This document shows, one piece after another, positions 1 to 64,000 of a stretch of 64,000 nucleotides of DNA (positions are counted from its first letter, which is position 1; each line of letters begins with the position of its first letter). The position numbers and the translations under genes are program-made. The notes under the pieces are model-generated. The model was not told the origin of the DNA and did not search any database. It saw only the letters and a program-made list of their open reading frames with translations. The DNA is taken from positions 30,091 to 94,090 of IMG/VR virus record IMGVR_UViG_3300009502_000026. One strand, 5' to 3'. Source of the stretch: a virus.

Positions 1-284
<284 letters not shown>

Positions 285-285
285 C

Positions 286-325
286 TACTTACCCCACGGG
301 ACGGAAAACTTAACTCGAAATCGTA
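286..325 (-). promoter_or_regulatory. conserved 40-bp upstream element (copy 1)
   Basis: On the minus strand this begins TACGATTT, continues with GTTAAG at the same offset, and ends GTAAGTA just before the ligA start. The leader at 30407-30446 has the same words at identical spacing; I count 30 of 40 positions identical by hand. It sits in the short divergent gap (282-359). I infer a phage promoter or a conserved 5-prime leader signal. No standard -35/-10 pair is evident. Confidence 0.4.
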
Positions 326-359
326 CCGGACGTTAGGACACCTATAGGCACCGGGGGTT

Positions 360-785
360 TTGACCCTCCGCTCCAAACTGATCCGATTGGCTCACTCTAA
401 CACTGAACTTCGTCCACATCTGCTCCCACTCCTGAAGACAGCCACGGACTTCCCTACACAGGAAGCTCTTGACAAATACCTCAAGGAACACCCGGACGCT
501 GACAAGTCCAAGCACAAAGTTGTATCCAAGTCATCTGTGGATGCTGACAATGCCAGTGCAAAGGCAGACAAAGCATCACAGACTGCAAATACTACTTGGG
601 GCACCTATAAGGAGAAGAACCATTCGGATGCTAGGGACCTCCACTGGGAAGCCAAGAACCAGCACAACAAGGCCAAAGAAGAGGCCAAGAAGAATGGTGA
701 CACTGACAAGGCCAAGTACCATGAGGACAAGGCCAAGTACCATGAGAAAAAGGAACTGGGGCACGATAAGGACGCTTATCGTTGA
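360..785 (+). CDS. small charged protein with N-terminal targeting module
   Basis: A 141-aa protein starting at TTG (360). The start is supported because residues 1-28 (MTLRSKLIRLAHSN then ELRPHLLPLLKTA) match the N-termini of several sister proteins in this window. The following TQEALDKYLKEHPDA stretch resembles the segment after the first internal module of the 25642-27384 protein (TQEAMDEYLKAHPKA). The rest is highly hydrophilic, rich in Lys, Asp, His and Ala, with a near-duplicated DKAKYHE segment, and is probably helical. It could bind DNA inside the head, but that is inference. GGGG just upstream may serve as the ribosome site. It is divergent from ligA and followed closely by another module protein at 832. 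Confidence 0.72.
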   Translation: MTLRSKLIRLAHSNTELRPHLLPLLKTATDFPTQEALDKYLKEHPDADKSKHKVVSKSSVDADNASAKADKASQTANTTWGTYKEKNHSDARDLHWEAKNQHNKAKEEAKKNGDTDKAKYHEDKAKYHEKKELGHDKDAYR

Positions 786-831
786 CCCTTTACTTCCCCT
801 CTCAAAGACCACCCTTACCTGGGATAAGACA

Positions 832-1617
832 ATGACCCTGACCTCAAAACTGATCCGTCTCGCCAGTCAGAACCCTGCTCTCAAGCCCCACATCGCAGCC
901 ATCCTGAAGGAAGCCTCAATGTCTGAGCCTGACTTCTGGAAGCTCATCGAACCTTATGGCTGGGGGACCAAGACCACAGATTACAAAGCCATCAAGAAGA
1001 GCCTGATGGGGAAACTGTCTCCTGATGAGGCAGAGGGACTCCAGACTACAATGATGAAGCTGGAAGGCAAGCTTTACAAGGCTCTGAAAAACCTGAACAT
1101 TGTGTCAGGTGACACCATGGGTGACCTCATTGCCCACATCATAGGGATGGGCAAGAAGGAATTCGAAGCGGTAATCAAGGACCCCCAACTAGCCTACCAG
1201 CGTTACCAGAGCGGTCAGTACACGGAGTCCTTCAGCTACGCTCTCCCACACAAGAGTGACTACAAGAATCTCAACGTCACCAAATTCACTGACTGGGCAC
1301 AGGAGGTTATTGGTAACTACACAATGATCCTCAATGCCTCTGAAGATGACATCCCCTGGAAGTCCAAGCTTGCGGCTCCCTTGAAGAAGGTCATCTCAAT
1401 CATGGAGAAGTTCGTTGAGACAAAGGATGTAGCCACCTTCTTGGACAACGAAGCAGAAGCCAAGAAAGAGTCTGAAGAAGTGGGCAAGATTCTCAGTAGG
1501 TTGCAGCTTGGCTGGAGTATACCTAAAGAGGGTTCCCTGGAGAGTGCCGTTCATTTCAGCGGCAATAAGTGGGGTGTCTGGAACCTGTTCACTGATGTGC
1601 GGGACTACCTGAGCTAG
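832..1617 (+). CDS. 261-aa protein with N-terminal targeting module
   Basis: The frame is open further upstream (from 469), but the ATG at 832 gives residues MTLTSKLIRLASQNPALKPH followed by IAAILKEA, matching the module of the sister proteins. The longer upstream frame is only the shadow of the 360-785 gene. The module ends ILKEA, a fit to the T4-type prohead protease rule (L/I-x-E followed by a small residue). The remaining ~230 residues look alpha-helical and soluble; I do not recognise a fold. The gene converges on the methylase at 1614-2384 with a 4-base overlap. It is probably an internal virion protein. Confidence 0.75.
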   Translation: MTLTSKLIRLASQNPALKPHIAAILKEASMSEPDFWKLIEPYGWGTKTTDYKAIKKSLMGKLSPDEAEGLQTTMMKLEGKLYKALKNLNIVSGDTMGDLIAHIIGMGKKEFEAVIKDPQLAYQRYQSGQYTESFSYALPHKSDYKNLNVTKFTDWAQEVIGNYTMILNASEDDIPWKSKLAAPLKKVISIMEKFVETKDVATFLDNEAEAKKESEEVGKILSRLQLGWSIPKEGSLESAVHFSGNKWGVWNLFTDVRDYLS

Positions 1618-2384
1618 TCCTTCAGCAAGTCCAACACCCCAATGTTCTCAATAGGGACTGGTGTTGCTACATCAATCTTGGACTTGATAATATCACAATA
1701 GGAAGGCTCCTTCTCAATCAGGATGGACTTCCTACCCATCCTCTGAGCTACAATCCCTACAGTCCCACTACCTGCAAAGGGGTCCAATACGGTGTCCCCT
1801 ACGTCTGTGTAGACCTCCAGAACACGCTGAACCAAGCTAGGTGGGAAAGCCGCAGGATGCTCGGACCTGATGGAATCTTCTCCAACGGTACTCCAGATTG
1901 CCCTCTGACTGATCTTGCGTGCTCGTATCTCCTGGGCACCCCCACCGATCTTACGGAAGGTGTACAAGTGCTCAAACTCAGGTACAGCCCTGGGTGCCGA
2001 GATTGCGTGCTTACCCCCGGTCACTTTTGCAAAATCCTTCTGCCAGATACGCTGTGCCTGAAGTACCAATCCATGAGCCATCCCAAATGCCCAGTACACC
2101 CACCCCATAGGCATCTCACAAGGTTCCTCAGTACCTAAGATGTCCCTACTAGGAATGATGTCTCCAAAATTGAATACTGCATACCCCCCTCTTACAAGCA
2201 CTCTCTCTACCTCAGACATACAACGGTTCAAGAGGCCAAACAGGACACCAATACGGATGTCCGGTTCGTAGTCTTTCCCAACCCCGTATGGAGGAGACGT
2301 GAATACCAGATGAACTGATTCTGAAGGGAGGGTAGGCAGGACTTCTTCGAACAACCCACAAAAAACCCGGCATTCAGGTGTCAT
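1614..2384 (-). CDS. DNA methyltransferase, N4/N6-type (SAM dependent)
   Basis: The protein has catalytic motif IV TSPPYG near residue 30 and the SAM-binding motif I DPFAGSGT in the C-terminal third. This order (IV before I) is that of beta-class amino-methyltransferases, which methylate exocyclic amines of adenine or cytosine. ILIEKEPSYCDI after motif I is the usual acidic motif II region. Length (256 aa from this ATG) is normal. The frame extends to a TTG at 2405, but ATG 2384 is the more ordinary start. It probably modifies phage DNA against host restriction. The recognition sequence cannot be told from sequence. No restriction partner is adjacent, so it is an orphan. Confidence 0.85.
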   Translation of the reverse strand: MTPECRVFCGLFEEVLPTLPSESVHLVFTSPPYGVGKDYEPDIRIGVLFGLLNRCMSEVERVLVRGGYAVFNFGDIIPSRDILGTEEPCEMPMGWVYWAFGMAHGLVLQAQRIWQKDFAKVTGGKHAISAPRAVPEFEHLYTFRKIGGGAQEIRARKISQRAIWSTVGEDSIRSEHPAAFPPSLVQRVLEVYTDVGDTVLDPFAGSGTVGIVAQRMGRKSILIEKEPSYCDIIKSKIDVATPVPIENIGVLDLLKD

Positions 2385-2444
2385 GCTGGGATCATACCCC
2401 AACAAAACGTAGGCTGATTATTCGTCTACCTACAAACGGACCAA

Positions 2445-3404
2445 CTAACTGATGAGGGTGGAGGCATGAGCCAGAAGTGTGCAAAGCCCCAAAACTATTG
2501 GGAAAACAACGAAATTACGGGGGGACAAAACGCCCCGGCCGACGCTGGGACCGAAGCTTGATCTAATGCCAACTCCGTACTTAGGCTGAGACACACCACG
2601 GATGAACTTGGTAGTCCTTGCCTTCATCTCCGTGGCCTTATCGAACTGTTGCTCAGCATTCTGCTTCAAGGACTCATACTTGGAGGACTTCTCAATCGAG
2701 AGTGAGATGCCTCCAATGCTGTAGTCAAACTCGTCTGCCGTCCAGTTCATTGCCAGGGAAAAGCAAGCATGGGTGATGGCATTCCACAGGATTGCCGTTC
2801 TCCAAATAGGCTTCTTTGCCACCAAGTCATCAATGGTTCTGAGGTCTTCAGTCTCCGGGGGAAACATGTTCCACCAGTCCATGCTTCTCTCGATGTACTC
2901 AGCAAGTTCGGCATCTTCCCATAGCTGCCCGAAGACCCTGTTGTAAGACCCAATGGTGCCTTCATGCTCTGGGGGACGGAAGCGATAGAACTTGTCAGGA
3001 GAGTTTTTCAATACATTTTGTGTGCTTACACACACGAATCTGTACCAATCCGCAACAGTGAGATCGTACATATACTGTCGCACCGGGAGAGTTTCTACGG
3101 ACTTCACTGGCAGGTAAACGACAGCATCCCCGACAACAGACAACACCATATCACCGGGTTTGAGAGTCTCGGCCGGAACCTTATCCTCCAGGCCCAGCCC
3201 AAGGTAGACCGGGTGGCCTCCGGTCAACACCATGGTTCCTACATCGTTGGTGACAGCAACGATATGCTCCCAAGGAACCTCATTGCGAATGACATTCTCA
3301 ATGCGTTTCCACTCGACGTTGCCATCAGGGGATACCGAACGCACTTTGAGTTTGCCCGTATGGTAAGATGACTTGACCCTCACACGCTGCGCTTCGGTCA
3401 ACAT
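2445..3404 (-). CDS. split intein C-part (IntC) fused to C-terminal half of a phage structural (neck/connector-type) protein
   Basis: This is a 319-aa product. Residues 1-134 look like the C-part of a split intein: block-B-like TGGHPVYL (His64), LKPGDMVLSV (the usual V-GD segment), block-F-like YMYDLTVADW, and a terminal VLKN. The splice acceptor is Ser135 (N|SPDKFYRFRPPE). Residues 135-319 are the C-extein, of a type familiar from large-phage structural proteins: YRFRPPE, FGQLWED, MNWTADEFDYSIGG, EKSSKYESL, FIRGVSQPKYGVGIRS. The N-half lies at 4213-4701, with an endonuclease gene between. Oddities: the penultimate intein residue is Lys, not His, and the C-terminus carries a hydrophobic tail (VVFPIVLGLCTLLAH) that could be a membrane segment. 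Splicing activity is inferred, not shown. Confidence 0.8.
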   Translation of the reverse strand: MLTEAQRVRVKSSYHTGKLKVRSVSPDGNVEWKRIENVIRNEVPWEHIVAVTNDVGTMVLTGGHPVYLGLGLEDKVPAETLKPGDMVLSVVGDAVVYLPVKSVETLPVRQYMYDLTVADWYRFVCVSTQNVLKNSPDKFYRFRPPEHEGTIGSYNRVFGQLWEDAELAEYIERSMDWWNMFPPETEDLRTIDDLVAKKPIWRTAILWNAITHACFSLAMNWTADEFDYSIGGISLSIEKSSKYESLKQNAEQQFDKATEMKARTTKFIRGVSQPKYGVGIRSSFGPSVGRGVLSPRNFVVFPIVLGLCTLLAHASTLIS

Positions 3405-4171
3405 TCAAGTTCCCTCTCAGTCCACACCTTAAACGACCATCCCAGCCTATGGGCTTCTTCTTCAGCTACCCCCAAACGTACCCTGACCTTCTCGTACCCA
3501 CAATAGGCCGGGTCCAAAGCATAAGAAGGCTTAACCTCGATCAGGGTATGTGTCCCATTCTGATGGGTAACAATGAAATCCGGTAGGATATGCCAGCCAT
3601 TGGGCAACGCCAGGCAGTCCTCAAATACGTAGGATATTACATCATTTAGATGGTCTAACAATTCAGATGCCCGTTTTTCGTAAGATGACCTAACCTTAAA
3701 TCGCCCTCCCTTGACAGACTGGACCCATTCTGCCTTCCCATAGGGGTAGTTGAACTCAGGGTGGGATTTGATGAACAACACCCTGTTCCGGGAATACTTT
3801 GCCCTCGTAGATGGCCTGTCAAAGTTCCCGGCAGCCCACTGTGCTTCCAATTGTCCAGGGCGGGATTTCCCCTTCCATGAACGACCAACACGTACACCCA
3901 CATCATGCAGCACCCCCCTAGATGCTGGGTTCCACATAGCCCGGGTGAGCCGCTGGATGCTTCCTTGACCTAGCCCTGTCACGACCATCATGTCTGCCCA
4001 GGAAGTTCCCTGGGAGTGAAGTTCAGTGATGATGTCCCGGCGCACGCCCACAATCTTCTCATTGCCCTTCTTGGGTCGTCCCCTCTTAGCGAACTCTACA
4101 TAGGTCACACCATGCTTCTCCAGCAACGGCACGAGTTTAGGGTGCGGGATGGAAACCTGCATACAAGTCAT
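3398..4171 (-). CDS. free-standing homing-type endonuclease, TnsA-like PD-(D/E)xK fold
   Basis: About 257 aa from ATG 4171 (a GTG at 4183 and an ATG at 4162 are alternatives; none has a clear ribosome site). The N-terminus has an AT-hook-like GRPKKG and a helix-turn-helix-like stretch (DIITELHSQGTSWADMMVV). The middle carries a basic RVGRSWKGKSRPGQ segment like those in phage homing nucleases. The C-terminal ~100 residues fit a TnsA/PD-(D/E)xK nuclease: SSYEKRASELLD (Glu), then LPDFIV (Asp), then LIEVKPS (Glu-x-Lys), ending LGWSFKVWTERELE as in TnsA. It lies between the two halves of a split-intein gene, overlapping the IntC gene by 7 bases. That is the arrangement known for fractured genes, where such nucleases spread the intein. 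Confidence 0.8.
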   Translation of the reverse strand: MTCMQVSIPHPKLVPLLEKHGVTYVEFAKRGRPKKGNEKIVGVRRDIITELHSQGTSWADMMVVTGLGQGSIQRLTRAMWNPASRGVLHDVGVRVGRSWKGKSRPGQLEAQWAAGNFDRPSTRAKYSRNRVLFIKSHPEFNYPYGKAEWVQSVKGGRFKVRSSYEKRASELLDHLNDVISYVFEDCLALPNGWHILPDFIVTHQNGTHTLIEVKPSYALDPAYCGYEKVRVRLGVAEEEAHRLGWSFKVWTERELEC

Positions 4172-4212
4172 CGAATATAGCACAGAAAACGATAGTGTTT
4201 GTCTGGTGGGGA

Positions 4213-4701
4213 TTAGCTCGTCACGATGGTGTAAAGATCTTCCAAACTCACGATGATCTTCTCCCCATCAGCATCCACCTCGATAGTCTCCTCTCCTCCG
4301 AGACATTGATCTCGGAGGAGCAACCGGAGTTTCCCCACCATGTCCAGCATTGCCATGGAGAACGGTGGGACAATCGTGGTGCCTGAGACCACGACTGCCC
4401 ACTCCTGAACAACTTGCTGTGTCTGTGCCCCAGCGAACTCCTGGAAGGTCCACCTGATCCTGTAGTCCCCAGCCGTAGCTGAGACAGGGATCTGGAGGGA
4501 GGCATAGTACTCCCCTACCGTGGGATGGAGGGGTGCCCTGGTTGCACTCCCAATGAGTACCTCCAGGTGGGACACAGGGTCTACATAGTAGATCGCATAC
4601 GTGATGCTGAAGGCATCCGATGGGTTACCCTGTGAGTTGGTAAGGAAGATGTCTAGGTCTCCCCTACCAAGTGTCTGATTTGGTGTGAATACAACACCCA
4701 T
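4213..4701 (-). CDS. N-terminal half of structural protein fused to split intein N-part (IntN)
   Basis: A 162-aa product. Residues 1-132 are the N-extein, a beta-rich phage structural domain (FTPNQTLGRGDLDIFLTNS, ITYAIYYVDP, VGEYYASL, YRIRWTF) ending in KLRLLLRDQ. Residues 133-162 are a very short IntN: Cys133 followed by LGGEETIEV and IIVSLEDLY, a block-A pattern (C-L-x-G-x-T-x-x-E...-DLY). Atypical split inteins with IntN of about 25-30 residues, such as AceL-TerL, begin in the same way. Joining the exteins gives ...LLLRDQ|SPDKFYRF..., a continuous 317-aa protein of a family I recall as a single uninterrupted chain in related large phages. A stop codon follows the IntN directly. Confidence 0.82.
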   Translation of the reverse strand: MGVVFTPNQTLGRGDLDIFLTNSQGNPSDAFSITYAIYYVDPVSHLEVLIGSATRAPLHPTVGEYYASLQIPVSATAGDYRIRWTFQEFAGAQTQQVVQEWAVVVSGTTIVPPFSMAMLDMVGKLRLLLRDQCLGGEETIEVDADGEKIIVSLEDLYTIVTS

Positions 4702-4719
4702 GGCTACACCTTTGAAGGG

Positions 4720-5730
4720 TTACTTACCACCCTTGCCCCCGCCATCCCCACCATCCTTACCGCCACCATCCCCACCACCAGTAGGAGTGGAGGTCGTGGA
4801 GGTATACGGAGACGATGTGAAGCCACCGTCAATGAGGAAGATATCGTTGAGACATGCCTCAAAGGACCCACCAGTAAGGGCTTCACTATTGGAGAGCATG
4901 AACCCAACATGTGTGTATGGGTCCCTACCGTCCCCTGTGAGAGATACATCCAGGGACCTGAAGAGGACCCAATCCTGTGGGAGGCTGTCCGAACTAGATG
5001 TACCGTAGTACCACTCAATGAGGGTGCCTTCCACCCGAAGCTTCAGGTATGTGGACCCTGGCTGTACCACACCCGTGGCACTAAGGCTACCAATGGACCC
5101 AGCCTCCGTAGCAGCTACCAACATACCCCCACCTACCCCTAGCCAAATCACATGCTTGGCTACGAGGTCTTGTGCTCCACGCCAGGCAAGGAACTGGATG
5201 GTAGAGGTAGGATCTCCATTAACGATAGTCATCAGCCGGATAGCCACAGAAAAGTGCCACTTATCCACAGAGTCAAGACTCACGTAGAAACGTGGCCCAT
5301 CGAACGTAGTCCCCAAAGCTACAGCACCTTCAGGAAGGCCCAAATGAAACCCTGTGCCGTCCACACCAACCGTGGCACCGGACACAGTTCCAGGGTCCAC
5401 GAACACTCCCGTAGACTGCCAGAAGTCTGGGGAGGACGCAGGGGGGAACCCCTTCTGAGAACCCTTTGTGAAGATGCTGATGTAGAGTTCCAGCAACCCA
5501 TCATTGTTGAGGGAATACACTAGGTCCCCTGGGGAATAGTCAGTGTTGGTATCCCACTGACCCTTCAGGAAACCAAGCTTGTTGGAAACAAGGGAGCGGT
5601 ACCGTGTACCATCAATGGCATACCTGGCCTTTGTACCCTCAGCCGCTAGAGCCCCACTCAAGGTGCCATCTGGAGTCTCCAGGGACATCCTGACCATCCT
5701 GCTTGTACTACCGGAACCACCGTCACCCAT
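4720..5730 (-). CDS. putative tail/adhesin protein with carbohydrate-binding-like and lectin-like segments
   Basis: 336 aa. Residues ~55-105 read WDTNTDYSPGDLVYS...LYIS...PPASSPDFWQS, resembling the short chitin/carbohydrate-binding fold (CBM5/12 type: W...Y..GD.V......Y......P......W). The middle is beta-rich with alternating hydrophobics, compatible with a concanavalin/LamG-like sandwich (RFYVSLDSVDKWHFSV, YLKLRVEGTLIEWYYG). The last ~25 residues are Gly/Lys/Asp repeats, probably a flexible tail. The gene ends the adhesin array and lies just upstream of the split-intein gene (19-bp gap). A surface-binding role in the virion is inferred from composition and neighbours. Confidence 0.65.
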   Translation of the reverse strand: MGDGGSGSTSRMVRMSLETPDGTLSGALAAEGTKARYAIDGTRYRSLVSNKLGFLKGQWDTNTDYSPGDLVYSLNNDGLLELYISIFTKGSQKGFPPASSPDFWQSTGVFVDPGTVSGATVGVDGTGFHLGLPEGAVALGTTFDGPRFYVSLDSVDKWHFSVAIRLMTIVNGDPTSTIQFLAWRGAQDLVAKHVIWLGVGGGMLVAATEAGSIGSLSATGVVQPGSTYLKLRVEGTLIEWYYGTSSSDSLPQDWVLFRSLDVSLTGDGRDPYTHVGFMLSNSEALTGGSFEACLNDIFLIDGGFTSSPYTSTTSTPTGGGDGGGKDGGDGGGKGGK

Positions 5731-5734
5731 GGTA

Positions 5735-6031
5735 CTACCCTCTTGTCTGGGACTCTATCCACTGTAAGCAAGTATCAACTAGGTAGCAGAACCCGGCTGA
5801 GGCCAATGCGAACACCACAGCATGGAGGGGTACCCTCCAGAGGGGTACCCTTCCCCACTGTCCTAGAAGGTATAACACCATCCAGGTGAACCACCCGCTA
5901 TGGAAGCCAGTGCAGTAGGAGCATTGGAAAAGAGACTTCAGGAACTTCCCACGGTGCAGGAATAGGGTCTTGTTCTGAAGCCCGAAACAGACACCATACG
6001 CTACAAGGAGTGGGAACAGTGACAGTGACAT
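5735..6031 (-). CDS. small membrane protein with CSYCTGFHSGW motif (DUF1360-like)
   Basis: 98 aa with about three hydrophobic segments: residues ~3-18, ~46-58 and ~68-86. The motif CSYCTGFHSGW, a CxxC followed by a small-aromatic stretch next to a membrane helix, resembles the DUF1360 family seen in phages and bacilli. AAGGGGTAG stands right before the ATG. Its function is unknown. It is embedded in the fibre gene array, so it may be made late. A holin-like role is possible but nothing specific supports it. Confidence 0.65.
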   Translation of the reverse strand: MSLSLFPLLVAYGVCFGLQNKTLFLHRGKFLKSLFQCSYCTGFHSGWFTWMVLYLLGQWGRVPLWRVPLHAVVFALASAGFCYLVDTCLQWIESQTRG

Positions 6032-6044
6032 CTACCCCTTGCCT

Positions 6045-6314
6045 TCAGGGGGCTCTCCAGAACTGAGTGACTCCCGTTGGGAGTGGTGCCCCTGTGACCG
6101 CATTGGTAGAAGTCCAGGACACCATTCCCTGGGGACCTACACCCTCAAAGGCATAGGTCACAGACGGCGTACCGCCATCAGGTCCCGGGAATAGCCCTGA
6201 ATATCGGTAGGTGCCATGAGCACGGTAGGTGCAATCCGTAGCTGGAAGAACACCTGGAAATTCACCATCGTAGGTGGTCACTGGAGGTCCGTCCCGTCCC
6301 ATACTAGGGACCAA
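6045..6314 (-). CDS. small beta-rich protein, paralog of 16452-16685
   Basis: 89 aa (an internal ATG at 6302 is an alternative). The last 40 residues (SVTYAFEGVG...VSWTSTNAVTGAPLPTG, ending QFWRAP) align with the 77-aa protein at 16452-16685 (TVTYRWEGSG...AWTSTDPTGGTPKPIG, ending IFWRAN). Both sit immediately downstream of a member of the ~340-aa fibre family, so the pair looks like a duplicated two-gene unit. Its start overlaps the end of the 6278-7300 gene. Role unknown; a fibre accessory, chaperone or tip is possible. Confidence 0.65.
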   Translation of the reverse strand: MVPSMGRDGPPVTTYDGEFPGVLPATDCTYRAHGTYRYSGLFPGPDGGTPSVTYAFEGVGPQGMVSWTSTNAVTGAPLPTGVTQFWRAP

Positions 6315-7300
6315 TACCCAAGGTTGATGTAATGGATATCCCCCTGTGACAGGTGTGTTGCGTACCCTGGTGTAGTCGTGGGTGCCCTGAAAAACGTACT
6401 CATCCCCTTATAGGAGTTAGCCCTTTCACTGAATCCCCACCCATCTGCCCTGTAGGCAATCCAAGGAACGGGGATAGCAACATATTTGTTGGGGAAATAC
6501 ATGTGGATAATAGTCAAGTCCCCACCCCAGACACCCCAATCCCCATTCCAGCCATAGGGCCTACCCCTACCAACACACCCATTGGCAGAGTTGAACCAAC
6601 ACTTTCCATTGTGACCCCCGGGATCGGAGTCACCCGCCACCTGACGCCGGAATACATTACCTCCAGTAAGATCACCTGTGTCAGCAAACGACGCTTTCAC
6701 TACATACTTGTCCCCAGTGTCTACTGAGCACGTCTCAGTTACAGGGTCCAAATGGATCAGGGTGTGAGAGTAGTTTGCCACTAGGGAGGCATAGCAGTGA
6801 CAGTAGAATCCCTGTGGGTCTGTATCCTGCCCGACCGCTGCCATGTAAAATGAAGACCCGTCTGCCAGAAACAACTGCCCATCGCACATGAGCAAGTTAG
6901 TGCCGGGTGTGTAGGTAGGTGGAGTTGTTTCCGTTCCAGTATCTAGCACCCCACTCTTGAGGTACTGGATTGTCCACTGACTCCGGTCGGTTGTGCTCTT
7001 CCTGATGAAAAGCAATGTCTGTGTAGGGGACGTTCCAGCATGGCGAATCGCCACATAGGGGAGAGTACCCACAGTCTCCAGGATTGTAGTCAGCGTAGCA
7101 AGGTCTGCGGGTACAACAACCTGACCCCCAGGACCGCCCGTGCTTGCACTGACGAAGACCCAGCCGCAAGCACCAGTGCTTGCTGGTCTTTGAGCCTGGT
7201 CAGACAGAAACCAGCACAAGTTAGCAATGACTTGTGCCCCGTTGGACACAAGAGAGCTACCATGGAGAGTATCAAATGGGTGAAGGAACTTGAAAGCCAT
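6278..7300 (-). CDS. putative fibre/adhesin protein, ~340-aa paralog family (member A)
   Basis: 340 aa, the most divergent of six similar-length proteins in this array. The N-terminal segment (residues ~10-55) and the C-terminal KGMSTFFRAP...GYWSLVW pattern correspond to the family ends; other members have KGMSHLFRM or KGVGTMFRL and then FWLPW. The body is rich in Trp, Tyr, Gly and Asn, typical of compact beta proteins. TAGGAGTC precedes the ATG. It is followed by the small 6045-6314 gene and preceded by a collagen-like gene. It is inferred to be a receptor-binding or virion surface protein. Confidence 0.65.
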   Translation of the reverse strand: MAFKFLHPFDTLHGSSLVSNGAQVIANLCWFLSDQAQRPASTGACGWVFVSASTGGPGGQVVVPADLATLTTILETVGTLPYVAIRHAGTSPTQTLLFIRKSTTDRSQWTIQYLKSGVLDTGTETTPPTYTPGTNLLMCDGQLFLADGSSFYMAAVGQDTDPQGFYCHCYASLVANYSHTLIHLDPVTETCSVDTGDKYVVKASFADTGDLTGGNVFRRQVAGDSDPGGHNGKCWFNSANGCVGRGRPYGWNGDWGVWGGDLTIIHMYFPNKYVAIPVPWIAYRADGWGFSERANSYKGMSTFFRAPTTTPGYATHLSQGDIHYINLGYWSLVWDGTDLQ

Positions 7301-7308
7301 AGAGACTC

Positions 7309-7845
7309 CTAGGGGGGTGTGGGCATGTGGGCATACGAAACGTTGATGTTCGAAGCACAGTAGAGAGTCCCACCCCCTGTGATGGATTCACAGAACAGGG
7401 CTATCCTCATGGTGGCGGAAGGCTCAACCCATACGCTGTAGGGAGCAAGGGTGTCACTGACCACGGGCCCAGGGATCGCAAGCAAGTCACCCGTGTCCAC
7501 ATTCCGAAAACTCAGGACGGCTCCGTCAACATCAGCAACAGAGATGCGAGCCAGGACTTCCAAGATGTAGTTCGTGGTGAAACCTGTCTTCACGAACTGG
7601 GACGGGTCTAGCAGTATGATGTCTGACACCCGGGTAGGCGTGGCAGGTGCCGAGGACACACCACTACCCAGTAGGAGAACGGATGGACCTGGATCACCCG
7701 CTGGACCTGGATCACCCGCTGGACCTGGATCACCCGCTGGACCTGGATCACCCGCTGGACCTGGATCACCCGCTGGACCTGGATCACCCGCTGGACCTGG
7801 AGGGCCTGGAGGTCCCCCTGCGGTTAGAGGACTGAAGATAGGCAT
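7309..7845 (-). CDS. collagen-like fibre protein with beta head domain
   Basis: 178 aa. A short N-terminus is followed by Gly-X-Y repeats (GPPGPPGPAGDP then further GPAGDP units), encoded by six identical 18-bp DNA repeats. The C-terminal ~125 residues form a globular domain (LLGSGVSSAPATPTRVSDII ... IALFCESITGGGTLYCASN) that is clearly shared with the ends of the 11440-12384 and 17714-19351 proteins. Collagen-like trimers are common shafts in phage fibres. It is the shortest collagen gene here and lacks the MSVLRR/WPNxxPGQ N-terminal anchor of its relatives, so it may be a truncated or alternative form. Confidence 0.8.
   Translation of the reverse strand: MPIFSPLTAGGPPGPPGPAGDPGPAGDPGPAGDPGPAGDPGPAGDPGPAGDPGPSVLLLGSGVSSAPATPTRVSDIILLDPSQFVKTGFTTNYILEVLARISVADVDGAVLSFRNVDTGDLLAIPGPVVSDTLAPYSVWVEPSATMRIALFCESITGGGTLYCASNINVSYAHMPTPP
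7685..7792. repeat. six perfect 18-bp tandem repeats
   Basis: The plus-strand unit is GGACCTGGATCACCCGCT, six exact copies with a partial seventh to about 7800. On the minus strand it encodes Gly-Pro-Ala-Gly-Asp-Pro. The copies are identical at all third positions, unlike the other collagen genes here, so the array expanded recently and its copy number is likely variable. Confidence 0.95.
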
Positions 7846-8244
7846 TTAGGTACCCTCGGAAACCTGGGCATCCCCAGAGCCACCCACAACATCCTCCCAA
7901 ACACCATGAACTACACCAACGTAGACAGGTGATGGAAACTCATAGTACATCTGATGCCCCAGGGGCACCTTGAAACTCAGGTTGGTTGCACCCGTGCCGA
8001 ACTTCACATAAAGGATCGAGTTTGTGGACGCATTGTAGATGGAGGCACTCTTACGGTTTGGGTTTGCAGCTAGAAGCTGCACATCCACAGTAGAATGACC
8101 TACAACAGTGAGACCCTCCAAGGTAGGGGCTGCAAGGCACTCTACAGGGAGAGGATTATCCCTGGTAATTGGATTGCCATCAACATCAACCAATACCTCT
8201 GCTTCACCTGGAATGGGCATTGTCGCATCCTCTGCCGTGACCAT
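7846..8244 (-). CDS. small structural protein with phage neck/tail-type beta domain
   Basis: 132 aa. VLVDVDGNPITRDNPLPVE near the N-terminus and the segment LLAANPNRKSASIYN ... SILYVKFGTGA ... PLGHQMYYEFPSPVYVG resemble a small beta-sandwich domain often found in phage tail or baseplate-associated proteins, where residues after ANPNRK form a short-chain-like sandwich. It abuts the collagen gene (1 bp) and follows 8257-8595, so it is translated in a tight cluster. I infer a structural role from this context. The name is a family impression, not a proven homology. Confidence 0.65.
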   Translation of the reverse strand: MVTAEDATMPIPGEAEVLVDVDGNPITRDNPLPVECLAAPTLEGLTVVGHSTVDVQLLAANPNRKSASIYNASTNSILYVKFGTGATNLSFKVPLGHQMYYEFPSPVYVGVVHGVWEDVVGGSGDAQVSEGT

Positions 8245-8256
8245 GGGTGGCTAGAG

Positions 8257-8595
8257 TCACCCTGCCACCTTTTCTACAAGTCGAATGCCTGTGACACCGG
8301 GGGGGCCGTGTGAACCGGACCTATCCGAATCTGTCCAGACAACGGAAGACCCTGACACATAACCTGTCAGAACATACAGATAAGCGACTGACCCACTCTG
8401 AGAGAAGGGAATAGTATAGTGTGTAAAGGGGTCAGTTGGAGCACTGACGTTAAATGTCCCAAAATGAGCTTCGTAGGGGACTTTGTAGGGTGAGAGGGAT
8501 ACGGGAAGCTCCGACACAGAAGTATTCGGAGTCGGGGTCTGGTAATGCAGACTTGACGGAGTGAACGCATCGCTGAGAAGTGTTACATCACCCAT
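8257..8595 (-). CDS. small structural protein of unknown function
   Basis: 112 aa, rich in Ser, Thr, Pro and Tyr. The last ~25 residues (DRSGSHGPPGVTGIRLVEKVAG) contain a very short collagen-like GPPG. The beta-prone pattern (VAYLYVLTGYVSGSSVVW) suggests a small sandwich domain. Its start overlaps the end of the 8595-9581 gene by one base. No recognised family. Confidence 0.55.
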   Translation of the reverse strand: MGDVTLLSDAFTPSSLHYQTPTPNTSVSELPVSLSPYKVPYEAHFGTFNVSAPTDPFTHYTIPFSQSGSVAYLYVLTGYVSGSSVVWTDSDRSGSHGPPGVTGIRLVEKVAG

Positions 8596-9581
8596 CAGTA
8601 GATCGGGTCAATCCCGCCCCATGGAAGCCAGAAGTCACCCATTGCAATCAGGTTCTTGGTCCCACCATTCTCGTCAGCAGTGGCCCCCTGGAAGATCGGG
8701 GTGTTGTACTGCATCCTGAAGAGATGGCTCATTCCCTTGTATGGATACCGGAGCTTGTCAACCATCTTGGGCTGACCATCGGGGGGCATGGGGAAGACAT
8801 ACCAGGACTCACAGCCACCATTGTAGTCCCCATTGGGTACCCACCCCATCCAGAGACCTGGAATCGTGGTAGCTACACCATTGACACTGGTACGACCCCC
8901 AATAGAGCCATACTGTGTGTTGGTACGCCCGATCATGTACTGGTATCTGAGGGTGATGTAAAGCCCGTTATCGTAGGTCTTCCAATAGGCATGGTGAAGA
9001 ATGTAGGGATTGGTGTCCCAATTGAAGATGGGAGTCCCCTTGTCCAGGCCAAAGAAGAAGAGAGGATTACCCCCCAGGTAGAGAGGCCACCCACTCATCC
9101 AGAAACAGTAACCCTCAGCAGCATCACCTACCACTGCATGGAAACGATAGGTCCCATTGTCAGGGATCAACCGCCAATCCCAGTTGGTGGAATCGGACCA
9201 CATATCCCCATCCGTGGCAGTGGGTACCTCAGTGGGAGAACCCCCAGTGACGAACCCAGCGGACAGAGACCAGTAGACCTTGAAGGTGTTGTAATTGTAT
9301 GGGTAGTGGTAGACAAGGAACTCAAACTTGTTCCCATACGAATCTGTAGGCATCCTGAAACGAATCCAGGAATTGTTGTTGTTGAACCCCAAGGCACCAG
9401 GCTTCCAGGTACTTACAGGACCGGGGACAATAGTGCCATCCACTGTATTCCCCCAGCCATTAACACCATCCCCAGATCCAACCTGAGTCCAGCCCGCTGC
9501 AACAAGACGTTCGAATAGCAGCCACCAGGCATGGAAGCAATCCGTAGGGTTCTTGTTGGTGTTTGTTGTATCCCAAGCCAT
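8595..9581 (-). CDS. putative fibre/adhesin protein, ~340-aa paralog family (member B)
   Basis: 328 aa. It is closest to the next upstream gene (9597-10613): both begin MAW, share AAGWTQVGSGDGVNGWGNT / GWIQKGSGNGATWANT near residue 35, share YCFWMSGW with a following LFFFGLDK near the middle, and end with GGTKN then FWLPW. Aromatic- and Gly-rich throughout, with no signal peptide. Tandem duplication followed by divergence is visible. I infer a surface-exposed virion protein that helps set host range. Confidence 0.72.
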   Translation of the reverse strand: MAWDTTNTNKNPTDCFHAWWLLFERLVAAGWTQVGSGDGVNGWGNTVDGTIVPGPVSTWKPGALGFNNNNSWIRFRMPTDSYGNKFEFLVYHYPYNYNTFKVYWSLSAGFVTGGSPTEVPTATDGDMWSDSTNWDWRLIPDNGTYRFHAVVGDAAEGYCFWMSGWPLYLGGNPLFFFGLDKGTPIFNWDTNPYILHHAYWKTYDNGLYITLRYQYMIGRTNTQYGSIGGRTSVNGVATTIPGLWMGWVPNGDYNGGCESWYVFPMPPDGQPKMVDKLRYPYKGMSHLFRMQYNTPIFQGATADENGGTKNLIAMGDFWLPWGGIDPIY

Positions 9582-9596
9582 TGTCCTACCTCACCC

Positions 9597-10613
9597 TCAC
9601 ATCACCGGGTCGGAACCGTTCCAAGGAAGCCAGAATTCGTGTAGAAGCATCCAGTTCTTGGTGCCACCATCCATGTTGGCAGTTGCCCCTGTTGGGAGAG
9701 TGCCAGACATGAGAAGTCTGAACATGGTACCGACACCCTTTGTGGTGTAATGACACTCCAAAGCCTGATCAGGTGTTCCCGGAGGGAGTGCTGGGTACGT
9801 GTACCTGGCACCGTACAGGCCGTAGATGTTCCCATCGGCGTAGTACATGGGAACCAGGATAGGCAGGTAGGTCATGGTCCCTGGCAGGGTGCTGGTCCTA
9901 CCCATGAGGGTCTGACCCATCACGTTGCAGTTGTCGTGATGTGCAGCGTTCATGCCTAGGTGCCTGTAGGCAGTCAAAATGCACGGGTTATCCGCCCAGC
10001 CGTTGTGTATTCCCCTCTCGCCCACATGGAAGACGTAGGGGAACGTGTCTCCTGCCAGACGGGTGCTGTCAGCAAGCTTGTCCAGCCCAAAGAAGAACAG
10101 GGGCCGATCACCAACGAACACGTACCAACCACTCATCCAGAAGCAGTAGCCTTCATCAGCCCCACCAGCCACGACATGCTGCCGATAGGTCCCTGGCCCA
10201 GGGAGGAAGGTGTAGTTCGTTGGGTAGAGACGACGGACTTCATCCGTTGCACTGGGTCGAATGGTCACATCAGGAGTACCCGAAACAAAGCGGTCAAAGG
10301 GTGACCAGTACAGGTACCAATTGCAACTATCCCCGCCACGCTGGATGATGATCTCAATCCTGTTGCCGTCAGCATCACCTTCATCAGGGACAGGCATTGC
10401 CAACCGAACCCAACTACCATCCGTATGGTAGTCAGCCGCACTTGCTACAGGGCCGGGTACAACGGTGCCACCATTGGCAGTGTTGGCCCATGTGGCACCG
10501 TTACCAGAACCCTTCTGAATCCAACCAACGTTCTTGAGTGCAGAAACGAGGTTCCACATGGTCTCGTAGCTGTCAGCGGGAAACAGATTGGCGTAATCAA
10601 AGTTCCAGGCCAT
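9597..10613 (-). CDS. putative fibre/adhesin protein, ~340-aa paralog family (member C)
   Basis: 338 aa, tandem paralog of 8595-9581 (15-bp gap). Shared landmarks are GSGNGATWANT near residue 40, EGYCFWMSGW, RPLFFFGLDKL, TKGVGTMFRL and FWLPWNGSDP at the end. The strongest divergence is in the N-terminal 30 residues and in the segment between FFFGLDK and the C-terminal block, where receptor contacts might lie. Located directly downstream of collagen gene 10622-11359, so shaft and head may be separate chains of one fibre. Confidence 0.72.
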   Translation of the reverse strand: MAWNFDYANLFPADSYETMWNLVSALKNVGWIQKGSGNGATWANTANGGTVVPGPVASAADYHTDGSWVRLAMPVPDEGDADGNRIEIIIQRGGDSCNWYLYWSPFDRFVSGTPDVTIRPSATDEVRRLYPTNYTFLPGPGTYRQHVVAGGADEGYCFWMSGWYVFVGDRPLFFFGLDKLADSTRLAGDTFPYVFHVGERGIHNGWADNPCILTAYRHLGMNAAHHDNCNVMGQTLMGRTSTLPGTMTYLPILVPMYYADGNIYGLYGARYTYPALPPGTPDQALECHYTTKGVGTMFRLLMSGTLPTGATANMDGGTKNWMLLHEFWLPWNGSDPVM

Positions 10614-10621
10614 GACTTCCC

Positions 10622-11359
10622 CTAGGTGTACGCAACACCCACCTGTGCAGTGAGTGTTGTCGTATCTGTTGGGCTGCTTCCGGTAGCCTTAGTTGCCACC
10701 ATTGACAACCAATAGGTTCCAGGAGACAGAGTGATCAGGGGGACCGTGAACACAGCCCCCGTAGTTGAGGAGATTGTGGTTGGGTAGGGTGGGTCAAGAA
10801 CACTCAACCCAGTTGTCCGGTCAATTAGGTCTACCTTCCAACTGCAACCACTTGATACCTGACCAAACCCTTGGAACTCAAGGTACAAGGTCATTCCAAC
10901 AGGAACCGTGTACCAGCCTGTTAGAAGAACTGTAGCCCCAGCCTCAACAGATCCCGGGTCCATGGTTGAGAACAACGAACAGATCGGGAGAGGTCCAACA
11001 CTTCCATCCGGGCCTGAAGGCCCCCTTGGGCCTGAAGGGCCAGATGGACCCTCTGGACCAGATGGGCCCTCTGTGCCCGACGGTCCGGGACTACCTGAAG
11101 GACCCTCCGGTCCTGGTGGTCCTGATGGCCCACCGGGAGATCCCGAAGGACCCTCTGGTCCTGACACTCCACGGGGACCTGAAGGACCAGAGGGACCTGA
11201 TGGTCCCAGTGAACCTGATGGTCCAGGCAATCCTTGAGGCCCTTGACGAGGATAAACAGGTACCCACGAAGTACCATTCCAGACTGGCATCTGACCGGGC
11301 AACGCACTCGGCCAGAGTGTCTCCAGAACTTGGTCTAATCTCCTTCGTAGAACCGACAT
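10622..11359 (-). CDS. collagen-like fibre protein (type 1 anchor)
   Basis: 245 aa. Residues 1-38 ([20 protein letters not shown] ... [13 protein letters not shown]) are an anchor segment also found at the start of 11440-12384 and 14995-16095. Residues ~39-120 are Gly-X-Y repeats dominated by GPSGP, GPEGP and GPRG. The C-terminal ~120 residues are a beta domain ([20 protein letters not shown] ... [15 protein letters not shown]) unlike the shared head of the other collagen genes. So this protein combines a common anchor and shaft with a different head. Confidence 0.8.
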
Positions 11360-11439
11360 TTGGAACTCTTACCTCACAAGAGCATCAAAGGAATACCGGA
11401 GACTAAGCAATAAACCTAAACTCCGAAAGACATGAAACT

Positions 11440-12384
11440 CTATGGGGTGGTGTAGGAGACGTTGACGTTTGCAGATGTGTACAGAGTCCCACCCCCAGCA
11501 ATACTCAAACAGAACAGAGCAATACGCCTAGGAGTGATCAACGTGAACGTAGTGATGAATGTAGTAAGAACGTCACTCACTACAGGCCCAGGCACCGCTA
11601 GGATATCTCCTGTATCCACATCCCACAAAGACAAGACGGCCCCCGCAGAATCAGCTACAGTAAGCCTAGCCATGACCTCAATACTGAACTCAGTGGTATA
11701 ACCTACTTTGGTGAACCTAGAGGGGTTCACTAAAGTGATATCAGAGACTCTCTTGATAGTGGCAGGTAGTGAAGAATCACCACTACCCAACTCAACAACA
11801 CTAGGTCCAGGATACCCTACAGCACCTGTTGGACCGGATGGCCCTAATGGACCTGATGGACCTGATGGACCTGACGGACCAGGATCACCTTGGGGACCCG
11901 AGGGACCCGAAGGTCCAGGGTCGCCTTGAGTGCCTGATGGACCTGAAGGCCCAGGGTCACCTTGCAGTCCAGAAGGTCCCGAAGGTCCTGATGGACCCGA
12001 AGGCCCAAGGTCACCCTGCGGGCCTGACGGGCCTGATGGTCCCGATGGACCTGTACTACCCGTTGGACCCGAAGGACCCGAGGGTCCTGTGGGGCCTGTT
12101 AGACCTACGGGGCCTGATGGACCTGATGGCCCGGAGGGCCCCGAAGGGCCTTGAATACCCTGAATACCTTGGATGCCTTGGATACCCTGGGGTCCGGTAG
12201 CTCCCCGCAAGCCTATACCAACTGGACCTGGAGGACCACTCGGCCCACTTGGTCCACTTGGACCTATGGAACCTGGAGGGGGATACCCGGGTACCCATTG
12301 AAAACCATTCCAGACAGGAACCTGCCCTGGTTGTGGGTTCGGCCAAAGTCTCTCAAGGATTTGAGTCAGGCTATCGGAGGGCAT
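11440..12384 (-). CDS. collagen-like fibre protein with long Gly-X-Y shaft
   Basis: 314 aa. Residues 1-33 are the anchor ([20 protein letters not shown], then [11 protein letters not shown]). Residues ~34-196 are an almost unbroken collagen-like shaft with GPSGPSGP runs and a [13 protein letters not shown] stretch. The head ([20 protein letters not shown] ... [20 protein letters not shown]) matches the ends of 7309-7845 and 17714-19351. No transmembrane or signal segment. It is probably a trimeric fibre. The upstream gap (11360-11439) holds only a leader. Confidence 0.82.
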
Positions 12385-12413
12385 TGGTTCCTACATTCCT
12401 CAACCATAAGATG

Positions 12414-12905
12414 CTAAGTGAGTTGCCTCACGTAGACAATGGAACCTGCCCTCAAAGCCCCCCCATGCCATTGTAACCCTGTAGGATCAGGTGCATCATT
12501 GGCACTCCAGTCTACAGGTTTACTGTCACTATCCCGAATTGCCGTCATCAGGAAGGTAGAGACAGTTGGGATAAGACCGTCCTGGGGGAGGGCAATAGGT
12601 TGTGAGGACACCATGAAAAGTGTAGCTTCAACAAAGCTAGTGTCATCCAGAGTAACCGTGTAAGTCCTTACCGGAACGACAAGAACACTAGAGGGTGTAC
12701 GGTCTGGAATTATGACAGGTTTGAGAAGCCCCACATACATCACAGGATCATTAAAACTAGTATCTTCAGGTTCTACAGGATGAGTGACTGTAGGAATCAA
12801 CTGAACAGCCGGGGTCAAATTCGGCAGAACAATGTACTTACTCCTGATAGGGAACAGAGGAGCACACGGATTGGTGTCAGGAAGATTGATCCCGTAGTCA
12901 GTCAT
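12414..12905 (-). CDS. uncharacterised structural-type protein
   Basis: 163 aa with two similar halves in the N-terminal part: PNLTPAVQLIPTVTHPVEPE followed by DTSFNDPVMYVGLLKPVIIP aligns with PSSVLVVPVRTYTVTLDDTS followed by FVEATLFMVSSQPIALP. This points to a duplicated beta unit. The C-terminal part (VDWSANDAPDPTGLQWHGGA) is polar. Flanked by fibre genes on both sides with short gaps, so probably part of the virion or its assembly. No family recognised. Confidence 0.55.
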   Translation of the reverse strand: MTDYGINLPDTNPCAPLFPIRSKYIVLPNLTPAVQLIPTVTHPVEPEDTSFNDPVMYVGLLKPVIIPDRTPSSVLVVPVRTYTVTLDDTSFVEATLFMVSSQPIALPQDGLIPTVSTFLMTAIRDSDSKPVDWSANDAPDPTGLQWHGGALRAGSIVYVRQLT

Positions 12906-12917
12906 CGAACCCTCCCG

Positions 12918-13940
12918 TTACGGGGGTGGGAGACAGATAGGTTGTGTGCTGTTCCCAGACCATGGGAGGATGACCTTATTGAAAACCACCCAGTCCATGA
13001 TTGGTGGGGGAGTCAGGTCTGTGGAAAGAGCCGTTCCAGAAGCGAACAGAGGAGCATTCCACATCACCGATGCAAGCACTCCCTTGGTACAACTGTAGGA
13101 GTAGACAGTAGACCGAAGAAGAGTCACCTTCAAGGGATTGTACATCCCATGAACATCAGGTCCAGTAGCCTGATCACTAGCAGGAACACTGAGACTGTTT
13201 GCATTCCCACTGAAGGGCAACATTCTCCAGTTGCCTCTAGCAGCAATGGTCTTATCAATCCAACCGCTACCTGTCCAAGAGTCTGTACCACAACAAGAGG
13301 CATAACCCCCAGGTCCACCATAAGGAGTATCAGTACCCTGGGATAGAGTGTAGTAGGGGTCAATGTCATCTGCCCTGGAGATGTTCACCTTTGCCAACAT
13401 CAGGAGAACTAGGTTCTCCCAAGCTGTACCCCACAGGAACATGTAGAAGTCCTGGATGTCACTACCTGCCTTGTCAAATGCAATCAGGTTAGCTACATAC
13501 GTCCCGTTGGCAGGGAAGACAACATGGTATTCTGAAACCCAACCGGGAGGGCCAGACTCTCCATTTACATCTCTCACACAGAAGGGCCGAGCATCCTCTG
13601 GTTGGTCCGGGAGAGAACCATCTCCAGCGGTGTAGCCGAGGGACTTCCAACCTTCAGTGGTGTACCAGACTTTCCAGACGTTGCTACCCTGGTTGAAGAA
13701 GCACACCCCACGGGACAATCCATCAGTACCCTGTTGGATCTCCACGTATGCGTATTGGCTCTGGAGGGAATCTGCCATGAAGCCAGCCCCACCTTCAATT
13801 CTTCCTCCAGGAGTCCCAGGAGTCCCATCTGACCAAGCACAGATAGTGTAGCTACAGTTGGCAACTAGATATAGAACTACCTGTTCAAACCAACCATGGT
13901 CGGTGGCAGGGAACTGATTGATTAGACTATGCTGTGCCAT
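12918..13940 (-). CDS. putative fibre/adhesin protein, ~340-aa paralog family (member D)
   Basis: 340 aa. It is closest to 13950-14984: both start MAxHxLxNQFPAT, share DNCGYSI/ANCSYTI near residue 30, LSRGVxFxN near 80, DIQDFYMFLW / DTQDFYMFLW followed by MLAxxNIxxADDxDPYY in the middle, and a proline-rich PPP block near the end before LPWSG. Cys residues are few and not paired. Strong tandem paralogy indicates repeated duplication of an adhesin module. Confidence 0.72.
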   Translation of the reverse strand: MAQHSLINQFPATDHGWFEQVVLYLVANCSYTICAWSDGTPGTPGGRIEGGAGFMADSLQSQYAYVEIQQGTDGLSRGVCFFNQGSNVWKVWYTTEGWKSLGYTAGDGSLPDQPEDARPFCVRDVNGESGPPGWVSEYHVVFPANGTYVANLIAFDKAGSDIQDFYMFLWGTAWENLVLLMLAKVNISRADDIDPYYTLSQGTDTPYGGPGGYASCCGTDSWTGSGWIDKTIAARGNWRMLPFSGNANSLSVPASDQATGPDVHGMYNPLKVTLLRSTVYSYSCTKGVLASVMWNAPLFASGTALSTDLTPPPIMDWVVFNKVILPWSGNSTQPICLPPP

Positions 13941-13949
13941 GACAGACTC

Positions 13950-14984
13950 CTAGACCGGGTTCCGGCAGAGAGGTTGAGTTCCATCTTCCCAAGGGAATAC
14001 CAGACGACCCTGGACTACATAGTCCCTGGAAGGAGGGGGTCCGAGGGTTGTAGAGAAAGATGTACCTGTGCCGAAGTTGGTGGCATTCCAGTACATATTC
14101 TTGAGAGACCCCTTGGGGAGGTTAGGGTAGTTACTATCACCGTTACGTCCAATCAAAATTCTTGAAGGGTGATATCTACCATGGGCATCTTGTGTGTAAC
14201 CACATCCAGGATTACCAATAGCCCCATTACTCCATGTTGTATTAGGGGCAAAGTAAGCTGATCGGTATGTACCATTGTTGATAGGATTGTTCCTATTGAA
14301 CCATGCAGACCCAGTATGCCATTCATTCTCACCCGTAAGATTCAACATAGAATCAAGACCGTAAGAAGTATCAACCCCAAGGTGCATGGGATAATACGGA
14401 TCAACGTCGTCAGCTAGAGCAATGTTGATCCTTGCCAACATCAGGAAACCTTGGGAAGACCAATTTATGTTCCACAGGAACATGTAGAAGTCCTGTGTGT
14501 CCCCCCCGGCTGTGTCATAACCAATGATGCTAGCTGTATAGGTGTTGTCCCCAGGCATCGTATAATTTCTCTCATTAGTGTATGCAGGAGGGGGTGCATC
14601 CACATTCCAAGAAGTCATGTTGAAGGGTCGGCAATCATTGGGTGCATCCGGTACGTTGTAGGTACCCAAGCCACCCCCCGTACTGTTCCAACCACTCACT
14701 GTGTATCGAACTACCCAGTAGTGAGAGGCATTACTGATGTTCTGGAAGAGCACCCCACGAGAAAGACCTCCAGGGCTCTGTTGAAGCTCAACGTAAGCAC
14801 CTTCAGTACTGAGGTCTCCTACAACCACCCCTCCCAGGATACGTCCATGGGGAGGTACAGCATCAATCCCATCACTCTGGGCAAAGATGGAGTACCCACA
14901 GTTATCCACGAGGAACTGAGCTACCGTTCTCATCCAACCTACGTTGGTTGCTGGGAACTGATTGACTAGTGTGTGCTTTGCCAT
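13950..14984 (-). CDS. putative fibre/adhesin protein, ~340-aa paralog family (member E)
   Basis: 344 aa, tandem paralog of member D with a 9-bp gap. Landmarks: HTLVNQFPAT, LSRGVLFQN, TQDFYMFLWN, MLARINIALADDVDPYYPM, KGSLKNMYWN, GPPPSRDYVV and FPWEDGTQPL. It is preceded upstream by collagen gene 14995-16095 (10-bp gap). The D/E pair each having variable loops between identical anchor blocks suggests selection for diverse binding surfaces. The function is inferred. Confidence 0.72.
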   Translation of the reverse strand: MAKHTLVNQFPATNVGWMRTVAQFLVDNCGYSIFAQSDGIDAVPPHGRILGGVVVGDLSTEGAYVELQQSPGGLSRGVLFQNISNASHYWVVRYTVSGWNSTGGGLGTYNVPDAPNDCRPFNMTSWNVDAPPPAYTNERNYTMPGDNTYTASIIGYDTAGGDTQDFYMFLWNINWSSQGFLMLARINIALADDVDPYYPMHLGVDTSYGLDSMLNLTGENEWHTGSAWFNRNNPINNGTYRSAYFAPNTTWSNGAIGNPGCGYTQDAHGRYHPSRILIGRNGDSNYPNLPKGSLKNMYWNATNFGTGTSFSTTLGPPPSRDYVVQGRLVFPWEDGTQPLCRNPV

Positions 14985-14994
14985 CGAAATCTCC

Positions 14995-16095
14995 CTATGG
15001 GATCAGCCCGAAATCAACATGAACCTCTGCCGAAACAAACACCCTATCCGCCGATGTGCTCCCACCAGACAATGACCTAGAAATAAGCACCATCCTCTTG
15101 GAACTATGAGAAGCTGGGGGGTCAATGAAACTACGGTTGAGGTTTACTATGTACAAAGTGGGTGTGGTAGCCGACGTAGTTATGGGACTAACGGAGAGAA
15201 GAGACGTTGAAGGGTCTTCAGGTCTCACAAGGTCCAGGGTTGCATCAGTCAGAGTGCCTGTGATGTAAGCTATCATCCTAAGAGTCAGTACAATTCGATA
15301 TCCAAAAGGAGGGATATAGTCATCTAGGGTAATCAAAGGAGAATACCCTAGCTGGGTAGTACCATTGAAAGAGGTATCCCCAGAACCCATGGAGATAGAA
15401 GTAGGCCCCTGAAAACCTCTTGGTCCAGAAGGTCCTAATTCACCTTGAGGACCGGATGGCCCTAATGGACCGGATGGACCCGAAGGCCCAAGGTTACCTT
15501 GTGGACCAGATGGACCCAAGGGGCCTGAAGGACCGGATGGACCCGAGGGTCCTATAGTCCCCTGCGGGCCTGATGGTCCTGACGGGCCCAAAGGCCCAGA
15601 TGTACCTTGAGGGCCTGATGGTCCCGAAGGTCCAGTTGGACCTGATGTGCCTGGATTACCTTGTGGACCTGAAACACCTTGGGGACCGGAAGGGCCTGTA
15701 GGCCCCGAGGGACCGGGATAACCTCTTGGACCTGATGGACCTGACGGACCTGACGGACCTAATGGTCCTGACGGGCCAGGATCACCTTGAGGGCCTGATG
15801 GTCCAGAAGATCCTATTCCCCGTGGACCTCTTGGCCCTGTAGGTCCTTCAATTCCTTGGATACCTTGAATACCCTGCGGTCCAGAAGGACCAGAGACACC
15901 TGGGTCACCTTGAATACCCTGTGGACCACTTGGACCCAAAGGCCCACTAGGTCCAATTGGACCTGTCGGTCCCGAGGAACCTCCAGGATATGCCGGAACC
16001 CATGCAGTCCCATCCCATATTGGAATCTGACCGGGTAACGCATTCGGCCAGATTGTTTCCAAAATCTGGTCTAGCTGTCTCCGTAGGACCGACAT
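14995..16095 (-). CDS. collagen-like fibre protein with the longest shaft
   Basis: 366 aa. The anchor ([20 protein letters not shown], then [14 protein letters not shown]) is nearly the same as in 10622-11359. A Gly-X-Y shaft spans residues ~36-230, with [17 protein letters not shown] and many GPSGP units. The ~135-residue C-terminal head begins [11 protein letters not shown] like the shared head but diverges afterwards ([20 protein letters not shown] ... [13 protein letters not shown]). Same architecture as neighbouring collagen genes, so the four are products of duplication with head exchange. Confidence 0.82.
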
Positions 16096-16133
16096 TAGGA
16101 CTCCTACTCCACGAGTTGATCGGGGAACTATCG

Positions 16134-16376
16134 TTACAGGTGAGTGAGTGACTTCATGGATCGAATTTCATCCACGAAACTCAAAGCACTTACCTTAGCT
16201 ACCCGATTGAAGTAGTCCCGTTTCAAGTCCTTGATGGAATCAATCTTCTCGAAACAGAAGTATACCCTATCTCCTTCTCGGACTGTCTCCTTGAATGGAA
16301 CTCCTGCTACCTTGAGGTATGCAGCGTAGTAAAGGTCTGAAGTCTTGTAAAAGGAGTCATCAAAGGGAGAAGCCAT
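16134..16376 (-). CDS. DUF5659-like small protein
   Basis: 80 aa. The pattern [20 protein letters not shown] followed by [20 protein letters not shown] and a C-terminal [11 protein letters not shown] fits a small domain (DUF5659) seen across phages and some bacteria, for which I know no function. It stands alone among the large fibre genes, behind a long inverted repeat at 16393-16437 that may control its expression. Confidence 0.75.
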
Positions 16377-16392
16377 GTCTGGACCTATGCTC

Positions 16393-16437
16393 CTCTGAAT
16401 ACTACCCAGTTTATTACTGAGTAGGGTAGGTTCAGAG
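16393..16437 (-). promoter_or_regulatory. long imperfect inverted repeat in leader of 16134-16376
   Basis: Outer arms CTCTGAA and TTCAGAG (7 bp, perfect) enclose inner arms CTACCC and GGGTAG (6 bp) around a ~16-nt loop. It occupies most of the gap between genes 16452 and 16376. No U-run follows, so a classical terminator is not indicated; an RNA control or processing hairpin is as likely. Confidence 0.55.
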
Positions 16438-16451
16438 AAGACATTAGGATT

Positions 16452-16685
16452 TCAGTTGGCACGCCAGAAGATAGTGATGCCAATAGGTTTTGGGGTGCCC
16501 CCTGTAGGGTCAGTGGATGTCCATGCCTTGAAGCCCACAGTCAGTCCTGAGCCTTCCCAACGATAGGTGACAGTAGGACCACTTGACGGAAAAGCACCCT
16601 GGAATGATGTCAGCATACGGGTGCTTGGCACCATTCCAGGCAGTACTGGAGGGGAGACAATTGGTTCCATGTAAAAATCAGACAT
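16452..16685 (-). CDS. small beta-rich protein, paralog of 6045-6314
   Basis: 77 aa. Its second half (VTYRWEGSGLTVGFKAWTST ... PIGITIFWRAN) aligns with the end of the 89-aa protein at 6045-6314. As there, it lies directly downstream of an ~340-aa fibre-family gene (16694-17680, 8-bp gap), so gene order is conserved in both copies of the pair. Function unknown. Confidence 0.65.
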   Translation of the reverse strand: MSDFYMEPIVSPPVLPGMVPSTRMLTSFQGAFPSSGPTVTYRWEGSGLTVGFKAWTSTDPTGGTPKPIGITIFWRAN

Positions 16686-16693
16686 ACTATCTC

Positions 16694-17680
16694 CTACGGG
16701 GTTGCCAGGGGAGCCGTGGTGTCACCAGTCCAGGGCATGATGAATTCGCTGAAGCACACCCCGATCTTATTGGCAGTCCCCAAGGCTACTAGAGGCTGCC
16801 CAGTACCAATCACATTTACGTTTGGATTGATACCCACGTTGGGGATATACCCCTTGGTCTCTGTATCATTGATAACACCGGAACCACCATAGTTATAGGG
16901 TCTGGCTAGATGAACCGAAGGGGGATGGTAAGCTCCATTCACGTCCGCTCCGAACCATGTTCCGGCGAACATGTCCTGGTTTTGAGTAATATAGAATTGT
17001 GTCGTGATGGTTCGATAGTTACCTCCAACAACCTTCCTCCCACACCATCCCGTAAAACAGAGGGTAGGAGTGTAGAACATGTCCGATGAACCCGTACTTT
17101 CGGCACGGGCACAATTAGTCCCAGTTGCCATCCGGTACACAAATGGTTCCGAATCATTAGAACGCTCGATCACAACGGCAAACATCCCAAACATGAAATG
17201 GGGGTTCCACGAGGTACCCCAAGCGAAAGACATGAATCTCCCATCAGTGGAATCCACGAAAGCGTGACAGGCACTTGTACCATCTGCCGGGAATGCCATT
17301 GCCACAACAGGAGTGTCAGCATTATAGATATTGAGTGTAAAGGACTTTGCTAAAGTGTCCACACCCATACCCGGTGTGGTAATGGTTTCAGTTATACCAT
17401 CCCATCCCTTAATGGCATTGAGCATCTTCCATGCAGTAGGGGAAACAGCATTGGTACACCAAAATGCAACCCCACGAGAGGACACCGTATGTGTCAATTC
17501 CACCCAGGCATTTGTGTGTGCTAGGGTTCCCGATGGAAGGGGTCCACCAGTATATTTACTAGTACCATCCGAATAATATGATACTTCATACCCCCCAGAC
17601 GTGACTAGGAGACCAACCACAGTCTCCATCCACTCAGGAATCGTTGAGGGAAACTGATTGACTAGGTACACCTGAGACAT
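16694..17680 (-). CDS. putative fibre/adhesin protein, ~340-aa paralog family (member F)
   Basis: 328 aa. The start YLVNQFPSTIPEWMETVVGL matches members D and E (NQFPAT, then W...V..LV), SRGVAFWCTNA matches their LSRGV block, and the end has TKGYIPN followed by EFIMPWTGDTTAP. The middle is unlike the others. GGGGTAGGTC precedes the ATG. Paired with small gene 16452-16685. Surface-adhesin role inferred from the family and position. Confidence 0.68.
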   Translation of the reverse strand: MSQVYLVNQFPSTIPEWMETVVGLLVTSGGYEVSYYSDGTSKYTGGPLPSGTLAHTNAWVELTHTVSSRGVAFWCTNAVSPTAWKMLNAIKGWDGITETITTPGMGVDTLAKSFTLNIYNADTPVVAMAFPADGTSACHAFVDSTDGRFMSFAWGTSWNPHFMFGMFAVVIERSNDSEPFVYRMATGTNCARAESTGSSDMFYTPTLCFTGWCGRKVVGGNYRTITTQFYITQNQDMFAGTWFGADVNGAYHPPSVHLARPYNYGGSGVINDTETKGYIPNVGINPNVNVIGTGQPLVALGTANKIGVCFSEFIMPWTGDTTAPLATP

Positions 17681-17713
17681 GGCTTGACCTACCCCTCACT
17701 ATGGGTGTTACTA

Positions 17714-19351
17714 TTAGGTGTAAGTAACCTTGACGTTGGCTGAAGAGTAGAGAGTACCACCACCAGCAATTGACACACAGAACAGGGCAATACGCCGAAT
17801 GGCAGCAACAGCAAACGTAGCTGTGAAAGTTGTAAGTGCAACTCCCAACACGGGACCCGGAGCAGCAAGAGGGGCCAATGTATCTACATCCATTAGAGAC
17901 AATACTGCCCCAGCCGGGTCCGCTACGTCTAGTTTAGCAAATACCTCCAAAGTAAAGACAGGGGTGAAACCTACCTTAGAGAACTGGGCAGGATCAATCA
18001 AGAGAATGTTAGATACCCTAGTCAAAAGTGCCGGGGCTGCACTATCCCCACTACCTAGATCAAGGACACTAAATCCCGGATCGACAGGAGCACTAGAGGG
18101 GCCAGAAGGACCCAGGAAGAGAATCTTACATAGGGTTCCAACACCCCCCCAAGTTTCAACCGAGTAACCTACAACAACTACAGAGTTAGTAGCACCCGGA
18201 GGGGCCGTAGCTGTAACCGTGCCTGCCGTTGTGGCAGACATATAGAGCTTTGTACCAGGAAGAATTGCTCCATGCCCTGCTTCAATTGCTACAGAGCACA
18301 TAGTCCCTGCCATTGCAACCTTGTCAATGCAAGGAGAAGAAGCTACACACGTTGCTGTGATCAGAATACCCGCACAATTCTGACCAGGGGCTGTTGCATT
18401 AGACAAAGCAATCCTGCCAACACCTACAAGATCAAGGAGACTGACAACACTCCCAACTGCCATTGGAGTATCAGACATAACAGAGAAGTTGGCAGACATG
18501 GTATCACCCTTGAGATGGGTTTTACCACCATTCCCGTCCACCACAACCCCAGTACCCGTCAGAGTGCCTACCCCTGAAGTTCCATCTACGGTGGCTGCTA
18601 CACCAGAGACCGAAGCGAGACCCGCAGTTCCCGTCAACGAGGCTGTGGAAGCTCCGGTTACCGAGACACTGTTTCCGGTGGATGTAACCGAGATGGGCTG
18701 GACAGACTGCATCGTGAGGGATGTACCCCCCGTGTGATTGATCAGTGCAACAGCCGCACTGAGAACCAAAGATCCTGCCCCACTAAGGGTCATGTCACTA
18801 GCAAAGATAGGGACATCTGCCCCTACCGTTATATCATCTGCCCCGGTGTTGTAGGCAAACCTGAACCCAGTTGCTTCCTGCCAGAAACAACCCGCTGTAT
18901 CCCTAGCAACACCAGCAATATCTCCACGATGAATGGAGAAGCCAGTAATCAGAGCCGGAACAGGAGTTCCAGGACCCGCTGCCCAATTGAAGTGGACTAC
19001 TCGATCAGCAATGTCTACAACCGTAGAGTTTACGGTAGTAGTTGTGCCATTGACAGTAAGATCACCTGTAATGGTGACCTTACCAGAACCCAGGAATTCA
19101 TAGGTTGGATTGTCTACACCATTACCGAAGCTGATCTTCTGAGCAGCCGGTGTCAAGTCAATATGAAAATAGGGCTTGACCCCTCCAGAGAAGATGTAGA
19201 AGGAGTTAGCCAGACCAACTCCAGTCATGTTGAAGTAAATCTGGTCAAACGTCATGCCGAACAGAGGACCAGAATCCACCGGAGCAAGAGTCCCAAGAGC
19301 GGAACCACCAGGGAACCTACCAGCGAGGAGTTGTTCTACGGACGTGGACAT
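17714..19351 (-). CDS. large tail/fibre protein with repeat-rich middle and shared collagen-gene head
   Basis: 545 aa. Residues ~1-200 are typical of tail-fibre N-terminal regions, including GSGKVTITGDLTVNGTTTTV, a motif common in phage and bacterial fibres before trimeric segments. Residues ~200-270 are short Ser/Thr/Gly/Val repeats (SLTMQSVQPISVTSTGN and similar) suggesting a beta-helix or stacked beta shaft. Residues ~270-410 form another domain. The last ~120 residues (LGSGDSAAPALLTRVSNILL ... [20 protein letters not shown]) are the same head found on two collagen-like proteins, here attached to a non-collagen body. Confidence 0.75.
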   Translation of the reverse strand: MSTSVEQLLAGRFPGGSALGTLAPVDSGPLFGMTFDQIYFNMTGVGLANSFYIFSGGVKPYFHIDLTPAAQKISFGNGVDNPTYEFLGSGKVTITGDLTVNGTTTTVNSTVVDIADRVVHFNWAAGPGTPVPALITGFSIHRGDIAGVARDTAGCFWQEATGFRFAYNTGADDITVGADVPIFASDMTLSGAGSLVLSAAVALINHTGGTSLTMQSVQPISVTSTGNSVSVTGASTASLTGTAGLASVSGVAATVDGTSGVGTLTGTGVVVDGNGGKTHLKGDTMSANFSVMSDTPMAVGSVVSLLDLVGVGRIALSNATAPGQNCAGILITATCVASSPCIDKVAMAGTMCSVAIEAGHGAILPGTKLYMSATTAGTVTATAPPGATNSVVVVGYSVETWGGVGTLCKILFLGPSGPSSAPVDPGFSVLDLGSGDSAAPALLTRVSNILLIDPAQFSKVGFTPVFTLEVFAKLDVADPAGAVLSLMDVDTLAPLAAPGPVLGVALTTFTATFAVAAIRRIALFCVSIAGGGTLYSSANVKVTYT

Positions 19352-19514
19352 TGCAGGGACTCCCTTTCAGGATGTTGCTCAGGTGTCAATCTAACTGAGA
19401 GGATCAAATAGCTATTGAACCAAAGCACCCCTGTATGAATACAGGAGAGTGCCTTCTTGGGGCAATTTGCCCACGTTTAGGTTAGATTATGAGGGAGAGA
19501 AGAGGAGAAACTAG
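19352..19514 (-). other. 163-bp intergenic leader with short hairpin
   Basis: No open frame of note. It contains a perfect 7-bp inverted repeat CCTGTAT-GA-ATACAGG at 19430-19445 and a GGGGCAATTTGCCC palindromic stretch close by. It precedes the 545-aa gene, so a promoter or RNA processing site is likely here. I see no convincing -35/-10 pair. Confidence 0.4.
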
Positions 19515-20216
19515 TTACGGAAGGAGAGCGCCCGTGTTGTCATACACGGTGATTGCCGCACCAGCCGTATTCCGGTAGGTGAAAGTAGCCTGGAGAAGTC
19601 CGAAGATGTTGCCCTCTGCATAGCTGATGTAGAACGAGGAGTCAGCCGTGAGGATGTCCTTGAACTTCCGGTAATCGAACCTGGAAGCATTCGTGACAGC
19701 CGGGGTTACCATCGGAATGAATGCAGCAGCAACACGCACCTGATAATTGTTGGGGCAAGTGTAGATCGCCCCAGCACAGATACGGAGAACGTCAATCACC
19801 GTACCGGACGAGTTTCCAGCACCCGTCAGGACCGTTCCACCGTTCACTCCAGGCTGTGCCTGAATGACCGTATTGATGTCACCAACAGCAAGAGACGACC
19901 CTGCACGCATCCGAGCAATGATGCCCAGTGCCGCACCATTCGCCTGTGCAGCCGTCAGAGACGGGGTACCCGCACCCTGGTCTTCTACGTTACTGATGAG
20001 ATACGCTGCGAGTCCACGGGTCACACCCTGGACGTACAGAGTTCCCGCACCACCAACACGGGTAACAACGATGTCCCCAACCGGAGCGTTGACGTACCGA
20101 GGGCCCTGGGGATGGGGCTCATTCGGGACATTGTACTGGGACTTGTTCGGCCAGAGATCCTTGATCTGGAGGATCGAATCAGGGATGTCAGTCCTACGCT
20201 TGCACACGAACGGCAT
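19515..20216 (-). CDS. virion structural protein, unassigned
   Basis: 233 aa, Ala/Gly/Thr-rich, without signal or membrane segments. It begins MPFVCKRRTDIPDSILQIKD with LWPNKSQYN following, then beta-prone stretches (GDIVVTRVGGAGTLYVQGVT) and ends FGLLQATFTYRNTAGAAITV. Composition resembles abundant capsid, decoration or tail-tube-type proteins, and third positions are rich in C and G, as in the capsid gene at 33857, suggesting high expression. I cannot assign a specific role. A 163-bp leader region follows it and an 89-bp one precedes it, so it may have its own transcript. Confidence 0.62.
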   Translation of the reverse strand: MPFVCKRRTDIPDSILQIKDLWPNKSQYNVPNEPHPQGPRYVNAPVGDIVVTRVGGAGTLYVQGVTRGLAAYLISNVEDQGAGTPSLTAAQANGAALGIIARMRAGSSLAVGDINTVIQAQPGVNGGTVLTGAGNSSGTVIDVLRICAGAIYTCPNNYQVRVAAAFIPMVTPAVTNASRFDYRKFKDILTADSSFYISYAEGNIFGLLQATFTYRNTAGAAITVYDNTGALLP

Positions 20217-20305
20217 GGGAAACCTCTCTTCTTAGGGACCTAGGTGATGAAGTAAGTGGGAGTCTACAATCTTATAGAGGATAATAGGAACTCCACCGAA
20301 ACAAA

Positions 20306-21070
20306 TTACGGGGAGTGGTTCACGATTGTAATGAGTGCTGTGAAGGGAGGGTTACCTCCGTCCGCTGCCAGATTGATTTCTGGGGGACATGACCCCGTTA
20401 TCTGGATATTCTCTCCAGGCATAATGATAGTCGGAGGCATACCAAGGTTGAAGCTCATGTAGATAGGTGTTCCACGGGGAGTATCTATGTTGAAGAACTG
20501 AAGGGTACAGGCAAACGCTGGAAGCTGGAGACTCATCACCCCTGTAGTATCCAGCGTATCCGGGTATACACCAGCAGCATATCCCCAAGCTAGGTTAGGA
20601 ACTACTCCAGTAACCGTGAACACAGGGGCCGAAGTCACATAGAAGTCCGGGGGTGCAATCACCGTGATTGGACCTTCGGCTTCATACAGACCCGTAGACT
20701 TGTTGAAGGGTCGGATACGAACGTACTGGACATTCTTGTCCGGTGGAAGAGAGCTTGCCACACCTGGATTACTGGCAGTCGTGAACTCATCCGGGTCATA
20801 GACAAATCGGGTGAGGTTCCGGTCATTTTCTCCCGGAAGCATGTTCCGTTTGGAAATCAGGTTCTTGGAAATCCAAAAGTTATTGACAGTATCTTCGTGG
20901 ATTAGAAGGGTCCCAAACCCAGGCACCCCGAACCCTGCCCCATAGGCATCATTCAGACAAGATGCTCCCCGAAGCTGCAACTGGCTAATGTTTGCACGGG
21001 TGGGAATCGTGAGGTTGATCAGGTTCTCAGACCTGTACTGAACACTGGGAACATCTCTCGGACGTGACAT
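20306..21070 (-). CDS. virion structural protein, unassigned
   Basis: 254 aa. VQYRSENLINLTIPTRANIS opens the protein, followed by beta-rich segments (YVRIRPFNKSTGLYEAEGPI, FYVTSAPVFTVTGV) and a C-terminal MSFNLGMPPTIIMPGENIQI stretch. Looks like a soluble structural component of head-tail or baseplate type. It is followed by 89 bp without a gene and preceded by the zinc-ribbon gene. No defined family recognised. Confidence 0.6.
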   Translation of the reverse strand: MSRPRDVPSVQYRSENLINLTIPTRANISQLQLRGASCLNDAYGAGFGVPGFGTLLIHEDTVNNFWISKNLISKRNMLPGENDRNLTRFVYDPDEFTTASNPGVASSLPPDKNVQYVRIRPFNKSTGLYEAEGPITVIAPPDFYVTSAPVFTVTGVVPNLAWGYAAGVYPDTLDTTGVMSLQLPAFACTLQFFNIDTPRGTPIYMSFNLGMPPTIIMPGENIQITGSCPPEINLAADGGNPPFTALITIVNHSP

Positions 21071-21076
21071 GGGCTT

Positions 21077-21454
21077 CTACCCCTTCTTTTCCTGCGTAAT
21101 CATTGGCTCATAAGTGGAAGTGTCTTTCCCCTTCTCAGCCGCAAGTTTCTTGGCTTCCTGCCAAGTACCTACTTGCTCCCCACCTACATTCGGGACTAGC
21201 TTGGCTACAGGGGCTTCCTTCTTACGTTCGGCTTGCTTGGCATCCAGACGGGCATTCTTCTCCCGCATCTGTCCACCAATTCGATTCACTTTCCCAGGCC
21301 AGTCATCCCCCTTGAGGATAAAACTAGCCACTGAAATCTGTCTATTTGCGGTAGCCCCACACTTCTCACAAGTCTGGGGGGTGTCATCATGGATGGAAAG
21401 TCTCCGTTCGAACTCATCGTGACACTTGGAGCACTTGAAATCATAGGTAGGCAC
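21077..21454 (-). CDS. FmdB-type zinc-ribbon protein
   Basis: 125 aa. The first ~45 residues (YDFKCSKCHDEFERRLSIHD, then CEKCGATANRQIS) are the FmdB/CxxC_CxxC putative regulatory zinc ribbon, with two CxxC knuckles about 20 residues apart binding one zinc. Then comes a basic helical linker (residues ~55-90) and a short polar tail. FmdB-like ribbons also occur as small virion or regulatory proteins in large phages. DNA or protein contact is plausible but not shown. Confidence 0.85.
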   Translation of the reverse strand: MPTYDFKCSKCHDEFERRLSIHDDTPQTCEKCGATANRQISVASFILKGDDWPGKVNRIGGQMREKNARLDAKQAERKKEAPVAKLVPNVGGEQVGTWQEAKKLAAEKGKDTSTYEPMITQEKKG

Positions 21455-21468
21455 TTGGACTTCTCCTG

Positions 21469-22812
21469 TCAGTCCACATTACCCCCGAAAGCTACCTCTT
21501 TGAGAACTCTTAGGGTTGCCAAAACATGCTTGCAAACCTTGTGATTCCCACCAGGGTCCCGAACAGAGGGGTCTGAAGCAGTCCCCCTGGGCTTCCCATA
21601 CAGGTAGCCACCCACCATTGCCCAATGTTCCGGTCCTTGGAACTGCCAGTAGTCACAGGAACAATCCACCTGTATGTGAAGCTTGCTAAGTGACTTGATG
21701 TTACCTTTTCTCAATGCACGAAGCCGAACTCTGTAGGGTTGACCCTTGCTTCCGGGTACTGCGAAATGCCAGATGCCGTTCTTGGCATCGAACCTCTTGA
21801 GCTTGGGTGTGATCCTTCGGGACTTCTCCACTACTTCTATGGGAAGGTCACTTTCAAGGTCTGCCATCTTAGCTGCAACCCTTGACCCAAACGAAGCCTC
21901 CAGGGCGGATTCCGTCAAGATAGACAACACCACCATAGCCTGATGGTCGGAAGCCTTCTTATTTTCGTAGTCAAAACCTTCCGGGATCACCTTTGCAGAC
22001 CCAGGAGCACCCCTAGTCTCCTCACCCCGATCCAAGGTATGCCCTGGCATCTTGGCATCATCTTCAGGGTAAGTGTAAGGCTCCCCATAGGTAGGGGTGG
22101 GAAGGTCTAGGGTATCCCCTGGACGGTCATCCTGGGGTTTCCTCAGAGGGGGGTCAGTTTCCCGGTAGAAGTCAGCTAGGACCCTGTGGACAGAGGCTTC
22201 ATGGGTCTCTCGCCACTCCTTGGCTCGATCCGCAGGGTTCCTCACACCACCCCCAGGAACCCGTTGGAACTTACCCTCAGTCTTCGGGTTTTTCCGGTCT
22301 TCTTGATCAACTGAATACCATTGTTCCCGGTTGATGAAGTCATACCGGACTTTATTTCGTTCTTTGATTTCAGACTTGTTCTTCTCGTAATAACGATGGG
22401 AGTAGAGCTTGGCTTTGTCTCCCTGTGCCTTCTGCTTGGGTATAGGGAATCGTTGCTGCTCTCCAGCTAAAGCTTCGGCTTCCACTCTCCGTGGAGTGAT
22501 GTTATTCTTGTAGGGGTGACCGTATTCCTCCCCAGGCTTACCTAAAGTCCTGATAGGTACCTTCTCCCCCTCACTGGGGTTGGAAGGTCCAGGACCATTG
22601 TAGTTAGCCTCTGGAAGTACGTTGTCTCTACCCTTACCATGTTCCTTCGGGAGGGGGAGTACATCCCTTTCCGCAGAGCCAGGGGTATAGGAATCGCCTG
22701 GAAGAGTACTCTTACCACCTTCTTCAATGCCTTTGTCACTCCTCTCATCTACATAGGTCTTTGTGGACCACTCATTCACGGGAGGACGGACGGCTGTTCT
22801 AGGTGTAGTCAC
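21469..22812 (-). CDS. virion-associated protein with C-terminal SWIM-like zinc motif
   Basis: 447 aa. The N-terminal ~270 residues are low complexity, rich in Pro, Glu, Lys and Asp, probably disordered. The C-terminal ~150 residues form a domain with CSCDYWQFQGPEHWAMVGGY followed ~35 residues later by HKVCKHVLATL. That is CxC...CxH, the SWIM zinc-finger signature. SWIM domains bind DNA or protein. The conserved WQFQGPEH/YGKPRGTAS block is one I recall from virion proteins of related large phages. DNA binding inside the head is an inference. Confidence 0.68.
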   Translation of the reverse strand: MTTPRTAVRPPVNEWSTKTYVDERSDKGIEEGGKSTLPGDSYTPGSAERDVLPLPKEHGKGRDNVLPEANYNGPGPSNPSEGEKVPIRTLGKPGEEYGHPYKNNITPRRVEAEALAGEQQRFPIPKQKAQGDKAKLYSHRYYEKNKSEIKERNKVRYDFINREQWYSVDQEDRKNPKTEGKFQRVPGGGVRNPADRAKEWRETHEASVHRVLADFYRETDPPLRKPQDDRPGDTLDLPTPTYGEPYTYPEDDAKMPGHTLDRGEETRGAPGSAKVIPEGFDYENKKASDHQAMVVLSILTESALEASFGSRVAAKMADLESDLPIEVVEKSRRITPKLKRFDAKNGIWHFAVPGSKGQPYRVRLRALRKGNIKSLSKLHIQVDCSCDYWQFQGPEHWAMVGGYLYGKPRGTASDPSVRDPGGNHKVCKHVLATLRVLKEVAFGGNVD

Positions 22813-22832
22813 GGTACTACTTCCCGTACCTA

Positions 22833-22861
22833 TTGACTAGGAACCGGGCAACCGATAGAAT
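22833..22861 (+). promoter_or_regulatory. sigma70-like promoter for 22885-23445
   Basis: TTGACT (22833-22838), 17-bp spacer, TAGAAT (22856-22861), about 24 bp before the ATG of the plus-strand gene. Five of six match at each box, with ideal spacing. This is the clearest host-type promoter in the window. Confidence 0.7.
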
Positions 22862-22884
22862 CACTATCCCCAACGGGAGTTAGT

Positions 22885-23445
22885 ATGACCAACCTCCTGA
22901 ATGTCCTTGACCGAGATTTGGTGATCCTTCACAAGGGAGACACTATCCCTGTAAAGATCAGTGATGCCTTAGCTGCTTCCGGTTGGGCCGGTGGACAGTT
23001 CTGCCGTTGGATTGATGACGGTTCAGGAGACCTTACTGTAGCACTTGCTGATGGTAGGTACTGCGGATTCATGCCATTTGGTAGCAGCGAATCCGGGGAC
23101 CAGTACACCGCAATGACCAATCAGAACCCAACGTATAAGTACGTTGTGATGTTCTTTGGTGGCAACGTAGTCTACACCAAGACCTATGAGACTTACGGGT
23201 ACTTGGCCCGTCATGGTCTGGGCCCCCTTACACCCATTGTCTACATCCCAAACCAATCTCTCTACATTTCAGAGAATGGTAAAATCACAAATGAGGATGA
23301 GTCAGATTTTGCAATCTTCCCTCCCCACACCTTCCCAGATGGTTCACCAATTCTAGTTAGATTTGTATTCTTCGGTGTATGTGCAGTTCCCCCGCAAACA
23401 TCCACCAAGTTCTATCTGGCTACCCAGACCAACTTCGGGGTCTAG
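22885..23445 (+). CDS. plus-strand phage protein of unknown function
   Basis: 186 aa, isolated on the plus strand between two minus-strand operons, with its own sigma70-like promoter and GGGAG before the ATG. The sequence is beta-rich (GGQFCRWIDDGSGDLTVALA, RYCGFMPFGSSESGDQYTAM, FFGGNVVYTKTYETYGYLAR, SLYISENGKITNEDESDFAI), consistent with a small structural or coat-like protein. No membrane segment and no catalytic motif seen. It converges with 23442-24119 by a 4-base overlap. Separate promoter control suggests early or constitutive expression. Confidence 0.6.
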   Translation: MTNLLNVLDRDLVILHKGDTIPVKISDALAASGWAGGQFCRWIDDGSGDLTVALADGRYCGFMPFGSSESGDQYTAMTNQNPTYKYVVMFFGGNVVYTKTYETYGYLARHGLGPLTPIVYIPNQSLYISENGKITNEDESDFAIFPPHTFPDGSPILVRFVFFGVCAVPPQTSTKFYLATQTNFGV

Positions 23446-24119
23446 GGGTTCTTCGGAGTCTTAGCTGGGGGTTCAGCAATGAACCTATTGAGAAGCGATA
23501 GCTCCATGGCATGGGGTTGCTTCAGGATATCATCTACATCCGGGGGTGCCTTGCGTGCCTGAGCCCTTGCCTTAGCAACGGACACATCTGCATTGTCCAT
23601 CTCTTTGACAGCCTTCCCAGCTATGTCTGAAGTGTTGGACAAAGCCTTTGTCTTGGCTAATTCCTCGACTTCCCGCTTCTCAGGGTTGTCAAAGAACATA
23701 TTTTCAGCAGAAGGGGCACCGGAATTATCCGAGACCCCATGCTTTGCCATGTACTGACTGACAACTGACGTTGCAGAGGGCATCTTCCTTGAAGACCGGA
23801 AATGAGATCCTTGCACAGCATTATCCACTTTCTCACGGTCTGATATTGTCAAAAGGCCCTTCAAGAAATCCTGCCCCATGACTGCCAGAGCATAAGAAGT
23901 ACGATCCAAAGATCGTTCCAACTCTTCCAACTGCTTTGGAGTAGCCTCAAGGATATCCCCAGCAACCTGATAGAAATGGTCCTTGTGCTCGGACCTATCT
24001 ACCAAAGTCATAGCTCTATTCAGAAGATGACTGAGACGATGGGCTCTTACCCTGGCATCCGTGACACCTTCAGTCAGGATTGCCCAGGCAGCTTGACTAG
24101 ATGCAGTACGTTGGGTCAC
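23442..24119 (-). CDS. virion-type helical protein; RBS inside a hairpin
   Basis: The frame is open to a TTG at 24152, but GTG 24119 is the better start: it follows GGGAGATACCT and yields TQRTASSQAAWAILTEG, an N-terminus typical of relatives I recall in large phages. ~225 aa, mostly helical (ARVRAHRLSHLLNRAMTLVD, EELERSLDRTSYALAVMGQD). The C-terminal third is charged and probably disordered. Its ribosome site lies within the 8-bp stem at 24123-24143, so translation may be gated by RNA structure. Internal virion protein by family impression. Confidence 0.68.
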   Translation of the reverse strand: MTQRTASSQAAWAILTEGVTDARVRAHRLSHLLNRAMTLVDRSEHKDHFYQVAGDILEATPKQLEELERSLDRTSYALAVMGQDFLKGLLTISDREKVDNAVQGSHFRSSRKMPSATSVVSQYMAKHGVSDNSGAPSAENMFFDNPEKREVEELAKTKALSNTSDIAGKAVKEMDNADVSVAKARAQARKAPPDVDDILKQPHAMELSLLNRFIAEPPAKTPKNP

Positions 24120-24122
24120 AGG

Positions 24123-24143
24123 TATCTCCCTAACAGGGAGATA
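24123..24143 (-). promoter_or_regulatory. hairpin covering the ribosome site of 23442-24119
   Basis: The minus-strand RNA reads TATCTCCC-TGTTA-GGGAGATA: a perfect 8-bp stem with 5-nt loop. The 3-prime arm contains GGGAG, placed 6 nt before the GTG start, so closing the stem would hide the ribosome site. Confidence 0.65.
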
Positions 24144-24154
24144 GCATAGCAAGA

Positions 24155-25288
24155 TTACTCACTAGAAATGAGTCTGCCCTGCTTCTTGGCAACACCCATC
24201 TCAATGTTCTTCCAGACCATCAGGGGTTCCACAGCCTTGATCCTTGCCAGGATGCCGGGGTTGTCCGAGTACATGTCAATTGCTTCCTTGACCCGGGTCT
24301 TCCAGTGCCGAACCTTCATCTCCCAGATGAAGTCACTCTCCTCCTGGACCACAGGGGGATTGTCTCCAGAGGAAGCAACAATCACCCTAGTAACCTCCGG
24401 GGGTCGGGCTGCATTGGGGAGAAGCCCTTCCAAGGTATCTGAAGCCCTGGGGGATACTACATCACCAGTAGCAGACTCGTAACTGAGGTCTGCACGGGTA
24501 GTAACCGGGGGCTTCGGTTTGGCTTCCAGCCCAATTGCCTTGGGGGGTGGAGAGTTATCGAGCCTGGAAGTCTCCCTCATAGCAGAAGAGGAATCACTCA
24601 CCACTGTAGCCTGCTTTGCAGGAGTGCGAATCTTCCCTACCGTCCTACCAACGGAATCAGGAAGTTCCACCGGGAGAGGCTCAGACATGGAAACCGTTAC
24701 TGTGGGCTCATGGAACTGAGGGGTTGCAGAAACCTTGACCTCATCAGCCTTGGGAACTGAAGCTACCTTCTCCCTGTATGCCTGTGCCGGGGTTACCGGC
24801 TTGACTGAAACAGGGGGAGGGGTGACATTCACCTGAGCTTGTGCCTCAAACTGTGCTCCCTCTGCCTTTTCCCGTGCAGCCTTGGTAGCAAAACCCACAT
24901 ACCGATCTTCCTCAACGATCACCTTGGAGGGGGAAACCGGGGGTGCCTCCTTCTTGACAGAACCCACCACCCGTTCATCATCCGTCACAGTATCCACCGA
25001 CATGGAATTTGGCTTCTTGGCAGGGTCCTGACCCTGTGCTGGACGGACCTTCACCCCAGCCGCAACGGGGAGAAGCTCTGTCATCTCCTCACCTACTGGA
25101 ATGAACCACCCTGCCTTCAATGCAGCATTGAACTCAGGGTAGGCAATCTCCTGACCCTGAAACTTCAGGGTCACACCATCGAACTGCACAACCTCATTCT
25201 GGTTCAAGTCCTTCTGAACCTTGCCCAGATGAATCTTGGTTCTAGCCTTGTAGGCCACGAAAGTTCCTGTCATGAACTCACTCATCAT
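24155..25288 (-). CDS. virion-type protein with short N-terminal domain and long disordered region
   Basis: 377 aa. Residues ~1-70 form a compact domain (TGTFVAYKARTKIHLGKVQK ... VTLKFQGQEIAYPEFNAALK, then AGWFIPV) of a kind I recall in structural proteins of large phages (KFxGxExxYPxFxxALKAGWxxP). Residues ~75-310 are low complexity, Pro/Val/Glu/Ser-rich. The C-terminal ~65 residues are helical (FIWEMKVRHWKTRVKEAIDM). The middle repeats Ser/Pro linkers several times. Possibly an internal or head-tail protein; no enzymatic motif. Confidence 0.65.
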   Translation of the reverse strand: MMSEFMTGTFVAYKARTKIHLGKVQKDLNQNEVVQFDGVTLKFQGQEIAYPEFNAALKAGWFIPVGEEMTELLPVAAGVKVRPAQGQDPAKKPNSMSVDTVTDDERVVGSVKKEAPPVSPSKVIVEEDRYVGFATKAAREKAEGAQFEAQAQVNVTPPPVSVKPVTPAQAYREKVASVPKADEVKVSATPQFHEPTVTVSMSEPLPVELPDSVGRTVGKIRTPAKQATVVSDSSSAMRETSRLDNSPPPKAIGLEAKPKPPVTTRADLSYESATGDVVSPRASDTLEGLLPNAARPPEVTRVIVASSGDNPPVVQEESDFIWEMKVRHWKTRVKEAIDMYSDNPGILARIKAVEPLMVWKNIEMGVAKKQGRLISSE

Positions 25289-25296
25289 CTCACCTA

Positions 25297-25581
25297 TCAG
25301 TTTTGGGGGAGCTTCCCCTCAGTATGTCTCTTCAACAATACCAAGGGTTGAACTGCTTCAGCTAGTCTTTGTTGTAAGGCTACCAGAAAATTAGCACTTA
25401 CCCTTACCCTAGCTACCACTTCAGCCGATGAGTCTACAGGTGAGTACAATAGAAAGTCAAGAAGTGTTTCTTGATCACTCTCTGTGATGACCCTAATGGC
25501 ATTGGTATACACCCCTCTTGGATTGACTCCAACAGCAAGGGTAATCCTATCCGGGTCAAGTTCTACTTTGGTATCACCCAC
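25297..25581 (-). CDS. small unknown protein
   Basis: 94 aa, no cysteines, amphipathic. DRITLAVGVNPRGVYTNAIR suggests a beta start and FLVALQQRLAEAVQPLVLLK a C-terminal helix. It lies 8 bp downstream of the upstream end of 24155-25288's start region and 60 bp after 25642-27384, within the virion-protein cluster. No family recognised. Confidence 0.5.
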   Translation of the reverse strand: MGDTKVELDPDRITLAVGVNPRGVYTNAIRVITESDQETLLDFLLYSPVDSSAEVVARVRVSANFLVALQQRLAEAVQPLVLLKRHTEGKLPQN

Positions 25582-25641
25582 AAGGCTCTCCGGTAGCTTT
25601 ACTGTACCGAAGCAATCCTAGTGTTCTCGGCTGGAATGAAA

Positions 25642-27384
25642 CTAGACGTAGATACCAGTCAGATTCTCTGCCATGTTCTTACCCGAAAGGGTGATCTGGA
25701 GTCCTACCCCAGTCAGCTTGACCAGACCCTCACCTAGAAGCTTCACAATGATAGGGTTCTTGGGGTCATACTTCCCAAGCCCCTCACGTCCAAAAGCCTC
25801 TCCTCGGGAACCCGCCTTGTAGGACTTGATGATCTTCAGTGCCTTCTTCTCATCCTCCGAGAGCTCAACCTGTGTCTCAGACGGGAGAAGCTTCTGAAGG
25901 TTGTCAGGATTTACATAAACAGAGGCATAGGGTGTTCCCCCAATGAAACCCTTCACAACAGCACCATTCATCGGAATGGGGTAGTTCTTGTCATCCAAGT
26001 CTACCTGATTCTTGGGGTTGAACATGTTTGCCCCTCCCCAGGAACCCCATTCAAGCTTGTAGCGTCCCGTCCCTAGGTCAACTACAGCCGTGAAACCTCT
26101 ACGGCCCTCACCACCGGGATCTACTGGAGAGTAGGTATTTGAAGGGATCACTCTGATGTCCCTACGCCCGTAATCCACTTCTTTCAGAACATTCCTGATA
26201 CCTTGGGGCAAGTCCTTTGTCAACATGTACTGACCCGAAGCTTCCTTGATAAGAGGAAGAAGGTCCCCACGGAACTCAGGATGGGAGTGGGCGAGCTTGA
26301 TGATCTGGGACCGGAGGCTAGCTCTCTTCTGCCCCTGGAAAGGAACATCCATATCAGACATAGCAGCATTGTAAGCTCTCCATACCTGATACATCTTCCG
26401 CATGGGGAAACGGTACTGATCAGCTTCCTCATCGGTCTTGGCACTCATCTGCTTTTTGACAAGATCACTCTTAATATCATCAACAGCATGGAATTCCTTC
26501 TGAACCTTGTCCTTCTCCCCACTCTTCATCCTCTTCACAAGGTCTTTCTGAAGAGCTTTTACTGCCGGATGGCGATATGCCTTGTCCTTGTCCAAGTCTG
26601 CATCTGGCATCTTTTCCATAGCATCCTGAAGATGCTTGGGCATTGCCTTGACCTCTGGGGGAACCTTCAACCCAGGAGGGGCCTTTTGAGGATAGTAACC
26701 GTTCTTCCTCTCATTCTTGTAAGTATCAGACTTGTGGTGCTCATCGTGATTGAAAGCTACTGAATGATTTTCTGGCTTGGCCTTGGGATGAGCCTTGAGG
26801 TACTCATCCATAGCTTCCTGGGTCTTGAACTCCATAGCTGTCTTCAAGATAGGGAGAAGGTCTCCTCGGAACTCAGGGTGAGCATGGGCGAGCTTGATGA
26901 CCTTAGACCGGAGAGATTGTGTGTTCACGTCTGCATTCCTCTGCTTGAGAAGGTAGATGTTCGTCTCATGTGCATTGGCTAGTGCCATGATGAAGTCATC
27001 CAAACCGAGAGTCATCTCCCCAGAACCCTTGATGGCTTCATAGAGTTCCTTCAGAATCACCTGAAGTTTCTCTTCCAACATCAAGGCCCTGAAAGGGATG
27101 TCACCTGACTTCCCATAGTATTTCCTGAGTGCCCGCATTGTGAGGGCTTCAATCCCAAGGGGCTCCACGGCTCCTGGACCAAAGTATGAGACGATCTTCT
27201 CAGCTAGACCATCAACCTCATCTGACACACTCACATAGAGACGGTTGAAAAGATCATGGTCAGAGTAAGAGATAGCCCCATTGGTCTGCCAATGTGAGGT
27301 CCAGTGGGACCAATGCAAAGCCTTCAGAAAGGCTAGGGCCTGTACCAGGAGACTCTTGGTGCTGTCGGAGGAAGGGGTTCCCAT
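25642..27384 (-). CDS. polyprotein: Dps-like domain + two internal targeting modules + conserved C-terminal domain
   Basis: 580 aa. Residues ~10-150 are a Dps/ferritin-like four-helix domain: His31, His43, Asp58 and Glu62 have exactly the spacing of the Dps ferroxidase ligands (12, 15 and 4 residues apart, as in E. coli His51, His63, Asp78, Glu82), in HWTSHWQTNG, SDHDLF and SDEVDGLAEKI. Residues 158-183 (SLRSKVIKLAHAHPEF, then RGDLLPILKTA) and 357-382 (SLRSQIIKLAHSHPEF, then RGDLLPLIKEA) are copies of the targeting module, each starting a new segment. Residues ~390-580 hold a domain with DLGTGRYKLEWGSWGGANMF. The layout suggests three virion proteins made as one chain and cut at the modules. 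Confidence 0.8.
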   Translation of the reverse strand: MGTPSSDSTKSLLVQALAFLKALHWSHWTSHWQTNGAISYSDHDLFNRLYVSVSDEVDGLAEKIVSYFGPGAVEPLGIEALTMRALRKYYGKSGDIPFRALMLEEKLQVILKELYEAIKGSGEMTLGLDDFIMALANAHETNIYLLKQRNADVNTQSLRSKVIKLAHAHPEFRGDLLPILKTAMEFKTQEAMDEYLKAHPKAKPENHSVAFNHDEHHKSDTYKNERKNGYYPQKAPPGLKVPPEVKAMPKHLQDAMEKMPDADLDKDKAYRHPAVKALQKDLVKRMKSGEKDKVQKEFHAVDDIKSDLVKKQMSAKTDEEADQYRFPMRKMYQVWRAYNAAMSDMDVPFQGQKRASLRSQIIKLAHSHPEFRGDLLPLIKEASGQYMLTKDLPQGIRNVLKEVDYGRRDIRVIPSNTYSPVDPGGEGRRGFTAVVDLGTGRYKLEWGSWGGANMFNPKNQVDLDDKNYPIPMNGAVVKGFIGGTPYASVYVNPDNLQKLLPSETQVELSEDEKKALKIIKSYKAGSRGEAFGREGLGKYDPKNPIIVKLLGEGLVKLTGVGLQITLSGKNMAENLTGIYV

Positions 27385-27417
27385 ACTGCCACCTATTGAT
27401 AGAGGAATGAGTGAGGT

Positions 27418-29592
27418 CTAACTGTCAGCACTTATGCTTAGAGCCAACCTTCGGAGGAGAGAAGCTAGGATATGCTTCTCATTCAATCTGGCAAAGAGAC
27501 GGTCCATGATCGGCATGATTTTCTCTTCGAAGGTCTTCTCCTCAATGTACATATCATTATCGTAGGTCATCCAGTTCAACCATGGATTGCTGATCCCAGA
27601 CTTGCAGAGGCGATGGTAAACATACTGTTCACAGACCCGTGCCCATACCTCAACGGAAGAAAAGGCATAGCTCAACTTCCGACTATCCCCACCATTCATC
27701 TTGGTGTAGTACTTATCCGCTGCCTCCACTAGCACTGGAGAAAGTTCTGTCTTGTACTTTGCTTCTGTAACAGTTTTGTAGTAGTATGGATGATCTTTGG
27801 GAAGATCATACATGCTCTGTCCTGTAAGTTCCTTGATGGCACCTTCCAGAGAGAAATCGTAAACCCCTGGAACCCTATTCTTCCATCGGGTGTAGTCTGG
27901 GGTAACCAGAATAGTTTCTATCAGTTCAGGTATCTCAGGGAAATTGCCTGCTATACGGCCAAAATAGGCATTGGGGGTTTTGAACCATGTTGCAGCATAG
28001 TCCAGGGTCACTCCAGTCCTACCAAAGATATTCCCGTCTGGGGATCTCCTAGCTTCCTCGGGGTTATCCTGAAGGTTTATCCGGTAGGCTAGAAGCTCAT
28101 CCAAGTAGTGACTGAGTTCATGTGCCAGGACACCCTCATAGTCCTCCCCAAATGTCACCCTTGGTTGCCATACGTTTCGATCCTCCCAAGCAAAGTAGCT
28201 AGCCTTTGCCATGAAACCACTAGATCCCCCGAACCTGAAAGCTAGACCCTTCTTGTGCTTACCGCAGAAACCCTTCCCAAACACCCTCTCCAGGTCTGAG
28301 ATAGCTCTGGACACCCTGCCAAGGGTCTCTCTTTTCGATTCTTCAGTGTAGCTCCCCAGGAACTCCACATCACCTGTGTCATGTGTAGTCTGGAATTCCT
28401 CTACAGACATTGGCTTCCAAGTCAGAGGTTCCAAAGGGATACCATCTCTGATAGCCTTGTTCTTCCCCAACTCATCCATGGACTCCTTGATGTTGTCAAG
28501 GAAATACCCGTTAGGGAGAATCTTCCTGTCTACAGCTTCCTGGATGACCCTCTGGAACGAGGGGAGAGTTTTCACCTGATTGAGAACCGTGAGTACCTTC
28601 CGCTGCTCACGAGGGATGTTCTTCTTGCCCTCACTGACCATCTTGACATAGTACTTCCGTAGATTGCTGAGTACAAAGTCAGTGGGACCGTCAACTTCCA
28701 CCTTGGCTTCTCTCTTCAGGATATCCTCAATAGGTTCCTGTACCTGTCCACCCTTGATGATATTGACATGAACTCCAGCCCTACGTTGGGCCTTCAGGAG
28801 TATAGCTTGTGACTTCAGCCAGTAGTCACGCTTTTGCTCCAAAGGGATTGTATCATCGTTTGCAGCATCCTTCCAAGCCTTGTCACTACGGATAACCTCA
28901 CCACGAATCTCGGTTTTCTCCTCTTCGGGCATATCAAACCATGCCCCAGGATTCTCTTCCTCATGGGGGGTGAGTCCCAGACTCCTACCATCCCCTTTAC
29001 CGAGAAGGATTATCTTGCGGAGAAGTACCTTGACCCCCGTAGGGACTGCCTCCAGCCGAAGAACACTCTTGAAGAAACCAGGGTAGTCAATGTCATACTG
29101 AAGGCTTGGGTCACGCTCCTCATCATTGATGTCCATGCTGATTGCTTGTCGAACCACACGGAGCACCAATGGAGATACTTCTTGCCAATGCAATCCTCGG
29201 AGCCCCCGAAGGATCTTGGTTACATAGACAAGTGCCTGACGGTCCTGAGTAGGTAGGAGCTTGGCTACCCCACGTAGGGGAGTAGCAATGATCTTGACCC
29301 CTGGACCGTACTCCCCAGCTTCACATTCATCTGCGAACTGAAGGCAAGCTACAACGAATTCCTTGTGGAAGAATCTCCGAACGGAAAGAAACTTCCGAAC
29401 TTCACCCTCAGTGTAGAACGGGTTATTCAGGATGGCAGACTGAGCAATCTGGAGTGCAATACCTGCCGTGACTACTTCCAAGGCAGGAGTAGGCTGCTCT
29501 TTCTCAGTAGATGCAAGCACAGGTAGAAGATGCACCCGTAGAGATGGGGTTTGCTGGGCAAGATGGATGAGACTTGACCGGAGGTTCATCAT
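27418..29592 (-). CDS. targeting-module protein with C-terminal HExxH metallopeptidase-like (LPD1-type) domain
   Basis: 724 aa. The N-terminus has the module (NLRSSLIHLAQQTPSLRVHL, then LPVLAS). Residues ~30-440 are helical with no recognised fold. The C-terminal ~280 residues contain AHELSHYLDELLAY (His491, Glu492, His495) followed by YFAW/FGRTGVTLDYA-type segments and SSVEVWARVCEQYVYH. That combination is the pattern of the large polyvalent protein-associated zincin-like domain. Such domains occur in phage and conjugative-element proteins delivered with DNA. I infer an injected protease or zinc-binding structural domain. Confidence 0.78.
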   Translation of the reverse strand: MMNLRSSLIHLAQQTPSLRVHLLPVLASTEKEQPTPALEVVTAGIALQIAQSAILNNPFYTEGEVRKFLSVRRFFHKEFVVACLQFADECEAGEYGPGVKIIATPLRGVAKLLPTQDRQALVYVTKILRGLRGLHWQEVSPLVLRVVRQAISMDINDEERDPSLQYDIDYPGFFKSVLRLEAVPTGVKVLLRKIILLGKGDGRSLGLTPHEEENPGAWFDMPEEEKTEIRGEVIRSDKAWKDAANDDTIPLEQKRDYWLKSQAILLKAQRRAGVHVNIIKGGQVQEPIEDILKREAKVEVDGPTDFVLSNLRKYYVKMVSEGKKNIPREQRKVLTVLNQVKTLPSFQRVIQEAVDRKILPNGYFLDNIKESMDELGKNKAIRDGIPLEPLTWKPMSVEEFQTTHDTGDVEFLGSYTEESKRETLGRVSRAISDLERVFGKGFCGKHKKGLAFRFGGSSGFMAKASYFAWEDRNVWQPRVTFGEDYEGVLAHELSHYLDELLAYRINLQDNPEEARRSPDGNIFGRTGVTLDYAATWFKTPNAYFGRIAGNFPEIPELIETILVTPDYTRWKNRVPGVYDFSLEGAIKELTGQSMYDLPKDHPYYYKTVTEAKYKTELSPVLVEAADKYYTKMNGGDSRKLSYAFSSVEVWARVCEQYVYHRLCKSGISNPWLNWMTYDNDMYIEEKTFEEKIMPIMDRLFARLNEKHILASLLRRLALSISADS

Positions 29593-29613
29593 CCTCCGGT
29601 GAACATAGGAAAG

Positions 29614-30402
29614 CTACTCAGTGGTCAGAGAAAACCCCACAGGAATATCAGTGATATCAGTGATAGCCCCACCATGCCAAACAAAGTGGAAAGGTCCGGC
29701 TCCATAGGTATCTTCCCCAAGACACTTCTCGGTGATAGCCTTGGCATCACCCAAACCCATCCCAGAGACAGTTCGAACGAATTTGATGTAAGTGATCTTG
29801 TTGTGATGAACACTACCATCAAGGGTCTGTGCAGGATTCAAGTGACACAAGAGTCCAGTATCACCACGCTTCCTCTTGGGAAGCGGTGCTGAAATCACAA
29901 GATCAGGGGCTACAGGTGAGAATGACTGTGCTAGAACAGGGGTGCCCACATTAAGGGTACCCGGTACACCCTCTGGTCCCGTCATTCCTTGAGAACCCTT
30001 GGGCCCTGGAGGTCCCGCCACACCTTGAGGACCCTTGGGTCCAGGAGGTCCAGGGGGTCCCTTGAAGTTCTTGGTATTGATCAGGATAGCCAGATTGTCG
30101 AGCTTGGTTTCCAGTGCCCTCTGTTGGGTCTGGACAGCCTCCACCACCCCAACCATCCGGTCCACGGTACGAAGGATCAGCAAGGTCTCATCATGCCGAG
30201 AACTCAATGCCTCGGTAACCAAAGCCTCCAGAGTCTCCAACTGAGCCTGAAGAGTTACCCAGTGAGGGTCTTCCTTGAGTGTGACATTCGTTTCAGATGT
30301 TACACTAGGATTAGCAGCATTATCCTCAATATCCAGAAGTCTGAGAGCCACATCACCGGGTAGGTTAGAGTGTAGGATGGCAGGGATATCCTTTGGGTCC
30401 AC
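29614..30402 (-). CDS. coiled coil + collagen-like segment + L7/L12-like C-terminal domain
   Basis: 262 aa from a GTG start (30400-30402). Residues ~40-110 are heptad-like helices (LQAQLETLEALVTEALSS, LETKLDNLAILINTK). Residues ~115-148 are Gly-X-Y repeats (GPPGPPGPKGPQG). The C-terminal ~60 residues (NKITYIKFVRTVSGMGLGDA, then KAITEKCLG) resemble the ribosomal L7/L12 C-terminal fold, where I-x-x-I-K-x-V-R-x-x-x-G-L-G-L-x-E-A-K is conserved. A shaft ending in an L7/L12-like head is unusual. The conserved 40-bp element lies directly upstream. It is separated from the main fibre array by ~8 kb of internal-protein genes. Confidence 0.68.
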   Translation of the reverse strand: MDPKDIPAILHSNLPGDVALRLLDIEDNAANPSVTSETNVTLKEDPHWVTLQAQLETLEALVTEALSSRHDETLLILRTVDRMVGVVEAVQTQQRALETKLDNLAILINTKNFKGPPGPPGPKGPQGVAGPPGPKGSQGMTGPEGVPGTLNVGTPVLAQSFSPVAPDLVISAPLPKRKRGDTGLLCHLNPAQTLDGSVHHNKITYIKFVRTVSGMGLGDAKAITEKCLGEDTYGAGPFHFVWHGGAITDITDIPVGFSLTTE

Positions 30403-30406
30403 ACCT

Positions 30407-30446
30407 TACTTACGGCATGGACCTGGAATCTTAACCCAAAATCGTA
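30407..30446 (-). promoter_or_regulatory. conserved 40-bp upstream element (copy 2)
   Basis: Minus-strand TACGATTT, GTTAAG and GTAAGTA occur at the same offsets as in the ligA leader (286-325). The element ends 4 bases before the GTG start of 29614-30402. Two copies at identical spacing before two unrelated genes argue for a functional signal. Confidence 0.4.
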
Positions 30447-30464
30447 GGGACTACAGGTAGGTGT

Positions 30465-30647
30465 TTAGTCTACACTAGCATCCACCACGTCAATGCTCGG
30501 GAGCACATCCACCGGAACCGGGGGGGCATCCTGGGCATCCGTGGCATCCACCTGGGCATCCGTGGCATCCACGGTAGCATCGGTAGTGTCAGGAGTTTCG
30601 GAACAGCCGAGGGAGAGGACAACTAGGGTGAAGAGAAAGTACTTCAT
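30465..30647 (-). CDS. small Asp-rich lipoprotein
   Basis: 60 aa. MKYFLFTLVVLSLGC is a classic type II signal peptide: a short basic start, hydrophobic core and lipobox LSLGC, with Cys15 as the predicted lipid-anchored residue. The mature 45 residues are imperfect repeats of ATDAQVDATDAQ and acidic throughout. This suggests an outer- or inner-membrane lipoprotein in a Gram-negative host, perhaps for superinfection exclusion or a spanin-like role; neither is shown. TTGGGGC stands before the ATG. Confidence 0.7.
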   Translation of the reverse strand: MKYFLFTLVVLSLGCSETPDTTDATVDATDAQVDATDAQDAPPVPVDVLPSIDVVDASVD

Positions 30648-30760
30648 GCCCCAAGGTGTAGAACAGGCAGACTATTGGTGCAACCCGAATCTGAGAGGGA
30701 GATACCGATTTCTCAGTGACCGTACATAGGATGTCTACTTTTGAAGACTCCACCCCTTCA

Positions 30761-31405
30761 CTAATGTCCCTGACCCCAAGGGGTCACATATAGAGGTTTA
30801 CCATCCCACTTATGGACACTTACAACAGAATTGATCCTAGCACCCCCGGGTCCTGGGGCTTTTCGGATGACAGGTCCAACATACTTCCCCGGAACAGGCA
30901 TCACATGATCATCACTGACAGACTTTTGAGCAATCTCACGAAGTTCTACCATCTTTGGAGAGGGCAAACCTACAACCTCATAAGTATCAGTCTGTGTTTG
31001 ATCATAGCCCCAGGAACCAACCAGGATGTCCCCCACTTGAAGGCCATGCTGGAAGTTCTTTCTGGCATCTACCTGCTCTTGCTTGTAAGCTAGAGTCTTC
31101 TTTCGGTCATCAATCGTATCCTGGATGTACTTGTCTCTGGGTGTCTCACCCATGAAGCTGTTGTACCACAAAGGCTTCTGAGACTTACCCATGAAGGCAA
31201 CCGCACCGGGCTTACCCCTGGGAGTGATATAGGTATAGATTTCCAGATCCGTTCCCTGTGTATCCACAGAGACAGCATCCTTTGGGACATAGATACTATG
31301 GGGCACAGGCACCCTTCGCATAGCCTTCTTCAGGAGAGGAAGAATCCTGTGACGAAGCTCAGGCTTCTCATGGGCTAGCTTGACGAGTCGGGTACAGAGG
31401 GTCAT
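30761..31405 (-). CDS. targeting-module protein with conserved SWGYDQT domain
   Basis: 214 aa. Residues 1-28 are the module (TLCTRLVKLAHEKPELRHRI, then LPLLKKA). Residues ~115-214 contain LQVGDILVGSWGYDQTQTDT, then YEVVGL, VPGKYVGPVIRK and, at the end, WDGKPLYVTPWGQGH, a domain I recall as widespread in phage and plasmid proteins (a small barrel often reading YSWGYDQTN...Y), with unknown role. The module would direct it to the prohead. It is the third of a run of module proteins in this region. Confidence 0.72.
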   Translation of the reverse strand: MTLCTRLVKLAHEKPELRHRILPLLKKAMRRVPVPHSIYVPKDAVSVDTQGTDLEIYTYITPRGKPGAVAFMGKSQKPLWYNSFMGETPRDKYIQDTIDDRKKTLAYKQEQVDARKNFQHGLQVGDILVGSWGYDQTQTDTYEVVGLPSPKMVELREIAQKSVSDDHVMPVPGKYVGPVIRKAPGPGGARINSVVSVHKWDGKPLYVTPWGQGH

Positions 31406-31441
31406 TGGAATTCCTTCATGGAATATGAGGCTAGAGACTAT

Positions 31442-31903
31442 CTACCGTGAAAGGGTCTCAACCAGAGCAGTCCACAGTGGATACCTGTGTTTCACATCCC
31501 CATCAGTATGATAACTGGCAAAACTATCGGCAAAAGCTTCTTCCATGTTGTGTTGACCAAATGGAAGTGTGGATGTCTCCCAAGGATTGATACCCAACGC
31601 TTCGGCTGACTCTATCAGATTCGAAAGACCAGCCTCGGATTCTACATGGTGCCCAAACTCATGGGTGAGAACAAAATCCTGGACAACTGAGGGCAACTCC
31701 CAGAACTTTGGGTAAAGCTCGATTCCCTTAGATGTGTACCTAGCTTCGGGATGACTGCCAGCCCCAGGATGGTCAATCTTTGTAATCCTCACCCTTGAAT
31801 ACTTACGAAGGGCAGAATGACGGGTGAAATACTTCTTCAGCCATGTCTCAAGATTGACTTCACGAAGAGCCCACAGAAATCTGGTTGCTACTCTGGTGTG
31901 CAT
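31442..31903 (-). CDS. small HExxH metallopeptidase-like protein
   Basis: 153 aa. LTHEFGHHVESE (His81, Glu82, His85) is a zincin active site, and EEAFADSFASY ~40 residues later supplies a plausible third ligand (E..A.D), a layout seen in small gluzincin-like domains. The N-terminus MHTRVATRFLWAL lacks the LAH module but has the RVAT motif recurring at domain borders elsewhere. It abuts the module protein 31904-32284 by one base; the two may act as a pair. Substrate unknown. Confidence 0.75.
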   Translation of the reverse strand: MHTRVATRFLWALREVNLETWLKKYFTRHSALRKYSRVRITKIDHPGAGSHPEARYTSKGIELYPKFWELPSVVQDFVLTHEFGHHVESEAGLSNLIESAEALGINPWETSTLPFGQHNMEEAFADSFASYHTDGDVKHRYPLWTALVETLSR

Positions 31904-32284
31904 TTATCTTGCCCTTGTGTAAGAGCCTAACATGATCTTACTGACTTCTTTCAAGTCCAATCCAGGATTCAGACTTCCCAGCCGTACCCAGATTCTCCCA
32001 TAGGCACCCTGAAGCCATCTCTTGAGGTCTTCATCGGAAACACCTAACCGCTTTGCAGTAGCTCCCGCAGATACCGCTAGAATCTCGGCTCTCTCGGCTG
32101 CAATGGCTGTCTTGTCACCACCCTTTGCCCGTGCCATCTCATCAGCTTGACCAAACATCCTAATAACCATGGCATCCAGCTTCTCTACCAAAAGATTACC
32201 TGCCTCTTTCAACATAGGGAGTAGGTGGGGTCGGAGAGAAGGCTCATTGTGGGCAAGTCGAATAATCTTGGAACGGAGAGTCAT
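31904..32284 (-). CDS. small targeting-module protein
   Basis: 126 aa. MTLRSKIIRLAHNEPSLRPH followed by LLPMLKEAG is one of the best copies of the module and ends LKEA, matching a T4-like prohead cleavage rule. The remaining ~95 residues are helical (MVIRMFGQADEMARAKGG, WLQGAYGRIWVRLGSLNP), without a recognised fold. Directly upstream of the zincin gene with which it shares the stop/start region. Confidence 0.75.
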   Translation of the reverse strand: MTLRSKIIRLAHNEPSLRPHLLPMLKEAGNLLVEKLDAMVIRMFGQADEMARAKGGDKTAIAAERAEILAVSAGATAKRLGVSDEDLKRWLQGAYGRIWVRLGSLNPGLDLKEVSKIMLGSYTRAR

Positions 32285-32297
32285 AGAACCTCAACGA

Positions 32298-32327
32298 TTG
32301 ACAGAGATAGGGCAACTAGGGTAAGGT
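32298..32327 (+). promoter_or_regulatory. possible promoter for 32328-32888
   Basis: TTGACA (32298-32303) stands 24 bp before the first ATG, and GGGCAACT in its wake recalls the GGGCAACC of the 22833 promoter. TAAGG at 32322-32326 fits better as a ribosome site for ATG 32334 than as a -10 box, so the promoter call is weak. Confidence 0.3.
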
Positions 32328-32888
32328 ATGACTATGAGCATTCTACTCCTCCAGGCAAACCCTGACCACACTTCATCTTTCAGCTATGTGATGTGTGATT
32401 CCATCCACCTACAGGGAATGAATGCCAGAATCTCTGTAAGAGAAGATGACAGTATAGTAGTCTGTTGGAGGTCTGGCACTGAGAAGCTACATCTAGTCCT
32501 GAGAGGGGACAACAATGTAGAGTGCCTGTCTGACAAGAATGTGTCGGAGGTAACAGGTCCCATAGAAGTCCTGGGTGTCCTTACCAGGGTCACCATTGGG
32601 GGAACCTGCATCCTACTCCATGACCACATAGCCCGTAGGACTCACGGGATTCTCGTCTTCAAAGACCCTGATAACTTTGACTCCAAGGGTCTAGTCATCA
32701 GAGCTTTCAGAGATGCTTGCCAAGGGCCCTTCAAGTTCTATGAGAGTGCCCTGTCTCCCCCTCCATACAACAGGCAGGAACTCAATCGGGCTCTGGAGGC
32801 TTGGTTGACCAAGCCTTCCAACCTTGAGGACCAAGCTCCGAAGGTAGTCAGTACCCTGAAGAGTGCATGGGAGACAAGTAGGGCCTGA
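32328..32888 (+). CDS. plus-strand protein of unknown function
   Basis: 186 aa (ATG 32334 may be the true start, giving MSILLLQANP with TAAGG at proper distance). The N-terminal ~110 residues are beta-rich and read like two repeated barrel strands (ARISVREDDSIVVCWRSGTE, VTGPIEVLGVLTRVTIGGTC); the C-terminal part is helical (ELNRALEAWLTKPSN). No catalytic motif seen. It is a single-gene plus-strand island in a minus-strand block, as with 22885-23445, and it converges on the Dam-type methylase gene. Confidence 0.58.
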   Translation: MTMSILLLQANPDHTSSFSYVMCDSIHLQGMNARISVREDDSIVVCWRSGTEKLHLVLRGDNNVECLSDKNVSEVTGPIEVLGVLTRVTIGGTCILLHDHIARRTHGILVFKDPDNFDSKGLVIRAFRDACQGPFKFYESALSPPPYNRQELNRALEAWLTKPSNLEDQAPKVVSTLKSAWETSRA

Positions 32889-32894
32889 TGGAGA

Positions 32895-33746
32895 CTAACC
32901 TGTAGGTGTGGATTGCAGCAAATCCAACAGTCCGGTCGATTCTGTAAAAGGTCCGTAGTACCCTACATATTCATATCTAGGTTGGGTACTTCTCCCTTGT
33001 GAGGGAGTATGGTGCATCTCGGATTGCTTCAGCACATAGTCCCACAGTAAGTGCAATGTTCCGGGGTTGCACACCAAGACAGCAACCCCATCGGGTATCG
33101 CTTTATTCTTCACCCAATCATACATCAGCGACCAATCTTCCAAGTCCCACTTTGTTGACCCGTAGCCTGCTGTCTCTGGATAAGGAGAGTCCAGGTACAC
33201 CAAGTCCCCTGGACGGGACCTGCTAACCGTCTCTTTCCAATTACCCCGAACATACTCCTCACAACCCCAGCCGGAACCATAAGACTCCTGCAAGCGTCTT
33301 AGCAAGAAGTAGGGGTCCCCACCATTCCTGGCTGTGTTGATTGGGGTTGCAAAAGAACCGTCATCATTGGTCTGCCATCTATTCCCCCAAGCTGAATAAA
33401 GGCACACCATGAATCGAAGTGCTTTGTCCCTATCGGACAAACCATCAAAGTCTACATCTTTCAAGTCACGGTAGTACTGGATACGTTCAGGGGTGACATC
33501 TTCCAAAGTGGGTGCCTGCACCCTCCCCATAAGCCAATACTCTTGGGCTGACATCAACCAAGGATTCAGGTCACCTACAATCTGTGGGGTACTTGGAAAT
33601 AGACTGCGGACATAACGGGAAACTACCCCTGAACCCACAAAGGGTTCAATCCATCTACCAGACCCTCCCCAACCAAGGATGTAGTGCTCTAAGACAGACA
33701 GCATCCTAGTCTTTGCCCCGTTCCAGGGAAAGGGTGGGGGTTTCAT
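32895..33746 (-). CDS. Dam-type (D12 class) DNA N6-adenine methyltransferase
   Basis: From ATG 33746 the protein begins KPPPFPWNGAKTRM, the FxWxGxK start of D12-class methylases. Motif I is WIEPFVGSGVVS and motif IV is LVYLDSPYPETA. Here DSPY replaces the usual DPPY, a known tolerated variant. Length (283 aa) is typical. An alternative TTG start lies at 33773. It probably methylates adenine in phage DNA to block restriction or time packaging; the target site is not readable. This is the second, unrelated methylase in the window. Confidence 0.85.
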   Translation of the reverse strand: MKPPPFPWNGAKTRMLSVLEHYILGWGGSGRWIEPFVGSGVVSRYVRSLFPSTPQIVGDLNPWLMSAQEYWLMGRVQAPTLEDVTPERIQYYRDLKDVDFDGLSDRDKALRFMVCLYSAWGNRWQTNDDGSFATPINTARNGGDPYFLLRRLQESYGSGWGCEEYVRGNWKETVSRSRPGDLVYLDSPYPETAGYGSTKWDLEDWSLMYDWVKNKAIPDGVAVLVCNPGTLHLLWDYVLKQSEMHHTPSQGRSTQPRYEYVGYYGPFTESTGLLDLLQSTPTG

Positions 33747-33782
33747 GTTCTGTACAGTACCCTGGAACCCCAAATAGCCGGG

Positions 33783-33809
33783 AGCCCGGCTCCTTTTGAG
33801 AACCGGGCT
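33783..33809 (-). terminator. GC-rich hairpin between capsid and methylase genes
   Basis: Minus-strand AGCCCGG and CCGGGCT arms (7 bp), extended inward by weaker pairs, close a loop containing CAAAA. No U-run follows. It lies 48 bp after the capsid stop, so it could end or stabilise the capsid transcript. Confidence 0.55.
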
Positions 33810-33856
33810 TCCGGGGGGTTCTACTCAGTTAGAGAAACTAGGCAGGTATTCCGCTA

Positions 33857-34735
33857 TCAGCGGGTTACCGTGAGCCTTACGAGGCCCCTGGGGTTGTACG
33901 CCCCAATACCCAAATTCTCAAACACCGAGAAGCCGATGGTGCGTGCCTTGGGGTCGTCTGCGGAGAGGACCGTGAGCTCAGTGCGGACGGGAATCCGGCC
34001 GAACATCTCGGGTTCGCAGCAAACGTAGATCGTTCCAACCGGAACGAGCCTGGAAGTGATGATCTGGGCTCCCCAGAGAGTGGCCTGGAGGCCAGTCTTC
34101 AGGAGAGTTGCCTGACTCTCGATATCCAGGATGTCACGGCCGAACTTCCTCACGTCGGCGTAATCCCTTGCGTTCATGTAAACACGGGCAACCCGGAGGT
34201 CGTGCCGCTCGATGAGTGCAAAGGCATCAGCCAGAACCGCACCATTGACCGGAGCGATGACCGGCACGTCAGGGTTCGTCCCACCGGGGAGGGAATCGAA
34301 GCCGTTGACTGCGATGGCATCGAGAACTGCGAAGACTCTCTCGTCTTCCGCAGCCTGGATCTGGGCACGGGCAAGATCCTGAGCCCGCTCGATCAGGTCA
34401 AAGCGACGTTCTTTGATCTGGGTGAGAGGAATCTCAGGGTTCGAAGCGACTTCGAACAACGGAAAGATCACCCTACGGGGCTTGGTGATTGCGAGGATGT
34501 TCTCCCCTTCTTCACCTACCACGTATGCGGTCACATCCGGGTCCTTGTCGTAGATCGGGAGCGCACCATCAGGAAGCTGCTCAACCAAGAAGGTCTTGCG
34601 GCCGACTGCGGTGTAGTCACGACGAGTACGAAGGGGCTGGGTCATGGAAGCAGCAAGCTTCGCACGGCCAGTTGCCGTCTTCAGGTACTCAGAGATGATC
34701 TGCTGCTTGACAGCGTTGCTTACGGGGGTAGTCAT
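33857..34735 (-). CDS. major capsid protein (HK97 fold)
   Basis: 292 aa. The pattern ITKPRRVIFPLFEVASNPEI followed by LIERAQDLARAQIQAAEDERVF (here split in text: LIERAQDLARAQIQ, AAEDERVF) is the E-loop/spine-helix region typical of large-phage capsid proteins, and RVYMNARDYADVRKFGRDIL, LWGAQIITSRLVPVGTIYVC and VFENLGIGAYNPRGLVRLTV are the P- and A-domain strands. Third positions are C/G-rich compared with neighbours, in line with very high expression. It follows protease, scaffold and 34759-35472 in the classic assembly order. The first ~30 residues (KTATGRAKLAASM) may be removed during maturation. Confidence 0.88.
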   Translation of the reverse strand: MTTPVSNAVKQQIISEYLKTATGRAKLAASMTQPLRTRRDYTAVGRKTFLVEQLPDGALPIYDKDPDVTAYVVGEEGENILAITKPRRVIFPLFEVASNPEIPLTQIKERRFDLIERAQDLARAQIQAAEDERVFAVLDAIAVNGFDSLPGGTNPDVPVIAPVNGAVLADAFALIERHDLRVARVYMNARDYADVRKFGRDILDIESQATLLKTGLQATLWGAQIITSRLVPVGTIYVCCEPEMFGRIPVRTELTVLSADDPKARTIGFSVFENLGIGAYNPRGLVRLTVTR

Positions 34736-34758
34736 TGTACTTTCTCCTCTTCCTATTC

Positions 34759-35472
34759 CTAGACCCTCTGGTCGTAGATCATCTCAGGAAGAGCCGTATC
34801 GGCAACGACCTTCAGGATACCCAAGGGGGTAGACATGGGCAAAGTAGCACCATCAACCGGGAGATTCACACCGTTGGTGACTTCCAGGGAGAAGTCTGCA
34901 ATGTCCATCGTGACGAGTGCTGCCGCTGCCGTATTCAGAGTCCTACGGGGCATCAGGTACCCGTTACACGAAGCGATGAGCACGTTGCCCACCATGTACC
35001 GGATGGTGTCGCCCTGAGCACCACCAGCTACCGCTGCGAGAATCTGTGTCTCGTAGAGGGAGTTCCCGTAGCAACCCAGGCTAGACACATAGGGTGCCTT
35101 GCCGGATGCCGCAGCCGGGATATTCTCGTAGGCATTGCCTACTGCTGTGTTGATGAAGACACCAACGGGACGCACCATCTCAGCCTGGAGGGCTGTGATG
35201 CCTGAAACTGCGACGGTGACCGGGCCACCAACGTAGTTGCTACCGACATCGGGGCGCATGAACGCTACCGAGCCAGAGAGAATCCCACGAGTCGTGGGCT
35301 TCATTCCAACTGCAAGGGAGATCGTCCCCGCAGCCGTAACGATGGGTGGATTCGTCTGAGTGAAACCATCGGGGGTCAGGGCACATACGGTGTTACGAAC
35401 ACCAACGTGCAGGAGCCTGAGAGCCGAAGAAGACTCAGTAAACCCACCGCTTGCCTGTCCAATCATCGGCAT
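34759..35472 (-). CDS. capsid-operon structural protein, possible decoration protein
   Basis: 237 aa, Ala/Gly/Thr/Val-rich, with beta-prone stretches (AGTISLAVGMKPTTRGILSG, GGPVTVAVSGITALQAEMVR). It lies between scaffold and major capsid genes, 23 bp before the latter, with the same C/G-rich third positions. That place and composition fit a head decoration or minor capsid protein. No direct homology is recognised. The 232-bp leader upstream holds promoter-like and hairpin signals. Confidence 0.62.
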   Translation of the reverse strand: MPMIGQASGGFTESSSALRLLHVGVRNTVCALTPDGFTQTNPPIVTAAGTISLAVGMKPTTRGILSGSVAFMRPDVGSNYVGGPVTVAVSGITALQAEMVRPVGVFINTAVGNAYENIPAAASGKAPYVSSLGCYGNSLYETQILAAVAGGAQGDTIRYMVGNVLIASCNGYLMPRRTLNTAAAALVTMDIADFSLEVTNGVNLPVDGATLPMSTPLGILKVVADTALPEMIYDQRV

Positions 35473-35704
35473 GACCAGTCTCCTTGCCTTTGATCCCTGT
35501 TTCCAGGATCAGCGGTGATTCAGGTTCGTCAATCACCATGATTGCGAACACCTGAAGTGGGAGTACAACTCCCGTAGTGACTAGGTGAGGTTATGTAATG
35601 ACTATTGAGAGAAATCGACAACGAGGTCGAAAAAACGATCAGGGATGGTGAGGGGGTTGGAAAGGGAGCGGGAAGGGCTGGGTGTCTATAGAGACACCAA
35701 GAGA
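35473..35704 (-). promoter_or_regulatory. capsid-operon leader (promoter-like boxes and hairpins)
   Basis: This 232-bp gap has no gene. On the minus strand it has TTGTCG (35616-35621), an 18-bp spacer and TACATA (35592-35597) as a possible promoter. It also has GGGAGT-TGT-ACTCCC (35559-35573, perfect 6-bp stem) and TTCAGGT...ACCTGAA arms (35519-35556). A third hairpin, GATCCTG-GAAA-CAGGGATC, lies ~20 nt before the start of 34759-35472. This is the densest set of signals in the window, right before the most highly expressed genes. Confidence 0.45.
35681..35698 (-). terminator. hairpin just after scaffold stop
   Basis: Minus-strand GGTGTCT-CTAT-AGACACC: perfect 7-bp stem with 4-nt loop, 6 nt downstream of the scaffold stop codon. 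C-rich sequence rather than a U-run follows, so it may attenuate or protect the 3-prime end rather than terminate strongly. Confidence 0.5.
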
Positions 35705-37024
35705 CTAGCGTCCGAAGACTTCACTCACGTCCGGGGCAGATTCCCAGAGCTTGGAAAGTTCGTCCACTTCGTTCTTGCCAGAAGCCGTCTTGGCAACCGC
35801 ACCCAGGGTCTTGGGACCTGTGGAAGGCTTGCGGGGCTGGGGACGGAGGGCTGCTTCCTTCTTGGAAGCATCCTTGTCCTCTTCGGGCTCGGGCTCGGGC
35901 TCGGTCTTCTCTTCGGGCTCTTCGGCTGCCTTCTTCTCCTCGGGCTCAGGCTCACCCTCGGGCTTCTCTTCACCGGCACACTTGGGGGTACCCATGCCGT
36001 ACAGAGCAAGAAGGTCGTCCTCAGTGGGCTCTACGTCCATGAGGCCCATCGGGTCGGCATCCACACCACAAGCTACAGGAGCCATCGGGGCTTCAATGCT
36101 TGCTACGGGAGCGGGGGGGGGAATAGGAGCCGCTACCGGGACGGGCTTCTCTTCCGTCATCTCGGCAAGCATCTGCTTCTCCTCTACCGTGAGGCCCTCA
36201 TCTTCAGTCTGGGGAGCCTGCTCTTCGGCCAGCATTGCTGCCAGCATCTTCTCTGCCGCTTCGTCCTCATCTACTGCCGCTGCCGCTGCCATTGGAGGAA
36301 CGGCAGGAGCCTCCCCACCACTAGTGGGGCCCATCGGTGCGTTCTGGTCACTCTTCTTGGAGGAGAAGATACCACTGGCAAAGGACTCACCCATGCCCAT
36401 CACTACATCCTGACGGGTAATGAGGCCATCCCCATCCGTGTCAAGAGCGGCGAAGATTTCAGGGGACCCTGCCCACTCATCAATGGAAATGACATCATCG
36501 AGGTTGATGTCATACACGTCGAAAGGGCCGTGTGCTTCCTTTGCTTCGGGCTTCTTCTCTTCGGGCTTGTCTTCGGACTTGTCTTCGGGCTTGTCATCAC
36601 CAGCAAGGAACGAAGTCGAGATCCGGGCCAATGCTGCCTGAATCTGACGCTCCGAGAGGTTCATGAAGTCAAGGGCCTGATCTTCAACCATCGAGGCAGT
36701 TGCCTTGCGGCCGAGCATAGACTGAGCCATCTGGATACACTTGGAAGCCTTGCGTTCCATTGCAGCCCGCATCTCCATGGCCGCACGCTTCGCTGCCGGA
36801 TGAGTCGGAGCTTCCTGGTAGCCGGGCATAGCCGGGGCTTCACTCTGCTTGTACGGTCCCTTGGTAGGGTCCTCTGCCCATGCAGACGTATCACCATTCT
36901 TGTAGTCATCCTTGCCGGGATCAGCAGGAGGAGCCGCTGGGTGAGTGGGCTTCTCCTGGTAACCGGGGATAGCAGGGGGATCAGAAGCGGTGCGGTCGGT
37001 CCAGGTAGTACGCTGACGGGTCAT
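35705..37024 (-). CDS. acidic scaffold/core protein with EF-hand pair
   Basis: 439 aa, very rich in Glu, Pro, Ala and Lys. Between the prohead protease and capsid genes, the usual place for scaffold. Residues 172-183 (DINLDDVISIDE) and 195-206 (DTDGDGLITRQD) are two EF-hand-type calcium loops in tandem, with Asp/Asn at positions 1, 3 and 5, Ile at 8 and Glu or Asp at 12; the second also has Gly at 6. The N-terminus has a repeated PGYQExPTHPAA unit (about residues 20-30 and 68-78). The C-terminal ~120 residues are PEPEEK-rich. Calcium-controlled scaffold folding is a testable idea; the role itself is inferred from position. Confidence 0.72.
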   Translation of the reverse strand: MTRQRTTWTDRTASDPPAIPGYQEKPTHPAAPPADPGKDDYKNGDTSAWAEDPTKGPYKQSEAPAMPGYQEAPTHPAAKRAAMEMRAAMERKASKCIQMAQSMLGRKATASMVEDQALDFMNLSERQIQAALARISTSFLAGDDKPEDKSEDKPEEKKPEAKEAHGPFDVYDINLDDVISIDEWAGSPEIFAALDTDGDGLITRQDVVMGMGESFASGIFSSKKSDQNAPMGPTSGGEAPAVPPMAAAAAVDEDEAAEKMLAAMLAEEQAPQTEDEGLTVEEKQMLAEMTEEKPVPVAAPIPPPAPVASIEAPMAPVACGVDADPMGLMDVEPTEDDLLALYGMGTPKCAGEEKPEGEPEPEEKKAAEEPEEKTEPEPEPEEDKDASKKEAALRPQPRKPSTGPKTLGAVAKTASGKNEVDELSKLWESAPDVSEVFGR

Positions 37025-37048
37025 TGGAAACTCCTTGGGTGAACGAGA

Positions 37049-37063
37049 GGCAGTTTGACTGCC
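37049..37063 (-). promoter_or_regulatory. leader hairpin before scaffold gene
   Basis: GGCAGT-CAA-ACTGCC on the minus strand, a perfect 6-bp stem with 3-nt loop, 25 nt before the scaffold start. It has the same form (6-bp stem, 3-nt loop) as the 35559-35573 hairpin in the next leader downstream. Confidence 0.45.
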
Positions 37064-37108
37064 ACAGGGTAGTCATTGGAATAGGGCCGATATTCACATT
37101 CAAGTGAA

Positions 37109-39868
37109 CTAAGATGTCGATTTCTCTCTCAGTGCCAAGAGTTTCGCCATCCTAACCAGAACTGTTGCCTCTTGGGTTGTGGGCTCTCGGCCCATCGTGA
37201 ACTCACAAGCCTGGAGGAAAGTAGTCAGGGACCGGAACCCGGTAGGAGACCCTACCATCCCTGCCACCTTGTACAGGTCACTAGCGATCTTGATACCCTG
37301 CGAATTGTTCAGGGCTTCTAGCTTGAAGATGAAGTCATTGTCAGAGCTTGCAGTTCTAACAAGTTTCTGAACCGTAGCCTTGTATTGGGCTACCTTGGGG
37401 GTACTTCCAGTGATCAGAGTTGCTTGGGGAACCAACTTAGGAGTATGCCCCACTACCTTCACACTAGCCTGACTCACCAAGGTATCGTTGGGGGCATCAG
37501 AAGAAGGAGCCGCAGGGTTAGTATTCCCATAGGGGGCAGACCCCCCATTCATGGCATCCTGGACTCTCTTCTTGACCCTATCCAGCATCTTCCCGTAAAG
37601 CTCATCTTCCATGTCCTTCAGAGGATCAGGCTTGGCTTCAGGGGCAGGTTCCGTAGCAGGAGCATCAACTCCCTCATCCTCAAACTCCTGTGCTACACAG
37701 GAGCTTGCTGCCTTAGCTAGACCCTCTGGGAGATTAGAGAAGTCATTCTTGGGCAAGGTCTTCGGGATACTGAACATTTTCTTCCCACTAGGAGAGAAAG
37801 CTGAATCCCCTACCACCTTGACAGGACCACGAGCTACGGCACCTGTAAAGGCTGGGATCTTCACCCAAGATCCTTCCACAAAGACCACACCCCCTGTTGC
37901 ATCCTCTGTCTCATGTCCACAGAGTTCCGCAATCTGATGCCTCTGCCCCATCTCATCAAAGAATATATTGCCCTTCAGGTGACGGATGCAGTTACAGAAC
38001 TCCGTCTCATCTGAAGCCCAATTCCCACACTTTGTACATGTCGTACTCTGTGTAGTGCAACCCATAGATAGGGAATCAAGAGCACCGGATTCAATGTCCT
38101 GGATGAGTTGAACATGCTTACGGTCATTAGCTACCAGGATGTCCACGTACACAGAGGGGCCAATGTCCCTGGCTACAGCATCAATGATCCGACCCTTGGA
38201 GAGCTCCTCAATCTGAACGTGCTCCACGAAACTGTGAGCACCGATCAAAGTAGGGTAGGACTTCAGGAGTACCGGACGAGACCACGCATCAGAGTTATGA
38301 ACAGCGATCCCCCCTGCGATATAGGAATTGTCCTCTTCTACCTCAAGGTTATGGACCTTGCCCTGGTACTCCACAACCTCTACAGATTCTACGATCTGGA
38401 GGCAGTAGCCATTCAAGAACCGGAGATCAGGTACCTTCTGGACCTCACCATGGGATTCCAGAAATGCAGCATAGGCACCCTCATATTTGGTACCTTCCAG
38501 TAGATCATTCAGATAACCAGCCCCGCAGGATAGAGTCCACCCCTGGGTCTCTTTGGTGGGGTCTGAAACCACAATCGGTTTACCGTCCACTACCAATCGT
38601 TTACGGCCCTCCAGGACAGCAAAGGTCCACTGGGGGGCCACCCCCAACCTATGGAGGATCAAACGTACTTGGTTGATCAGGGATACACTTGCGGAACTAC
38701 CCGTCAAGCGGGCATCCCCAATCTTGGAAGTAAAAAAACTCCCATCCCCCTCAAACCACCCCTTGACTACCTCTTCCTGTACCTGATGTGAGGCACGGAG
38801 GAGATCCTCATGCAAACTCTTGGTCTTTGACCCATCGCCCAACACCCAACGAGAGAAGAACTCCACCAGGGGCCTATTGGTCTTGGTCGTGACCACAATC
38901 CCCTTATCAGTCTGATGATACCTGATAGTGCTGTCTGCCCCAAACTCTGACTTGAGGAGAGAACATACAGTTTTCGCTAATGTATTCTCCTCACTCAGGT
39001 TGAAGGCAAAGCACACCCCTACCCTCTCATTGTCCTTACGGGAGTCCAGTTCATAGTAGCCTTCCGCAAGAAAGAGCCCGAGAAGCCTAGCTTGGCCCGG
39101 TGTCAACCCCACAGAGACATCCCCATCCAGGATGGGTGTGGCTACAAAATCCCAATGATCCCTCACCTGACCAACAGGTACGAATTCTCCCCTCTTCTCA
39201 GTCAGAAGATCACGTTTAGGGATTCGCTTGCTGTAATAGCAAGCCCCACTACAGTAGAATCTGTCCAGAAGGTGGGAAATACACTTGCTGGCATGGTGGA
39301 TATTGGACCCGCACTGAATACAGGCTTCCTGGGGGCGGAACACGAAGAATGGGTGTTCCCGGGTTACATATAGTCTCTCGTTACACCCACGGTACTTCAA
39401 CCCCAGAAGTGCCCCATCAACCTGATGGCTATAGGTCTGGAGAACTTTACGTGCCCTTCCTGTATGAGTCAGAACCTCATCCCCCACCTGTACCTGCTCA
39501 ATGGGCTTAACCGTCCCATCTGACATTGTAATGGATGTGCCAGGAATGAAGCAGTTATTGTTGATCCATTTTTCGCAGTCAGCTTTGACCCGGAAGTCAG
39601 CATACTTCCGGTTGATCTTCTGACCATCAAACTGAATCATGCCCAGCTTGGTACCGGGAGTAGCAACCGTATCTACCGAAGCTACCAGAGTTGCGTGAGT
39701 GAGAAGGTACTTGGAAGGGTCAAATGACTCCCCAAGAATATCAGAAGCTTGCTTCACCAAGTCCCTGTCCAACCGGGTAGACCCGGATGCTACACGGACA
39801 TCATCCCATACTCCATCCCGGAGCTTGGGAACGGTGACCAGAGCTCTTGCAGTTCTTAGGAAGGCCAT
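37109..39868 (-). CDS. prohead maturation protease, interrupted by an intein
   Basis: 919 aa, of which residues 106-525 are an intein. The 499-residue host protein shows a prohead protease core: GAHSFVEHVQIEELSKGRII (His550 is the probable catalytic His), DILVANDRKHVQLIQ and ESGALDSLSMGC (Ser601 the probable nucleophile), a pattern like T4 gp21-type proteases. It is followed by a zinc-ribbon segment (CTKCGNWASD, FCNCIRHLKG). The C-terminal third is charged, with a helical end (ALNNSQGIKIASDLYKVAG). It cleaves scaffold and head proteins during maturation. GGGGTAAGTCC precedes the ATG. Confidence 0.85.
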   Translation of the reverse strand: MAFLRTARALVTVPKLRDGVWDDVRVASGSTRLDRDLVKQASDILGESFDPSKYLLTHATLVASVDTVATPGTKLGMIQFDGQKINRKYADFRVKADCEKWINNNCFIPGTSITMSDGTVKPIEQVQVGDEVLTHTGRARKVLQTYSHQVDGALLGLKYRGCNERLYVTREHPFFVFRPQEACIQCGSNIHHASKCISHLLDRFYCSGACYYSKRIPKRDLLTEKRGEFVPVGQVRDHWDFVATPILDGDVSVGLTPGQARLLGLFLAEGYYELDSRKDNERVGVCFAFNLSEENTLAKTVCSLLKSEFGADSTIRYHQTDKGIVVTTKTNRPLVEFFSRWVLGDGSKTKSLHEDLLRASHQVQEEVVKGWFEGDGSFFTSKIGDARLTGSSASVSLINQVRLILHRLGVAPQWTFAVLEGRKRLVVDGKPIVVSDPTKETQGWTLSCGAGYLNDLLEGTKYEGAYAAFLESHGEVQKVPDLRFLNGYCLQIVESVEVVEYQGKVHNLEVEEDNSYIAGGIAVHNSDAWSRPVLLKSYPTLIGAHSFVEHVQIEELSKGRIIDAVARDIGPSVYVDILVANDRKHVQLIQDIESGALDSLSMGCTTQSTTCTKCGNWASDETEFCNCIRHLKGNIFFDEMGQRHQIAELCGHETEDATGGVVFVEGSWVKIPAFTGAVARGPVKVVGDSAFSPSGKKMFSIPKTLPKNDFSNLPEGLAKAASSCVAQEFEDEGVDAPATEPAPEAKPDPLKDMEDELYGKMLDRVKKRVQDAMNGGSAPYGNTNPAAPSSDAPNDTLVSQASVKVVGHTPKLVPQATLITGSTPKVAQYKATVQKLVRTASSDNDFIFKLEALNNSQGIKIASDLYKVAGMVGSPTGFRSLTTFLQACEFTMGREPTTQEATVLVRMAKLLALREKSTS
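38294..39553 (-). mobile_element. intein with LAGLIDADG endonuclease (protease gene)
   Basis: 420 residues, from Cys (after WINNN) to Asn (VHN before SDAW). Block A is CFIPGTSITMSDGTVKPIEQ; the end is GKVHNLEVEEDNSYIAGGIA followed by VHN. LLGLFLAEGYY and VVKGWFEGDGSF are the two LAGLIDADG-type motifs, both with the catalytic acid (Glu, Asp), so the endonuclease looks intact. It is inserted upstream of the catalytic core. Confidence 0.9.
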
Positions 39869-39872
39869 GGAC

Positions 39873-40418
39873 TTACCCCAAGATCAGTTCAGACGGACGT
39901 ATAAGGAATAGGCAAGTAGGGCAACACAGGAGCCTCTCACTCTTGCCGTTCTGCCTTGTGTACACCGTCTTCCGAAGGATGGGCTTTTCCTGGCACCGGG
40001 GGCAGAAGAAACCCTCGGCTTCAGATTCGTCTCTAGTAGCCCGGTACCTACGGTCTGGGGCACCCCAGTAGAGTGCTCGGACGTGCCTGGAAGCTACCTT
40101 CTGGACTGACTCCCGGAGAGGAATCGGATACGGACCCCCTGGAACAGACACAGAGGTCCGGTTTCCCGGCACACTGTCCACTAGGCTGTCCACATAGGGG
40201 TCTGTATCGTTGGGGTCTACCTGAAGGTCTTCCACTGGCATTCGAGAGGCCCCGTGGGGGAACTGGACATCCACCATCCCAATGGCAGGGAACACAGCTA
40301 CAACTGTGCCCCCTTGGGCAAAGTTACCACCAATGGTAGGAGCTACACGGTCCCCTACATGGAACCCAGTAGCCCTAGCCTGATAGTCCACATAGGATGT
40401 TGCAGTACGATCTTGCAC
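39873..40418 (-). CDS. virion-type protein with zinc ribbon
   Basis: 181 aa, GTG start. Residues ~18-70 include GFHVGDRVAPTIGGNFAQGG, then TVVAVFPAIGMVDVQFP, which reads like a small SH3-like barrel. VQKVASRHVRALYWG follows, then a four-cysteine ribbon: FFCPRCQEK with LLCCPTCLFLI ~30 residues later. Overlaps nothing but lies 4 bp upstream of the protease gene, so likely co-translated. A nucleic-acid-binding head protein is plausible. Confidence 0.65.
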   Translation of the reverse strand: MQDRTATSYVDYQARATGFHVGDRVAPTIGGNFAQGGTVVAVFPAIGMVDVQFPHGASRMPVEDLQVDPNDTDPYVDSLVDSVPGNRTSVSVPGGPYPIPLRESVQKVASRHVRALYWGAPDRRYRATRDESEAEGFFCPRCQEKPILRKTVYTRQNGKSERLLCCPTCLFLIRPSELILG

Positions 40419-40450
40419 GGGAGCCTCATTCTGACTGAACAGACGGAGAG

Positions 40451-41068
40451 CTACTCGTCTAGGTCGTACTCTGCGTCGTCATCGGTCTCGGACTTCTTGC
40501 TGGCTTCCTTCTTCTCTTCGGGCTCAGGCTTGGGCTCTTCCTTGTCCTCGCCTGCCTTCTTGCCAGCATCCTTCTTGTCCTCGGCCTTGTCTTCCTTCTT
40601 GTTCTCGGCCTTGTCTGCCTTATCATCATCCTTCTTCAGCCAAGGGGGAAGTTCTCCCGCAGACTTGCCGCCCAGGAGAGTTGCAAGCTTGGCCGCAACA
40701 ACAACGAGTTCCTTGGCCGTCTTGGCAACCTGAGTGCCATCTACGGGAGGATCAGCTACACCATCACTGAGCTTGCCTGCTTCCTGCTTGGCAAGAAGCT
40801 GCTCCTTCTCTACCTGGGTGAAGTGACCGTTCATAAACGGCTCATCTGCATCCTTGACCTGGGGGCCCGGAACGACCTTGCCGATAGTGCTGGGATCAAA
40901 CCCTGCAACCTTGGCAATTCTGTCTGCCAGGAGGTCACACCGATAGGAGAAGTCCTTGGCTACCTTCTCAGGGATGCCGAGACGTTCATGGTGCTTTTCC
41001 AGAGTTGTAGCTAGCTTGTCAAGATCGTTCGTGACCCGACGTACTGCGTTTGCTGTAACCTTCTTCAT
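40451..41068 (-). CDS. small charged virion-type protein
   Basis: 205 aa from ATG 41068, which has GGAGAGG at good spacing (a GTG at 41095 is less likely). The N-terminal ~120 residues are helical (RRVTNDLDKLATTLEKHHER, YRCDLLADRIAKVAG). Then comes ELVVVAAKLATLLGG and a C-terminal Lys/Glu/Asp-rich tail of ~65 residues ending YDLDE. The charged tail is like those of scaffold or internal proteins. Its leader has two hairpins at 41093-41122. Confidence 0.62.
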   Translation of the reverse strand: MKKVTANAVRRVTNDLDKLATTLEKHHERLGIPEKVAKDFSYRCDLLADRIAKVAGFDPSTIGKVVPGPQVKDADEPFMNGHFTQVEKEQLLAKQEAGKLSDGVADPPVDGTQVAKTAKELVVVAAKLATLLGGKSAGELPPWLKKDDDKADKAENKKEDKAEDKKDAGKKAGEDKEEPKPEPEEKKEASKKSETDDDAEYDLDE

Positions 41069-41092
41069 GGTTTTCCTCTCCAGGACTTGGAA

Positions 41093-41122
41093 CACCCACA
41101 GGGGTGATATTCGCTACTAGCG
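41093..41122 (-). promoter_or_regulatory. two leader hairpins before 40451-41068
   Basis: CACCC-CTGT-GGGTG (41093-41106) and CGCTA-G-TAGCG (41112-41122, palindromic) lie in the 77-bp gap after the 1345-aa gene. TACTATATTCT a little further upstream is A/T-rich and could be a -10 region, but no good -35 fits. Confidence 0.35.
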
Positions 41123-41145
41123 TGTAGAATATAGTAAGTCTAACG

Positions 41146-44100
41146 TCACCAATCAGCTAACTCCGGTTCCGTAGAAAGGCTGAAAGCATCCTCATCGTCC
41201 TCATAATCCCCTTCTACTAACCCATGCACAAGGGATCGAGCCATATTAGGTTCTTCATACCCATCCTTCTCTATAGCCCTGTTGATGGCTCTGATCCTCT
41301 CCAACTCAAAAAGGTCATTGTCCTCTTTCGTAGGAACCTCACCCTTCTTGAGCTTTTCAAGACGCTCCTCATACTTCTTCTGGTAATCAGGGTCCTTATT
41401 CAGAATATCACTTTGCTCCGCTGCTACTTCTTCCGGTGTTTTCTTTGCTCTCTCTTTCTTAGGAGTCATGCTCTTCACAGCCGCAGAGAGAACACCTGCA
41501 TCATTCATCCAAGCATTCCAGAACATTGACCGAACACTGAGTTGCTGTTCAGGATTCAGAGTACCAGACCTAAACATCTTCAAAAGCTTATTGTATGGGT
41601 GATTCCCTTTTCCTGAATAAGAACCTTCAATGATAGCAGCTAGAGTGTCATCATCAATACCACCATCCTCACCTAGGTCTCTTAGAAACTCCCTGCTTGG
41701 GCCTACCCCTGCATTGATGATATCAGTGCCGCTATCCAGAATTTCCCTCCCAAACTCACCACCCATACCCTCATTTTTACCATCCCCATGAAGGGTGCGA
41801 ACCAATGCAATTGTATTTTGTGATGGGGCAGGCAGTTCACGGATGTCAGGTTGATTCTCTCCAGCTATGATCGAAGCTAAGTATACATCTCCTAAATGTG
41901 CCTTCAATTTCTGTATCTGTTCTTGTGCCTTGGGGTCATCTTGGTCCAATTTGGAGATGCCACTCCTAATACTTTCAATGGCTTTAGTCCTGATCTTCTT
42001 ACCTTCTTCAGGACTCTTCCCATCCTTACCGTGAATCATGTCACGGAAGTTTCTACTCCTGGGAGTCTTGACCGTCGGGCCCTTCCACTTCTTATCCGCA
42101 CCTTTTGGCTTAGAATCTTCCGGGAAAGCCTGATCGGACTTGGGCTTCTCTCCCTTGGGCTTCTCCCCTTCAGATTTCTCAGGCTCCTTCGGTGCTTCAC
42201 CCTCTGTAGGTGCCTTCGGCTCCTCTCCAGGAGTCCCTGTAGCTGGAGTTTTCCCCTTGGGAGTCCCAGGCTCGGGTTCTGGCTTAGGCTTAGGCTTAGG
42301 TTCTGTCTCTGTCGGAGGAGTCTCAGACTTGGGTTCTGGCTTAGGTTCCGGCTTAGGCTCGGGTTCTGGCTCTGGCTCCTTCTTAGGTGCCTTCCCCTTG
42401 TGAGCCTTCTCTGCCTTCAGTCTAGCCTTCTCAGCATTCTTAAGCTCCTTCTCCATACCTTGGAGGTCATCAGTTGAGTCACTGAGAGTGTAAGCATCCT
42501 CAGTGAATTCCTCCATAGTCACTGGTGGGTCCAAGCTATCAACAAGGACTTTGACTTCAGCTTCTATCTTTGCTCGTTTCTTTGGGTCGGAGGTTTCAAT
42601 AAACCTCTCAGCTACATCAGCAAGATCACTCTTGATGCTCTTGTACTTACTTTCGAGTATGTTTACCTTGTCTTGGAGGGTCTTATGATTGCCCTGGAGT
42701 TCCTCTACTTTCTTGGTAGCCTTTTCCAGAACTGACCCAGTATCTTCATCATCTTCACTAGCATCCCCACTACCCGTGGCGAATGCCTTAGCTTCATCCT
42801 TGGAGTCAAAGGTCTTGGCTGTGCCCTCAGAGTTGATACCCCTCCAGTTCTTCTCCTCAGTCTGCCAATAGTCACCAGACTTATGCTCAGGGGCATCTTT
42901 GATACCCACTACTTTTGGGGGAGGGGATACTTCCCCAAGTTTTACCAAGAACTTATGTGCCACCCTCTTGAAATTCAGAGTCAAGTCTGGGTCGGTCTCA
43001 GCAGACTGCCCCCCAAGGTCACCATCTCGATCAGGGTCTACTCGATGATCCCGTAGGTCTTGCCGAGGGGGCTTCTTCTTAGGATCAGGTTTGATGAGGT
43101 CTTTCGCTGCCTCATCTTCACGTTCCCCATCACTCTTAGTGGCAACTCTAAAGACTGCATCTGCATCTGACAGGTAACCCCCGTCAATGAGGGACCTGTA
43201 CAAGGCTTTCAGCATCAGAGCCTTGTTTCTCTCTGTCAGATAGGGACTAACATCCTTCCAAGTGTCATTAGTGAGAAGAATGTACCTGATGAACTCCTGA
43301 CCCTTGAAGTGATCTGCAAATTTGGGAGCCATCTCCAATGCCTTATCCACAAATTCCTGCATATATGCACGAACTTCATGGGGGTCATTGTAGTATTTCT
43401 CTGGGTCAATGTTCCTGGGAACTTCCCGGGTAGTAGCCCTGTTCTTCTGTTGTATATCCAGAACGTGGGTCATCTCATGTAAGAGCATCTGTCGGAAGTC
43501 CCTAGCCATGAACTCGACCGACTCCCGAAGTGCCTTCGTTGTGTACCTCCCATTCAGGTTCAAGACGATAGCTGGACGGGAACCCATTGACCCCTTGCCC
43601 CCCGATAGAAGGAGTTGTGGACTGTCACTCACAACGCTGGTGACCCTGAGTACTGGAACCAGGATGTTCTTCCCCTCAACCCCTAGGGCATCTGAGAATC
43701 TGTCCAGGTCTTTCTGAAGTACAGCATGATTGGGTGCCAACTGGCCGAGGGGCTCATCCTGGGGATGACGCCTTCCCAATTCTCGCTTCAAGTCCACGAT
43801 CAAATCCTGGACTTCGGCATCAATGAGACTCTTGTCAATCGGGATGGGCCTGGAAGCGATCTTGAACGACTTAGGGACTGCCCCATCCTTCAGATAAGTG
43901 TCTTCCATACCGGGCACTAGATACTGGGACCTGAGCGTAGCAGGCTCATGTCCTACAACCTCTGCCGTCTCTTTTAGTGCCTTCAGGAACTCATCCTTCA
44001 GGAGCTTCTTACGTTCCTTGGGATCAGTGGGTAGAGCCTTACCATTCTTCCGTGCCTCACCAAGCTTCTGACGCATGGTATCATTGGCATGGAACCCACG

Positions 44101-45183
44101 GATGTCCTTGGCAGTAATATCAAATGGCTTCAGGTAGGAGTTGACATGCTCTGCCGTTAGGTCAAAGTCTTCAACCTGAAGAACCTTGTCATTCGGCTTC
44201 TTGCCCTCAGTGTACTCCTTCAGGAGTTTGACAACTGCCCCAGTGTCTACTGTCTTTTCATGCTTGACACCGGATTTCCCCACGTATTTGATAACAGCCT
44301 TTCCCTTGGGGAAAGTGACATGTTTCACTTTCCAGCCTGTGACTCCAAAATGACCCTCACTAGCTGACTCATCATTTCCGATTCTCTCACAAGTTTCATC
44401 CATGAGAGCTACAGCGAGAGCCGTGAGCTTGGTCTCCTCACTACCAGAACTCAGGTCTTTACGCACCTTGGCACGAACTTCGGAGATGCCCTTACGAAGC
44501 TTCTCCACCTGTTCAGCCTTCTCCTTGTTCCTCTTTGCTACCTGCCTAGGGCCGTATTCATAGTGGACGTTCCCCTCGGAGTCCTTCTTCTTGTCTATGT
44601 ACTTGCCCCACTTGTCCAGGAACAGACCCGCAATCTTCACTGGGGACGCTATCCTTGGGGTCCACAACTGGGAGGCTACTCGACCTTCGGGAGTAGTATG
44701 AAGTTTCACTCTTGGGATGATATCCGGGAAACCCCAGATTTCCATCTCATCAAAACTCCAAGAACCACCCGGTACTTCTCCCTTGTATTCCTCAGTCAAC
44801 CCTGTGAGGTACTCCAGAGTGACATGGGGACGGTAGATCAGAGGGAAACTATCAACCACTTCAAAGTTTGCATCAAGGAGTGCCTGACGGAGATTCCACT
44901 TAAGGGCAGAAAGATCCTTGTCCATCTGGACAAGATCAACAGCTACTCTTCTTTCCTTATCAGGATTGACAAAGTACTCCATTCCTATCAGCGTAGCTGT
45001 GACAGGTCCACGGAACTGCGTGAACGTAGCCTGAACGATCTTCAGGAACTCAGTCCTACGTCCGACCGGAATCTCCCCTACATACAGAAAGGTGACATGA
45101 GGGGGAGAATCGTCCTCTTCTCCAAGGGGAGGGAACCTGGAAGCCATCTCATCCGGGAGAGGTATGAATAGTCCAACACCCAT
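41146..45183 (-). CDS. 1345-aa multidomain protein: 2H phosphoesterase + topoisomerase IB + HExTH zincin + charged tail
   Basis: Residues 1-160 are a 2H phosphoesterase (PHVTFLY at 28-34 and RPHVTLEY at 118-125, two H-x-T motifs). Residues ~183-435 are a poxvirus-type topoisomerase IB with all five catalytic residues: Arg267 (ERIGND), Lys303 (YVGKSG), Arg362 (KDIRGF), His412 (VVGHEPATL) and Tyr421 (RSQYLVPG); His to Tyr is 9 residues, as in vaccinia. Residues ~450-660 contain LLHEMTHVLD (His569, Glu570, His573), a zincin. After ~680 the chain is Lys/Glu/Pro-rich and helical. RVAS, RIAS, KIAS and RVAT tetrapeptides lie at the domain borders. It is probably packed in the virion or a morphogenesis polyprotein; delivery is inferred. 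Confidence 0.82.
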   Translation of the reverse strand: MGVGLFIPLPDEMASRFPPLGEEDDSPPHVTFLYVGEIPVGRRTEFLKIVQATFTQFRGPVTATLIGMEYFVNPDKERRVAVDLVQMDKDLSALKWNLRQALLDANFEVVDSFPLIYRPHVTLEYLTGLTEEYKGEVPGGSWSFDEMEIWGFPDIIPRVKLHTTPEGRVASQLWTPRIASPVKIAGLFLDKWGKYIDKKKDSEGNVHYEYGPRQVAKRNKEKAEQVEKLRKGISEVRAKVRKDLSSGSEETKLTALAVALMDETCERIGNDESASEGHFGVTGWKVKHVTFPKGKAVIKYVGKSGVKHEKTVDTGAVVKLLKEYTEGKKPNDKVLQVEDFDLTAEHVNSYLKPFDITAKDIRGFHANDTMRQKLGEARKNGKALPTDPKERKKLLKDEFLKALKETAEVVGHEPATLRSQYLVPGMEDTYLKDGAVPKSFKIASRPIPIDKSLIDAEVQDLIVDLKRELGRRHPQDEPLGQLAPNHAVLQKDLDRFSDALGVEGKNILVPVLRVTSVVSDSPQLLLSGGKGSMGSRPAIVLNLNGRYTTKALRESVEFMARDFRQMLLHEMTHVLDIQQKNRATTREVPRNIDPEKYYNDPHEVRAYMQEFVDKALEMAPKFADHFKGQEFIRYILLTNDTWKDVSPYLTERNKALMLKALYRSLIDGGYLSDADAVFRVATKSDGEREDEAAKDLIKPDPKKKPPRQDLRDHRVDPDRDGDLGGQSAETDPDLTLNFKRVAHKFLVKLGEVSPPPKVVGIKDAPEHKSGDYWQTEEKNWRGINSEGTAKTFDSKDEAKAFATGSGDASEDDEDTGSVLEKATKKVEELQGNHKTLQDKVNILESKYKSIKSDLADVAERFIETSDPKKRAKIEAEVKVLVDSLDPPVTMEEFTEDAYTLSDSTDDLQGMEKELKNAEKARLKAEKAHKGKAPKKEPEPEPEPKPEPKPEPKSETPPTETEPKPKPKPEPEPGTPKGKTPATGTPGEEPKAPTEGEAPKEPEKSEGEKPKGEKPKSDQAFPEDSKPKGADKKWKGPTVKTPRSRNFRDMIHGKDGKSPEEGKKIRTKAIESIRSGISKLDQDDPKAQEQIQKLKAHLGDVYLASIIAGENQPDIRELPAPSQNTIALVRTLHGDGKNEGMGGEFGREILDSGTDIINAGVGPSREFLRDLGEDGGIDDDTLAAIIEGSYSGKGNHPYNKLLKMFRSGTLNPEQQLSVRSMFWNAWMNDAGVLSAAVKSMTPKKERAKKTPEEVAAEQSDILNKDPDYQKKYEERLEKLKKGEVPTKEDNDLFELERIRAINRAIEKDGYEEPNMARSLVHGLVEGDYEDDEDAFSLSTEPELADW

Positions 45184-45184
45184 T

Positions 45185-46114
45185 TTAACCCCCTACCGGG
45201 TCTGATGGAGATGATAGGCAATACCCATTTTCATCTACATCACAAAGCTCGATACCATCATCTTCAGTGGCATCCACCCAAACCATGTGGACAACATTTT
45301 GAACCACGGCATCCAGGTCAATGAAGTCATGGTCCGGTTCTGGACCAGAGTCATACATAGAGATGAAAGCAAACTGTGTCCGTTGATCTTCCGGGAGTCC
45401 CCGTTCTGCCACAGGAACATTCCAGTCCTCAAACTCAGGGATAGCCTTCAGGCTGGTATCTACCAGGGAGTAAAGTTCCCTTCGGTCGTTGAACCAGAGA
45501 ATCTCCTGCCTACCTATTGTCTCTGCCTTGGGACGGAGAATATCTGAAAGCTTCTGGATTACAACTTCCAGGTTCTCTGGGAAGTCATAGGGAGACTGAC
45601 GAATACCCCACAAAGCTACGGCTCCTGTGATATGATTCAGGAACACCATAACCTTTTCCCGCTCGGCCTTGGCTACCCGTGCCATGTGGGCATCTGCCAC
45701 AAGGCTAGCCAAGGTGAGCTTCATAGATCCGACCTTCAACCCCGCTGCGGGTGATCCCTCCAGGAATACCATTGGGAGCAAGCCCTTCCTGAAGAGTCTC
45801 ACTCGTTGAGCAATGTACCTGGGGGACCTCATCCCCACTTCCCACTTGATCCCTAAGTTCCTGATAGCCTCTGCCAACGGGAAAATGGTCTTCCATTTCC
45901 CTGTCTTGTCCAGGGAATTCCCTTCCTCAATGAAGGCTTCGATAGTGATAAAATGCTTACGAATACAGTCCCTACAGTGCTTTCCAGGGTCATTCAGGTG
46001 GTCCTCCAAGAGAACCATCTGTTTGCAAGCTTCCCTGAAACAGAACTCAGGATTGTGTATCGGCAGAAGAGCCGGTAAGTTGGTTGGGTCGAGGATACAG
46101 GAATGTTTCCGCAT
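45185..46114 (-). CDS. Cys-containing virion-type protein
   Basis: 309 aa. Residues ~20-70 contain FCFREACKQMVLLEDHLNDP followed by GKHCRDCIRKHFITIEAFIE, a CxxC-type cluster with a conserved helical look I recall from other large phages (CKQxxLLEDHL...RCxDCIRKHLL). The rest is helical, then polar with an acidic end. It is one base upstream of the 1345-aa gene and follows the portal. Its leader has a hairpin near the ribosome site. Function unknown. Confidence 0.65.
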   Translation of the reverse strand: MRKHSCILDPTNLPALLPIHNPEFCFREACKQMVLLEDHLNDPGKHCRDCIRKHFITIEAFIEEGNSLDKTGKWKTIFPLAEAIRNLGIKWEVGMRSPRYIAQRVRLFRKGLLPMVFLEGSPAAGLKVGSMKLTLASLVADAHMARVAKAEREKVMVFLNHITGAVALWGIRQSPYDFPENLEVVIQKLSDILRPKAETIGRQEILWFNDRRELYSLVDTSLKAIPEFEDWNVPVAERGLPEDQRTQFAFISMYDSGPEPDHDFIDLDAVVQNVVHMVWVDATEDDGIELCDVDENGYCLSSPSDPVGG

Positions 46115-46119
46115 TTGGA

Positions 46120-46133
46120 AGTCCTAACGGACT
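46120..46133 (-). promoter_or_regulatory. hairpin overlapping the ribosome site of 45185-46114
   Basis: AGTCC-GTTA-GGACT on the minus strand, 5-bp stem with 4-nt loop, ending 5 nt before the ATG. The likely Shine-Dalgarno AGGACT is the 3-prime arm, as in the 24123-24143 case. Confidence 0.45.
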
Positions 46134-46155
46134 GGTGGGATAGGGAGACTACCTG

Positions 46156-49100
46156 CTACCCGAATCTTCCACCACCCTCATCAGGCTTCTTGTACTTGAG
46201 CTTCAAGTACTCAGCGATCCTCTCCACTACATCAGAATTCTCGGCAAGGTTCCTACCGGCTTCAGTGTAGATACCCCGGAGAACTTCATTGAACGTGGAG
46301 TCATTCAGGGTAAACACATCCCGCATGAGCTTCTCGTTCGTAGCCGTGGGGTCAATGTTCAGGAGTTCCAGGATGATATCAATATCCAGAGAACCCTTCT
46401 GATAGAGGTTGAACAAAGCATCGAAGGTATCAGCATTGTCCCGAAGGGCAAGACGGGTGAAGGTAAGGGTTGGGACAACCACTTCTTCATTCCCATCCTC
46501 ATCGAGCTCAATGAACCCCATGCGCTTACACATGGGAGCCAGCATGTTCTGTTCAACCATCTCCTGGAGGATTTCCCGCAGAAGCATGAACCGGGTGTTG
46601 ATAACCTCCAGATTGATCCTGTCACCGGAGTAGCTGGACTCCCCAGACAAGAGAGATTCAGTGACCCCCAGACCGGCATACAACTGCCTATCTGTCTGGT
46701 CATACTCAGTCGAGAGTTCCAGGAGACGCTGACTAGACCCCATCTCCTCCCAATTGACCTGGAAGTTGGTGATGATGGAGTAGTCCGGGTCCATCAGGGC
46801 CATATCCACCTGATCCCGGAGGTTCTCTACATCTGCCACATCCATATCTTCGGCATAGACCAGCCGAATAGGAGTCATGTGGCGAGAAGCAATCTGTGTC
46901 TGGGACTGACGGAGCTTATCCCGATAGACCAGGGTACGAATGCAGTTATGGACTACGATCCCACCGGCTACTAGAGTCTCATCATCCTCTACATCAAAGG
47001 AATAGACCGGACCCTGATAGTGGAACCGTTCCACTTTATCAAGGGTATGTGTTGTCCAACGGTCATCCTTCTTGAAGTACCCAAGTCTGATCTTCTCTTT
47101 GTAGCCCTGAAGGTAGGGCTTCGTGGCACTTGACCACACAGAGAAACTAGACATCCGGGCCATTGTAATAGGTGAATGAGTACGGAGCACATAAGTAGTG
47201 AAAGCCCCGTAGGAATAGGTCTTGTCCCTAACACGGGATACCCTAGGGTGTGCTTTGGGGAACTTTGCACGCCCCCCTATAGGCTTCCCCCCCACTACCT
47301 TCTTCACCTTACGGGAACTCTTACGGCTCTTCCACCGATCTACCGAAAGGTTCAGTCTCTTACACACCAGATACAACTGCGAAGTCAAAATTGCATCATG
47401 GAGATGAAGCTCCATAAGCTTCTTCCCAATGGTTTCTACCCTACCGCTACTGTCAAGAATACCCCCCAAAAGTGCCAGAAGGTACTTCTCTCGGACCCCA
47501 AACATCCAGTCAGGAAGTATCTTGGACTTACCATACTGGAAGTGTTCGTGAATCCAACGAGCCAGTAGGGCATCCGGCAACTTGAGAGTAGTGTGTGCCC
47601 CAGAGTCTTCAATCTCTATGGACTCTTCCCCAAAGACATTCTGGAGAGCTTCCTTGAGCTTGAGGACACAATGGGAGTGCTTCTTGTCTATCCACCACTC
47701 AGTTACATACTGGGCTGGTGAAGAATAGGTGGGGAGTTTCACCTTCCCCTTAGCTACCCATGCACCCAGGATGTAGCAGAGGTCTTCGGTCATCTTGAAG
47801 GAGACAGTATGAGGGGCAACTGCATGTCCCCAGGCAAAGGCACCAGGAGCCGGTAGGAACTCAGGATAGGCAAGGCCCCCTGGGGAAGCCCTGCACATCG
47901 AGTTCTCCCAATGGTCTGCTAGATCGAACCGGAGGGGCACCTTACGGTCATGTGTACGGATATGACTCTCCCGTACCTTGTCCCCAGCCTTGATGTCCCC
48001 AGCCAGGACTTCTTCTTCCTGACCCTCTGCGTTGATCCTTATGATCTTGTGATCTTTGGTGAAGCAGATAGGGTCACGGAGAGAGATAGAATGGATTGTG
48101 ATACCCACAACCTCTTCATCTACATTCCGAGTGCCCTTAGAAGCTTTACGAAAGCGACCTTTCCCTGTCAGGAGAAGATCAGTGTTCACATCCACTTGCT
48201 CAACCGGGATATTGACAACCAAACCCTGCCGATTGACCGTGATAGGTGTTCCAGGAAGAATACAGCGTTCCAGGACCGAATGGCCCCTGGGCTCATACTG
48301 TGACTTCTTCCTTGCCATGTAAAACACAAAACTCCCGGATTCGGGGTCTGTGTTCAGAGGAATGTTTTCCCCTTTCCGAATGGAATCCACAACCATTGAG
48401 GGCATGGAATCCACGATCCGTTGGGCCTGGGGGTCTCCAGCTTCGGCCTTGTGGATGATGTCTTTGGTCTTGCTATCAGGAACCAGTTCAATGAGTTTCT
48501 GGTCAGTGAAAGGATAGCTCTCCATGTGAATCTGTTCCGGGGGCAACACCCGAATTGCAGACCAACCATGGTAGTTTCTCTTCAACCACTTGACCGCACG
48601 CTCATTGGCATCCTGTCGATCTTGCCACTCTTCCGCAACACTTCCGTCTTCCTGAAGTACCCTGAATATCTCCTGAGTGATATCCTGGGGCATGTCTTCA
48701 GAAGCATCCTCACAGAAGATGAATACCTCACCCAACAGGTTGTAGTCATGGACGATTTCGATGAGACGATGAAGAAGTCCAATCTTCTTCGCCCACTTTG
48801 CACAAAAATTCAAGGATCTTTGTGCAATGTCACGATTCTTAGCCTTGGGCATACCAAGGCGAACCTTAGACAGAGGAAGTTCTGTCTGTAGGTCCAGAGC
48901 TTGGCCTACGAACGGATCAGCCCCGTAGAAGAACCGGAAATAGTTCCTCTTTTCATCGAGGGACTGAGGGAGTTCCAGGAAGTCTGTGGAGAGCTCAGGG
49001 CTGTAGAAATTGCCCCCAGAACCCTGGACAGAACCACTCACTGAAGGATAAGCCACCTTGGATCGAAGAAACCCTGTGGCAATCTTCGGGGGCTTCCCTA

Positions 49101-49176
49101 CCTTCACACCCTTCCGGGGAGGTACTTTCCCAACAGTTACCGCTTCAGTCTTATCAGTCTTATCAGCCATAGTCAC
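46156..49176 (-). CDS. portal protein, interrupted by an intein
   Basis: 1006 aa, of which residues 305-744 are an intein. The host protein (566 aa) has portal landmarks: YFRFFYGADPFVGQALDLQT near residue 85, LIEIVHDYNLLGEVFIFCED near 140-156, GWSAIRVLPPEQIHMESYPF near 205, and after the intein IRTLVYRDKLRQSQTQIASR, TNFQVNWEEMG, QLYAGLGVTESLLSGESSYS and INTRFMLLREILQEMVEQNM. The portal forms the ring through which DNA enters and leaves. KIATGFLRSKVAYPS near residue 35 is a basic N-terminus of the RVAS/KIAT type. Upstream of the protease and downstream of TerL, as expected. Confidence 0.88.
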   Translation of the reverse strand: MTMADKTDKTEAVTVGKVPPRKGVKVGKPPKIATGFLRSKVAYPSVSGSVQGSGGNFYSPELSTDFLELPQSLDEKRNYFRFFYGADPFVGQALDLQTELPLSKVRLGMPKAKNRDIAQRSLNFCAKWAKKIGLLHRLIEIVHDYNLLGEVFIFCEDASEDMPQDITQEIFRVLQEDGSVAEEWQDRQDANERAVKWLKRNYHGWSAIRVLPPEQIHMESYPFTDQKLIELVPDSKTKDIIHKAEAGDPQAQRIVDSMPSMVVDSIRKGENIPLNTDPESGSFVFYMARKKSQYEPRGHSVLERCILPGTPITVNRQGLVVNIPVEQVDVNTDLLLTGKGRFRKASKGTRNVDEEVVGITIHSISLRDPICFTKDHKIIRINAEGQEEEVLAGDIKAGDKVRESHIRTHDRKVPLRFDLADHWENSMCRASPGGLAYPEFLPAPGAFAWGHAVAPHTVSFKMTEDLCYILGAWVAKGKVKLPTYSSPAQYVTEWWIDKKHSHCVLKLKEALQNVFGEESIEIEDSGAHTTLKLPDALLARWIHEHFQYGKSKILPDWMFGVREKYLLALLGGILDSSGRVETIGKKLMELHLHDAILTSQLYLVCKRLNLSVDRWKSRKSSRKVKKVVGGKPIGGRAKFPKAHPRVSRVRDKTYSYGAFTTYVLRTHSPITMARMSSFSVWSSATKPYLQGYKEKIRLGYFKKDDRWTTHTLDKVERFHYQGPVYSFDVEDDETLVAGGIVVHNCIRTLVYRDKLRQSQTQIASRHMTPIRLVYAEDMDVADVENLRDQVDMALMDPDYSIITNFQVNWEEMGSSQRLLELSTEYDQTDRQLYAGLGVTESLLSGESSYSGDRINLEVINTRFMLLREILQEMVEQNMLAPMCKRMGFIELDEDGNEEVVVPTLTFTRLALRDNADTFDALFNLYQKGSLDIDIILELLNIDPTATNEKLMRDVFTLNDSTFNEVLRGIYTEAGRNLAENSDVVERIAEYLKLKYKKPDEGGGRFG
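46945..48264 (-). mobile_element. intein with degenerate LAGLIDADG motifs (portal gene)
   Basis: 440 residues, from Cys305 (after VLER) to Asn744 (VVHN before CIRTL). Block A is CILPGTPITVNRQGLVVNIP; the end is VYSFDVEDDETLVAGGIVVH followed by N. The endonuclease motifs read LGAWVAKGK and LLGGILDSSG: the catalytic acids are replaced (Lys, Ser), so homing activity is probably lost while splicing residues remain. Confidence 0.9.
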
Positions 49177-49197
49177 CTAGTCATTCTTAGCAATCAG

Positions 49198-49518
49198 TTA
49201 TTCATCTTCGGACTCAGTGACTACGGGAGGGGCTTTAGGCTTTGGCTCCCTTCTAACAGGTGGGGGTGCGTTTGGGTTGAGGTCCGGGTCTTCAGTATCA
49301 TAAGGTGCCGCAACCCTACCCACACCTTGCAGACTACCCAGGGTCCGTTCAAGAGACCTCCTGACCATCAGAGCCCTACGCCCAGAAGGATCTCCAGGGG
49401 TAGGTCCGGGAGGCACTATCCGAATAGCTTGTCGGAGAGCTTGCTCGGCTTTGGACATACAGACAGAAATTTCTCTATCTGCATCTGACCGGGCAAGGGT
49501 AGCCCTTAACCTAGACAT
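49198..49518 (-). CDS. small protein between TerL and portal
   Basis: 106 aa. The N-terminal half is basic and helical (ATLARSDADREISVCMSKAE, QALRQAIRIVP, MVRRSLERTLGSLQG); the C-terminal half is Pro- and Glu-rich (NPNAPPPVRREPKPK, TESEDE). No known fold. Its place between portal and terminase genes suggests a head-assembly helper, but there is no direct evidence. The unusually short gaps on both sides favour coupled translation. Confidence 0.6.
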   Translation of the reverse strand: MSRLRATLARSDADREISVCMSKAEQALRQAIRIVPPGPTPGDPSGRRALMVRRSLERTLGSLQGVGRVAAPYDTEDPDLNPNAPPPVRREPKPKAPPVVTESEDE

Positions 49519-49527
49519 AACTTCACC

Positions 49528-49788
49528 TTACCACCGTAGAGATGGGGTCAGATGTCCATATTTGATGGCAATAGTAATGATCTTCTTGAGAAGAAGGATG
49601 TCCTCAATAGAACCTTCAAAGACCCCTTCCCACGATCCCCCAGCCTTGACAAAGACCCGTGATACCTTGTCATACTCAGTAGGAATATGAACCACCTTGT
49701 TTGGATGGACAGATTCAAGGATCTTACGGATGATCCTATGATCAGACCTGACAGGACTGGTGGGAGTGAGGCTTGCTGTGCGATTCAT
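49528..49788 (-). CDS. small unknown protein overlapping TerL stop
   Basis: 86 aa. TSPVRSDHRIIRKILESVHP begins the sequence, and the C-terminal part SIEDILLLKKIITIAIKYGH is helical. Its start overlaps the TerL stop by 4 bases (ATGA-type coupling). Small genes here often encode head-completion or terminase partners. No fold recognised. Confidence 0.58.
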   Translation of the reverse strand: MNRTASLTPTSPVRSDHRIIRKILESVHPNKVVHIPTEYDKVSRVFVKAGGSWEGVFEGSIEDILLLKKIITIAIKYGHLTPSLRW

Positions 49789-52700
49789 CTTCCACGCTTC
49801 CTACCTGCCAAGCCACCCGTACCCCCCATTCCAGACCAGCCACTCCTACCACTAGGGACACCCATTGCAGGAAGTCCACGGGGAGCCATTCGAGACTCAT
49901 GGCTCCCACTAGCAAGAATTCGTTTCCGAGCCTTCATTGCACCAGAGGGGGTACGGGGCACCTGACCATTGTCCATGAACCGAGAGGTTCCTCCTGCATG
50001 TGTGATATAGGATGGTTTTCCAAGTACGTTGGATGCAGCCCACACCATTCTAATCAGAGCATCAGAACGGTCATCATGCTTCCCCTCCATATTGGGGGCT
50101 TCCACCGTAACTACATACTTACTATGATACTCTGCCTGAAGCTCCATGAGTTCCACAATGTAATCACAATGGTTGGCACCATCAGGAATCGGAAAATCAT
50201 ACATGACCAGCTTATGGTCATACATCATGTCCTTGAAGTTCTGGAACATCTGGGACGTGAGTATCTTTGTCATCTGTGTAGCCTTCATCTGCCGAAGGCC
50301 ACGCTTGGCAAGTGCCTGTTCCAGGGGGATACCTGCCCACTGGTCAAAGATACCTTCATGGATCAGGAACTTCTTGGACAGTTCTGCAATCCAGTCAGCT
50401 ACAGCATCGAAGTCCAGCCGCTCGACGTTGATGTACTTACCTTCTCCAGCCTTGATCTGGTCTACAAGATCGACTATGATCTTTCTCTCAGCGAGGTCAA
50501 TGTGTCCAAGTGCAATTGCCGTCGCATCACCCGACAGACCCAAGTCCAATCCAAGGAAGTAGGATTGCCTGGGAACCCCGTAATACTTCGGGCGAGCCCC
50601 AGGGTCCACGCAATCCATCAGGTCCTTGTCACGCTCAATCCAACCACGGGTCCTGTCAGTGAACTCCCCCCCGTACTCAGTGAAGAACACTGAAGGGTCT
50701 TTCAGGTAGTGCTTTTCAAACTCCTCGGCAGGAATCGTAGGATTGACTTCCCAAGTTGGTGCCTGGATGCACACCATGTTCTTGGAAGCCTTGCCACCCT
50801 TCATCCCAATCTGAAATAGCTTGTAGAAAAGACCTTGCTTTCCTAGGGGAGATGAAATCGAGATGATCCGGCCCTCTACTGGACCAATAGGAACTCTCTT
50901 GTCACTAGCCTTCTTGGGAGAGAAAGCTGAAGTAGACGGGGTAACCGCATTGTAAACGGACTCTGCGGAAGACTGCCCTTTGTCTGTGAAGTGGGCAATC
51001 TCGTCCAGAATCACGACTAGGTTACCGGCACCACGAAGACCCTTGGCTACACAGGATCGGAAGGTGACCTTAACCGAGGCCCTTGCATTAGGATTCTCAA
51101 TATACCTACCGTACTTTTCAATGTCCTTGGGTGTCTGGAAACGAGCATAGGACATGGTATTGTTGGCTGTATAAGGTACGAAGAACTCACACCCCCTGAA
51201 ATGCCCTGAAGTTTCCTGATAGAGAAGTCCTGCCTGATCCTTGTCCGTAGCAACCGAGATGATCTGGATAGGGTTGCTGGAAGGTAGCCCGTAGTATTGA
51301 TGTGGGTCACTCTTCAGGATCAACTTGTAAGTCTCATAAGCTGCGATAATGGCACCTATGGCCGTATTGTGGTTGGTCATCCCCCCAGCTACAAAACTCT
51401 CCCCTTCTGGGACGGTCAGATCATATACCCTAGCCTCACCTGAATTTACGGTTTCTACGGGATCGTAGAAATAGTTGGCCGTCTGAAGTACCTCAAAATG
51501 ACGTATCACATCTGGGTCTGCCCCTAAACTCTGAGCCATTGCCAGTGTGGGGCCAAGCCTGGGGTATGTCATGGACTCCTTGGAACTCGGTTTGATGGTG
51601 TTCCCCAAAGCCGTCCGCAACAAACTACGATGCCAACCTGGACGTTTCCCATGCCCCCCACGGTTACAGGTCACAGATTGAAGTAGGGCATCACACCAGG
51701 ATCGTTGATGGGGAATGTTTTCAGCATCCGATCCTTCTTTGGAAGTCCTAGCCAAAGATGCCAACACTGGGTCATTTTTCTTGGACGACCTAAATCCAAT
51801 CTCGTCCATGAACTTCTGACGGGAGGCCGTACCTCTCACGTACACGTTGTAGTAGAATCGCTTGTACTTCTTATTCCACTTTGCCCGTCGAGTACTCACA
51901 ACCCCGAAGTTCAGGAGAAGTATTTGAACTTCCCGTGCAAGTTGCTCCGATGCCGAAGAGAACGATACAGCCAACCCCCCCTTCTCTGAGCAACCATCAG
52001 TCTCAAACAATCCCTGTAGGAACCTCTGCACAACAATCTTAGGGGACCTCATGATGGTCCACGGGACGTGCTTGGTATTCCTTGTAATATCCCATGCGAA
52101 CCCCAGCTTGTGTAGAAACTTCCTCACATGAGTGCTGAAGAAGTCAATGGAGCCAGTGTTGTTGGTCCGCTTGTCCATACGGACGTTGAAAGATCCGAAT
52201 AGACTGGTGTACAGCGCCTTCAGTTCCTCCCAGGTCTCTGGATGCTCTACAGTCACAGACACCGCATTGTGCTTCGTCCATGAACCACCCCCGACCAAGT
52301 ACCCCAGGAAAAGTCCCCATTCTTCAGTAAGCTCAGTTGGGAGAGTCACCCTGGGGTCTTCACATCCAGTATGGAGGGACTCCAACGGTACCCTCTGAAC
52401 AGGCCAAAGGTCAGATGTGCGATGAATAGCGATCTGGTCACCAAGATGGATATGGTCCAGGTATCTCCATTGGATGGTGCCACCTTCGGACATCACCCTA
52501 ACTCGGTGACCAGCGGTACCCTCAAGTTCATACCCACTACGGGTCACAAACTTGATTGTAGGTTTCACCCCTCCATTGTAGAAGAATGCAGAATCAGACC
52601 TGACACCATTCTCCTGGACCACACCAATTTCCAAAGGCTGGTACTCAGGACCCTTGGAATCTCCGAGGTCCTGAATGGGGATTATGCCCTGGTTGGTAAG

Positions 52701-53078
52701 AACCAGGGTATCCCCAACCACACATTTCCCAGAACGTCTCCCGATGGACAGGACGATCTCCCTACGTTCTACTCCAGGGATGACCTCCCGGATATTGCTC
52801 CTACCCTCCCGGTAGAGCATCTCCAGGTATTCAACCTCAGTATACTCAGTGAACTTTTCCCATCTCCAATCGTGGACAGTGAACCGATTGGCTGGGTCAT
52901 TATCAAGCTCAATCCCATAATGGGCTTTGAGGATGATCTTCTGTACTGGAAACAGCTTTAGGTTCAGCCCCCAGTCAGACTCAGTGAACTCAATGATGTT
53001 TGCTACTTGAGAAGTACTTTTCGTAATGTTTGCTGCGGCCCTAGCAGAGCCCAATGCAATCTCACCTAGATTACCCAT
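49785..53078 (-). CDS. terL: terminase large subunit, interrupted by an intein in the Walker A motif
   Basis: 1097 aa, of which residues 119-571 are an intein; spliced length 644. The ATPase P-loop SIGRRSGK is cut exactly after Lys118 and resumes at Thr (TAIGAIIAAYETYKL), so GRRSGKT is rebuilt only by splicing. Walker B is NLVVILDEIAHF. The RNase H-like nuclease is YFLGLDLGLSGDATAIALGH (first Asp) with a C-terminal HDDRSDALIRM acid. It packages DNA into proheads and cuts it. The C-terminal tail is Gly/Arg/Met-rich. It is the strongest phage hallmark here. Confidence 0.9.
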   Translation of the reverse strand: MGNLGEIALGSARAAANITKSTSQVANIIEFTESDWGLNLKLFPVQKIILKAHYGIELDNDPANRFTVHDWRWEKFTEYTEVEYLEMLYREGRSNIREVIPGVERREIVLSIGRRSGKCVVGDTLVLTNQGIIPIQDLGDSKGPEYQPLEIGVVQENGVRSDSAFFYNGGVKPTIKFVTRSGYELEGTAGHRVRVMSEGGTIQWRYLDHIHLGDQIAIHRTSDLWPVQRVPLESLHTGCEDPRVTLPTELTEEWGLFLGYLVGGGSWTKHNAVSVTVEHPETWEELKALYTSLFGSFNVRMDKRTNNTGSIDFFSTHVRKFLHKLGFAWDITRNTKHVPWTIMRSPKIVVQRFLQGLFETDGCSEKGGLAVSFSSASEQLAREVQILLLNFGVVSTRRAKWNKKYKRFYYNVYVRGTASRQKFMDEIGFRSSKKNDPVLASLARTSKEGSDAENIPHQRSWCDALLQSVTCNRGGHGKRPGWHRSLLRTALGNTIKPSSKESMTYPRLGPTLAMAQSLGADPDVIRHFEVLQTANYFYDPVETVNSGEARVYDLTVPEGESFVAGGMTNHNTAIGAIIAAYETYKLILKSDPHQYYGLPSSNPIQIISVATDKDQAGLLYQETSGHFRGCEFFVPYTANNTMSYARFQTPKDIEKYGRYIENPNARASVKVTFRSCVAKGLRGAGNLVVILDEIAHFTDKGQSSAESVYNAVTPSTSAFSPKKASDKRVPIGPVEGRIISISSPLGKQGLFYKLFQIGMKGGKASKNMVCIQAPTWEVNPTIPAEEFEKHYLKDPSVFFTEYGGEFTDRTRGWIERDKDLMDCVDPGARPKYYGVPRQSYFLGLDLGLSGDATAIALGHIDLAERKIIVDLVDQIKAGEGKYINVERLDFDAVADWIAELSKKFLIHEGIFDQWAGIPLEQALAKRGLRQMKATQMTKILTSQMFQNFKDMMYDHKLVMYDFPIPDGANHCDYIVELMELQAEYHSKYVVTVEAPNMEGKHDDRSDALIRMVWAASNVLGKPSYITHAGGTSRFMDNGQVPRTPSGAMKARKRILASGSHESRMAPRGLPAMGVPSGRSGWSGMGGTGGLAGRKRGR
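51366..52724 (-). mobile_element. intein with LAGLIDADG endonuclease (TerL gene)
   Basis: 453 residues, Cys119 (GRRSGK before it) to Asn571 (TNHN before TAIGA). Block A is CVVGDTLVLTNQGIIPIQDL; block B includes ELEGTAGHRVRVMSE; the end is YDLTVPEGESFVAGGMTNHN. Endonuclease motifs are LFLGYLVGGGSW (acid replaced by Gly) and RFLQGLFETDGCS (Asp kept): half decayed. Confidence 0.92.
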
Positions 53079-53080
53079 AA

Positions 53081-53848
53081 CTAGCTACTCTTGACTTTCC
53101 CCCTGGCTTCATTTTTCCAGTCATCAGTCAGGAGTTTACTGAAATTAGAGAAGATGACTTCGATTACCTCTGGCCTGACATTAGAATTGATCAATGCCTG
53201 AGCAAACGTATCCGAAATGAACTTGAAAAGTGCCTGGAAACTAGGACTGTCAATGTTCAACTCATTGGCAGCAAGTTGTTCTCGACGCCTGAGCCAAGTT
53301 TCCCCAAGAGTTCTGAGGGCTTGGACCCTCTTCACCGAGACTTGGCTGACATCATCCTTGTTCTGTTTCTCAGACTGGATTCTCTCAAACTTCAGAGCAG
53401 CAACTTCTTCTGCAAGCTCTTGTATCACGTATGAGAGAATGGAAGCAGACCCAGCATCTTTATTAACACTCCTGACCAGACGGTCCTTCTTAATAGCTCT
53501 ACGCTTCTCACGAAGGATATCCACCTTTGGGTTAGGGGGTGCTGGTGGGGAGAAAACAGGAAGTGCCACCACTTGTGCAGGTGTACCCTGCACTTTCTTC
53601 GGGCGACCCTTCTTAGGAGGGGCGGTAGGGGATGCTTTACTTGTCTTTCGATACCCTACTTTTCGACCCACCTGGGTCAACATACGAAAAGCCATCCCTG
53701 TAGCAGGGTTGATGACTAACGTGTCAGTAGGGAGAATGTCCGGGATTTCTCGCCAATGGAGCTTACCCTTGGCATCAGTAACTTTGACTCTAATGGCCCC
53801 ATCAGGGATTAGAGCAAGTACCTTGGCATCTAGGGGTTGAGCACTCAT
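53081..53848 (-). CDS. protein upstream of TerL, possible small-terminase-like or DNA-binding protein
   Basis: 255 aa. The N-terminal ~60 residues are beta-rich (GAIRVKVTDAKGKLHWREIP, TLVINPATGMAFRMLTQVG). Then a basic segment with an AT-hook-like KKGRPKK follows, then long helices (ILSYVIQELAEEVAALKFER, LRTLGETWLRRREQLAANEL). It is 2 bp upstream of terL and contains a DNA-minor-groove-type hook, so a packaging partner role is plausible; the family is not recognised. IRVKVTDAKGKLHWREIPD also resembles the start of the IntC protein at 2445, but without intein blocks. Confidence 0.6.
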   Translation of the reverse strand: MSAQPLDAKVLALIPDGAIRVKVTDAKGKLHWREIPDILPTDTLVINPATGMAFRMLTQVGRKVGYRKTSKASPTAPPKKGRPKKVQGTPAQVVALPVFSPPAPPNPKVDILREKRRAIKKDRLVRSVNKDAGSASILSYVIQELAEEVAALKFERIQSEKQNKDDVSQVSVKRVQALRTLGETWLRRREQLAANELNIDSPSFQALFKFISDTFAQALINSNVRPEVIEVIFSNFSKLLTDDWKNEARGKVKSS

Positions 53849-53869
53849 ACCCTAGATAGTACCACAGTT

Positions 53870-56251
53870 TCAAGGGAGTACAAGACCATCGAAGAGAATA
53901 TCTCCGATATCCTCTGTACATGGAGTGCTATCATAAGTGATTCCTTCCAAGGAACCATTCTGAAGATCATATTCCCGTGCATCATATCCAGGCTGGAACA
54001 ATGATGCTGTTGCCTCTGCATCCCCGGAATCTGTCAATCGAATGACTTCTTGCTGATACCCACCATGGATATCTTTCAGGTCTTCCTTGTCCATCAGTAC
54101 CTTACCATACTTTTGACAAGTACCCTGTGAATTATTCACACAAGAGGCACACCTGGACATTGCCAGTACCATCTTGATACTGTTAGCCCTGTGCTTCAAG
54201 GCACCCCTATCACAACCTTCTATCCCAACTTCAGAGGCATAGGCAGAGGCATCCACATAGAGATGTCCAGCAAGACCCTCATGTTCCTTACGGAGAGTCT
54301 CCAATGGACCTGAAGCATTCTTCAAGAGAACAGGTGAGAACCGTGCCCTCAAAAGATCATCGAAATCTCTTCCCGCAGACCCTTCCGAGAGCTTTTGACC
54401 AGCCCAACGAAGTAGCTTGCGTGCCTCAATGAGATTCTCCCCAGAGGCTTCCTTGCGAGCCTGAACCGGAACTCCAGGATCAGCCATGTGAGCATCCATC
54501 GTGGAGGAGTCACTCAACGATTGGAGGAACTCAGTCTTGATAACCGCTGCCTGTTTCCCGGTCCCATGCAAGACTTCCGTCGCCTGGACCAGCATGTTCT
54601 CGGCAGATGCCCCTGACTTGAGAATACCCTCTGCTACTTCAGGTGTCAGCAAGCCCTCATGTGCCAGCTTGGAAATCCGATCCCGAACCTGTTGGTTATT
54701 CCGGGCCTTGACCTGTTCCAGAGCCTTCATGTCCCTGGAGGTATCCCTACTACCGTGGAATGCGAAGTGAGTCCCTACACCGGGGCCCTCATAAGTACCA
54801 ATCTGTGCCTCTGGGATGAGATTCTGTGTCTCACTGGCTACCATGGTTACCGCAGAGTCAAGAATCTCCTTGGGAGAAGCAGTAGAAGACATGAACTTCT
54901 GCCCTACCTCCTTGGTGAGCAAACCTGCCTGAACCCACCGAGAAATCTTATCCCGAACCCGAAGGTTAGCACGCACCTGAAGCTCATCCTGTTGGAGCTT
55001 GGTCCAGGATGCGTCCCGACCTTCCTTCACGATCAACTTGGCTTCAACACCAATCCCACTGTAAACCGGAGCCCTACCCGAAGCCACGATCAGGGATGCT
55101 GCCGTGTCTAAGATATCCTGGGGGAATGCCTGAGAGGATGCCAGCTTCTTCCCATCCTCAGTGGACAGAAGCTTCCCTACCACCCACCGAGCTACTTGCC
55201 GCATGACCCTAGCACGGTCACGGACTTGTGCTTCACGGACAGGATTAGGGATGTCTGTGAAAACAGGGGTGTAGGCTGCTAGCTTGGCCTCTGCCGAAAC
55301 AAGAGTCTCCTTATCCATAGGATGTGTAGACTTCGGGAACGAAGCCTCACGACCCTTGAAACCTGTCTTGGACTGTGTAGTGAAAGCCCTCTTGAGAACC
55401 TCACGGGGATCACCGGAAGCTACCTTCCGTCCCGTGGCATTCAAGTAAGGAGTGTAGTGTTCGATGGCTTCTTTCCAAGGAATCTCTGTCACTACCTGCT
55501 TCCCCATGAGACGGTCTACAGAAGCTTCCTTAGAGCCCTTGGCAACTAGGATGTACTGGGCGGAAGCACACTTCTTCTTGAGGATTTCTGCCCAGCGTCC
55601 GTTCAGGAGTCCAGGGAACACCGAAGCACGGATGTAGACGTTACCTACCAAACCGTGCTCATCCCTTGTGGCTTCCAAAGCCCTTTCAATCTTGGAGAAG
55701 GCTTCCCCTGCACGGTCTCTAGCTTCCTGAACGACTTCAGCAATAGGTTCCCCACAGGCAGACCTACGCATGGCATGGGCAACCACTTCTTTCAGTTGGT
55801 CCCCAGGAAGATTCTTCATGTTAGTGACGACTTTCGGGTAGTCCACATTGGGGATTATCTGAATGCCGTCCGTCCTACGATTCACTCCCCAAGCCTCTTC
55901 AAGCTCAGGAATCACGGTATCTACAGTCTGTTCTGGAAGACGCTTGAAATCCTGAACGGCTGATTCCAACCAGTTCAAGTCCACAAGTCTAGCACCTTCC
56001 TTGAACATCCCAGAGATGCTTCCCGTCACGTCCCCTTGGTCTTCGGCTTCCACACCATCAGGAAGATCAGAACTGGTAGGGTTGCCATCCGGTAGGAACC
56101 CCTCTGGAAGTCCTGCCATACCATGTGTAGAAGGGAGCCTTGCAGACTCAAGCACCCCACCGTTCGGCTCCTCATCGAAGTCAAAGCCATCCAACAGGTA
56201 CGTGGACCCTTTGGTCAAGATGTACCCACCATTCGGAAGATCAGAAGACAT
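53870..56251 (-). CDS. large virion-type protein with repeated helical units
   Basis: 793 aa. Three ~40-residue repeats occur between about residues 340 and 570: RVMRQVARWVVGKLLSTEDG, RVRDKISRWVQAGLLTKEVG and QVRDRISKLAHEGLLTPEVA, each followed by a (K)xxxSxASxxxxLxxA segment. A second pair, KIERALEATRDEHGLVGNVY (~residue 185) and PLETLRKEHEGLAGHLYVDA (~655), frames them, each followed by Cys-containing helices (KKKCASAQYILVAKG, SRCASCVNNSQGTCQKYG). So the protein is built from internal duplication. AGGAGCCGCTG precedes the ATG. Probable internal or baseplate protein; function unknown. Confidence 0.72.
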   Translation of the reverse strand: MSSDLPNGGYILTKGSTYLLDGFDFDEEPNGGVLESARLPSTHGMAGLPEGFLPDGNPTSSDLPDGVEAEDQGDVTGSISGMFKEGARLVDLNWLESAVQDFKRLPEQTVDTVIPELEEAWGVNRRTDGIQIIPNVDYPKVVTNMKNLPGDQLKEVVAHAMRRSACGEPIAEVVQEARDRAGEAFSKIERALEATRDEHGLVGNVYIRASVFPGLLNGRWAEILKKKCASAQYILVAKGSKEASVDRLMGKQVVTEIPWKEAIEHYTPYLNATGRKVASGDPREVLKRAFTTQSKTGFKGREASFPKSTHPMDKETLVSAEAKLAAYTPVFTDIPNPVREAQVRDRARVMRQVARWVVGKLLSTEDGKKLASSQAFPQDILDTAASLIVASGRAPVYSGIGVEAKLIVKEGRDASWTKLQQDELQVRANLRVRDKISRWVQAGLLTKEVGQKFMSSTASPKEILDSAVTMVASETQNLIPEAQIGTYEGPGVGTHFAFHGSRDTSRDMKALEQVKARNNQQVRDRISKLAHEGLLTPEVAEGILKSGASAENMLVQATEVLHGTGKQAAVIKTEFLQSLSDSSTMDAHMADPGVPVQARKEASGENLIEARKLLRWAGQKLSEGSAGRDFDDLLRARFSPVLLKNASGPLETLRKEHEGLAGHLYVDASAYASEVGIEGCDRGALKHRANSIKMVLAMSRCASCVNNSQGTCQKYGKVLMDKEDLKDIHGGYQQEVIRLTDSGDAEATASLFQPGYDAREYDLQNGSLEGITYDSTPCTEDIGDILFDGLVLP

Positions 56252-56260
56252 CAGCGGCTC

Positions 56261-57193
56261 CTAGCGGCTCTGACGGTTCACGTCTTTGCTCAAGTAAGAC
56301 ATTGCCATAGTCAGGTTACTACGAATCACTCCCCAACCCTCAGAGTTATCCGTATCCTTGTCATCATGTTCCAGATAGGTGAGGATCATAGTAGCCCCCA
56401 ACGCAAGCCGTTGAAGAGCTTCCTTCTTATCCCTAGGAGTAGGCTCTGGCTTCCTTAGAAGACCAAGTGCCAGTGTGATATACTTGATGACACCATTCTG
56501 AGTGAATACCTCATGCCCTTGCTTCCTATCAATGGCTATCTGCTCATGGGCACTATCCAGAGACTCCTTCAGGATCTTGGCAAAGAAGTCTGAACCTGCC
56601 TTCTTCCCACGGGCAGGCTTATCCTCTTCATCCAGGTCATATTCATCTTCAGAGTGTTCCTGGTCAAATTCATCCTCTTCATCCTCTGCCCAAGCTTCGG
56701 GATCATCTTTGATATCATCCACTTCCTGAAGGACTTGTTCCACTTCCTTACGATCCTCTGGGTCTTCTTGACGAGAAACTGCGGCCCAATGAGGGGCATG
56801 AAGTTCATCGTAGAAGGTATCGGCATTAGCCGATAGTGCCTCAACGATGTTCATGTAGGACCGTCTCAAGTCCTTGATGTTCTGAATGTACCCCTTGCCT
56901 CCGAGAGAACCATCTGGGGAGATGTCCGCTGACTTCAGCTTGGCAAACAAGGTGTAACCAGACATCGTATGGCCCAAAGCCATCATTGTAGACCGGAGTA
57001 CCCGTGCTAGAATCTTGGTCTTCTTGGGGTCGAATGGGAAATCAGGAGCGATCTTCCGTTCGGCAGGGGGAGCATCATTCCAGGCCCACCCGGATTGATC
57101 GTTCCCACGATCCTTGATGAAACGAACCTCTCCAGCCGTCCGACTCATGTAATGAGCCGCAACTCTGGTAGAGCTAGGTATAGAACGAGTCAT
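56261..57193 (-). CDS. conserved virion-type protein with acidic middle
   Basis: 310 aa. The N-terminus SSTRVAAHYMSRTAGEVRFI, then KDRGNDQSGWAWNDAPPAE, FDPKKTKILARVLRSTMMAL and SPDGSLGGKGYIQNIKDLRR form a conserved helical domain I recall from related large phages (start TRVAxxYLSRTAGEVRFIKD). Residues ~165-205 are acidic (EDEEDEFDQEHSEDEYDLDE). The C-terminal half is helical, with a run of charged residues. The RVA start fits the KIAS/RVAT-type motif seen elsewhere. An assembly or internal protein is likely. Confidence 0.7.
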   Translation of the reverse strand: MTRSIPSSTRVAAHYMSRTAGEVRFIKDRGNDQSGWAWNDAPPAERKIAPDFPFDPKKTKILARVLRSTMMALGHTMSGYTLFAKLKSADISPDGSLGGKGYIQNIKDLRRSYMNIVEALSANADTFYDELHAPHWAAVSRQEDPEDRKEVEQVLQEVDDIKDDPEAWAEDEEDEFDQEHSEDEYDLDEEDKPARGKKAGSDFFAKILKESLDSAHEQIAIDRKQGHEVFTQNGVIKYITLALGLLRKPEPTPRDKKEALQRLALGATMILTYLEHDDKDTDNSEGWGVIRSNLTMAMSYLSKDVNRQSR

Positions 57194-57230
57194 ATCTCCC
57201 CCCCTTCAATGGGAGAGTATTGAAGAAGGA

Positions 57231-57647
57231 TCAAACCAGAGCCATCTTGAGACGCAGCTTGGCAAGGTCATAGAACTTCTTGAGGAACTCCTGAACTTCC
57301 TTGTCGGAAGACATCTTGGCAGACTTACGGAAGGTGTCTGCCAAAGTCTGGAGAGTGCCCCGCACTACTTCGGCAAACTGGGCATCCTGGGCTGCCTTAG
57401 CATCCACAAATGCCTTCTCATCCTTCTCAGAATCCCCAGTACCTTCGGGAGTGAAACCCATGTCATCCACACCGGCAGGCTTCTGGTTAGCCATATTGAC
57501 AAGTTCAGTCAAAGCCGCAATCAGAAGCTTTGCCTGTGTCACACCAACACCAGCCGTCTTCTCAGACGAAGCCAGGATAGGGAGAAGGTCCCCCCGGAAC
57601 TCCGGGTGTTCGTGAGCCAGCTTGATAACTTTACCTTTGAGAGACAT
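57231..57647 (-). CDS. small targeting-module protein
   Basis: 138 aa. MSLKGKVIKLAHEHPEFRGD followed by LLPILASSEKTAGVG: a full module, here ending LASSEKT rather than LKEA, similar to the LASTEKE ending of 27418-29592. The C-terminal ~110 residues are helical (AKLLIAALTELVNMANQ, VRGTLQTLADTFRKSA). No recognised fold. Probably an internal virion protein. Confidence 0.75.
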   Translation of the reverse strand: MSLKGKVIKLAHEHPEFRGDLLPILASSEKTAGVGVTQAKLLIAALTELVNMANQKPAGVDDMGFTPEGTGDSEKDEKAFVDAKAAQDAQFAEVVRGTLQTLADTFRKSAKMSSDKEVQEFLKKFYDLAKLRLKMALV

Positions 57648-57663
57648 CGGGGAACTCCTTCAC

Positions 57664-58206
57664 TCAAATCTTGATGGGGTTTCCATCCTCGTTGAACAGA
57701 CGTTCGATCACGTAGGCTTCTCCATCCTTACGGACTGCCCACAGGTCTTTCGTTGCCTTGTGTACTAGATCAGTTCCAGAATTCACAGCCATGAAGTCAG
57801 AGATATCCCCCAAAGAGGACACTCGCATAGAGACTCCAGAGGCTTGCTTGACCCCAGAAGCCACCTTGAGATGTTCCGGGTCTGTCTGGAAGAAATCTCC
57901 AGTATCCCACTTCACGAACACCATACCGTTATGAGAAGTGATGTCCCCCATAGCAGAACGGACCATCACTACAGTTCCCTGAGCCCCATCCTCTGGAGGA
58001 TTTACATAGGCCACTACGGAACCAAGGTTGGACTTGAAAGCCACTCTGGTCCCTGCCATGACAGGCAGGGGTAGGGCTTCTACTGCCCTAATAGCATCTG
58101 TCAAGGTTCGAACAGAGCTATTCCCTACCTTACCTAGATGCCGGTCCAGGGAAGAGTTCTCCGCTCCGAACTCACCAGAAGTAATAGCATCCCAAAAGGT
58201 ACTCAT
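57664..58206 (-). CDS. uncharacterised virion-type protein
   Basis: 180 aa. Helical start (FWDAITSGEFGAENSSLDRH), then a beta-rich section (TRVAFKSNLGSVVAYVNPPE followed by DGAQGTVVMVRSAMGDITSH) resembling a small barrel, and a C-terminal VHKATKDLWAVRKDGEAYVI segment. RVAF and KVASGVKQAS recall the RVAS-type motif. Overlaps the 58203-59387 gene start by 4 bases. No family identified; it is translated within the same cluster as module proteins. Confidence 0.6.
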   Translation of the reverse strand: MSTFWDAITSGEFGAENSSLDRHLGKVGNSSVRTLTDAIRAVEALPLPVMAGTRVAFKSNLGSVVAYVNPPEDGAQGTVVMVRSAMGDITSHNGMVFVKWDTGDFFQTDPEHLKVASGVKQASGVSMRVSSLGDISDFMAVNSGTDLVHKATKDLWAVRKDGEAYVIERLFNEDGNPIKI

Positions 58207-59387
58207 GCTGGAACCTCTTCCACTACTGTCCAGTACACCGCTGTACTTTGTGGAGCCGAGAACTCAATCCTGAACCCTGTTGTGGTCTTGTTGACCACCC
58301 GAATTCCAACTGAGGAGAATATGTCACAGTCCAAGGAAACTTGATAGTTGGTGCTGGTCTTAGGGACTGCAAAAGTAACATCTCTATGGTCTACGGCTGC
58401 GAAAGTCACATTACCTGTCAGTAGAGGAGTAGTTAGTGTGCCACTACCAGCTACGGAACCAAAGGAACTTCCCCGTGCTGTCACGGACGTAGTGCCATTA
58501 ATGTTCAAAGCACCGGAGACAACGGAACTGTCAACCTTGGCAGAACAGTTACCATACAAAGCCAGGGAAACCACCGAAGGGCATCCATTGACCGTGAGGC
58601 TTCCCACGTTTGCAAGCGTGGACTGTAGTGCCCCCGTCACCGGGCAGTTGGTGACTACATAGGATGAAGTGACATCTGAAGGTACTACCCCAGTGTTGTC
58701 ATAGTCCATCTGTGTCGGAGGAAGCCGACAACCATCCAGGACAATACGAGCACACTGGGATGCCAAGATTGTTGCAGAAACATGACCTTGGGACAAGTCA
58801 CAATTTCGCATCGTGAGGTAGTTGATTGCTACCCCTCGAAGGGCATAACCTCCCGCAGCCGCTACCAATGAGCAATTCTCAAAGAGAATCCCATCCAGAC
58901 CCATCTGGGAACTAGCACTTCCAATGAAGTCAACACAAGGTCTGTTACCAAACGCATTTTCGACCCTGACACCTGACATCTGGAAGAACCTGGGTGTAGT
59001 CAGCACCCCTGCCTGGATTACCACAGTAGGCCCATCAGCCGGGGCTGAAAGGGTAGGCATCCCCAAACCAAGAATGGTAATACCATCCTTGTTGATAGTC
59101 AGAGTCTCACTATATGTACCAGGGAACACCAAAACTACTGAGTAGCCAGAGGCAGCATTGATAGCAGCCTGAATGGTGTGGTACTTAGCACCTGTCCCGG
59201 TCTTCCCCACAACCAAGACACCTGAAACAGTGGACAGGTTAGCAAGGTCTGAAAGAAGGAGTCCAGAAGGATTGGGTACGTCCATGAACTTCAGACCCCC
59301 AGTAGTAGGGTCACGGGTCACCAAGAGGGTCTGACCCGAACCCGGTTCTATCTGGAGAGCATCTACTTTGAAGGGTGCCTGAGTCAC
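58203..59387 (-). CDS. right-handed beta-helix (pectin-lyase-like) tail protein
   Basis: 394 aa. KYHTIQAAINAASGYSVVLV followed by PGTYSETLTINKDGITILGL is the usual opening of pectin-lyase-like helices in phage spikes and fibres; repeated strands such as LDGILFENCSLVAAAGGYAL and LTMRNCDLSQGHVSATILAS continue it. The last ~65 residues (FAVPKTSTNYQVSLDCDIFS ... GFRIEFSAPQSTAVYWTVVE) match the C-terminus of 60560-60985, so a common small beta domain caps both. Receptor or polysaccharide binding is likely; a depolymerase would need catalytic acids that I did not locate. Confidence 0.75.
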   Translation of the reverse strand: MTQAPFKVDALQIEPGSGQTLLVTRDPTTGGLKFMDVPNPSGLLLSDLANLSTVSGVLVVGKTGTGAKYHTIQAAINAASGYSVVLVFPGTYSETLTINKDGITILGLGMPTLSAPADGPTVVIQAGVLTTPRFFQMSGVRVENAFGNRPCVDFIGSASSQMGLDGILFENCSLVAAAGGYALRGVAINYLTMRNCDLSQGHVSATILASQCARIVLDGCRLPPTQMDYDNTGVVPSDVTSSYVVTNCPVTGALQSTLANVGSLTVNGCPSVVSLALYGNCSAKVDSSVVSGALNINGTTSVTARGSSFGSVAGSGTLTTPLLTGNVTFAAVDHRDVTFAVPKTSTNYQVSLDCDIFSSVGIRVVNKTTTGFRIEFSAPQSTAVYWTVVEEVPA

Positions 59388-59396
59388 TGAAGTCTC

Positions 59397-60551
59397 CTAG
59401 TCCATCGCACAGTACTGATGGAACTTGATACCCAGAGCCATCATATCTCGAACAATCTGGCTGAAAGTCATCTTCTCAATAGCCTGAATGTTATCTCTTA
59501 CCCAACGGTAGAATACAGGAATATCCCTCTTCCCACCTTTTGCAGCAGGAATACAGGTTGGGAGGTTGTTCTGGTCATACTTATCCCGAATCACAAAGTC
59601 ATTGAGGTCTACTTCCAGGTGGAACTCCCAGGTATCCACCACGATAGCTTTGAAACCCATCGGGAGGACATCAACCCCACGAAGTAGAGAGACTTCCAGC
59701 TTGGGGCCTCTATCCTGATCAGCCAGATCCTTGGCTTGCTTCAAAGCAGCATCAAAGTAGAGACTCTCTCCCAGGATGTCAGACACAAACTTCAAGAAAC
59801 CCGGGTGCTGGTCTGCCCCGGTCCTGTCCAGGTCATACAGGGAGAACTGCCGTACCTTCTTCCCCCGCTTCCCAGCATCCGTCATGTCCGTGACCCGAAT
59901 CGTAGGTCGGAAGCGTTGAACCTGAAGCATGGTCTTGTCCAGGTTCACAGTATCTCCAACAGACAGGGTCTTGGAGATAGTCATACCCCGAACATCTTCA
60001 TCACTCGGCCATGCAGAGGACTCTCCTGGAGTCTCCTTCCCATGCCATTTGCCGGGAAAAGGTATAAGGTCTCCAGCTTCCTTCAAGATTGGGAGAAGAT
60101 GTGGCCGAAGGGAGGGTTCAGCATGAGCTAGCCGAATCAACTTAGATCGGAGTTTAGACTCACTAGCGTAGACAGAGAATTCAAACCCTGGGTGCTTATC
60201 TAAGGCCGCTGCCACATATCGCATCTCAGCTAGTGTCCAGGGCTTACCTACAGGGGAGACTGAACCCTTATCAAAATACACCAGAACTTCTGCCCCATCA
60301 ACCATCCATTCAGAGTCATTGGCAGAAATAACATCCCATTTTGCCTGTGCATTAGACCAATGGAAACTGAAACCTCGGTTGGACCCTTGAGGACGCCTAA
60401 CGGTCATACCCCCAAGAGAAAGGATTCTCCCCATTGCTTTGTTGACCAATCGAGTCAGCAATTTGATACCCCCACCGGATTTGACAAGGATGTATCCTTT
60501 TCCGGGAGGTACCTCGAAATTGAGATCAACGTGTTCTATTGTGTTATCCAT
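59397..60551 (-). CDS. two-part protein with an internal targeting module
   Basis: 384 aa from ATG 60551 (GAGGTC just before; a TTG at 60563 is open). Residues ~1-130 form one domain (LNFEVPPGKGYILVKSGG, FSFHWSNAQAKWDVIS, AEVLVYFDKGSVSPVG). Residues ~134-159 are the module KLRSKLIRLAHAEPSLRPHL followed by LPILKEA, a very clean copy, in the middle of the chain. The C-terminal ~220 residues (SVGDTVNLDKTMLQVQRFRP, FRPTIRVTDM, DIPVFYRWVRDN) are a second domain. So the module begins a second unit within one chain, as in 25642-27384, which argues for proteolytic separation. Confidence 0.72.
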   Translation of the reverse strand: MDNTIEHVDLNFEVPPGKGYILVKSGGGIKLLTRLVNKAMGRILSLGGMTVRRPQGSNRGFSFHWSNAQAKWDVISANDSEWMVDGAEVLVYFDKGSVSPVGKPWTLAEMRYVAAALDKHPGFEFSVYASESKLRSKLIRLAHAEPSLRPHLLPILKEAGDLIPFPGKWHGKETPGESSAWPSDEDVRGMTISKTLSVGDTVNLDKTMLQVQRFRPTIRVTDMTDAGKRGKKVRQFSLYDLDRTGADQHPGFLKFVSDILGESLYFDAALKQAKDLADQDRGPKLEVSLLRGVDVLPMGFKAIVVDTWEFHLEVDLNDFVIRDKYDQNNLPTCIPAAKGGKRDIPVFYRWVRDNIQAIEKMTFSQIVRDMMALGIKFHQYCAMD

Positions 60552-60559
60552 AGTTGACC

Positions 60560-60985
60560 TCAAACAAGAACATCGTAACCAATTGTGCCCGTAAAGGTGA
60601 CACCAGTCTCAACCGTGAAACCACCCACTGTTTTACTGGTCACCCGAACTGGAATGAAGTCAGGAACCGAGAATACCACCCTATAAGTAGTCCCAGCCAT
60701 AGGAGTAGAGAAGGTCACTGACTTACTGGTTTCGGCTACAAATGAGAGGTTTCCATTGACAACACTGGACCCCATGAGATTCCTCACCTGGATAATTGCC
60801 GCAGCAATATCATCCGTAACAGATTGTGGGATCGAAGTGTTGGAGTCTACCAACTTCCCCGCAGGGCTCTGGATGTCCCGTACTGAGACTTGCCCAGCCT
60901 GATCCATCCCGACAATGAAGTAGTAGGACAAACCGCCACTACTGGACTGATAGGTAAACTCGGACTTGAGCCGAATGAGAGCCAT
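60560..60985 (-). CDS. small beta-rich structural protein
   Basis: 141 aa. The C-terminal ~65 residues (FSTPMAGTTYRVVFSVPDFI, then RVTSKTVGGFTVETGVTF) correspond to the end domain of the beta-helix protein 58203-59387. The N-terminal half (FTYQSSSGGLSYYFIVGMDQ) is also beta-prone. Probably a minor tail or fibre-tip protein. Eight bases upstream of the targeting-module gene 59397-60551. Confidence 0.62.
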   Translation of the reverse strand: MALIRLKSEFTYQSSSGGLSYYFIVGMDQAGQVSVRDIQSPAGKLVDSNTSIPQSVTDDIAAAIIQVRNLMGSSVVNGNLSFVAETSKSVTFSTPMAGTTYRVVFSVPDFIPVRVTSKTVGGFTVETGVTFTGTIGYDVLV

Positions 60986-60986
60986 A

Positions 60987-61382
60987 TTACCAGACTCCTC
61001 CAGTCGTCTCGTATCCTCTGTCTTCCAGCCACTTAGTCAAAGACCGGATACCATCAGCATCCGAAGACCAGTACTCCAGGAACCCTGACTCGCACCCCTC
61101 CTTGAGTCCTAAGTCTGGGATTACCGTCAGACTAGCTATTCGAACCTTGCCATCTCTCCAGGAACGGAGAAGAGAGGGTAAGTTACGAATTTCTCCTCTG
61201 GGTCCAGGGAATGCAGTCACCCTGTACTCAACTCGGGAGTGCTCCTTCAACCATGACTCGGCAATTTTCCGAGCCATTGCTACTTTCTTGTGTGAATGCA
61301 AGATGAGATTCCTCGACTTCCCTATTGGATAAGGAATCCATCGTATCGGAACTTTTGAGAGGTTCAGTCCAGGACGCAGCAT
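60987..61382 (-). CDS. uncharacterised small protein
   Basis: 131 aa, basic N-terminal half (HKKVAMARKIAESWLKEHSR), then a central beta section (VEYRVTAFPGPRGEIRNLPS) and a helical end (IRSLTKWLEDRGYETTGG). No recognised family. Its start overlaps the sigma-like gene's stop (61364) by 19 bases. This makes it the last gene of the regulatory cluster read from the right. Confidence 0.55.
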   Translation of the reverse strand: MLRPGLNLSKVPIRWIPYPIGKSRNLILHSHKKVAMARKIAESWLKEHSRVEYRVTAFPGPRGEIRNLPSLLRSWRDGKVRIASLTVIPDLGLKEGCESGFLEYWSSDADGIRSLTKWLEDRGYETTGGVW

Positions 61383-61957
61383 ACCCGGGTAGGCTTACGG
61401 ACCTCCCGGAGTACATTCAGGTTTTCAGCAATCAAAGAGAACAGGACAGCGTAGTTTGCCATCGGAGGGCACAACTCCATCCTATTGATGGACCGAACGA
61501 AACGATGCCGAACAAACCCCTGGGTCACACCCAGACGTTTGGCTACCTCACTCTGACAGGTAGTGTCAAACATCAGCATGAGGATCTCAACATCAATAGG
61601 ATCGGATAGAAACCCAGCAATGTCTTTCCTCATTGCCACAATATCAACGAAAGGCATATCCAGGAGAAACTTGATTCGGGTTGCTGCACGTTGCAGCCGA
61701 TAGCATACGGTAGGTTGTGATACCCCGAAGATAGTGGCTATATCTATCTGTTTCAACTGCCTGAAGAAGTAGAGATCAATGAAGTCTGCCTCTACCGGAG
61801 GTAAGGCATCCATGATTTCTCTGATCTTGTCAATGATCTTCAGGCTGTCTTCATCAGGGTCAGTGAAAATCGAACCCAAGAAGGCTAGACCATCTTCCTC
61901 AGAAAACTTGGTAGCAATATCACCGGGGTCCATACTCTGTTGCCCTACCCACGTCAT
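61364..61957 (-). CDS. sigma-factor-like protein with two HTH segments
   Basis: 197 aa. DALPPVEADFIDLYFFRQLK is followed by QIDIATIFGVSQPTVCYRLQ (helix-turn-helix like region 4 of sigma70-type proteins, residues ~70-90) and, ~65 residues later, QSEVAKRLGVTQGFVRHRFV (second HTH). The pattern of E..F..LYF.....D/IA..F.VSQPTV.YRL is the ECF/sigma-70 region-4 style. No obvious region 2. It could be a phage sigma factor or co-activator for late genes. The 4-base overlap with the NusG-like gene indicates coupled translation. Confidence 0.7.
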   Translation of the reverse strand: MTWVGQQSMDPGDIATKFSEEDGLAFLGSIFTDPDEDSLKIIDKIREIMDALPPVEADFIDLYFFRQLKQIDIATIFGVSQPTVCYRLQRAATRIKFLLDMPFVDIVAMRKDIAGFLSDPIDVEILMLMFDTTCQSEVAKRLGVTQGFVRHRFVRSINRMELCPPMANYAVLFSLIAENLNVLREVRKPTRVCCVLD

Positions 61958-62532
61958 AGTTCCTCCACGTCAGGTGAGGACGGAGGCCCTTCAGGTTCAC
62001 CGGGTACCCCTAGCATACTACGGGCAACCAGAGTAACGATATCTATGGACCTCAACTTGATCCTAACAGCTATCTGACCATCGTTCAAGAGTTCTACGAT
62101 CTCCCCTTCCATTTTTGAGTACTTCCCACTGACGATTTTGACAGTTTCCCCTGTAGTTACGTCAGAGTACACCATGTCCCGAAACTTTCGAATCATGGAC
62201 TTGATCCGAGAGTCCGGGATGACGGACAGCACTCGCATCCCTTTGGGTCCTGTCATGGACAAGACCCTCTTGATGTGATGCTTTCCTTCGGCTGCGAAGT
62301 ACTGGGCATCGGGGAGACCCGACGCTACGAAGGCGTACCCCTCGATCAATTGAATGACCGCTGGATGCCTTTCATTCTTACTTTGGGTGATGGAAGGGAC
62401 GAAGATGAGATGACCACGGGGTAACCGAAGTTCCCGAGATAGAGCTTCTGCTAAATTACCCTCTATAGCTTTTTGCTCCCCAGCATGAGTGAGTTCAAGT
62501 ACCACCCACGTTATCTCGTCCCGACTGTCCAT
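61954..62532 (-). CDS. NusG/KOW-domain transcription factor
   Basis: 192 aa. The N-terminal ~110 residues fit a NusG N-terminal (NGN) layout (TWVVLELTHAGEQKAIEGNL, GYAFVASGLPDAQYFAAEGK, VLSVIPDSRIKSMIR). Residues ~128-155 are a KOW motif (GETVKIVSGKYSKMEGEIVE). NusG-like factors bind RNA polymerase and control pausing, termination and antitermination. Overlaps dnaX by 38 bases and the sigma-like gene by 4, so all three are one transcription-replication cassette. The usual NGN motif is weak, so RfaH-like specialisation is possible. Confidence 0.72.
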   Translation of the reverse strand: MDSRDEITWVVLELTHAGEQKAIEGNLAEALSRELRLPRGHLIFVPSITQSKNERHPAVIQLIEGYAFVASGLPDAQYFAAEGKHHIKRVLSMTGPKGMRVLSVIPDSRIKSMIRKFRDMVYSDVTTGETVKIVSGKYSKMEGEIVELLNDGQIAVRIKLRSIDIVTLVARSMLGVPGEPEGPPSSPDVEEL

Positions 62533-63853
62533 CAGACCCGCTTGCCCCCTTCAGTTCCCCAACTCGTTCCCGTACAAGCCTGAAGAATGCCATGGAGTCA
62601 AGAAGCTTAACAGGCTTGGGGGCTGTTGAAGCCTCCCGTTGAGTCTTATTGACTGCATTAGGGTTGATGAAAACTCCATCCTCTACCCTCGGCTTGGCAT
62701 CCTCGGAAACACTACCCGTTGAAGAGGGCTCTGAATCTGAATCTTGTGTTATTGTACCCGCAACCTGAACAACCTGGACCGTCTTGGGGGTCGTCATGTC
62801 TACATGCAACTGAGCGAAATCGCAAAGGAGCATGGAAGAGGTAGGGCGTGTAGGTCTATTGGAAAACTTTTCCACAAAAGTCAAGAGCCAATCGCCCTTT
62901 TCTTCTGCAAGTGTCTTGAGTTCCCCAGCATCCACGAAAACTGGAGGCTTCCCGACCCCCAGACTCAACCTGTAAGACAACATACAAAGGCCAATTGCCC
63001 TCTCATACAAGGTAGCTGGAGACATCCGGTTCAAGAGCTCTGTGATTTTCGTGAGGAAAACGGACTTATCCTTACCGATTGCCCTCAAACAAGCGAGGAT
63101 ATCCTTACCTGCATCCAGGTTCAGGTAAGAGACCATGGTATCCCTGTTCACAGGGCCTAGCAGGGAAATGCCCTCAATAGCCTTCAAACAATCCCGAACG
63201 TGGCACTCCAGGACTTCAGCGATGAGGGGGAGTACCTCTTTCTCATAAGGTATCCCTTCCTTGTCACACACTCTGGAAAGCAACCCACCTATCTGATCCG
63301 GTGTTGCAGGTTGGACCACAAAACCTGGGGCACACCTGGAGAGGACCGTTGCCCTCATCTTCCCAGGTTCAGTTGTACAGAAGATACATACCAGTATTTT
63401 GTCTTCAGAACCCGGAGCACAATCCTCCATAGGCTTCAGGATTGAGTCCAGGGCATCCTTGGAAAGCTGATGACTCTCGTCAAAGATGTAAATCCTACGC
63501 TTACCTGAGAAAGTTGAGTATTGAAGTTCCTCAACAATCTTCCTCATCGAATCTTTTCCAGAATTGGTAGCAGCATCTACCTCTGTGAGATTCTCCGAAG
63601 AACCTTCCTCCAAGATGGACTTACAGGACTGGCACTTGTCACAGGGGTTCCCATCTACTGGGCTTTCACACAGGAGGGCCCTGGCTAGGATACGTCCAAG
63701 GGTGGTCTTACCGGACCCGTAGGGCCCTGCGAACAAGTAGGATTGATGTGCCCCCTTGCCCGTATGCACGAACTGACGGAGCACCCTGATCGTGCCCTCT
63801 TGTCCGAGCACGTCATCGTAGATTCTAGGACGGTAGGTTGTGTCTAGGGACAT
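62495..63853 (-). CDS. dnaX: DNA polymerase III gamma/tau clamp-loader subunit
   Basis: 452 aa. AAA+ features: Walker A GPYGSGKTT (43-51), a four-Cys zinc motif C62...C71DKC74QSC77 typical of DnaX, Walker B DESH (125-128), sensor 1 near CTTEPGKM and the SRC arginine finger VLSRCAPGF (172-174). The C-terminal ~110 residues are less conserved, between the short gamma form and tau. It loads the sliding clamp. GGGGTAAGTACCTC stands before the ATG. That a phage carries a bacterial DnaX points to a large genome with an autonomous replisome. Confidence 0.88.
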   Translation of the reverse strand: MSLDTTYRPRIYDDVLGQEGTIRVLRQFVHTGKGAHQSYLFAGPYGSGKTTLGRILARALLCESPVDGNPCDKCQSCKSILEEGSSENLTEVDAATNSGKDSMRKIVEELQYSTFSGKRRIYIFDESHQLSKDALDSILKPMEDCAPGSEDKILVCIFCTTEPGKMRATVLSRCAPGFVVQPATPDQIGGLLSRVCDKEGIPYEKEVLPLIAEVLECHVRDCLKAIEGISLLGPVNRDTMVSYLNLDAGKDILACLRAIGKDKSVFLTKITELLNRMSPATLYERAIGLCMLSYRLSLGVGKPPVFVDAGELKTLAEEKGDWLLTFVEKFSNRPTRPTSSMLLCDFAQLHVDMTTPKTVQVVQVAGTITQDSDSEPSSTGSVSEDAKPRVEDGVFINPNAVNKTQREASTAPKPVKLLDSMAFFRLVRERVGELKGASGSDGQSGRDNVGGT

Positions 63854-63877
63854 GAGGTACTTACCCCATGCTACCGT

Positions 63878-64000
63878 TCAACGGGGTAAACGCCGACGGA
63901 TGACTTCTTCTAGTTCAGTGGCAGGCCCAGGCATGGATGGAGAAAGCAACTCAAACCTGGGGACTTCAGTGCCATCAGGAAGAGACACTCTCTCAATGAA
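63878..64000 (-). CDS. unknown protein, C-terminal end (runs off window)
   Basis: The last 40 codons of a minus-strand gene, read directly: the visible stretch ERVSLPDGTEVPRFELLSPS is followed by MPGPATELEEVIRRRLPR and a TGA (63878-63880). No motif is identifiable. Located 24 bases upstream of the dnaX start. Confidence 0.65.
   Translation of the reverse strand, partial: FIERVSLPDGTEVPRFELLSPSMPGPATELEEVIRRRLPR

What the first reader, a model, noticed from the sequence alone, without database searches (positions are those of the whole stretch)
2445..4701. Fractured structural gene: split intein with a TnsA-like endonuclease between the halves
Read 4701 to 2445: an N-extein ends LLLRDQ, Cys133 opens a 30-residue IntN that ends at a stop, a separate PD-(D/E)xK nuclease gene follows, then a new frame starts with a 134-residue IntC ending VLKN before Ser. 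The exteins join to one plausible 317-aa phage protein. Known fractured genes have this layout with EDxHD nucleases; here the nuclease looks TnsA-like with an AT-hook, which may be a new pairing. The very short IntN resembles the AceL-TerL class. The Lys at the penultimate position is unusual.
Basis: partly seen in the sequence, partly recalled or inferred. Interest (0 to 1): 0.92.

Follow-up and report, generated by a model that had tools for sequence, protein, structure and literature searches.

The report
Split intein with TnsA-like homing nuclease
A phage gene is broken into two pieces whose protein halves are predicted to stitch themselves together by a split intein, and a Tn7 TnsA-like cutting enzyme sits between the pieces; related phages show that this package jumps as a unit into one exact spot of the same gene.

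Summary
On the minus strand the gene reads N-extein (132 aa), Cys1 IntN (30 aa) and stop; then a nuclease gene; then IntC (134 aa, ...KN|S) and C-extein (185 aa). About 60 uninterrupted homologues in IMG/VR run straight through the proposed junction (LLRDQ|NPDK). The nuclease has the TnsA fold (best PDB matches 1t0f and 1f1z). The same cassette recurs at the same codon in other large phages. One pair shares 94-98% identical cassettes inside exteins that are synonymously saturated, so the cassette moved horizontally as a unit. Other alleles have lost the nuclease but kept the splicing parts under strong purifying selection.

New here: a second fracture site in the same gene (DEF|DYSIGG, Ser1 intein, EDxHD/Vsr-type nuclease). 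Some phages carry both, so the gene is in three pieces.

Corrections: the TnsA/split-intein pairing is not unique. It lies largely unremarked in deposited phages (TerL of T4-like phages, PhoH of Campylobacter phages, UvsW of Proteus PM2). The AT-hook is not conserved. The window copy looks worn: its nuclease lacks a central module, intein blocks F/G are aberrant, and a C-extein fossil follows IntN. Splicing and cleavage remain untested.

The parts
4306..4701 (-). N-extein (132 aa), Ig-like N-terminal half of a probable phage head-tail connector protein
   Evidence: 31 homologues; model with beta domain
4216..4305 (-). IntN, 30 aa, Cys1 (CLGGEETIEVDADGEKIIVSLEDLYTIVTS); stop TAA at 4213-4215
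   Evidence: conserved in 10 other site-a alleles
4183..4212 (-). Fossil of the C-extein start (SPPDKHYRFL) in frame directly after the IntN stop
   Evidence: absent from the other site-a alleles
3398..4171 (-). TnsA-like PD-(D/E)xK nuclease gene, 257 aa from ATG 4171 (ORF open to GTG 4183); catalytic E165 (3677-3679), PD198F (3578-3580), E212-V-K214 (3530-3538); lacks the central module (profile positions 119-169) of its relatives
   Evidence: PF08722 E 3.4e-6; invariant catalytic residues in 9 homologues; fold hits 1t0f/1f1z; deletion
3003..3404 (-). IntC, 134 aa, TGGH block-B motif (residues 61-64), ends NVLKN; start overlaps the nuclease stop
2445..3002 (-). C-extein, 185 aa, Ser+1; contains an empty second insertion site (ADEF|DYSIGG)

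Best explanation
This is a mobile split-intein cassette (IntN, free-standing TnsA-like homing endonuclease gene, IntC) inserted at a conserved codon of a phage structural gene. The two extein halves are made as separate proteins, associate through IntN and IntC, and are joined by protein trans-splicing (Cys1, Asn134, Ser+1) into a ~317-aa virion protein. The nuclease most likely cuts intein-free alleles at the joined LLRD-NPDK site, and repair copies the whole cassette into the break. Afterwards the nuclease can decay while the splicing parts are kept, because the host gene needs them. Shown by sequence: anatomy, empty sites, horizontal transfer of the cassette as a unit, nuclease decay with maintained IntC, nuclease fold and catalytic residues. 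Inferred: that splicing occurs, that the nuclease cuts this site, and that homing is the transfer route. The window copy is probably a late-stage member: splicing is likely still needed, and its nuclease may be impaired.
For: Junction and empty sites: uninterrupted homologues. L057 (occupied) against L065 (empty) is ~88-90% identical on both sides, with a clean ~1.35-kb insertion between GATCAG|TGC and AAC|TGC-CCAGAC where L065 has GATCAA|AAT-CCAGAC. Nucleophile switch: +1 is Cys/Ser in 15/15 occupied site-a alleles, against Asn in 76/80 empty ones (one Ser). Transfer as a unit: L057 and L084 cassettes are 98% (IntN), 94% (nuclease) and 97% (IntC) identical with dS 0.05-0.13, while their exteins are 74-84% identical with saturated dS. 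Occupancy needs 11 changes on the tree of 79 exteins. Splicing kept: IntC dN/dS 0.08-0.11 between L057/L084/L091, including the L091 allele whose nuclease is deleted. Nuclease: PF08722, invariant E...PDF...E(V/I)K, Foldseek to TnsA E 4e-6.
Against: No splicing or cleavage was measured. The window IntC departs from its family in block F (WYRF instead of WHNF) and block G (penultimate Lys where relatives have Ser or His), so splicing efficiency in this copy is uncertain. The window nuclease lacks the central module. No second phage with a near-identical window cassette was found, so recent mobility is shown for relatives only. Transfer could in principle be ordinary phage recombination at the flanks, without the nuclease.
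Confidence: 0.87

Rival explanations
1. Two-subunit protein: the nuclease merely broke the gene, the halves work as separate subunits, and the intein pieces are relics.
For: Phages do tolerate such breaks: a LigA gene is split by a TnsA-like nuclease with no intein in three related phages. The window blocks F/G are aberrant.
Against: IntC is under strong purifying selection even where the nuclease is gone (dN/dS 0.08). The +1 nucleophile is kept in 15/15 occupied alleles. IntN and IntC are present as a matched pair at every occupied site. Site b of L084 has healed to one cis-intein ORF.
Confidence: 0.08
2. The nuclease has a separate job, for example head completion like the T4 gp4 family, and sits here by chance.
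For: Its best PHROG is phrog_218 'head closure' (E 1.2e-6), and its best viral structure match is a head-completion nuclease.
Against: Relatives carry extra N-terminal and central modules typical of homing enzymes. Close relatives were found only inside this intein, the gene moves with it and it decays freely (L091, L095, L126).
Confidence: 0.06
3. The cassette spreads by general phage recombination rather than by nuclease-driven homing.
For: These phages are clearly recombining, and no cleavage has been shown.
Against: The boundary is sharp to the codon between 98%-identical cassettes and ~74%-identical flanks, which homologous recombination across the long flanks would not readily give. The nuclease is kept in most cassettes (dN/dS 0.31).
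Confidence: 0.15
4. Assembly artefact.
For: The source is a metagenomic contig of 94 kb.
Against: The same arrangement occurs in independent contigs of 72-529 kb and in the deposited record LR745208; analogous layouts occur in isolated phages.
Confidence: 0.01

Closest known systems
Fractured genes with split inteins and EDxHD/Vsr-type homing nucleases (Dassa et al. 2009, cited in PMC12350094; original text not held)
   Same: Two ORFs with extein and intein halves, free-standing nuclease gene between them, intact homologues elsewhere. Site b of this same gene family fits it: its nuclease's best PDB match is 3r3p (recalled as I-Bth0305I), then Vsr 1cw0.
   Different: Site a, the window's, has a TnsA-fold nuclease instead of an EDxHD one.
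Atypically split inteins, AceL-TerL / GOS-TerL type (S2 split after the first helix; IntN 15-37 aa, PMC13014065)
   Same: Short Cys1 IntN (30-37 aa here) ending after the first helix by sequence pattern, long IntC.
   Different: Different host gene. Profile comparison with the IntC of the T4-like TerL split intein is not significant (probability 1%).
Fractured TerL of T4-like phages (HY03, SG1, phiR1-RT, TG1, PspYZU05)
   Same: Short IntN, overlapping TnsA-like nuclease gene (PF08722 E 1.9e-9), long IntC ending ESHN|C: the same anatomy in cultured phages.
   Different: Nuclease has other DNA-binding parts and only its catalytic domain is related; different extein.
Fractured PhoH of Campylobacter phages CP20/CPt10/CP21 and UvsW of Proteus phage PM2
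   Same: TnsA-like nuclease between split-intein halves; CP20 IntC also ends KN|C.
   Different: Conventional split (IntN ~100 aa, IntC ~36 aa).
Tn7 TnsA
   Same: Core nuclease fold (Foldseek E 4e-6) and an E, PD, ExK arrangement.
   Different: No transposon genes (TnsB/C) seen beside it; N-terminal parts differ; free-standing, next to an intein.

Membership tests
Fractured gene with split intein | Uninterrupted homologues run through the junction | tested here: met
Fractured gene with split intein | IntN and IntC on separate ORFs with splicing residues (Cys1, TxxH, terminal Asn, +1 Cys/Ser/Thr) | tested here: met
   terminal Asn with unusual penultimate Lys
Fractured gene with split intein | Free-standing nuclease gene between the halves | tested here: met
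Fractured gene with split intein | Protein trans-splicing occurs | not testable with these tools
   only selection on IntC and nucleophile co-variation
EDxHD/Vsr homing nuclease of known fractured genes | Similarity to I-Bth0305I/Vsr | tested here: not met
   Window nuclease: no PDB sequence match, fold is TnsA. The site-b nuclease does match 3r3p and Vsr.
TnsA-like nuclease superfamily | PF08722 above cut-off, TnsA fold, E...PD...ExK | tested here: met
Tn7-like transposon TnsA | Part of a transposon with TnsB/TnsC | tested here: inconclusive
   only the flanking genes were read (methylase downstream, no TnsB/C); the whole record was not searched for them
Homing endonuclease | Site-specific insertion at one codon in many alleles, and cassette mobility | tested here: met
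Homing endonuclease | Cleavage of the intein-free target | not testable with these tools
   needs a biochemical assay
Atypically split intein (AceL-TerL type) | IntN of about 15-37 aa ending after the first helix | tested here: met
   30 aa in the window, up to about 37 aa in relatives; class limits from PMC13014065; the helix boundary is judged from sequence only
Atypically split intein (AceL-TerL type) | Sequence kinship with TerL split inteins | tested here: inconclusive
   hhalign not significant; AceL-TerL itself not available

The most novel reading that the evidence does not exclude
TnsA-like nucleases are a second, general class of homing enzyme that mobilises split inteins in phages (found here in four unrelated host genes). 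In some large phages they coexist in one gene with the EDxHD class, making a natural three-piece protein that needs two different trans-splicing reactions. The same gene family shows the full life cycle: empty, occupied with nuclease, nuclease lost, re-fused to a cis-intein.
Probability: 0.75. Interest if true: 0.72.

Novelty: new variant of a known kind. Interest (0 to 1): 0.64.

Why it matters
If true, fractured genes are not tied to one nuclease family: the TnsA fold has been recruited repeatedly as the mobility partner of split inteins. The extein family is a natural time series for how split inteins arise, spread, lose their nuclease and re-fuse, which has been hard to observe. The alleles also give pairs of short-IntN split inteins of two chemistries (Cys1 at site a; Ser1 with Ser/Thr+1 at site b), useful because PMC13014065 names PolB16 as the only known natural cysteine-less atypically split intein. 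The site-b catalytic residues avoid Cys, although most of these proteins retain some non-catalytic Cys. The T4-like TerL versions make the homing hypothesis testable in ordinary E. coli phages.

Tried and rejected
AT-hook as a family feature: rejected, core RGRP occurs only in the window; relatives read GRP, GRL, GRV or NHL. Close nuclease relatives in bacterial genomes: none. PDB sequence search for the nuclease: nothing, so fold comparison was used. An extein-like peptide on the antisense of IntN in L126: judged coincidence, since it is absent in the other alleles. An extein allele that could have donated the fossil (PDKHYRF): a degenerate pattern scan of IMG/VR found only non-coding chance matches. 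Extein function from structure: no confident PDB match; 'head-tail connector' rests on weak PHROG (E 0.001-0.016) and one phage annotation. Papers linking TnsA to split inteins: none found in the open library; the Dassa 2009 text is not held, so novelty against subscription literature is not settled. UvsW of PM2 as a natural three-piece spliced gene: its third ORF has no intein half in its translation, so not counted.

Full report
WHAT IS THERE. Reading the minus strand, the gene is N-extein 4701-4306, IntN 4305-4216, TAA; a nuclease ORF to 3398; IntC 3404-3003; C-extein 3002-2445. The exteins sum to 317 aa. The IntC half matches the Pho RadA and Mja KlbA inteins in the PDB (E 1.6e-5 and 4e-5). 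The nuclease passes Pfam TnsA-like PF08722 (E 3.4e-6). Its nine-sequence family keeps E165, PD198F and E212-V/I-K214 invariant, and its AlphaFold model (mean pLDDT 81) has Tn7 TnsA as the only PDB matches below E 0.001.

Uninterrupted homologues were sought with each extein half. Around 60 non-redundant IMG/VR alleles read straight through...LRLLLRDQ|NPDKFYHFRPPE.... L057, which is occupied, and L065, which is empty, are ~88-90% identical up to the junction codon on both sides, with ~1.35 kb extra in L057. The gene is therefore one protein interrupted at exactly the proposed point.

A RECURRENT CASSETTE. The same insertion with a TnsA-like gene is in L008 (the 485-kb phage deposited as LR745208), L027, L057/L058, L059, L084/L086, L121/L122, L124 and L127. 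Close relatives of the nuclease and of IntC were found in IMG/VR only at this site. Occupied alleles carry Cys or Ser at +1 in 15 of 15 cases; empty alleles carry Asn in 76 of 80.

IT MOVES AS A UNIT. On a tree of 79 exteins, occupancy changes 11 times. Between L057 and L084, IntN is 98%, the nuclease 94% and IntC 97% identical at DNA level (dS 0.05-0.13), but the flanking exteins are only 74-84% identical with saturated synonymous sites. That is recent horizontal transfer with codon-sharp borders.

LIFE CYCLE. L091 and L095 have lost the nuclease by internal deletion, leaving its two ends between IntN and IntC. In L126 it is deleted in the middle and its frame runs on into IntC. IntC stays under strong purifying selection, dN/dS 0.08-0.11, including the nuclease-less L091; the nuclease is at 0.31. 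This is what one expects if splicing is needed and the nuclease is dispensable.

A SECOND SITE. The same gene is fractured at DEF|DYSIGG in L009, L010, L014, L026, L027, L059, L073, L091, L092, L112, L127 and others, with Ser1 inteins, Ser or Thr at +1 in 17 of 17, and a different nuclease. Profile search puts that nuclease with 3r3p (deposited as 'Mobile intron protein'; recalled as I-Bth0305I, the EDxHD reference structure) and Vsr. L027, L059 and L127 have both cassettes, hence a gene in three pieces with two nuclease classes. In L084 the second site has lost its nuclease and fused into one 463-aa ORF, that is, a cis-intein.

THE WINDOW COPY. It is diverged and looks worn. Its nuclease matches profile positions 1-118 and 170-306 only, so the central module is missing, though the ORF and catalytic residues are intact. 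IntC reads WYRF...LKN where relatives read WHNF/NHNL...SN or HN. Directly after the IntN stop, in frame, is SPPDKHYRFL, a diverged copy of the C-extein start. The motif PD[KR]xY[HRK]F occurs only twice in the six-frame window, here and at the true C-extein. The inferred origin is a scar of an imprecise insertion or repair event; the donor allele was not found.

KNOWN RELATIVES AND NOVELTY. Following a viral fold match showed the same pairing in deposited isolates: PhoH of Campylobacter phages CP20/CPt10/CP21, TerL of T4-like phages such as HY03, SG1, phiR1-RT and TG1 and UvsW of Proteus phage PM2. There the nuclease is annotated 'endonuclease', 'hypothetical' or 'Tn7_Tnp_TnsA_N superfamily'. 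Only the catalytic domain is shared with the window enzyme (hhalign E 1.3e-4 against the CP20 nuclease). So the pairing is a recurrent class rather than a single oddity. No open paper describing it was found, but the main paper on fractured genes could not be read. I class it as a new variant of a known kind.

LIMITS. Nothing here measures splicing or cleavage. Mobility is shown for relatives, not for the window copy. Extein function (head-tail connector) is weakly supported. The tree is a quick search. Allele counts come from the best 80 of 187 hits plus earlier loci, so frequencies are not population estimates.

Noticed in passing
L128:664-3447, L146 (minus strand) 89-4346, L148 (minus strand) 1233-4004: NAD-dependent DNA ligase (LigA) is split at the OB/zinc-finger linker in three related phages, with a TnsA-like nuclease gene between the parts and no intein; L146 has extra ORFs in between. 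The window's own LigA is intact (639 aa, L149).
   Followed up: partly
L084:5860-7251 (also L086): Split intein at site b re-fused into one continuous 463-aa ORF with no nuclease: an apparent reversion from split to cis-intein.
   Followed up: partly
window 37109-39868, 46156-49176, 49785-53078: Three further large ORFs, the last two resembling portal and terminase large subunit by eye, carry contiguous inteins with LAGLIDADG-like motifs, so this phage has at least four inteins.
   Followed up: partly
L008:7504-8937, L009:7359-8927, L057:6918-8195, L073:7055-8398, L124:5473-6945: A further putative nuclease gene with ERYG-repeat domains (DUF7487 in L008), probably the CapR-like EDxHD homing group of PMC12350094, lies just downstream of the same gene in several phages.
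   Followed up: no
L155:1696-4807 (Krischvirus G2494): In this T4-like TerL the IntN runs in frame into the TnsA-like nuclease, so N-extein, IntN and nuclease are one ORF; possible intermediate between embedded and free-standing nuclease.
   Followed up: partly
window 4183-4212: In-frame remnant of the C-extein start after the IntN stop; origin unexplained.
   Followed up: partly
L145:2063-2941, L147 (minus strand) 2266-2886: Free-standing TnsA-like nuclease genes lie between intact genes beside a conserved structural gene, further evidence of a mobile family.
   Followed up: no

Follow-up and report, generated by a model that had tools for sequence, protein, structure and literature searches.

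A tagged Dps-type miniferritin beside the head genes of an uncultured phage suggests an iron-storage protein packed with the viral genome

A single gene in a 64,000-nucleotide stretch of an uncultured virus (IMG/VR record IMGVR_UViG_3300009502_000026, positions 30,091 to 94,090; this whole stretch is referred to as the window) encodes a Dps-type miniferritin domain that is followed by two further units, each attached via a copy of a short tag. This arrangement suggests packaging of a miniature iron-storage protein together with the viral genome. The window region 25642-27384 is one long open reading frame of 580 residues on the minus strand (27384 to 25642), with a Shine-Dalgarno-like AGGTGG immediately 5' of its ATG, and the plus strand contains many stops over the same region. 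A preliminary description of this DNA had delimited the reading frame correctly, and its coding strand is now fixed as the minus strand. The gene is organized as follows.

25642..27384, minus strand: 580-residue open reading frame composed of Dps domain, tag, middle unit, tag and C-terminal unit
26917..27384, minus strand: Dps/miniferritin domain, residues 1-156, with the ligands H31, H43, D58 and E62 (AF2, Foldseek, conservation)
26836..26916, minus strand: first LR-tag, residues 157-183, SLRSKVIKLAHAHPEFRGDLLPILKTA (tag HMM 5.5e-15)
26320..26835, minus strand: middle unit, residues 184-355, mildly basic
26239..26319, minus strand: second LR-tag, residues 356-382, SLRSQIIKLAHSHPEFRGDLLPLIKEA (tag HMM 2.7e-15)
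25645..26238, minus strand: C-terminal unit, residues 383-580, with homology to a 485-kb-phage gene that stands alone and has an N-terminal tag

That residues 1-156 form a Dps-type domain can be regarded as practically certain. The AF2 model of these residues (pLDDT 92.9, pTM 0.88) places helices at 5-33, 39-68, 96-121 and 126-155 and a short BC helix at 75-90, which is the Dps layout A, B, BC, C, D, and it combines the four-helix bundle and the short BC-connection helix of the Dps family with the absence of a fifth C-terminal helix. In a Foldseek comparison with the PDB, the best 50 matches listed were all Dps, with a TM of about 0.8 to Dps structures, and VIA-align scored Dps at a Z of about 18, with other folds of the ferritin superfamily not far below. 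At the sequence level, a phmmer search of the PDB with the single sequence found Bacillus brevis Dps (0.002), and its PHROG match was phrog_3636, a 'DNA binding protein' (1e-6). A profile built from 55 domains matched Dps chains in the PDB from 6e-10 (5i4j), and among the matches listed every natural-protein name was Dps or miniferritin, the rest being engineered Dps scaffolds. These results bear out the Dps-like ferroxidase-type domain that had been proposed initially, with structure prediction against Dps as a suggested test.

The residues H31, H43, D58 and E62, which the preliminary description had named at exactly these positions, are spaced by 12, 15 and 4 residues, and this is the spacing of the Dps ferroxidase ligands. 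All four are kept in 56 of 56 viral homologues (75 IMG/VR loci from an alignment search, minus identical domains), and 50 of these also have the exact 12/15/4 spacing, with domains that are mostly 29-53% identical to the one in the window. The patterns used for collecting them contained H31 and D129/D130 and not H43, D58 or E62, so that the conservation of the latter three is unbiased. By chance, H-x11-H-x14-D-x3-E is expected about 0.003 times per 580 residues, as estimated from shuffles of the protein and from unrelated reading frames of related phages; at about three in 1000 proteins of this length, the ligand pattern alone is suggestive, and the identification as Dps is firm because fold and homology agree.

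Two other kinds of metal site were considered and dropped. For an intra-subunit diiron site as in ferritin or bacterioferritin, a glutamate on helix A, ExxH on helix B, a glutamate on helix C and ExxE or ExxH on helix D were sought, but helix A has no conserved glutamate, and V65 and I143 stand three positions after E62 and E140. An extra intra-subunit site around the invariant E104, D129/D130, H139 and E140 yielded no conserved ligand set, and the invariance of D129/D130 is not independent, as these residues were part of the search pattern.

In the collections searched, this Dps family was restricted to viruses, where it forms 47 clusters at 90% domain identity on contigs of up to 619 kb. A single record among 50,697 of the phage collection has it (the 485-kb uncultured phage), and the genome collection gave two matches among 84,980 genomes, both on Dps-terminase contigs binned in MAGs. 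A cellular origin was rejected, as both matches are viral contigs with the Dps gene adjoining the terminase gene. The domain occurs alone (about 150 residues) or at either end of proteins of up to 1038 residues. In L053 it is fused to an InPase polyvalent domain (PF18823, 1.5e-40), and PHROG labels this same domain 'DarB-like antirestriction'. The Dps protein of L017 runs into a tail rich in His, Asp, Glu and Cys (6391-6600, plus strand; HHEHHHCDCPCGDHDHHHEHGHHHDHGHEDD) that possibly binds metal.

At least a dozen fusions carry in their N-terminal partner a protamine-like 60-residue stretch with a net charge of +21 to +33, the Dps itself being acidic. A stretch of this kind, with a net charge of +23 to +33, precedes the Dps in L012, L019, L021, L023, L026, L035, L036, L043 and L065, which are possibly DNA-condensing phage proteins. 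Unlike these many relatives with extremely basic stretches, the window member has an acidic Dps domain (net -5) with a short N-terminus that contains one lysine and lacks a Lys-rich tail, and the linker behind it is mildly basic, with +8 over 200 residues. DNA binding by the window domain, as it was initially proposed, therefore does not find support.

We lean towards the reading that this miniferritin is a head-directed and probably cleaved cargo, which is made as part of a three-unit precursor, consumes iron and spares the genome in the head. The 580-residue product would be a head-cargo precursor, with a Dps-type miniferritin subunit as unit 1, which has a predicted complete inter-subunit ferroxidase site, and with units 2 and 3 attached via tags that elsewhere start other proteins of the genome. 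The LR-tag would dock the precursor on the prohead core, as T4 capsid-targeting sequences do, and the head maturation protease of the phage would then cut at or near the K-x-A of each tag, which would free the units inside the head. There the Dps units could assemble between the packaged DNA, by analogy as dodecamers, and would bind Fe(II) and consume H2O2 or O2, so that the genome would escape Fenton damage within the virion, after ejection, or both. We favor this cargo reading because the Dps fold and the four invariant ligands come together with a location in the head block, the tag and the boundary tests described below, and also because the phage encodes its own head maturation protease, a relative fuses an InPase, and the capsid-targeting sequences of T4 are a precedent (PMC5694885). 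The synteny, the fusions and the tags thus support a virion cargo made as a polyprotein indirectly. Counting against it are relatives with an untagged Dps far from the capsid genes, the acidic domain, the presence of a T4-type glutamate in only about a third of the tags, and the fact that most tagged proteins besides Dps have no known domain. The steps that we consider weakest are the packaging, the cleavage, as the site lacks the T4-type consensus, and the contact with DNA, as the window member has no basic stretch.

The terminase, portal, head maturation protease and capsid genes of the window all lie upstream of the Dps gene, and its surroundings comprise the following genes.

21469..22812, minus strand: downstream gene, with an N-terminal part that resembles the basic Dps partner in L012, L050 and L052 (profile 1.1e-7)
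23442..24152, minus strand: downstream gene, with relatives fused to Dps in L009, L031, L060, L064 and L082 (best 1.8e-19)
27418..29592, minus strand: gene directly upstream, 724 residues, with an N-terminal LR-tag and a HELSH metallopeptidase-like motif
33857..34735, minus strand: major head protein (phrog_2522, 1.7e-48)
37109..39868, minus strand: head maturation protease, interrupted by an intein (phrog_18299, 1.2e-7; Hint, LAGLIDADG and intein models)
46156..49176, minus strand: portal, probably intein-containing (phrog_16240, 1.9e-29; PF14890, 8e-5)
49785..53078, minus strand: terminase large subunit, 1097 residues (phrog_17415, 6.9e-24)

As the two downstream genes, 1.5-6 kb away, have Dps-fused relatives, the Dps is tied to a cargo-like gene group. 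The 724-residue upstream gene additionally gave a weak LPD1 match under the cut-off. The terminase gene also appears interrupted, and inteins would then sit in several packaging genes of one phage. Between portal and protease lies a 1345-residue reading frame with a type IB topoisomerase core (41146-45183, minus strand; PF01028, 3.5e-28), which is unusual inside a packaging block. Closer to the Dps gene, a 262-residue reading frame (29614-30402, minus strand) has collagen repeats and a C-terminal match, just below the Pfam cut-off, to the ribosomal protein L7/L12 C-terminal domain, and two abutting genes (31442-31903 and 31904-32284, minus strand) encode a small LR-tagged protein and then a zincin-like metallopeptidase with HEFGH and a weak ATLF-family match.

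Among the relatives, a homologue of TerL, portal or MHP is found within 6 kb of the Dps in 18 of 46 clusters. On contigs above 100 kb this holds for 11 of 24, whereas 3.8 would be expected given the length of each contig and a target taken to span 31 kb. The corresponding P of 4e-4 treats the clusters as independent, an optimistic assumption, since the lineages have synteny in common. The order w53870 - Dps - w53081 - TerL - portal is conserved in about a dozen loci. For 20 records, protein queries were used in place of a Pfam terminase search, which was insensitive. Most of the major head proteins share 84-94% identity with that of the window, which indicates a coherent clade; in the records G001-G033 (contigs of 81-485 kb) with head proteins in this range, other proteins go down to about 45-60% identity.

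As alternative to the cargo reading, the Dps could be a non-virion protein, encoded by an auxiliary gene that acts in infection and protects the host cell or the replicating phage DNA from oxidative stress. Such an intracellular role has been published for Gratiaviridae and Lactobacillus plantarum phages, and in the 485-kb phage and several other relatives the Dps gene is indeed free, untagged and roughly 70-80 kb away from the capsid genes. However, the position in the packaging and head block is conserved across many lineages, and Dps proteins are fused to virion- or polyvalent-type partners and have tags and a boundary motif in common, so that we consider a purely intracellular role rather unlikely, although it deserves serious attention. 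In the 485-kb phage, a GroEL-like chaperonin reading frame was recognised by eye some 0.8 kb away from the free Dps gene (L010, 5151-6698, plus strand).

The LR-tag is a 27-residue element with the consensus TLRSKLIRLAHxxPELRPxLLPLLKxA, and the 94-kb record has 15 copies of it, two of them in the 580-residue protein, whose tags are common to about ten other viral proteins. It was found in 12 of the 21 Dps-bearing records tested, with 1-15 copies each, and within the phage collection in the 485-kb record only. Most of the 96 non-redundant copies are N-terminal (74; 19 are internal and three C-terminal), and the sequences behind them are unrelated, with a mean column identity of 5% in an alignment of 83. 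The LR-tag thus resembles the T4 capsid-targeting sequence in being a short, mostly N-terminal sequence that is common to unrelated proteins of one phage. The tagged proteins besides Dps are mostly without known domains, with RelA/SpoT, WGR and a sub-threshold LPD1 as singletons. The middle unit of the window protein opens with an EAxDxYLKxHPKA element, and two other genes of the record have this element behind their N-terminal tag. The two 'targeting modules' of the preliminary description are therefore real as copies of a portable tag (157-183 and 356-382), and capsid targeting is a function that we infer for them.

The tag might also mediate docking at a different place or to a different partner, such as a phage compartment or a scaffold, with the 580-residue protein staying uncut. 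This possibility concerns the tag only, and it is compatible with a non-virion role or with a structural use of the Dps. It would agree with the scatter of LR-tagged genes over the genomes, beyond the head block, with the three C-terminal copies and with the K-x-A end, which is no known protease consensus. We nevertheless find it doubtful, since the tag is mostly N-terminal and short and is followed by unrelated cargo, like the T4 sequence, since the same genome encodes a head maturation protease, and since L142, a homologue of the C-terminal unit, starts with a different short stretch ending in IIKEA. The glutamate of a T4-type (L/I)xE site is present in 30 of 90 tags, about a third, and the K-x-A end is more general, so that the protease specificity, if any, would differ from that of T4. 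Homologues of the C-terminal unit in L142 (2977-3651) and L147 (2944-3624) start with other short, helical-looking stretches that end in IIKEA or ILKEI, and these may be different tags on the same cargo in other phage groups.

The ends of the tags and the junctions behind Dps have a common boundary. KTA or KEA stands at the end of 47 of 88 LR-tags, against about 0.9 expected, and KTA occurs within 45 residues after the Dps in seven of 14 junctions, some of them related, against 0.27 expected. Together with its tag, the C-terminal unit of the window matches the start of the 485-kb-phage gene L132 (56% identity, 1e-62), where the tag is the N-terminus. The extensions after Dps in L034 and L015 correspond to the segments behind the N-terminal tags of the genes L105 (1.6e-49) and L107 (7e-36); in both, the LR-tag is missing, the Dps stands in its place, and AKTA or SRTA is found at the junction. 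In three close relatives, one Dps (87-94% identical) is followed by three different arrangements, two of which match units found elsewhere after an N-terminal tag. These are interchangeable units, and from their sequences we infer modules that share one type of boundary, for which a protease site would be the simplest explanation. The MHP N-terminus was rejected as a second K-x-A site, as it reads KTA in the window and KTP in several relatives. The C-terminal unit has 20 homologous loci, and most of its other homologues are free proteins without LR-tag; its AF2 model (pLDDT 81.5) gave no confident match in a fold comparison with the PDB, and a winged-helix-like end is a local hint only.

As three close relatives carry a near-identical Dps with different units behind it, the Dps could, besides being cargo, itself be a packaging carrier that is exchangeable with the LR-tag, and that by binding DNA or the core would bring fused proteins into the head, where they would be cleaved at KTA; we think that this is improbable. 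Less probable still is a reuse of the Dps fold for oligomerisation or as a structural core in the head, with the iron chemistry irrelevant, which would suit the many unrelated fusion partners and the swapping of the cargo behind one Dps among three close relatives, but a purely structural role would not require ligands that are invariant in all 56 homologues despite their divergence.

Compared with the Dps miniferritins of Listeria innocua (1qgh/2bjy), E. coli (1dps) and cyanobacteria (5hjf, 2c41), the window domain has the same four-helix bundle with a short BC helix and the same H-x11-H-x14-D-x3-E site; the exchanges in the Listeria mutant entry 2bjy, H31G-H43G, have the residue numbers of the window ligands. 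It differs in lying within a longer tagged polypeptide and in belonging to a virus-restricted subfamily, and the viral domain is 14-21% identical to solved Dps in structural alignments, net negative and without the Lys-rich N-terminal tail.

The initial statement that no well-described case exists has to be narrowed. Phage-encoded Dps of Lactobacillus phages and Gratiaviridae have been discussed as intracellular oxidative-stress enzymes (PMC6669764, PMC8008677), with the gene near replication and repair genes in L. plantarum phages, whereas the window Dps, of the same fold, is a tagged fusion located within or next to the head block. The closest viral folds are BFVD proteins of uncultured Caudovirales (A0A6J5RS28, A0A6J5LAB8, A0A6J7WPK9 and others; TM up to 0.89, 30% identity), some of them long, with 333-763 residues, and some named 'Prohead protease', a name that, like 'ParB/Sulfiredoxin', is an automatic annotation; the literature searched held no description of them and no shared tag system. 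Phage Dps as intracellular antioxidant and Dps-fold phage proteins with automatic annotations are thus known already, and a Dps as tagged head cargo is not described in the literature searched, which included no virion-proteome paper with Dps or ferritin and jumbo-phage overviews that mention neither.

If packaged, it would be a ferritin-fold, iron-detoxifying protein within a tailed-phage head, by which large virions would protect their genome from oxidative damage or deliver an antioxidant to the host alongside the DNA. The clade-wide LR-tag would in addition be a handle to predict which proteins a group of large uncultured phages carries inside the head or injects. Phage polyvalent proteins (Iyer et al. 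2017), which are multidomain mosaics near late genes with InPase and metallopeptidase themes, and in whose description ferritin and Dps are absent from the text, share the context near virion genes; the InPase-Dps fusion is found in L053 only, and the LPD1 match of the neighboring gene is below the cut-off. The internal proteins of T4 have a short N-terminal capsid-targeting sequence that is common to unrelated head proteins and is removed by the prohead protease (PMC5694885). Compared with these and with the inner-body and ejection proteins of phiKZ and SPN3US, the LR-tag has a different sequence, is about 27 residues long and also occurs internally and C-terminally, and its cleavage would be the counterpart of the T4 processing.

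Follow-up and report, generated by a model that had tools for sequence, protein, structure and literature searches.

Three remotely related inteins with unequal endonuclease loss in neighbouring head genes of a huge-phage relative

The TliVMA and PhoVMA inteins join a Hint splicing domain to a LAGLIDADG endonuclease, as do the inteins described here. The structure of TliVMA has been solved and its endonuclease was active when tested; PhoVMA lacks both catalytic acids, keeps the fold and is inactive (PDB 7qss and 7qst for TliVMA/PhoVMA; PMC8966425). Among phages, a study of mycobacteriophages places the TerL1-a intein between the Lys and Thr of the Walker A motif, describes two TerL intein sites one residue apart, and names portal genes as further hosts of these horizontally mobile elements (PMC5050341). 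CrAss-like and Jug phages are large and carry several inteins and introns in core genes, including TerL (PMC7886860; PMC12363816).

We analysed a 64,000-nucleotide stretch of viral DNA, hereafter the window, from a relative of huge phages. Three neighbouring head genes, encoding the head maturation protease, the portal and the large terminase subunit (TerL), each carry an intein of 420, 440 and 453 aa, respectively. All three are encoded on the minus strand, each in one open frame, at coordinates that agree with the original prediction, and their presence in these three genes was borne out by the open frames, by PHROGs identities and by intein-free alleles in relatives. We consider it highly likely that these are three independently acquired Hint plus LAGLIDADG inteins of one large tailed phage, in which the protease intein has probably kept its homing competence, the TerL endonuclease is probably inactivated and the portal intein is a relic whose endonuclease is dead. 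The features are as follows, with splice junctions marked by a slash.

37109-39868, minus strand: prohead/head maturation protease gene with intein, 919 aa precursor (phrog_18299 head maturation protease, E 1.2e-7)
38294-39553, minus strand: protease intein, 420 aa, NNN/C1 ... HN/S+1 (LAGLIDADG_3 detected; both acids kept)
39062-39064, minus strand: protease intein acid 1, E164 (GAA), conserved in contig L049
38744-38746, minus strand: protease intein acid 2, D270 (GAT), conserved in L049
46156-49176, minus strand: portal gene with intein, 1006 aa precursor (phrog_16240 portal, E 1.9e-29)
46945-48264, minus strand: portal intein, 440 aa, LER/C1 ... HN/C+1 (both acids lost; accessory segment of relatives missing)
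47749-47751, minus strand: portal intein, lost acid 1, K172 (AAG); Asp in contigs L077, L082 and L034
47446-47448, minus strand: portal intein, lost acid 2, S273 (AGC); Asp in the same three contigs
49785-53078, minus strand: TerL gene with intein, 1097 aa precursor (phrog_17415 and phrog_9 terminase large subunit)
51366-52724, minus strand: TerL intein, 453 aa, within the Walker A motif, GRRSGK/C1 ... HN/T+1 (one acid lost)
52287-52289, minus strand: TerL intein, lost acid 1, G146 (GGT); Asp (GAT/GAC) in 11/11 aligned relatives
51996-51998, minus strand: TerL intein, kept acid 2, D243, from alignment with relatives

Intein-free alleles, with 0 bp between the extein halves, were found at the TerL site in 35 of 49 contigs, at the portal site in 58 of 63 and at the protease site in 30 of 33; LR745208.1, a published 485-kb phage, is empty at all three. 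Because the extein halves abut exactly in these alleles, the intein boundaries are proved. Each intein has the hallmarks of class 1: Cys1, a block B TxxH (T64-H67 in protease, T69-H72 in portal, T70-H73 in TerL), a terminal His-Asn and a nucleophilic +1 residue (Ser, Cys and Thr, respectively), confirming that the splice residues are intact throughout. Given these intact motifs, each precursor would most likely self-splice after translation to yield a normal head protein, by an N-to-S acyl shift at Cys1, transfer to the +1 Ser, Cys or Thr, and cyclisation of Asn. Splicing is presumably kept by purifying selection, since each host gene is essential.

The endonuclease domains differ. Alignment with relatives supported the proposed tally of LAGLIDADG acids, two in the protease intein, one in TerL and none in the portal, and same-site or near-site inteins with both acids were present at every locus (all 11 aligned relatives for TerL; L077, L082 and L034 for portal; L049 for protease). 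The protease intein has both acids in recognizable motifs, FLAEG (E164) and EGDG (D270), as well as a Cys-rich accessory segment; an intein 55% identical to it occupies the same site in contigs L047-L049. From this comparison of two inteins, we suggest that it probably retains a working homing endonuclease.

In the TerL intein, motif 1 reads LVGGG, so that only one of the two catalytic acids is present, and there is no acid within 3 residues of G146. The intein matches TliVMA (7qss) over its full length (E 2.7e-30), and the block C Asp of TliVMA aligns to the G146 column. Only 1 of 26 endonuclease columns invariant in the relatives is changed, namely the catalytic Asp, and deviation at invariant columns is no greater than that of any relative. 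We therefore rejected broad decay of the TerL endonuclease. As a single codon has changed in an otherwise conserved domain, the loss is minimal and probably recent. Replacement of Asp by Gly at residue 146 probably abolished double-strand cleavage.

The portal intein has lost both acids: motif 1 is WVAKG (K172) and motif 2 is LDSSG (S273), compared with MGDG/LGDG and DTDG in L077, L082 and L034. The 7 or so residues on either side of K172 include no acid, and D271, beside S273, occupies the column of the first, non-catalytic D of DTDG. Since neither the portal nor the TerL intein has a nearby replacement acid, the acids cannot simply have shifted, and both same-site alignments and profile alignments to the other intein families indicate loss. 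In addition, the portal intein lacks an accessory stretch of about 90 aa that, in the three relatives, separates the Hint domain from motif 1. In L077 this segment is predicted to fold into a compact unit built of helices and strands; winged-helix regulators are among its weak matches, suggesting that the lost segment was probably DNA-binding. The direction of this change is read from the presence of the segment in the three other inteins; the portal ancestor may have been without it.

Within this sample of four inteins, the portal endonuclease is changed at 32 of 66 columns invariant in the three relatives, as against 19 of 121 when the relatives are taken in turn (Fisher p 2.7e-6). The portal splicing domain, too, has diverged more than any other in its group (17/53 versus 20/128 columns, p 0.016) and the difference in rate between the two domains is not significant (interaction z 1.3); thus, part of the excess reflects general divergence. 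LAGLIDADG was recognised by the PF14528 profile in two of the inteins, TerL and protease, and not in the portal intein. The predicted portal intein model (mean pLDDT 74.6) nevertheless resembles I-DmoI (Z 18.1, rmsd 2.8 Å over 177 residues) and TliVMA (Z 28.6), with WhiA also among its structural matches, and the LAGLIDADG fold is therefore predicted to be kept. When viral contigs were searched, the portal intein by itself recovered no relatives; these were recovered with the conserved portal extein as query. Judged from its sequence, the portal endonuclease is truly decayed, having lost its acids, about 90 aa and half of its invariant columns; what remains would be the splicing domain and the fold of a dead LAGLIDADG endonuclease.

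The original prediction described these states as graded decay, and as stages of the homing cycle. Endonuclease loss within one genome is indeed unequal, but the TerL intein is not half-decayed. Nor are the three a succession of stages passed through by a single element. Portal and protease profiles align along their entire length; the match of TerL to either is limited to the LAGLIDADG core. Each intein is closer to its nearest same-site kin (47-53% identity for TerL, 55% for protease, 32-34% for portal) than the three are to one another, and by these comparisons they are separate lineages, only remotely related. Their differing states would then reflect loss of homing function independently after each invasion. 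Saturation of target sites is the classical cause of endonuclease decay in the homing cycle. Across this clade it does not explain the decay, because empty alleles are common and form the majority at every site.

Several observations indicate that inteins are mobile in this clade. The TerL intein was gained or lost at least 7 times on the host tree, with fragments missing the site scored as unknown. Contigs L086 and L092 have inteins 67% identical in TerL exteins only 52% identical. Contigs L028 and L031, whose flanking DNA is 96-97% identical, differ in two places: the Walker A site is filled in one and empty in the other, and at TerL residue 177 a 134-aa mini-intein in one corresponds to about 323 aa with an endonuclease in the other. 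The portal intein of L034 sits 10 codons downstream of the site used in the window. Intein and extein distances for TerL are weakly correlated (Mantel r 0.13; r was as high in 136 of 2000 permutations), and the case for mobility therefore rests on these specific pairs and on presence and absence.

We weighed other readings of the three states. G146 is one codon of a metagenome assembly, and an assembly error or minor variant at that position would leave the TerL endonuclease intact and the portal intein as the only dead one, with no three-state series. That G146 is the sole change at the invariant columns, and a single transition (GGT versus GAT), fits such an error; the codon lies, however, in an otherwise undamaged frame of 1097 codons with no other sign of error, and we regard this reading as unlikely. 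The notion that the three are copies of one element that spread in this genome and decayed unequally draws on their shared Hint plus LAGLIDADG architecture and the full-length portal/protease match, but it is scarcely credible given the core-only match of TerL and the closer kin of each intein in other phages. We also think it very unlikely that inteins with one or no acid remain mobile, as nickases or with the aid of another phage endonuclease. One complete LAGLIDADG half-site (D243) remains in TerL, and activity might in principle be supplied in trans where a genome encodes several endonucleases. Against this, the portal intein has lost its accessory segment too, and a shared target is improbable because the peptides at the insertion sites differ (GRRSGK/T, LER/C, NNN/S) and the inteins belong to different lineages.

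The LAGLIDADG fold has been reused in the transcription factor WhiA, and dead inteins might likewise be kept for a benefit, with the LAGLIDADG scaffold aiding splicing, or with splicing itself providing a timing or stress switch during head assembly. The portal intein would suit this role, since it is predicted to retain the full fold without the acids (including the I-DmoI and WhiA matches), and interdependence of splicing and endonuclease domains has been discussed (PMC8966425). Yet half of the invariant columns in its endonuclease differ, which is the pattern that relaxed constraint should produce, and most relatives have no intein; as the intein is wholly missing from them, no benefit need be invoked. 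We consider this distinctly unlikely. A broader version, in which head genes of the clade are a standing arena for inteins, the timing of splicing contributes to the joint regulation of protease, portal and packaging motor in head assembly, and acid loss is domestication rather than decay, seems highly improbable. Independent acquisition followed by unequal loss of the endonuclease remains our preferred account.

A split intein had also been predicted at 2445-4701. It is real, although it lies 33 kb away and is of a different type:

4216-4305, minus strand: split intein N-half, 30 aa, CLGGEETIEV..., fused to the N-extein (ORF 4213-4701); same-site split intein in LR745208.1
3398-4183, minus strand: free-standing TnsA/PD-(D/E)xK-like nuclease between the halves (PF08722, E 3.4e-6)
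3003-3404, minus strand: split intein C-half, about 134 aa, ending ...QNVLKN/S, fused to the C-extein (2445-3002)

The halves, on separate genes, flank the nuclease ORF, and relatives have a contiguous, intein-free allele, the gene running across the junction in contigs L051-L056. LR745208.1 has a homologue of the nuclease in the same place between its split intein halves. Gp41-type split inteins occur in fractured genes whose halves flank a free-standing endonuclease, and the locus in the window has the same order of N-half, nuclease ORF and C-half. It differs in its very short N-half (30 aa), in a nuclease that is TnsA/PD-(D/E)xK-like by Pfam, and in a C-half ending in Lys-Asn rather than His-Asn. 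The proposed count of four inteins in one morphogenesis region is fair, but it is not peculiar to this genome: intein load characterises the clade as a whole, whose records have up to 7-8 intein C-terminal signatures each.

Accounts of the homing cycle are usually assembled from distantly related organisms. A single phage clade here supplies empty, intact, single-codon-inactivated, decayed-endonuclease and endonuclease-free mini-intein states at defined sites in essential genes, some of them between contigs about 97% identical in DNA; hence, the rate and order of endonuclease loss should be measurable. Homologous portal inteins at sites 10 codons apart provide a concrete example for the study of intein site change. 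This is known biology in an informative natural series, and not a new kind of element. CrAss-like Zeta phages are reported to have up to 3 inteins per genome, compared with the 7-8 signatures per record here. The insertion point of TerL1-a is exactly that of the TerL intein in the window; mycobacteriophages are a different phage group, and the passages of that study consulted here do not describe protease, portal and TerL inteins in one genome (PMC5050341). PhoVMA is in the same state as the portal intein, with acids lost and fold kept, the fold of the latter being predicted. TliVMA and PhoVMA are inteins of archaeal V-ATPases, whereas the window has these states next to one another in three head genes of a single phage.

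The window, positions 30091-94090 of a 94,090-base IMG/VR virus record, contains three intein-bearing head genes, each of which is a single open frame with a PHROGs match:

39868-37109, minus, protease gene
38294-39553, minus, protease intein, 420 aa
49176-46156, minus, portal gene
46945-48264, minus, portal intein, 440 aa
53078-49785, minus, terminase large subunit (TerL) gene
51366-52724, minus, TerL intein, 453 aa

We scored alleles in contigs with both extein halves, drawn from 43 TerL-bearing and 44 portal-bearing viral loci. At the TerL site, 35 of the 49 scored contigs were empty, with 0 bases between the extein halves, as were 58 of 63 at the portal site and 30 of 33 at the protease site; because the halves abut exactly, the boundaries of all three inteins are proved. 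A published uncultured phage of 485 kb, LR745208.1, has no intein at any of the three sites. Inteins at the window's sites were found in 14 contigs for TerL, two for portal (L077 and L082) and three for protease (L047-L049, all one phage). A second protease site, SMG|C, is empty in the window and filled in the L034 phage (L047-L049; L049:7533-8773) and L088 (18552-19807). Between its Hint and LAGLIDADG regions, the window's protease intein has a conserved Cys-rich segment (residues 75-112, window 39218-39331; C78, C81, C91, C101, C105), possibly a zinc-binding accessory module.

The original prediction that the protease, TerL and portal inteins retain two, one and none of the catalytic LAGLIDADG acids was borne out. 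The protease intein has E164 and D270, both also present in the 55% identical intein of L049. The TerL intein retains D243 and has G146 (codon GGT) in a column that is Asp in 11 of 11 aligned relatives (the codon, read in five of them, is GAT/GAC); the family aligns full-length with the archaeal TliVMA intein (E 2.7e-30), whose block C Asp falls in the same column. In the portal intein, K172 and S273 replace residues that are Asp in L077, L082 and L034, and profile alignment pairs them with E164 and D270, respectively, of the protease intein. Alignments with same-site relatives, TliVMA and the protease-intein profile thus rule out acids that are shifted rather than lost.

As a yardstick of decay, we took the columns of each family that do not vary among its other members. 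The TerL endonuclease deviates at 1 of 26, the catalytic Asp itself, versus 0-3 in relatives; hence, acid aside, the domain is as conserved as in its kin. The portal endonuclease deviates at 32 of 66, versus 4/38, 8/42 and 7/41 for the three relatives taken in turn (Fisher p 2.7e-6 against the pool). However, the portal splicing domain is also more divergent (17/53 versus 20/128 in pooled relatives, p 0.016), and the two domains do not differ significantly in their excess (z 1.3); therefore, part of the endonuclease excess is general divergence. A segment of ~90 aa, located in the relatives between the Hint domain and LAGLIDADG motif 1, is also missing from the portal intein. In L077, whose intein was modelled at pLDDT 80.6, this segment is predicted to fold into helices and strands; its weak fold matches include winged-helix regulators (E > 0.05), which suggests a possible DNA-binding module. 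Pfam LAGLIDADG_3 matches the TerL and protease endonucleases, with no match to the portal endonuclease.

For each intein, the nearer relatives occupy the matching site of other phages. The TerL intein is linked to the other two by profile comparison through the endonuclease core only, and the portal and protease profiles match full-length but remotely. Judged by sequence, the three represent separate acquisitions. The proposal that they are stages of the homing cycle in one genome holds as a picture of states but not as a time series. Most likely, they invaded independently and lost their endonucleases to different extents, each being retained, we propose, because splicing would be needed for an essential head protein. 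Filling of all target sites, the usual cause of decay in the homing model, is not visible at the level of the clade.

A host tree built from TerL and portal, with 45 scorable contigs, requires at least seven gains or losses of the TerL intein. TerL exteins of L005 (filled) and L006 (empty) are 91% identical. Horizontal movement is indicated by L086 and L092, since their inteins are 67% identical but their TerL exteins 52%. Over their aligned TerL region, L028 and L031 share 96-97% DNA identity. At the Walker A site, however, L028 carries the intein whereas L031 is empty; at TerL residue 177, L028 has a mini-intein of 134 aa (L028:2466-2867) and L031 a ~323-aa endonuclease-bearing intein (L031:3653-4621). 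Intein C-terminal signatures occur in 21 of 27 large records, with a maximum of 7 per record. LR745208.1 (8 signatures), LR756511.1 (3) and the 257-kb contig of L092 (7), in which several signatures fall in very long ORFs, are huge phages rich in inteins.

The portal intein of the L032-L034 phage (L034:13444-15045) is a full-length homologue of the L077 and L082 inteins (38-40% identical), shares their accessory segment and sits 10 codons downstream, after CIRTLVYKDK. The two sites, LER|C in the window, L077 and L082 and YKDK|C in the L034 phage, are 30 bp apart; the intein has apparently changed its site. High divergence is common between inteins that occupy different sites of a single protein (PMC2814812), which makes this pair unusual. 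In L033, a two-base deletion relative to L032/L034 breaks the intein frame, reflecting either a sequencing error or a real pseudogene. The N-terminal part of portal in L025, L026, L031 and L044 contains additional or duplicated sequence, from tens of bp to ~200 bp long; for example, residues 157-167 are matched twice in L044.

A split intein also lies in the window:

4213-4701, gene half with the 30-aa N-half
3398-4183, TnsA/PD-(D/E)xK-like ORF, 261 aa, between the halves
2445-3404, gene half with the C-half of ~134 aa

The gene is contiguous at this junction in L051-L056 (for example, LRLLLRDQ|NPDKYYRF in L051). LR745208.1, a second huge phage, has the same split intein and a homologous nuclease (355594-356526), so the free-standing nuclease is conserved. 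The window's C-half ends VLKN|S (~3003), without the penultimate His, and its counterpart in LR745208.1 ends GHN|C; splicing in the window may be slower or different. This is indeed a fourth intein, as had been noted, but it belongs to a different type and lies 33 kb from the others.

The kind of element described here is already known, and the value of the three inteins is as a comparative series. The model of the window's portal intein (pLDDT 74.6) matches I-DmoI (Z 18.1, 2.8 Å, 177 residues) and TliVMA (Z 28.6). The archaeal PhoVMA intein is a precedent for an inactive endonuclease with its scaffold retained (PMC8966425); like it, the portal intein has lost both acids and is still predicted to keep the endonuclease fold.

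Follow-up and report, generated by a model that had tools for sequence, protein, structure and literature searches.

A topoisomerase IB-centred, probably polyvalent protein in the head-gene cassette of a huge-phage lineage

Which role may be fulfilled by a single phage protein that joins several enzymes and whose gene lies among those for the viral head? This question is raised by a 64,000-nucleotide stretch of DNA (hereafter, the window) taken from a 94,090-base IMG/VR virus record, in which a 1345-aa chain had been described, in a sequence-only reading, as a fusion of a 2H phosphoesterase, a topoisomerase IB (TopoIB) and a zincin. The analysis reported here makes it reasonably probable, though well short of assured, that this chain is a modular polyvalent head-cassette protein of a huge phage, which would be carried in the virion and leave it together with the DNA.

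Domain composition of the chain

The chain is encoded by a single open frame without internal stop, and the coordinates originally given for it, 41146-45183, were correct, the frame being on the minus strand. Its parts are the following:

41146..45183, minus strand: whole open reading frame of the 1345-aa polyvalent chain (ATG at 45183, stop at 41146)
44704..45177, minus strand: 2H phosphoesterase domain, residues 3-160 (H29-V-T31, H120-V-T122; profile and fold matches)
44617..44637, minus strand: K-I-A-G-L-F-L, residues 183-189, one instance of [RK]VAxx[YFW][LM], a recurrent motif, immediately ahead of TopoIB
43855..44601, minus strand: TopoIB catalytic core, residues 195-443 (Pfam, catalytic residues, fold match)
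43144..43851, minus strand: probable zincin-like metallopeptidase, residues 445-680 (H569-E570-x-x-H573 and E603, from sequence)
42943..43143, minus strand: lineage-wide linker, residues 681-747, ATKS..ERED..LIKPxPKKKPPRxDLR...NFKRVAHKFL
42772..42876, minus strand: Trp motif GDYWQTEEKNWRGIN..KTFDSKDEAKAFATG, residues 770-804, also present in slot proteins devoid of TopoIB
42379..42753, minus strand: predicted coiled coil, residues about 811-935 (weak coiled-coil matches; sequence)
41497..41997, minus strand: helical C-terminal region, residues 1063-1229 (hhalign E 7e-7)

All the key residues listed in the sequence-only reading, namely both H-x-T motifs, the five TopoIB catalytic residues and HEMTH, were located. 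A structure prediction at odds with the TopoIB or 2H fold, which it had named as refuting, was not obtained, both folds being matched (AlphaFold and Foldseek). Of its three domains, TopoIB and 2H were thus borne out by profile and fold matches, whereas the zincin is represented by a motif and homologues, and its fold model matched no metallopeptidase.

The identity of the core as a TopoIB is certain. PF01028 (TopoIB) matches residues 217-416 with an E value of 3.5e-28 in Pfam, and the complete catalytic set was found (R267, K303, R362, H412 and Y421), including the His-Tyr spacing of 9 noticed previously. The poxvirus TopoIB was the best solved-structure match both by sequence (E 1.1e-13) and by fold; since the match starts at poxvirus residue 62, the N-terminal clamp domain is apparently missing from the chain. 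An AlphaFold model of residues 1-700, built with 15 sequences, was confident over the TopoIB and 2H parts and poor over the HEMTH region, and the Foldseek matches of its TopoIB part (2h7f, E 1.6e-12; 3m4a, E 3.4e-11; 1a35, E 4.2e-11) include the poxvirus, Deinococcus and human enzymes. Pairwise dN/dS between relatives ranged over 0.12-0.45 for TopoIB, 0.11-0.41 for 2H and 0.27-0.89 behind the linker. The TopoIB values argue against a chance match; TopoIB and 2H are under purifying selection, and the C-terminal half changes faster.

The assignment of the N-terminal domain to the 2H superfamily is well supported, with two HxT motifs set in a duplicated fold. By itself, the domain falls under the Pfam cut-off (E 0.015), and TIGR02258 was matched at 4e-6. 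A profile of four phage 2H domains retrieved solved archaeal and bacterial RNA 2',3'-cyclic phosphodiesterase-like chains (1vdx, 3e-7; the RNA 2',3'-cyclic phosphodiesterase 5h7e, 0.014), and the predicted fold matched the drCPDase 5h7e (E 1.7e-6) and also LigT in Foldseek. In one relative (L032), the segment separating both HxT motifs of the 2H domain has apparently been lost.

The third domain is a probable zincin metallopeptidase, as suggested by its HEMTH at residues 569-573. Homologues were found in a 264-aa standalone protein of the 485-kb phage LR745208 (27% identity, E 7e-11) and, more weakly, in a 250-aa protein of Salicola phage SCTP-2, encoded two genes from a putative RNA ligase. 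HExTH and (D/T)PxExxAxxQE are common to these two proteins and the window domain, which points to H569, H573 and, as the third ligand, E603 as metal-ligand candidates; all three are kept in the L096/L118 and SCTP-2 homologues. A viral sequence scan with the zincin alone gave no match, and an alignment-based search gave one relative. Both AlphaFold models were poor over this part, and the dedicated one (low confidence, pLDDT 62) matched no metallopeptidase in Foldseek or VIA-align.

Residues 681-1345, about half of the chain, were absent from the initial description; they comprise the linker, the coiled coil, a Pro/Glu/Lys-rich stretch and the helical region. No match to this half was obtained by single-sequence phmmer, its kin being found by profile-profile comparison only, and the linker and the helical region matched none of the Pfam models.

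A conserved slot with exchangeable enzymes

The gene order in the window is terminase (intein), portal (intein), a 309-aa gene, the chain, g214, g181, prohead protease (intein), a scaffold-like gene, g237 and major capsid protein (MCP). The neighbouring features that bear on the argument are these:

46156..49176, minus strand: portal protein gene, with intein
45764..46081, minus strand: g309N, a conserved head-cassette module with which the neighbouring gene 45185-46114 begins
45281..45655, minus strand: domain of the type I Thoeris inhibitor Tad5, joined to g309N within that gene (PF25190, E 1.2e-31)
37109..39868, minus strand: prohead protease gene, with intein
33857..34735, minus strand: MCP gene

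Huge phages with MCPs 86-94% identical have the slot order portal, g309N, chain, g214, g181, protease and MCP in common. MCPs of this group were found in 522 viral contigs, the longest of 618,736 bases, and distant relatives occur in Tunturiibacter phage Tunturi_5 (47%) and Bacillus phage G (38%). Positional equivalents of the chain in these two phages were considered and dropped, since g309N and g181 were unmatched there and the intervening genes look unrelated. A Tunturi_5 gene near its protease is annotated as 'DNA ejection protein'. As for the chain itself, no ejection-protein domain of a known kind was found in it, and it had no MuF match in Pfam or PHROGs, its position resembling that of MuF but not its family; the PHROGs search returned PHROG 23460, a family without known function.

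The catalytic five of TopoIB are conserved in 17/17 slot proteins, around which other enzymes are exchanged: 2H, HAD_SAK RNA-repair, tRNA-ligase CPD, poly(A)/CCA-type (PolyA_pol-head) nucleotidyltransferase, ChaC/GGCT and GNAT domains. The architectures observed, including those of two further contigs that are binned in bacterial MAGs yet bear the same phage genes, are:

Window: 2H, TopoIB, zincin, linker, C-terminal region
L008, L029 and L032: 2H, TopoIB, linker, C-terminal region, a HAD_SAK gene of its own lying immediately upstream
L007: HAD_SAK, 2H, TopoIB
L019, L026 and L033: HAD, TopoIB, C-terminal region
L003 and L010: HAD, TopoIB
L055: TopoIB, then a fungal tRNA-ligase CPD domain
L012-L014: N-terminal domain without assignment, then TopoIB
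L011/L015 and L006: little besides TopoIB, in a short protein of its own
G001: 2020-aa chain with TopoIB, preceded by a separate 2H gene
MAG-binned contig, 2086-aa chain: ChaC/GGCT, PolyA_pol-head nucleotidyltransferase, CPD, GNAT, TopoIB
MAG-binned contig, 1075-aa chain: HEVGHH region, TopoIB, GGCT

In other phages the slot contains no TopoIB (e.g., L048, L052, L054, L064, L067, L077, L078, L086 and L094). Nearly all slot proteins, these included, contain the Lys/Pro linker of ~65 residues, which in the phages without a slot TopoIB comes directly after the g309N module, as if effector enzymes were placed between g309N and the linker. Moreover, residues 1063-1229 of the chain align with C-terminal regions of other slot proteins, whether or not these contain TopoIB (hhalign E 7e-7), and comparisons between other slot groups reached 1e-9 to 1e-17. 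The shared parts are the TopoIB core, the Lys/Pro linker and the helical C-terminal region, with effector enzymes gained and lost around the core; fusion of TopoIB to the C-terminal region is not needed, given the short separate TopoIBs of L011/L015 and L006.

The chain joins several enzymatic domains within a virion-gene context, and domain shuffling of the kind that characterises polyvalent proteins was observed among its relatives. The comparison with such proteins drawn in the sequence-only reading holds, the gene lying between portal and prohead protease and the relatives exchanging enzymes, while the rarity that it attributed to the combination requires a narrower wording: the exact order 2H-TopoIB-zincin was seen once, but TopoIB forms the constant core of the slot in many phages of the lineage, and 2H recurs beside it.

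Possible roles of the chain

To judge from the position of its gene, the chain is probably packaged in the virion. It would be produced late, packed in the head via the shared C-terminal half and ejected together with the phage DNA. In the cell, the TopoIB would relax the incoming genome, which is the simplest role that may be assigned to it; the 2H domain may open 2',3'-cyclic phosphate ends in RNA or tRNA repair or hydrolyse an immune nucleotide. Proteolysis by the zincin may serve to release the parts of the chain or may be directed at a protein of the host. Vaccinia virus, whose virion contains its own TopoIB (PMC6336343), indicates that such use of the enzyme by a virus is feasible. Against this reading, MuF and known ejection-protein domains were not found in the chain, the TopoIB of L011/L015 and L006 is a short separate protein, and a place among head genes is no proof that the product is in the head. 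A further-reaching proposal is put forward more tentatively, in which a dedicated virion-packaged TopoIB would be the fixed hub of a cargo slot, to which each phage adds RNA-repair and counter-immunity enzymes of its own; genome untwisting and protection from RNA cleavage or nucleotide alarms of the host would then arrive together as the DNA enters, in an independent parallel to the packaged poxvirus topoisomerase.

In another explanation, rather doubtful as a whole, the chain would act mainly against immunity: 2H would destroy a cyclic or 2'-5' nucleotide signal, Tad5 would block Thoeris, and TopoIB would protect or reshape phage DNA against nucleases. The gene directly upstream of the chain in the operon consists of g309N and the Tad5 domain, an independent hint of anti-defence cargo in the slot, and the anti-signal role proposed for polyvalent 2H domains (PMC5512222) favours the same function. 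In addition, the 2H model resembles viral 2'-5' and cGAMP phosphodiesterases in Foldseek, and the separate 2H protein encoded beside the G001 chain has a weak match to Acb1 (E 1e-3). However, Tad5 was found in only 1/15 records, that of the window, and in structure the 2H domain matches RNA CPDases best. The recurring partners in relatives are also of RNA-repair types (HAD_SAK, CPD and PolyA_pol/CCA-type), which favours a role in RNA-end repair; these swapped partners appear to point to RNA ends at least as much as to cyclic nucleotides, for instance those of tRNAs cut by host defence nucleases. A full phage-encoded RNA-repair pathway is not general, as the RNA ligase partners PF09414 and RtcB occur in 2/10 and 3/10 lineage records, respectively, and neither was found in the window's own 94-kb record; the search for PF09511 gave no match anywhere, controls included, and is hence uninformative.

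It is unlikely that the TopoIB acts instead in the producing cell, relieving twist or knots while a very long genome is replicated or packaged, with the other domains riding along. The gene does sit beside portal and terminase, and a TopoIB of some type was present in 10/10 lineage records searched, as if needed for growth and not for delivery: the slot type alone in 6/10 (in G003 at a site beyond the conserved cassette), a standalone one of 450-480 aa alone in 3/10 and both in 1/10 (G005), the tested phages without a slot TopoIB carrying the different, standalone enzyme. Nevertheless, fusion to changing RNA-end and immunity-type enzymes would be left unexplained, G005 has both slot and standalone TopoIBs, and the two types are unrelated clades. 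In a maximum-likelihood tree whose deeper joins are unsure, with long branches, the standalone phage TopoIBs form a separate clade (100/100), the bacterial ones another (93/94), and the slot TopoIBs cluster with one Flavobacteriales-MAG sequence (99/99).

Finally, it is very improbable that the enzyme is a tyrosine recombinase for integration or for the joining of genome ends, because, despite the fold common to both families, tyrosine recombinases have HxxR where TopoIBs have KxxR, the signature found here (K359 and R362) together with the TopoIB-type His at 412 and the PF01028 match, and because fold-match ranks 1-22 are all TopoIBs, XerH appearing only at rank 50.

If the chain is packaged as proposed, a topoisomerase would be sent in with the DNA of a tailed phage. 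The question whether a very long phage genome requires a swivel of its own on entry also becomes testable. The slot pattern, a constant TopoIB with exchanged enzymes, suggests a changeable enzyme kit packed with phage DNA. The slot would be a natural place to seek undescribed anti-defence enzymes, which the Tad5 fusion next door connects to a known anti-defence family, and the shared linker and g309N module locate the cargo by position alone in hundreds of huge-phage contigs.

Relation to known systems

Polyvalent proteins with zincins and with 2H domains, the latter also fused to MuF or portal, are already known (PMC5512222), as are TopoIBs encoded by separate genes in the jumbo phages Motura, phiRSL1, Lu11 and PaBG (PMC7824862). 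The literature searched contained no TopoIB-centred, cargo-swapping head-cassette slot in a lineage of huge phages, an absence that is weak evidence, nor any paper dealing with Tad5 or with TopoIB in the virions of huge phages.

Like the polyvalent proteins described from phages and conjugative elements by Iyer et al. (2017, PMC5512222), the chain is a large multidomain protein among virion genes, with 2H and zincin-like domains and rapid enzyme swapping. However, those proteins are defined by their own recurrent domains and contexts, while the linker and helical region of the chain match no Pfam model; in the main text of that study TopoIB is unmentioned, 'topoisomerase' occurring once, in the reference list. 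The standalone jumbo-phage TopoIBs and the PhiXhv-15 topoisomerase share with the chain a TopoIB catalytic domain of the tyrosine-recombinase superfamily and an origin in a very large phage, but they are products of separate genes (668 aa in PhiXhv-15), 27% identical, outside the portal-protease slot and without 2H fusion. Likewise, bacterial 2',3'-cyclic phosphodiesterase/LigT (5h7e, 5ldm) has the same fold and both HxT motifs as the 2H domain, although it is a standalone cellular RNA enzyme.

The poxvirus TopoIB (2h7f, 1a41) has the same catalytic residues and His-Tyr spacing, whereas it is a single-domain protein of 314 aa, with an N-terminal clamp and unfused to other enzymes. With respect to delivery, a parallel is offered by the jumbo phage phiKZ (PMC13282480), which packs proteins in its head and injects them; they include an anti-Thoeris/CBASS factor, Tad1, which blocks these systems once injected. 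The inner-body proteins of phiKZ are separate and small, with no homology seen to the chain, and their packaging was measured, whereas that of the chain is deduced from gene position.

Short recurrent sequences

The motif [RK][VIT]Axx[YFWH][LMV] was enriched in proteins of this huge-phage lineage, in which 54 occurrences were observed against about 5 expected from shuffling (window plus loci L007-L095, MCP and g181 families excluded), and within the window alone 9 were observed against 0.5 expected. These occurrences lay at domain joints and C-termini, and TopoIB was flanked by the motif in several chains.

A 25-residue segment, 'LRxxLIxLAHxxPxLRxxLLPxL', also recurs across the record's proteins, N-terminal in most, with 12 copies in 94 kb and none in shuffled proteins; it is possibly a targeting or processing signal.

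Carriers of the 25-residue segment (window positions unless stated)
25642-27384, two copies
27418-29592
30761-31405
31904-32284
57231-57647
59397-60563
record bases 1-31000, five genes in L113/L114

Inteins and other window genes

Besides the 2H-TopoIB-probable zincin chain, two further HExxH proteins were found, and inteins were present in three genes.

Features (window positions)
49785-53078, terminase gene with intein
46156-49176, portal gene with intein
37109-39868, prohead protease gene with LAGLIDADG intein
27418-29592, HExxH protein, 724 aa, LPD1 polyvalent-associated domain (weak match)
31442-31903, HExxH protein, 153 aa, ATLF (weak match)
7309-7845, 10622-11359, 11440-12384, 14995-16095 and 29614-30402, collagen-like Gly-Pro-Ser repeat proteins, tail/fibre region
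45281-45655, Tad5 anti-Thoeris domain in gene 45185-46114 (minus strand)

The Tad5 domain is fused to g309N, a conserved head-cassette module neighbouring the chain, and the fusion protein may represent a virion-linked anti-Thoeris factor.

The portal-protease slot in relatives

In the related 485-kb phage L003, terminase and portal are adjoined by two TnpB-like genes (4036-5337 and 7505-8788). The slot protein of L032 (1056-4802) appears to lack the stretch between the two HxT motifs of its 2H domain, as if recombination between these motifs had excised it, or through an assembly fault. In L012, L013 and L014, TopoIB of the 981-aa slot protein is preceded by an N-terminal domain, 'FIHFTPQSRAREILASGRL', which had no Pfam match and which, judged by eye, may resemble ADP-ribosyltransferase-type domains.
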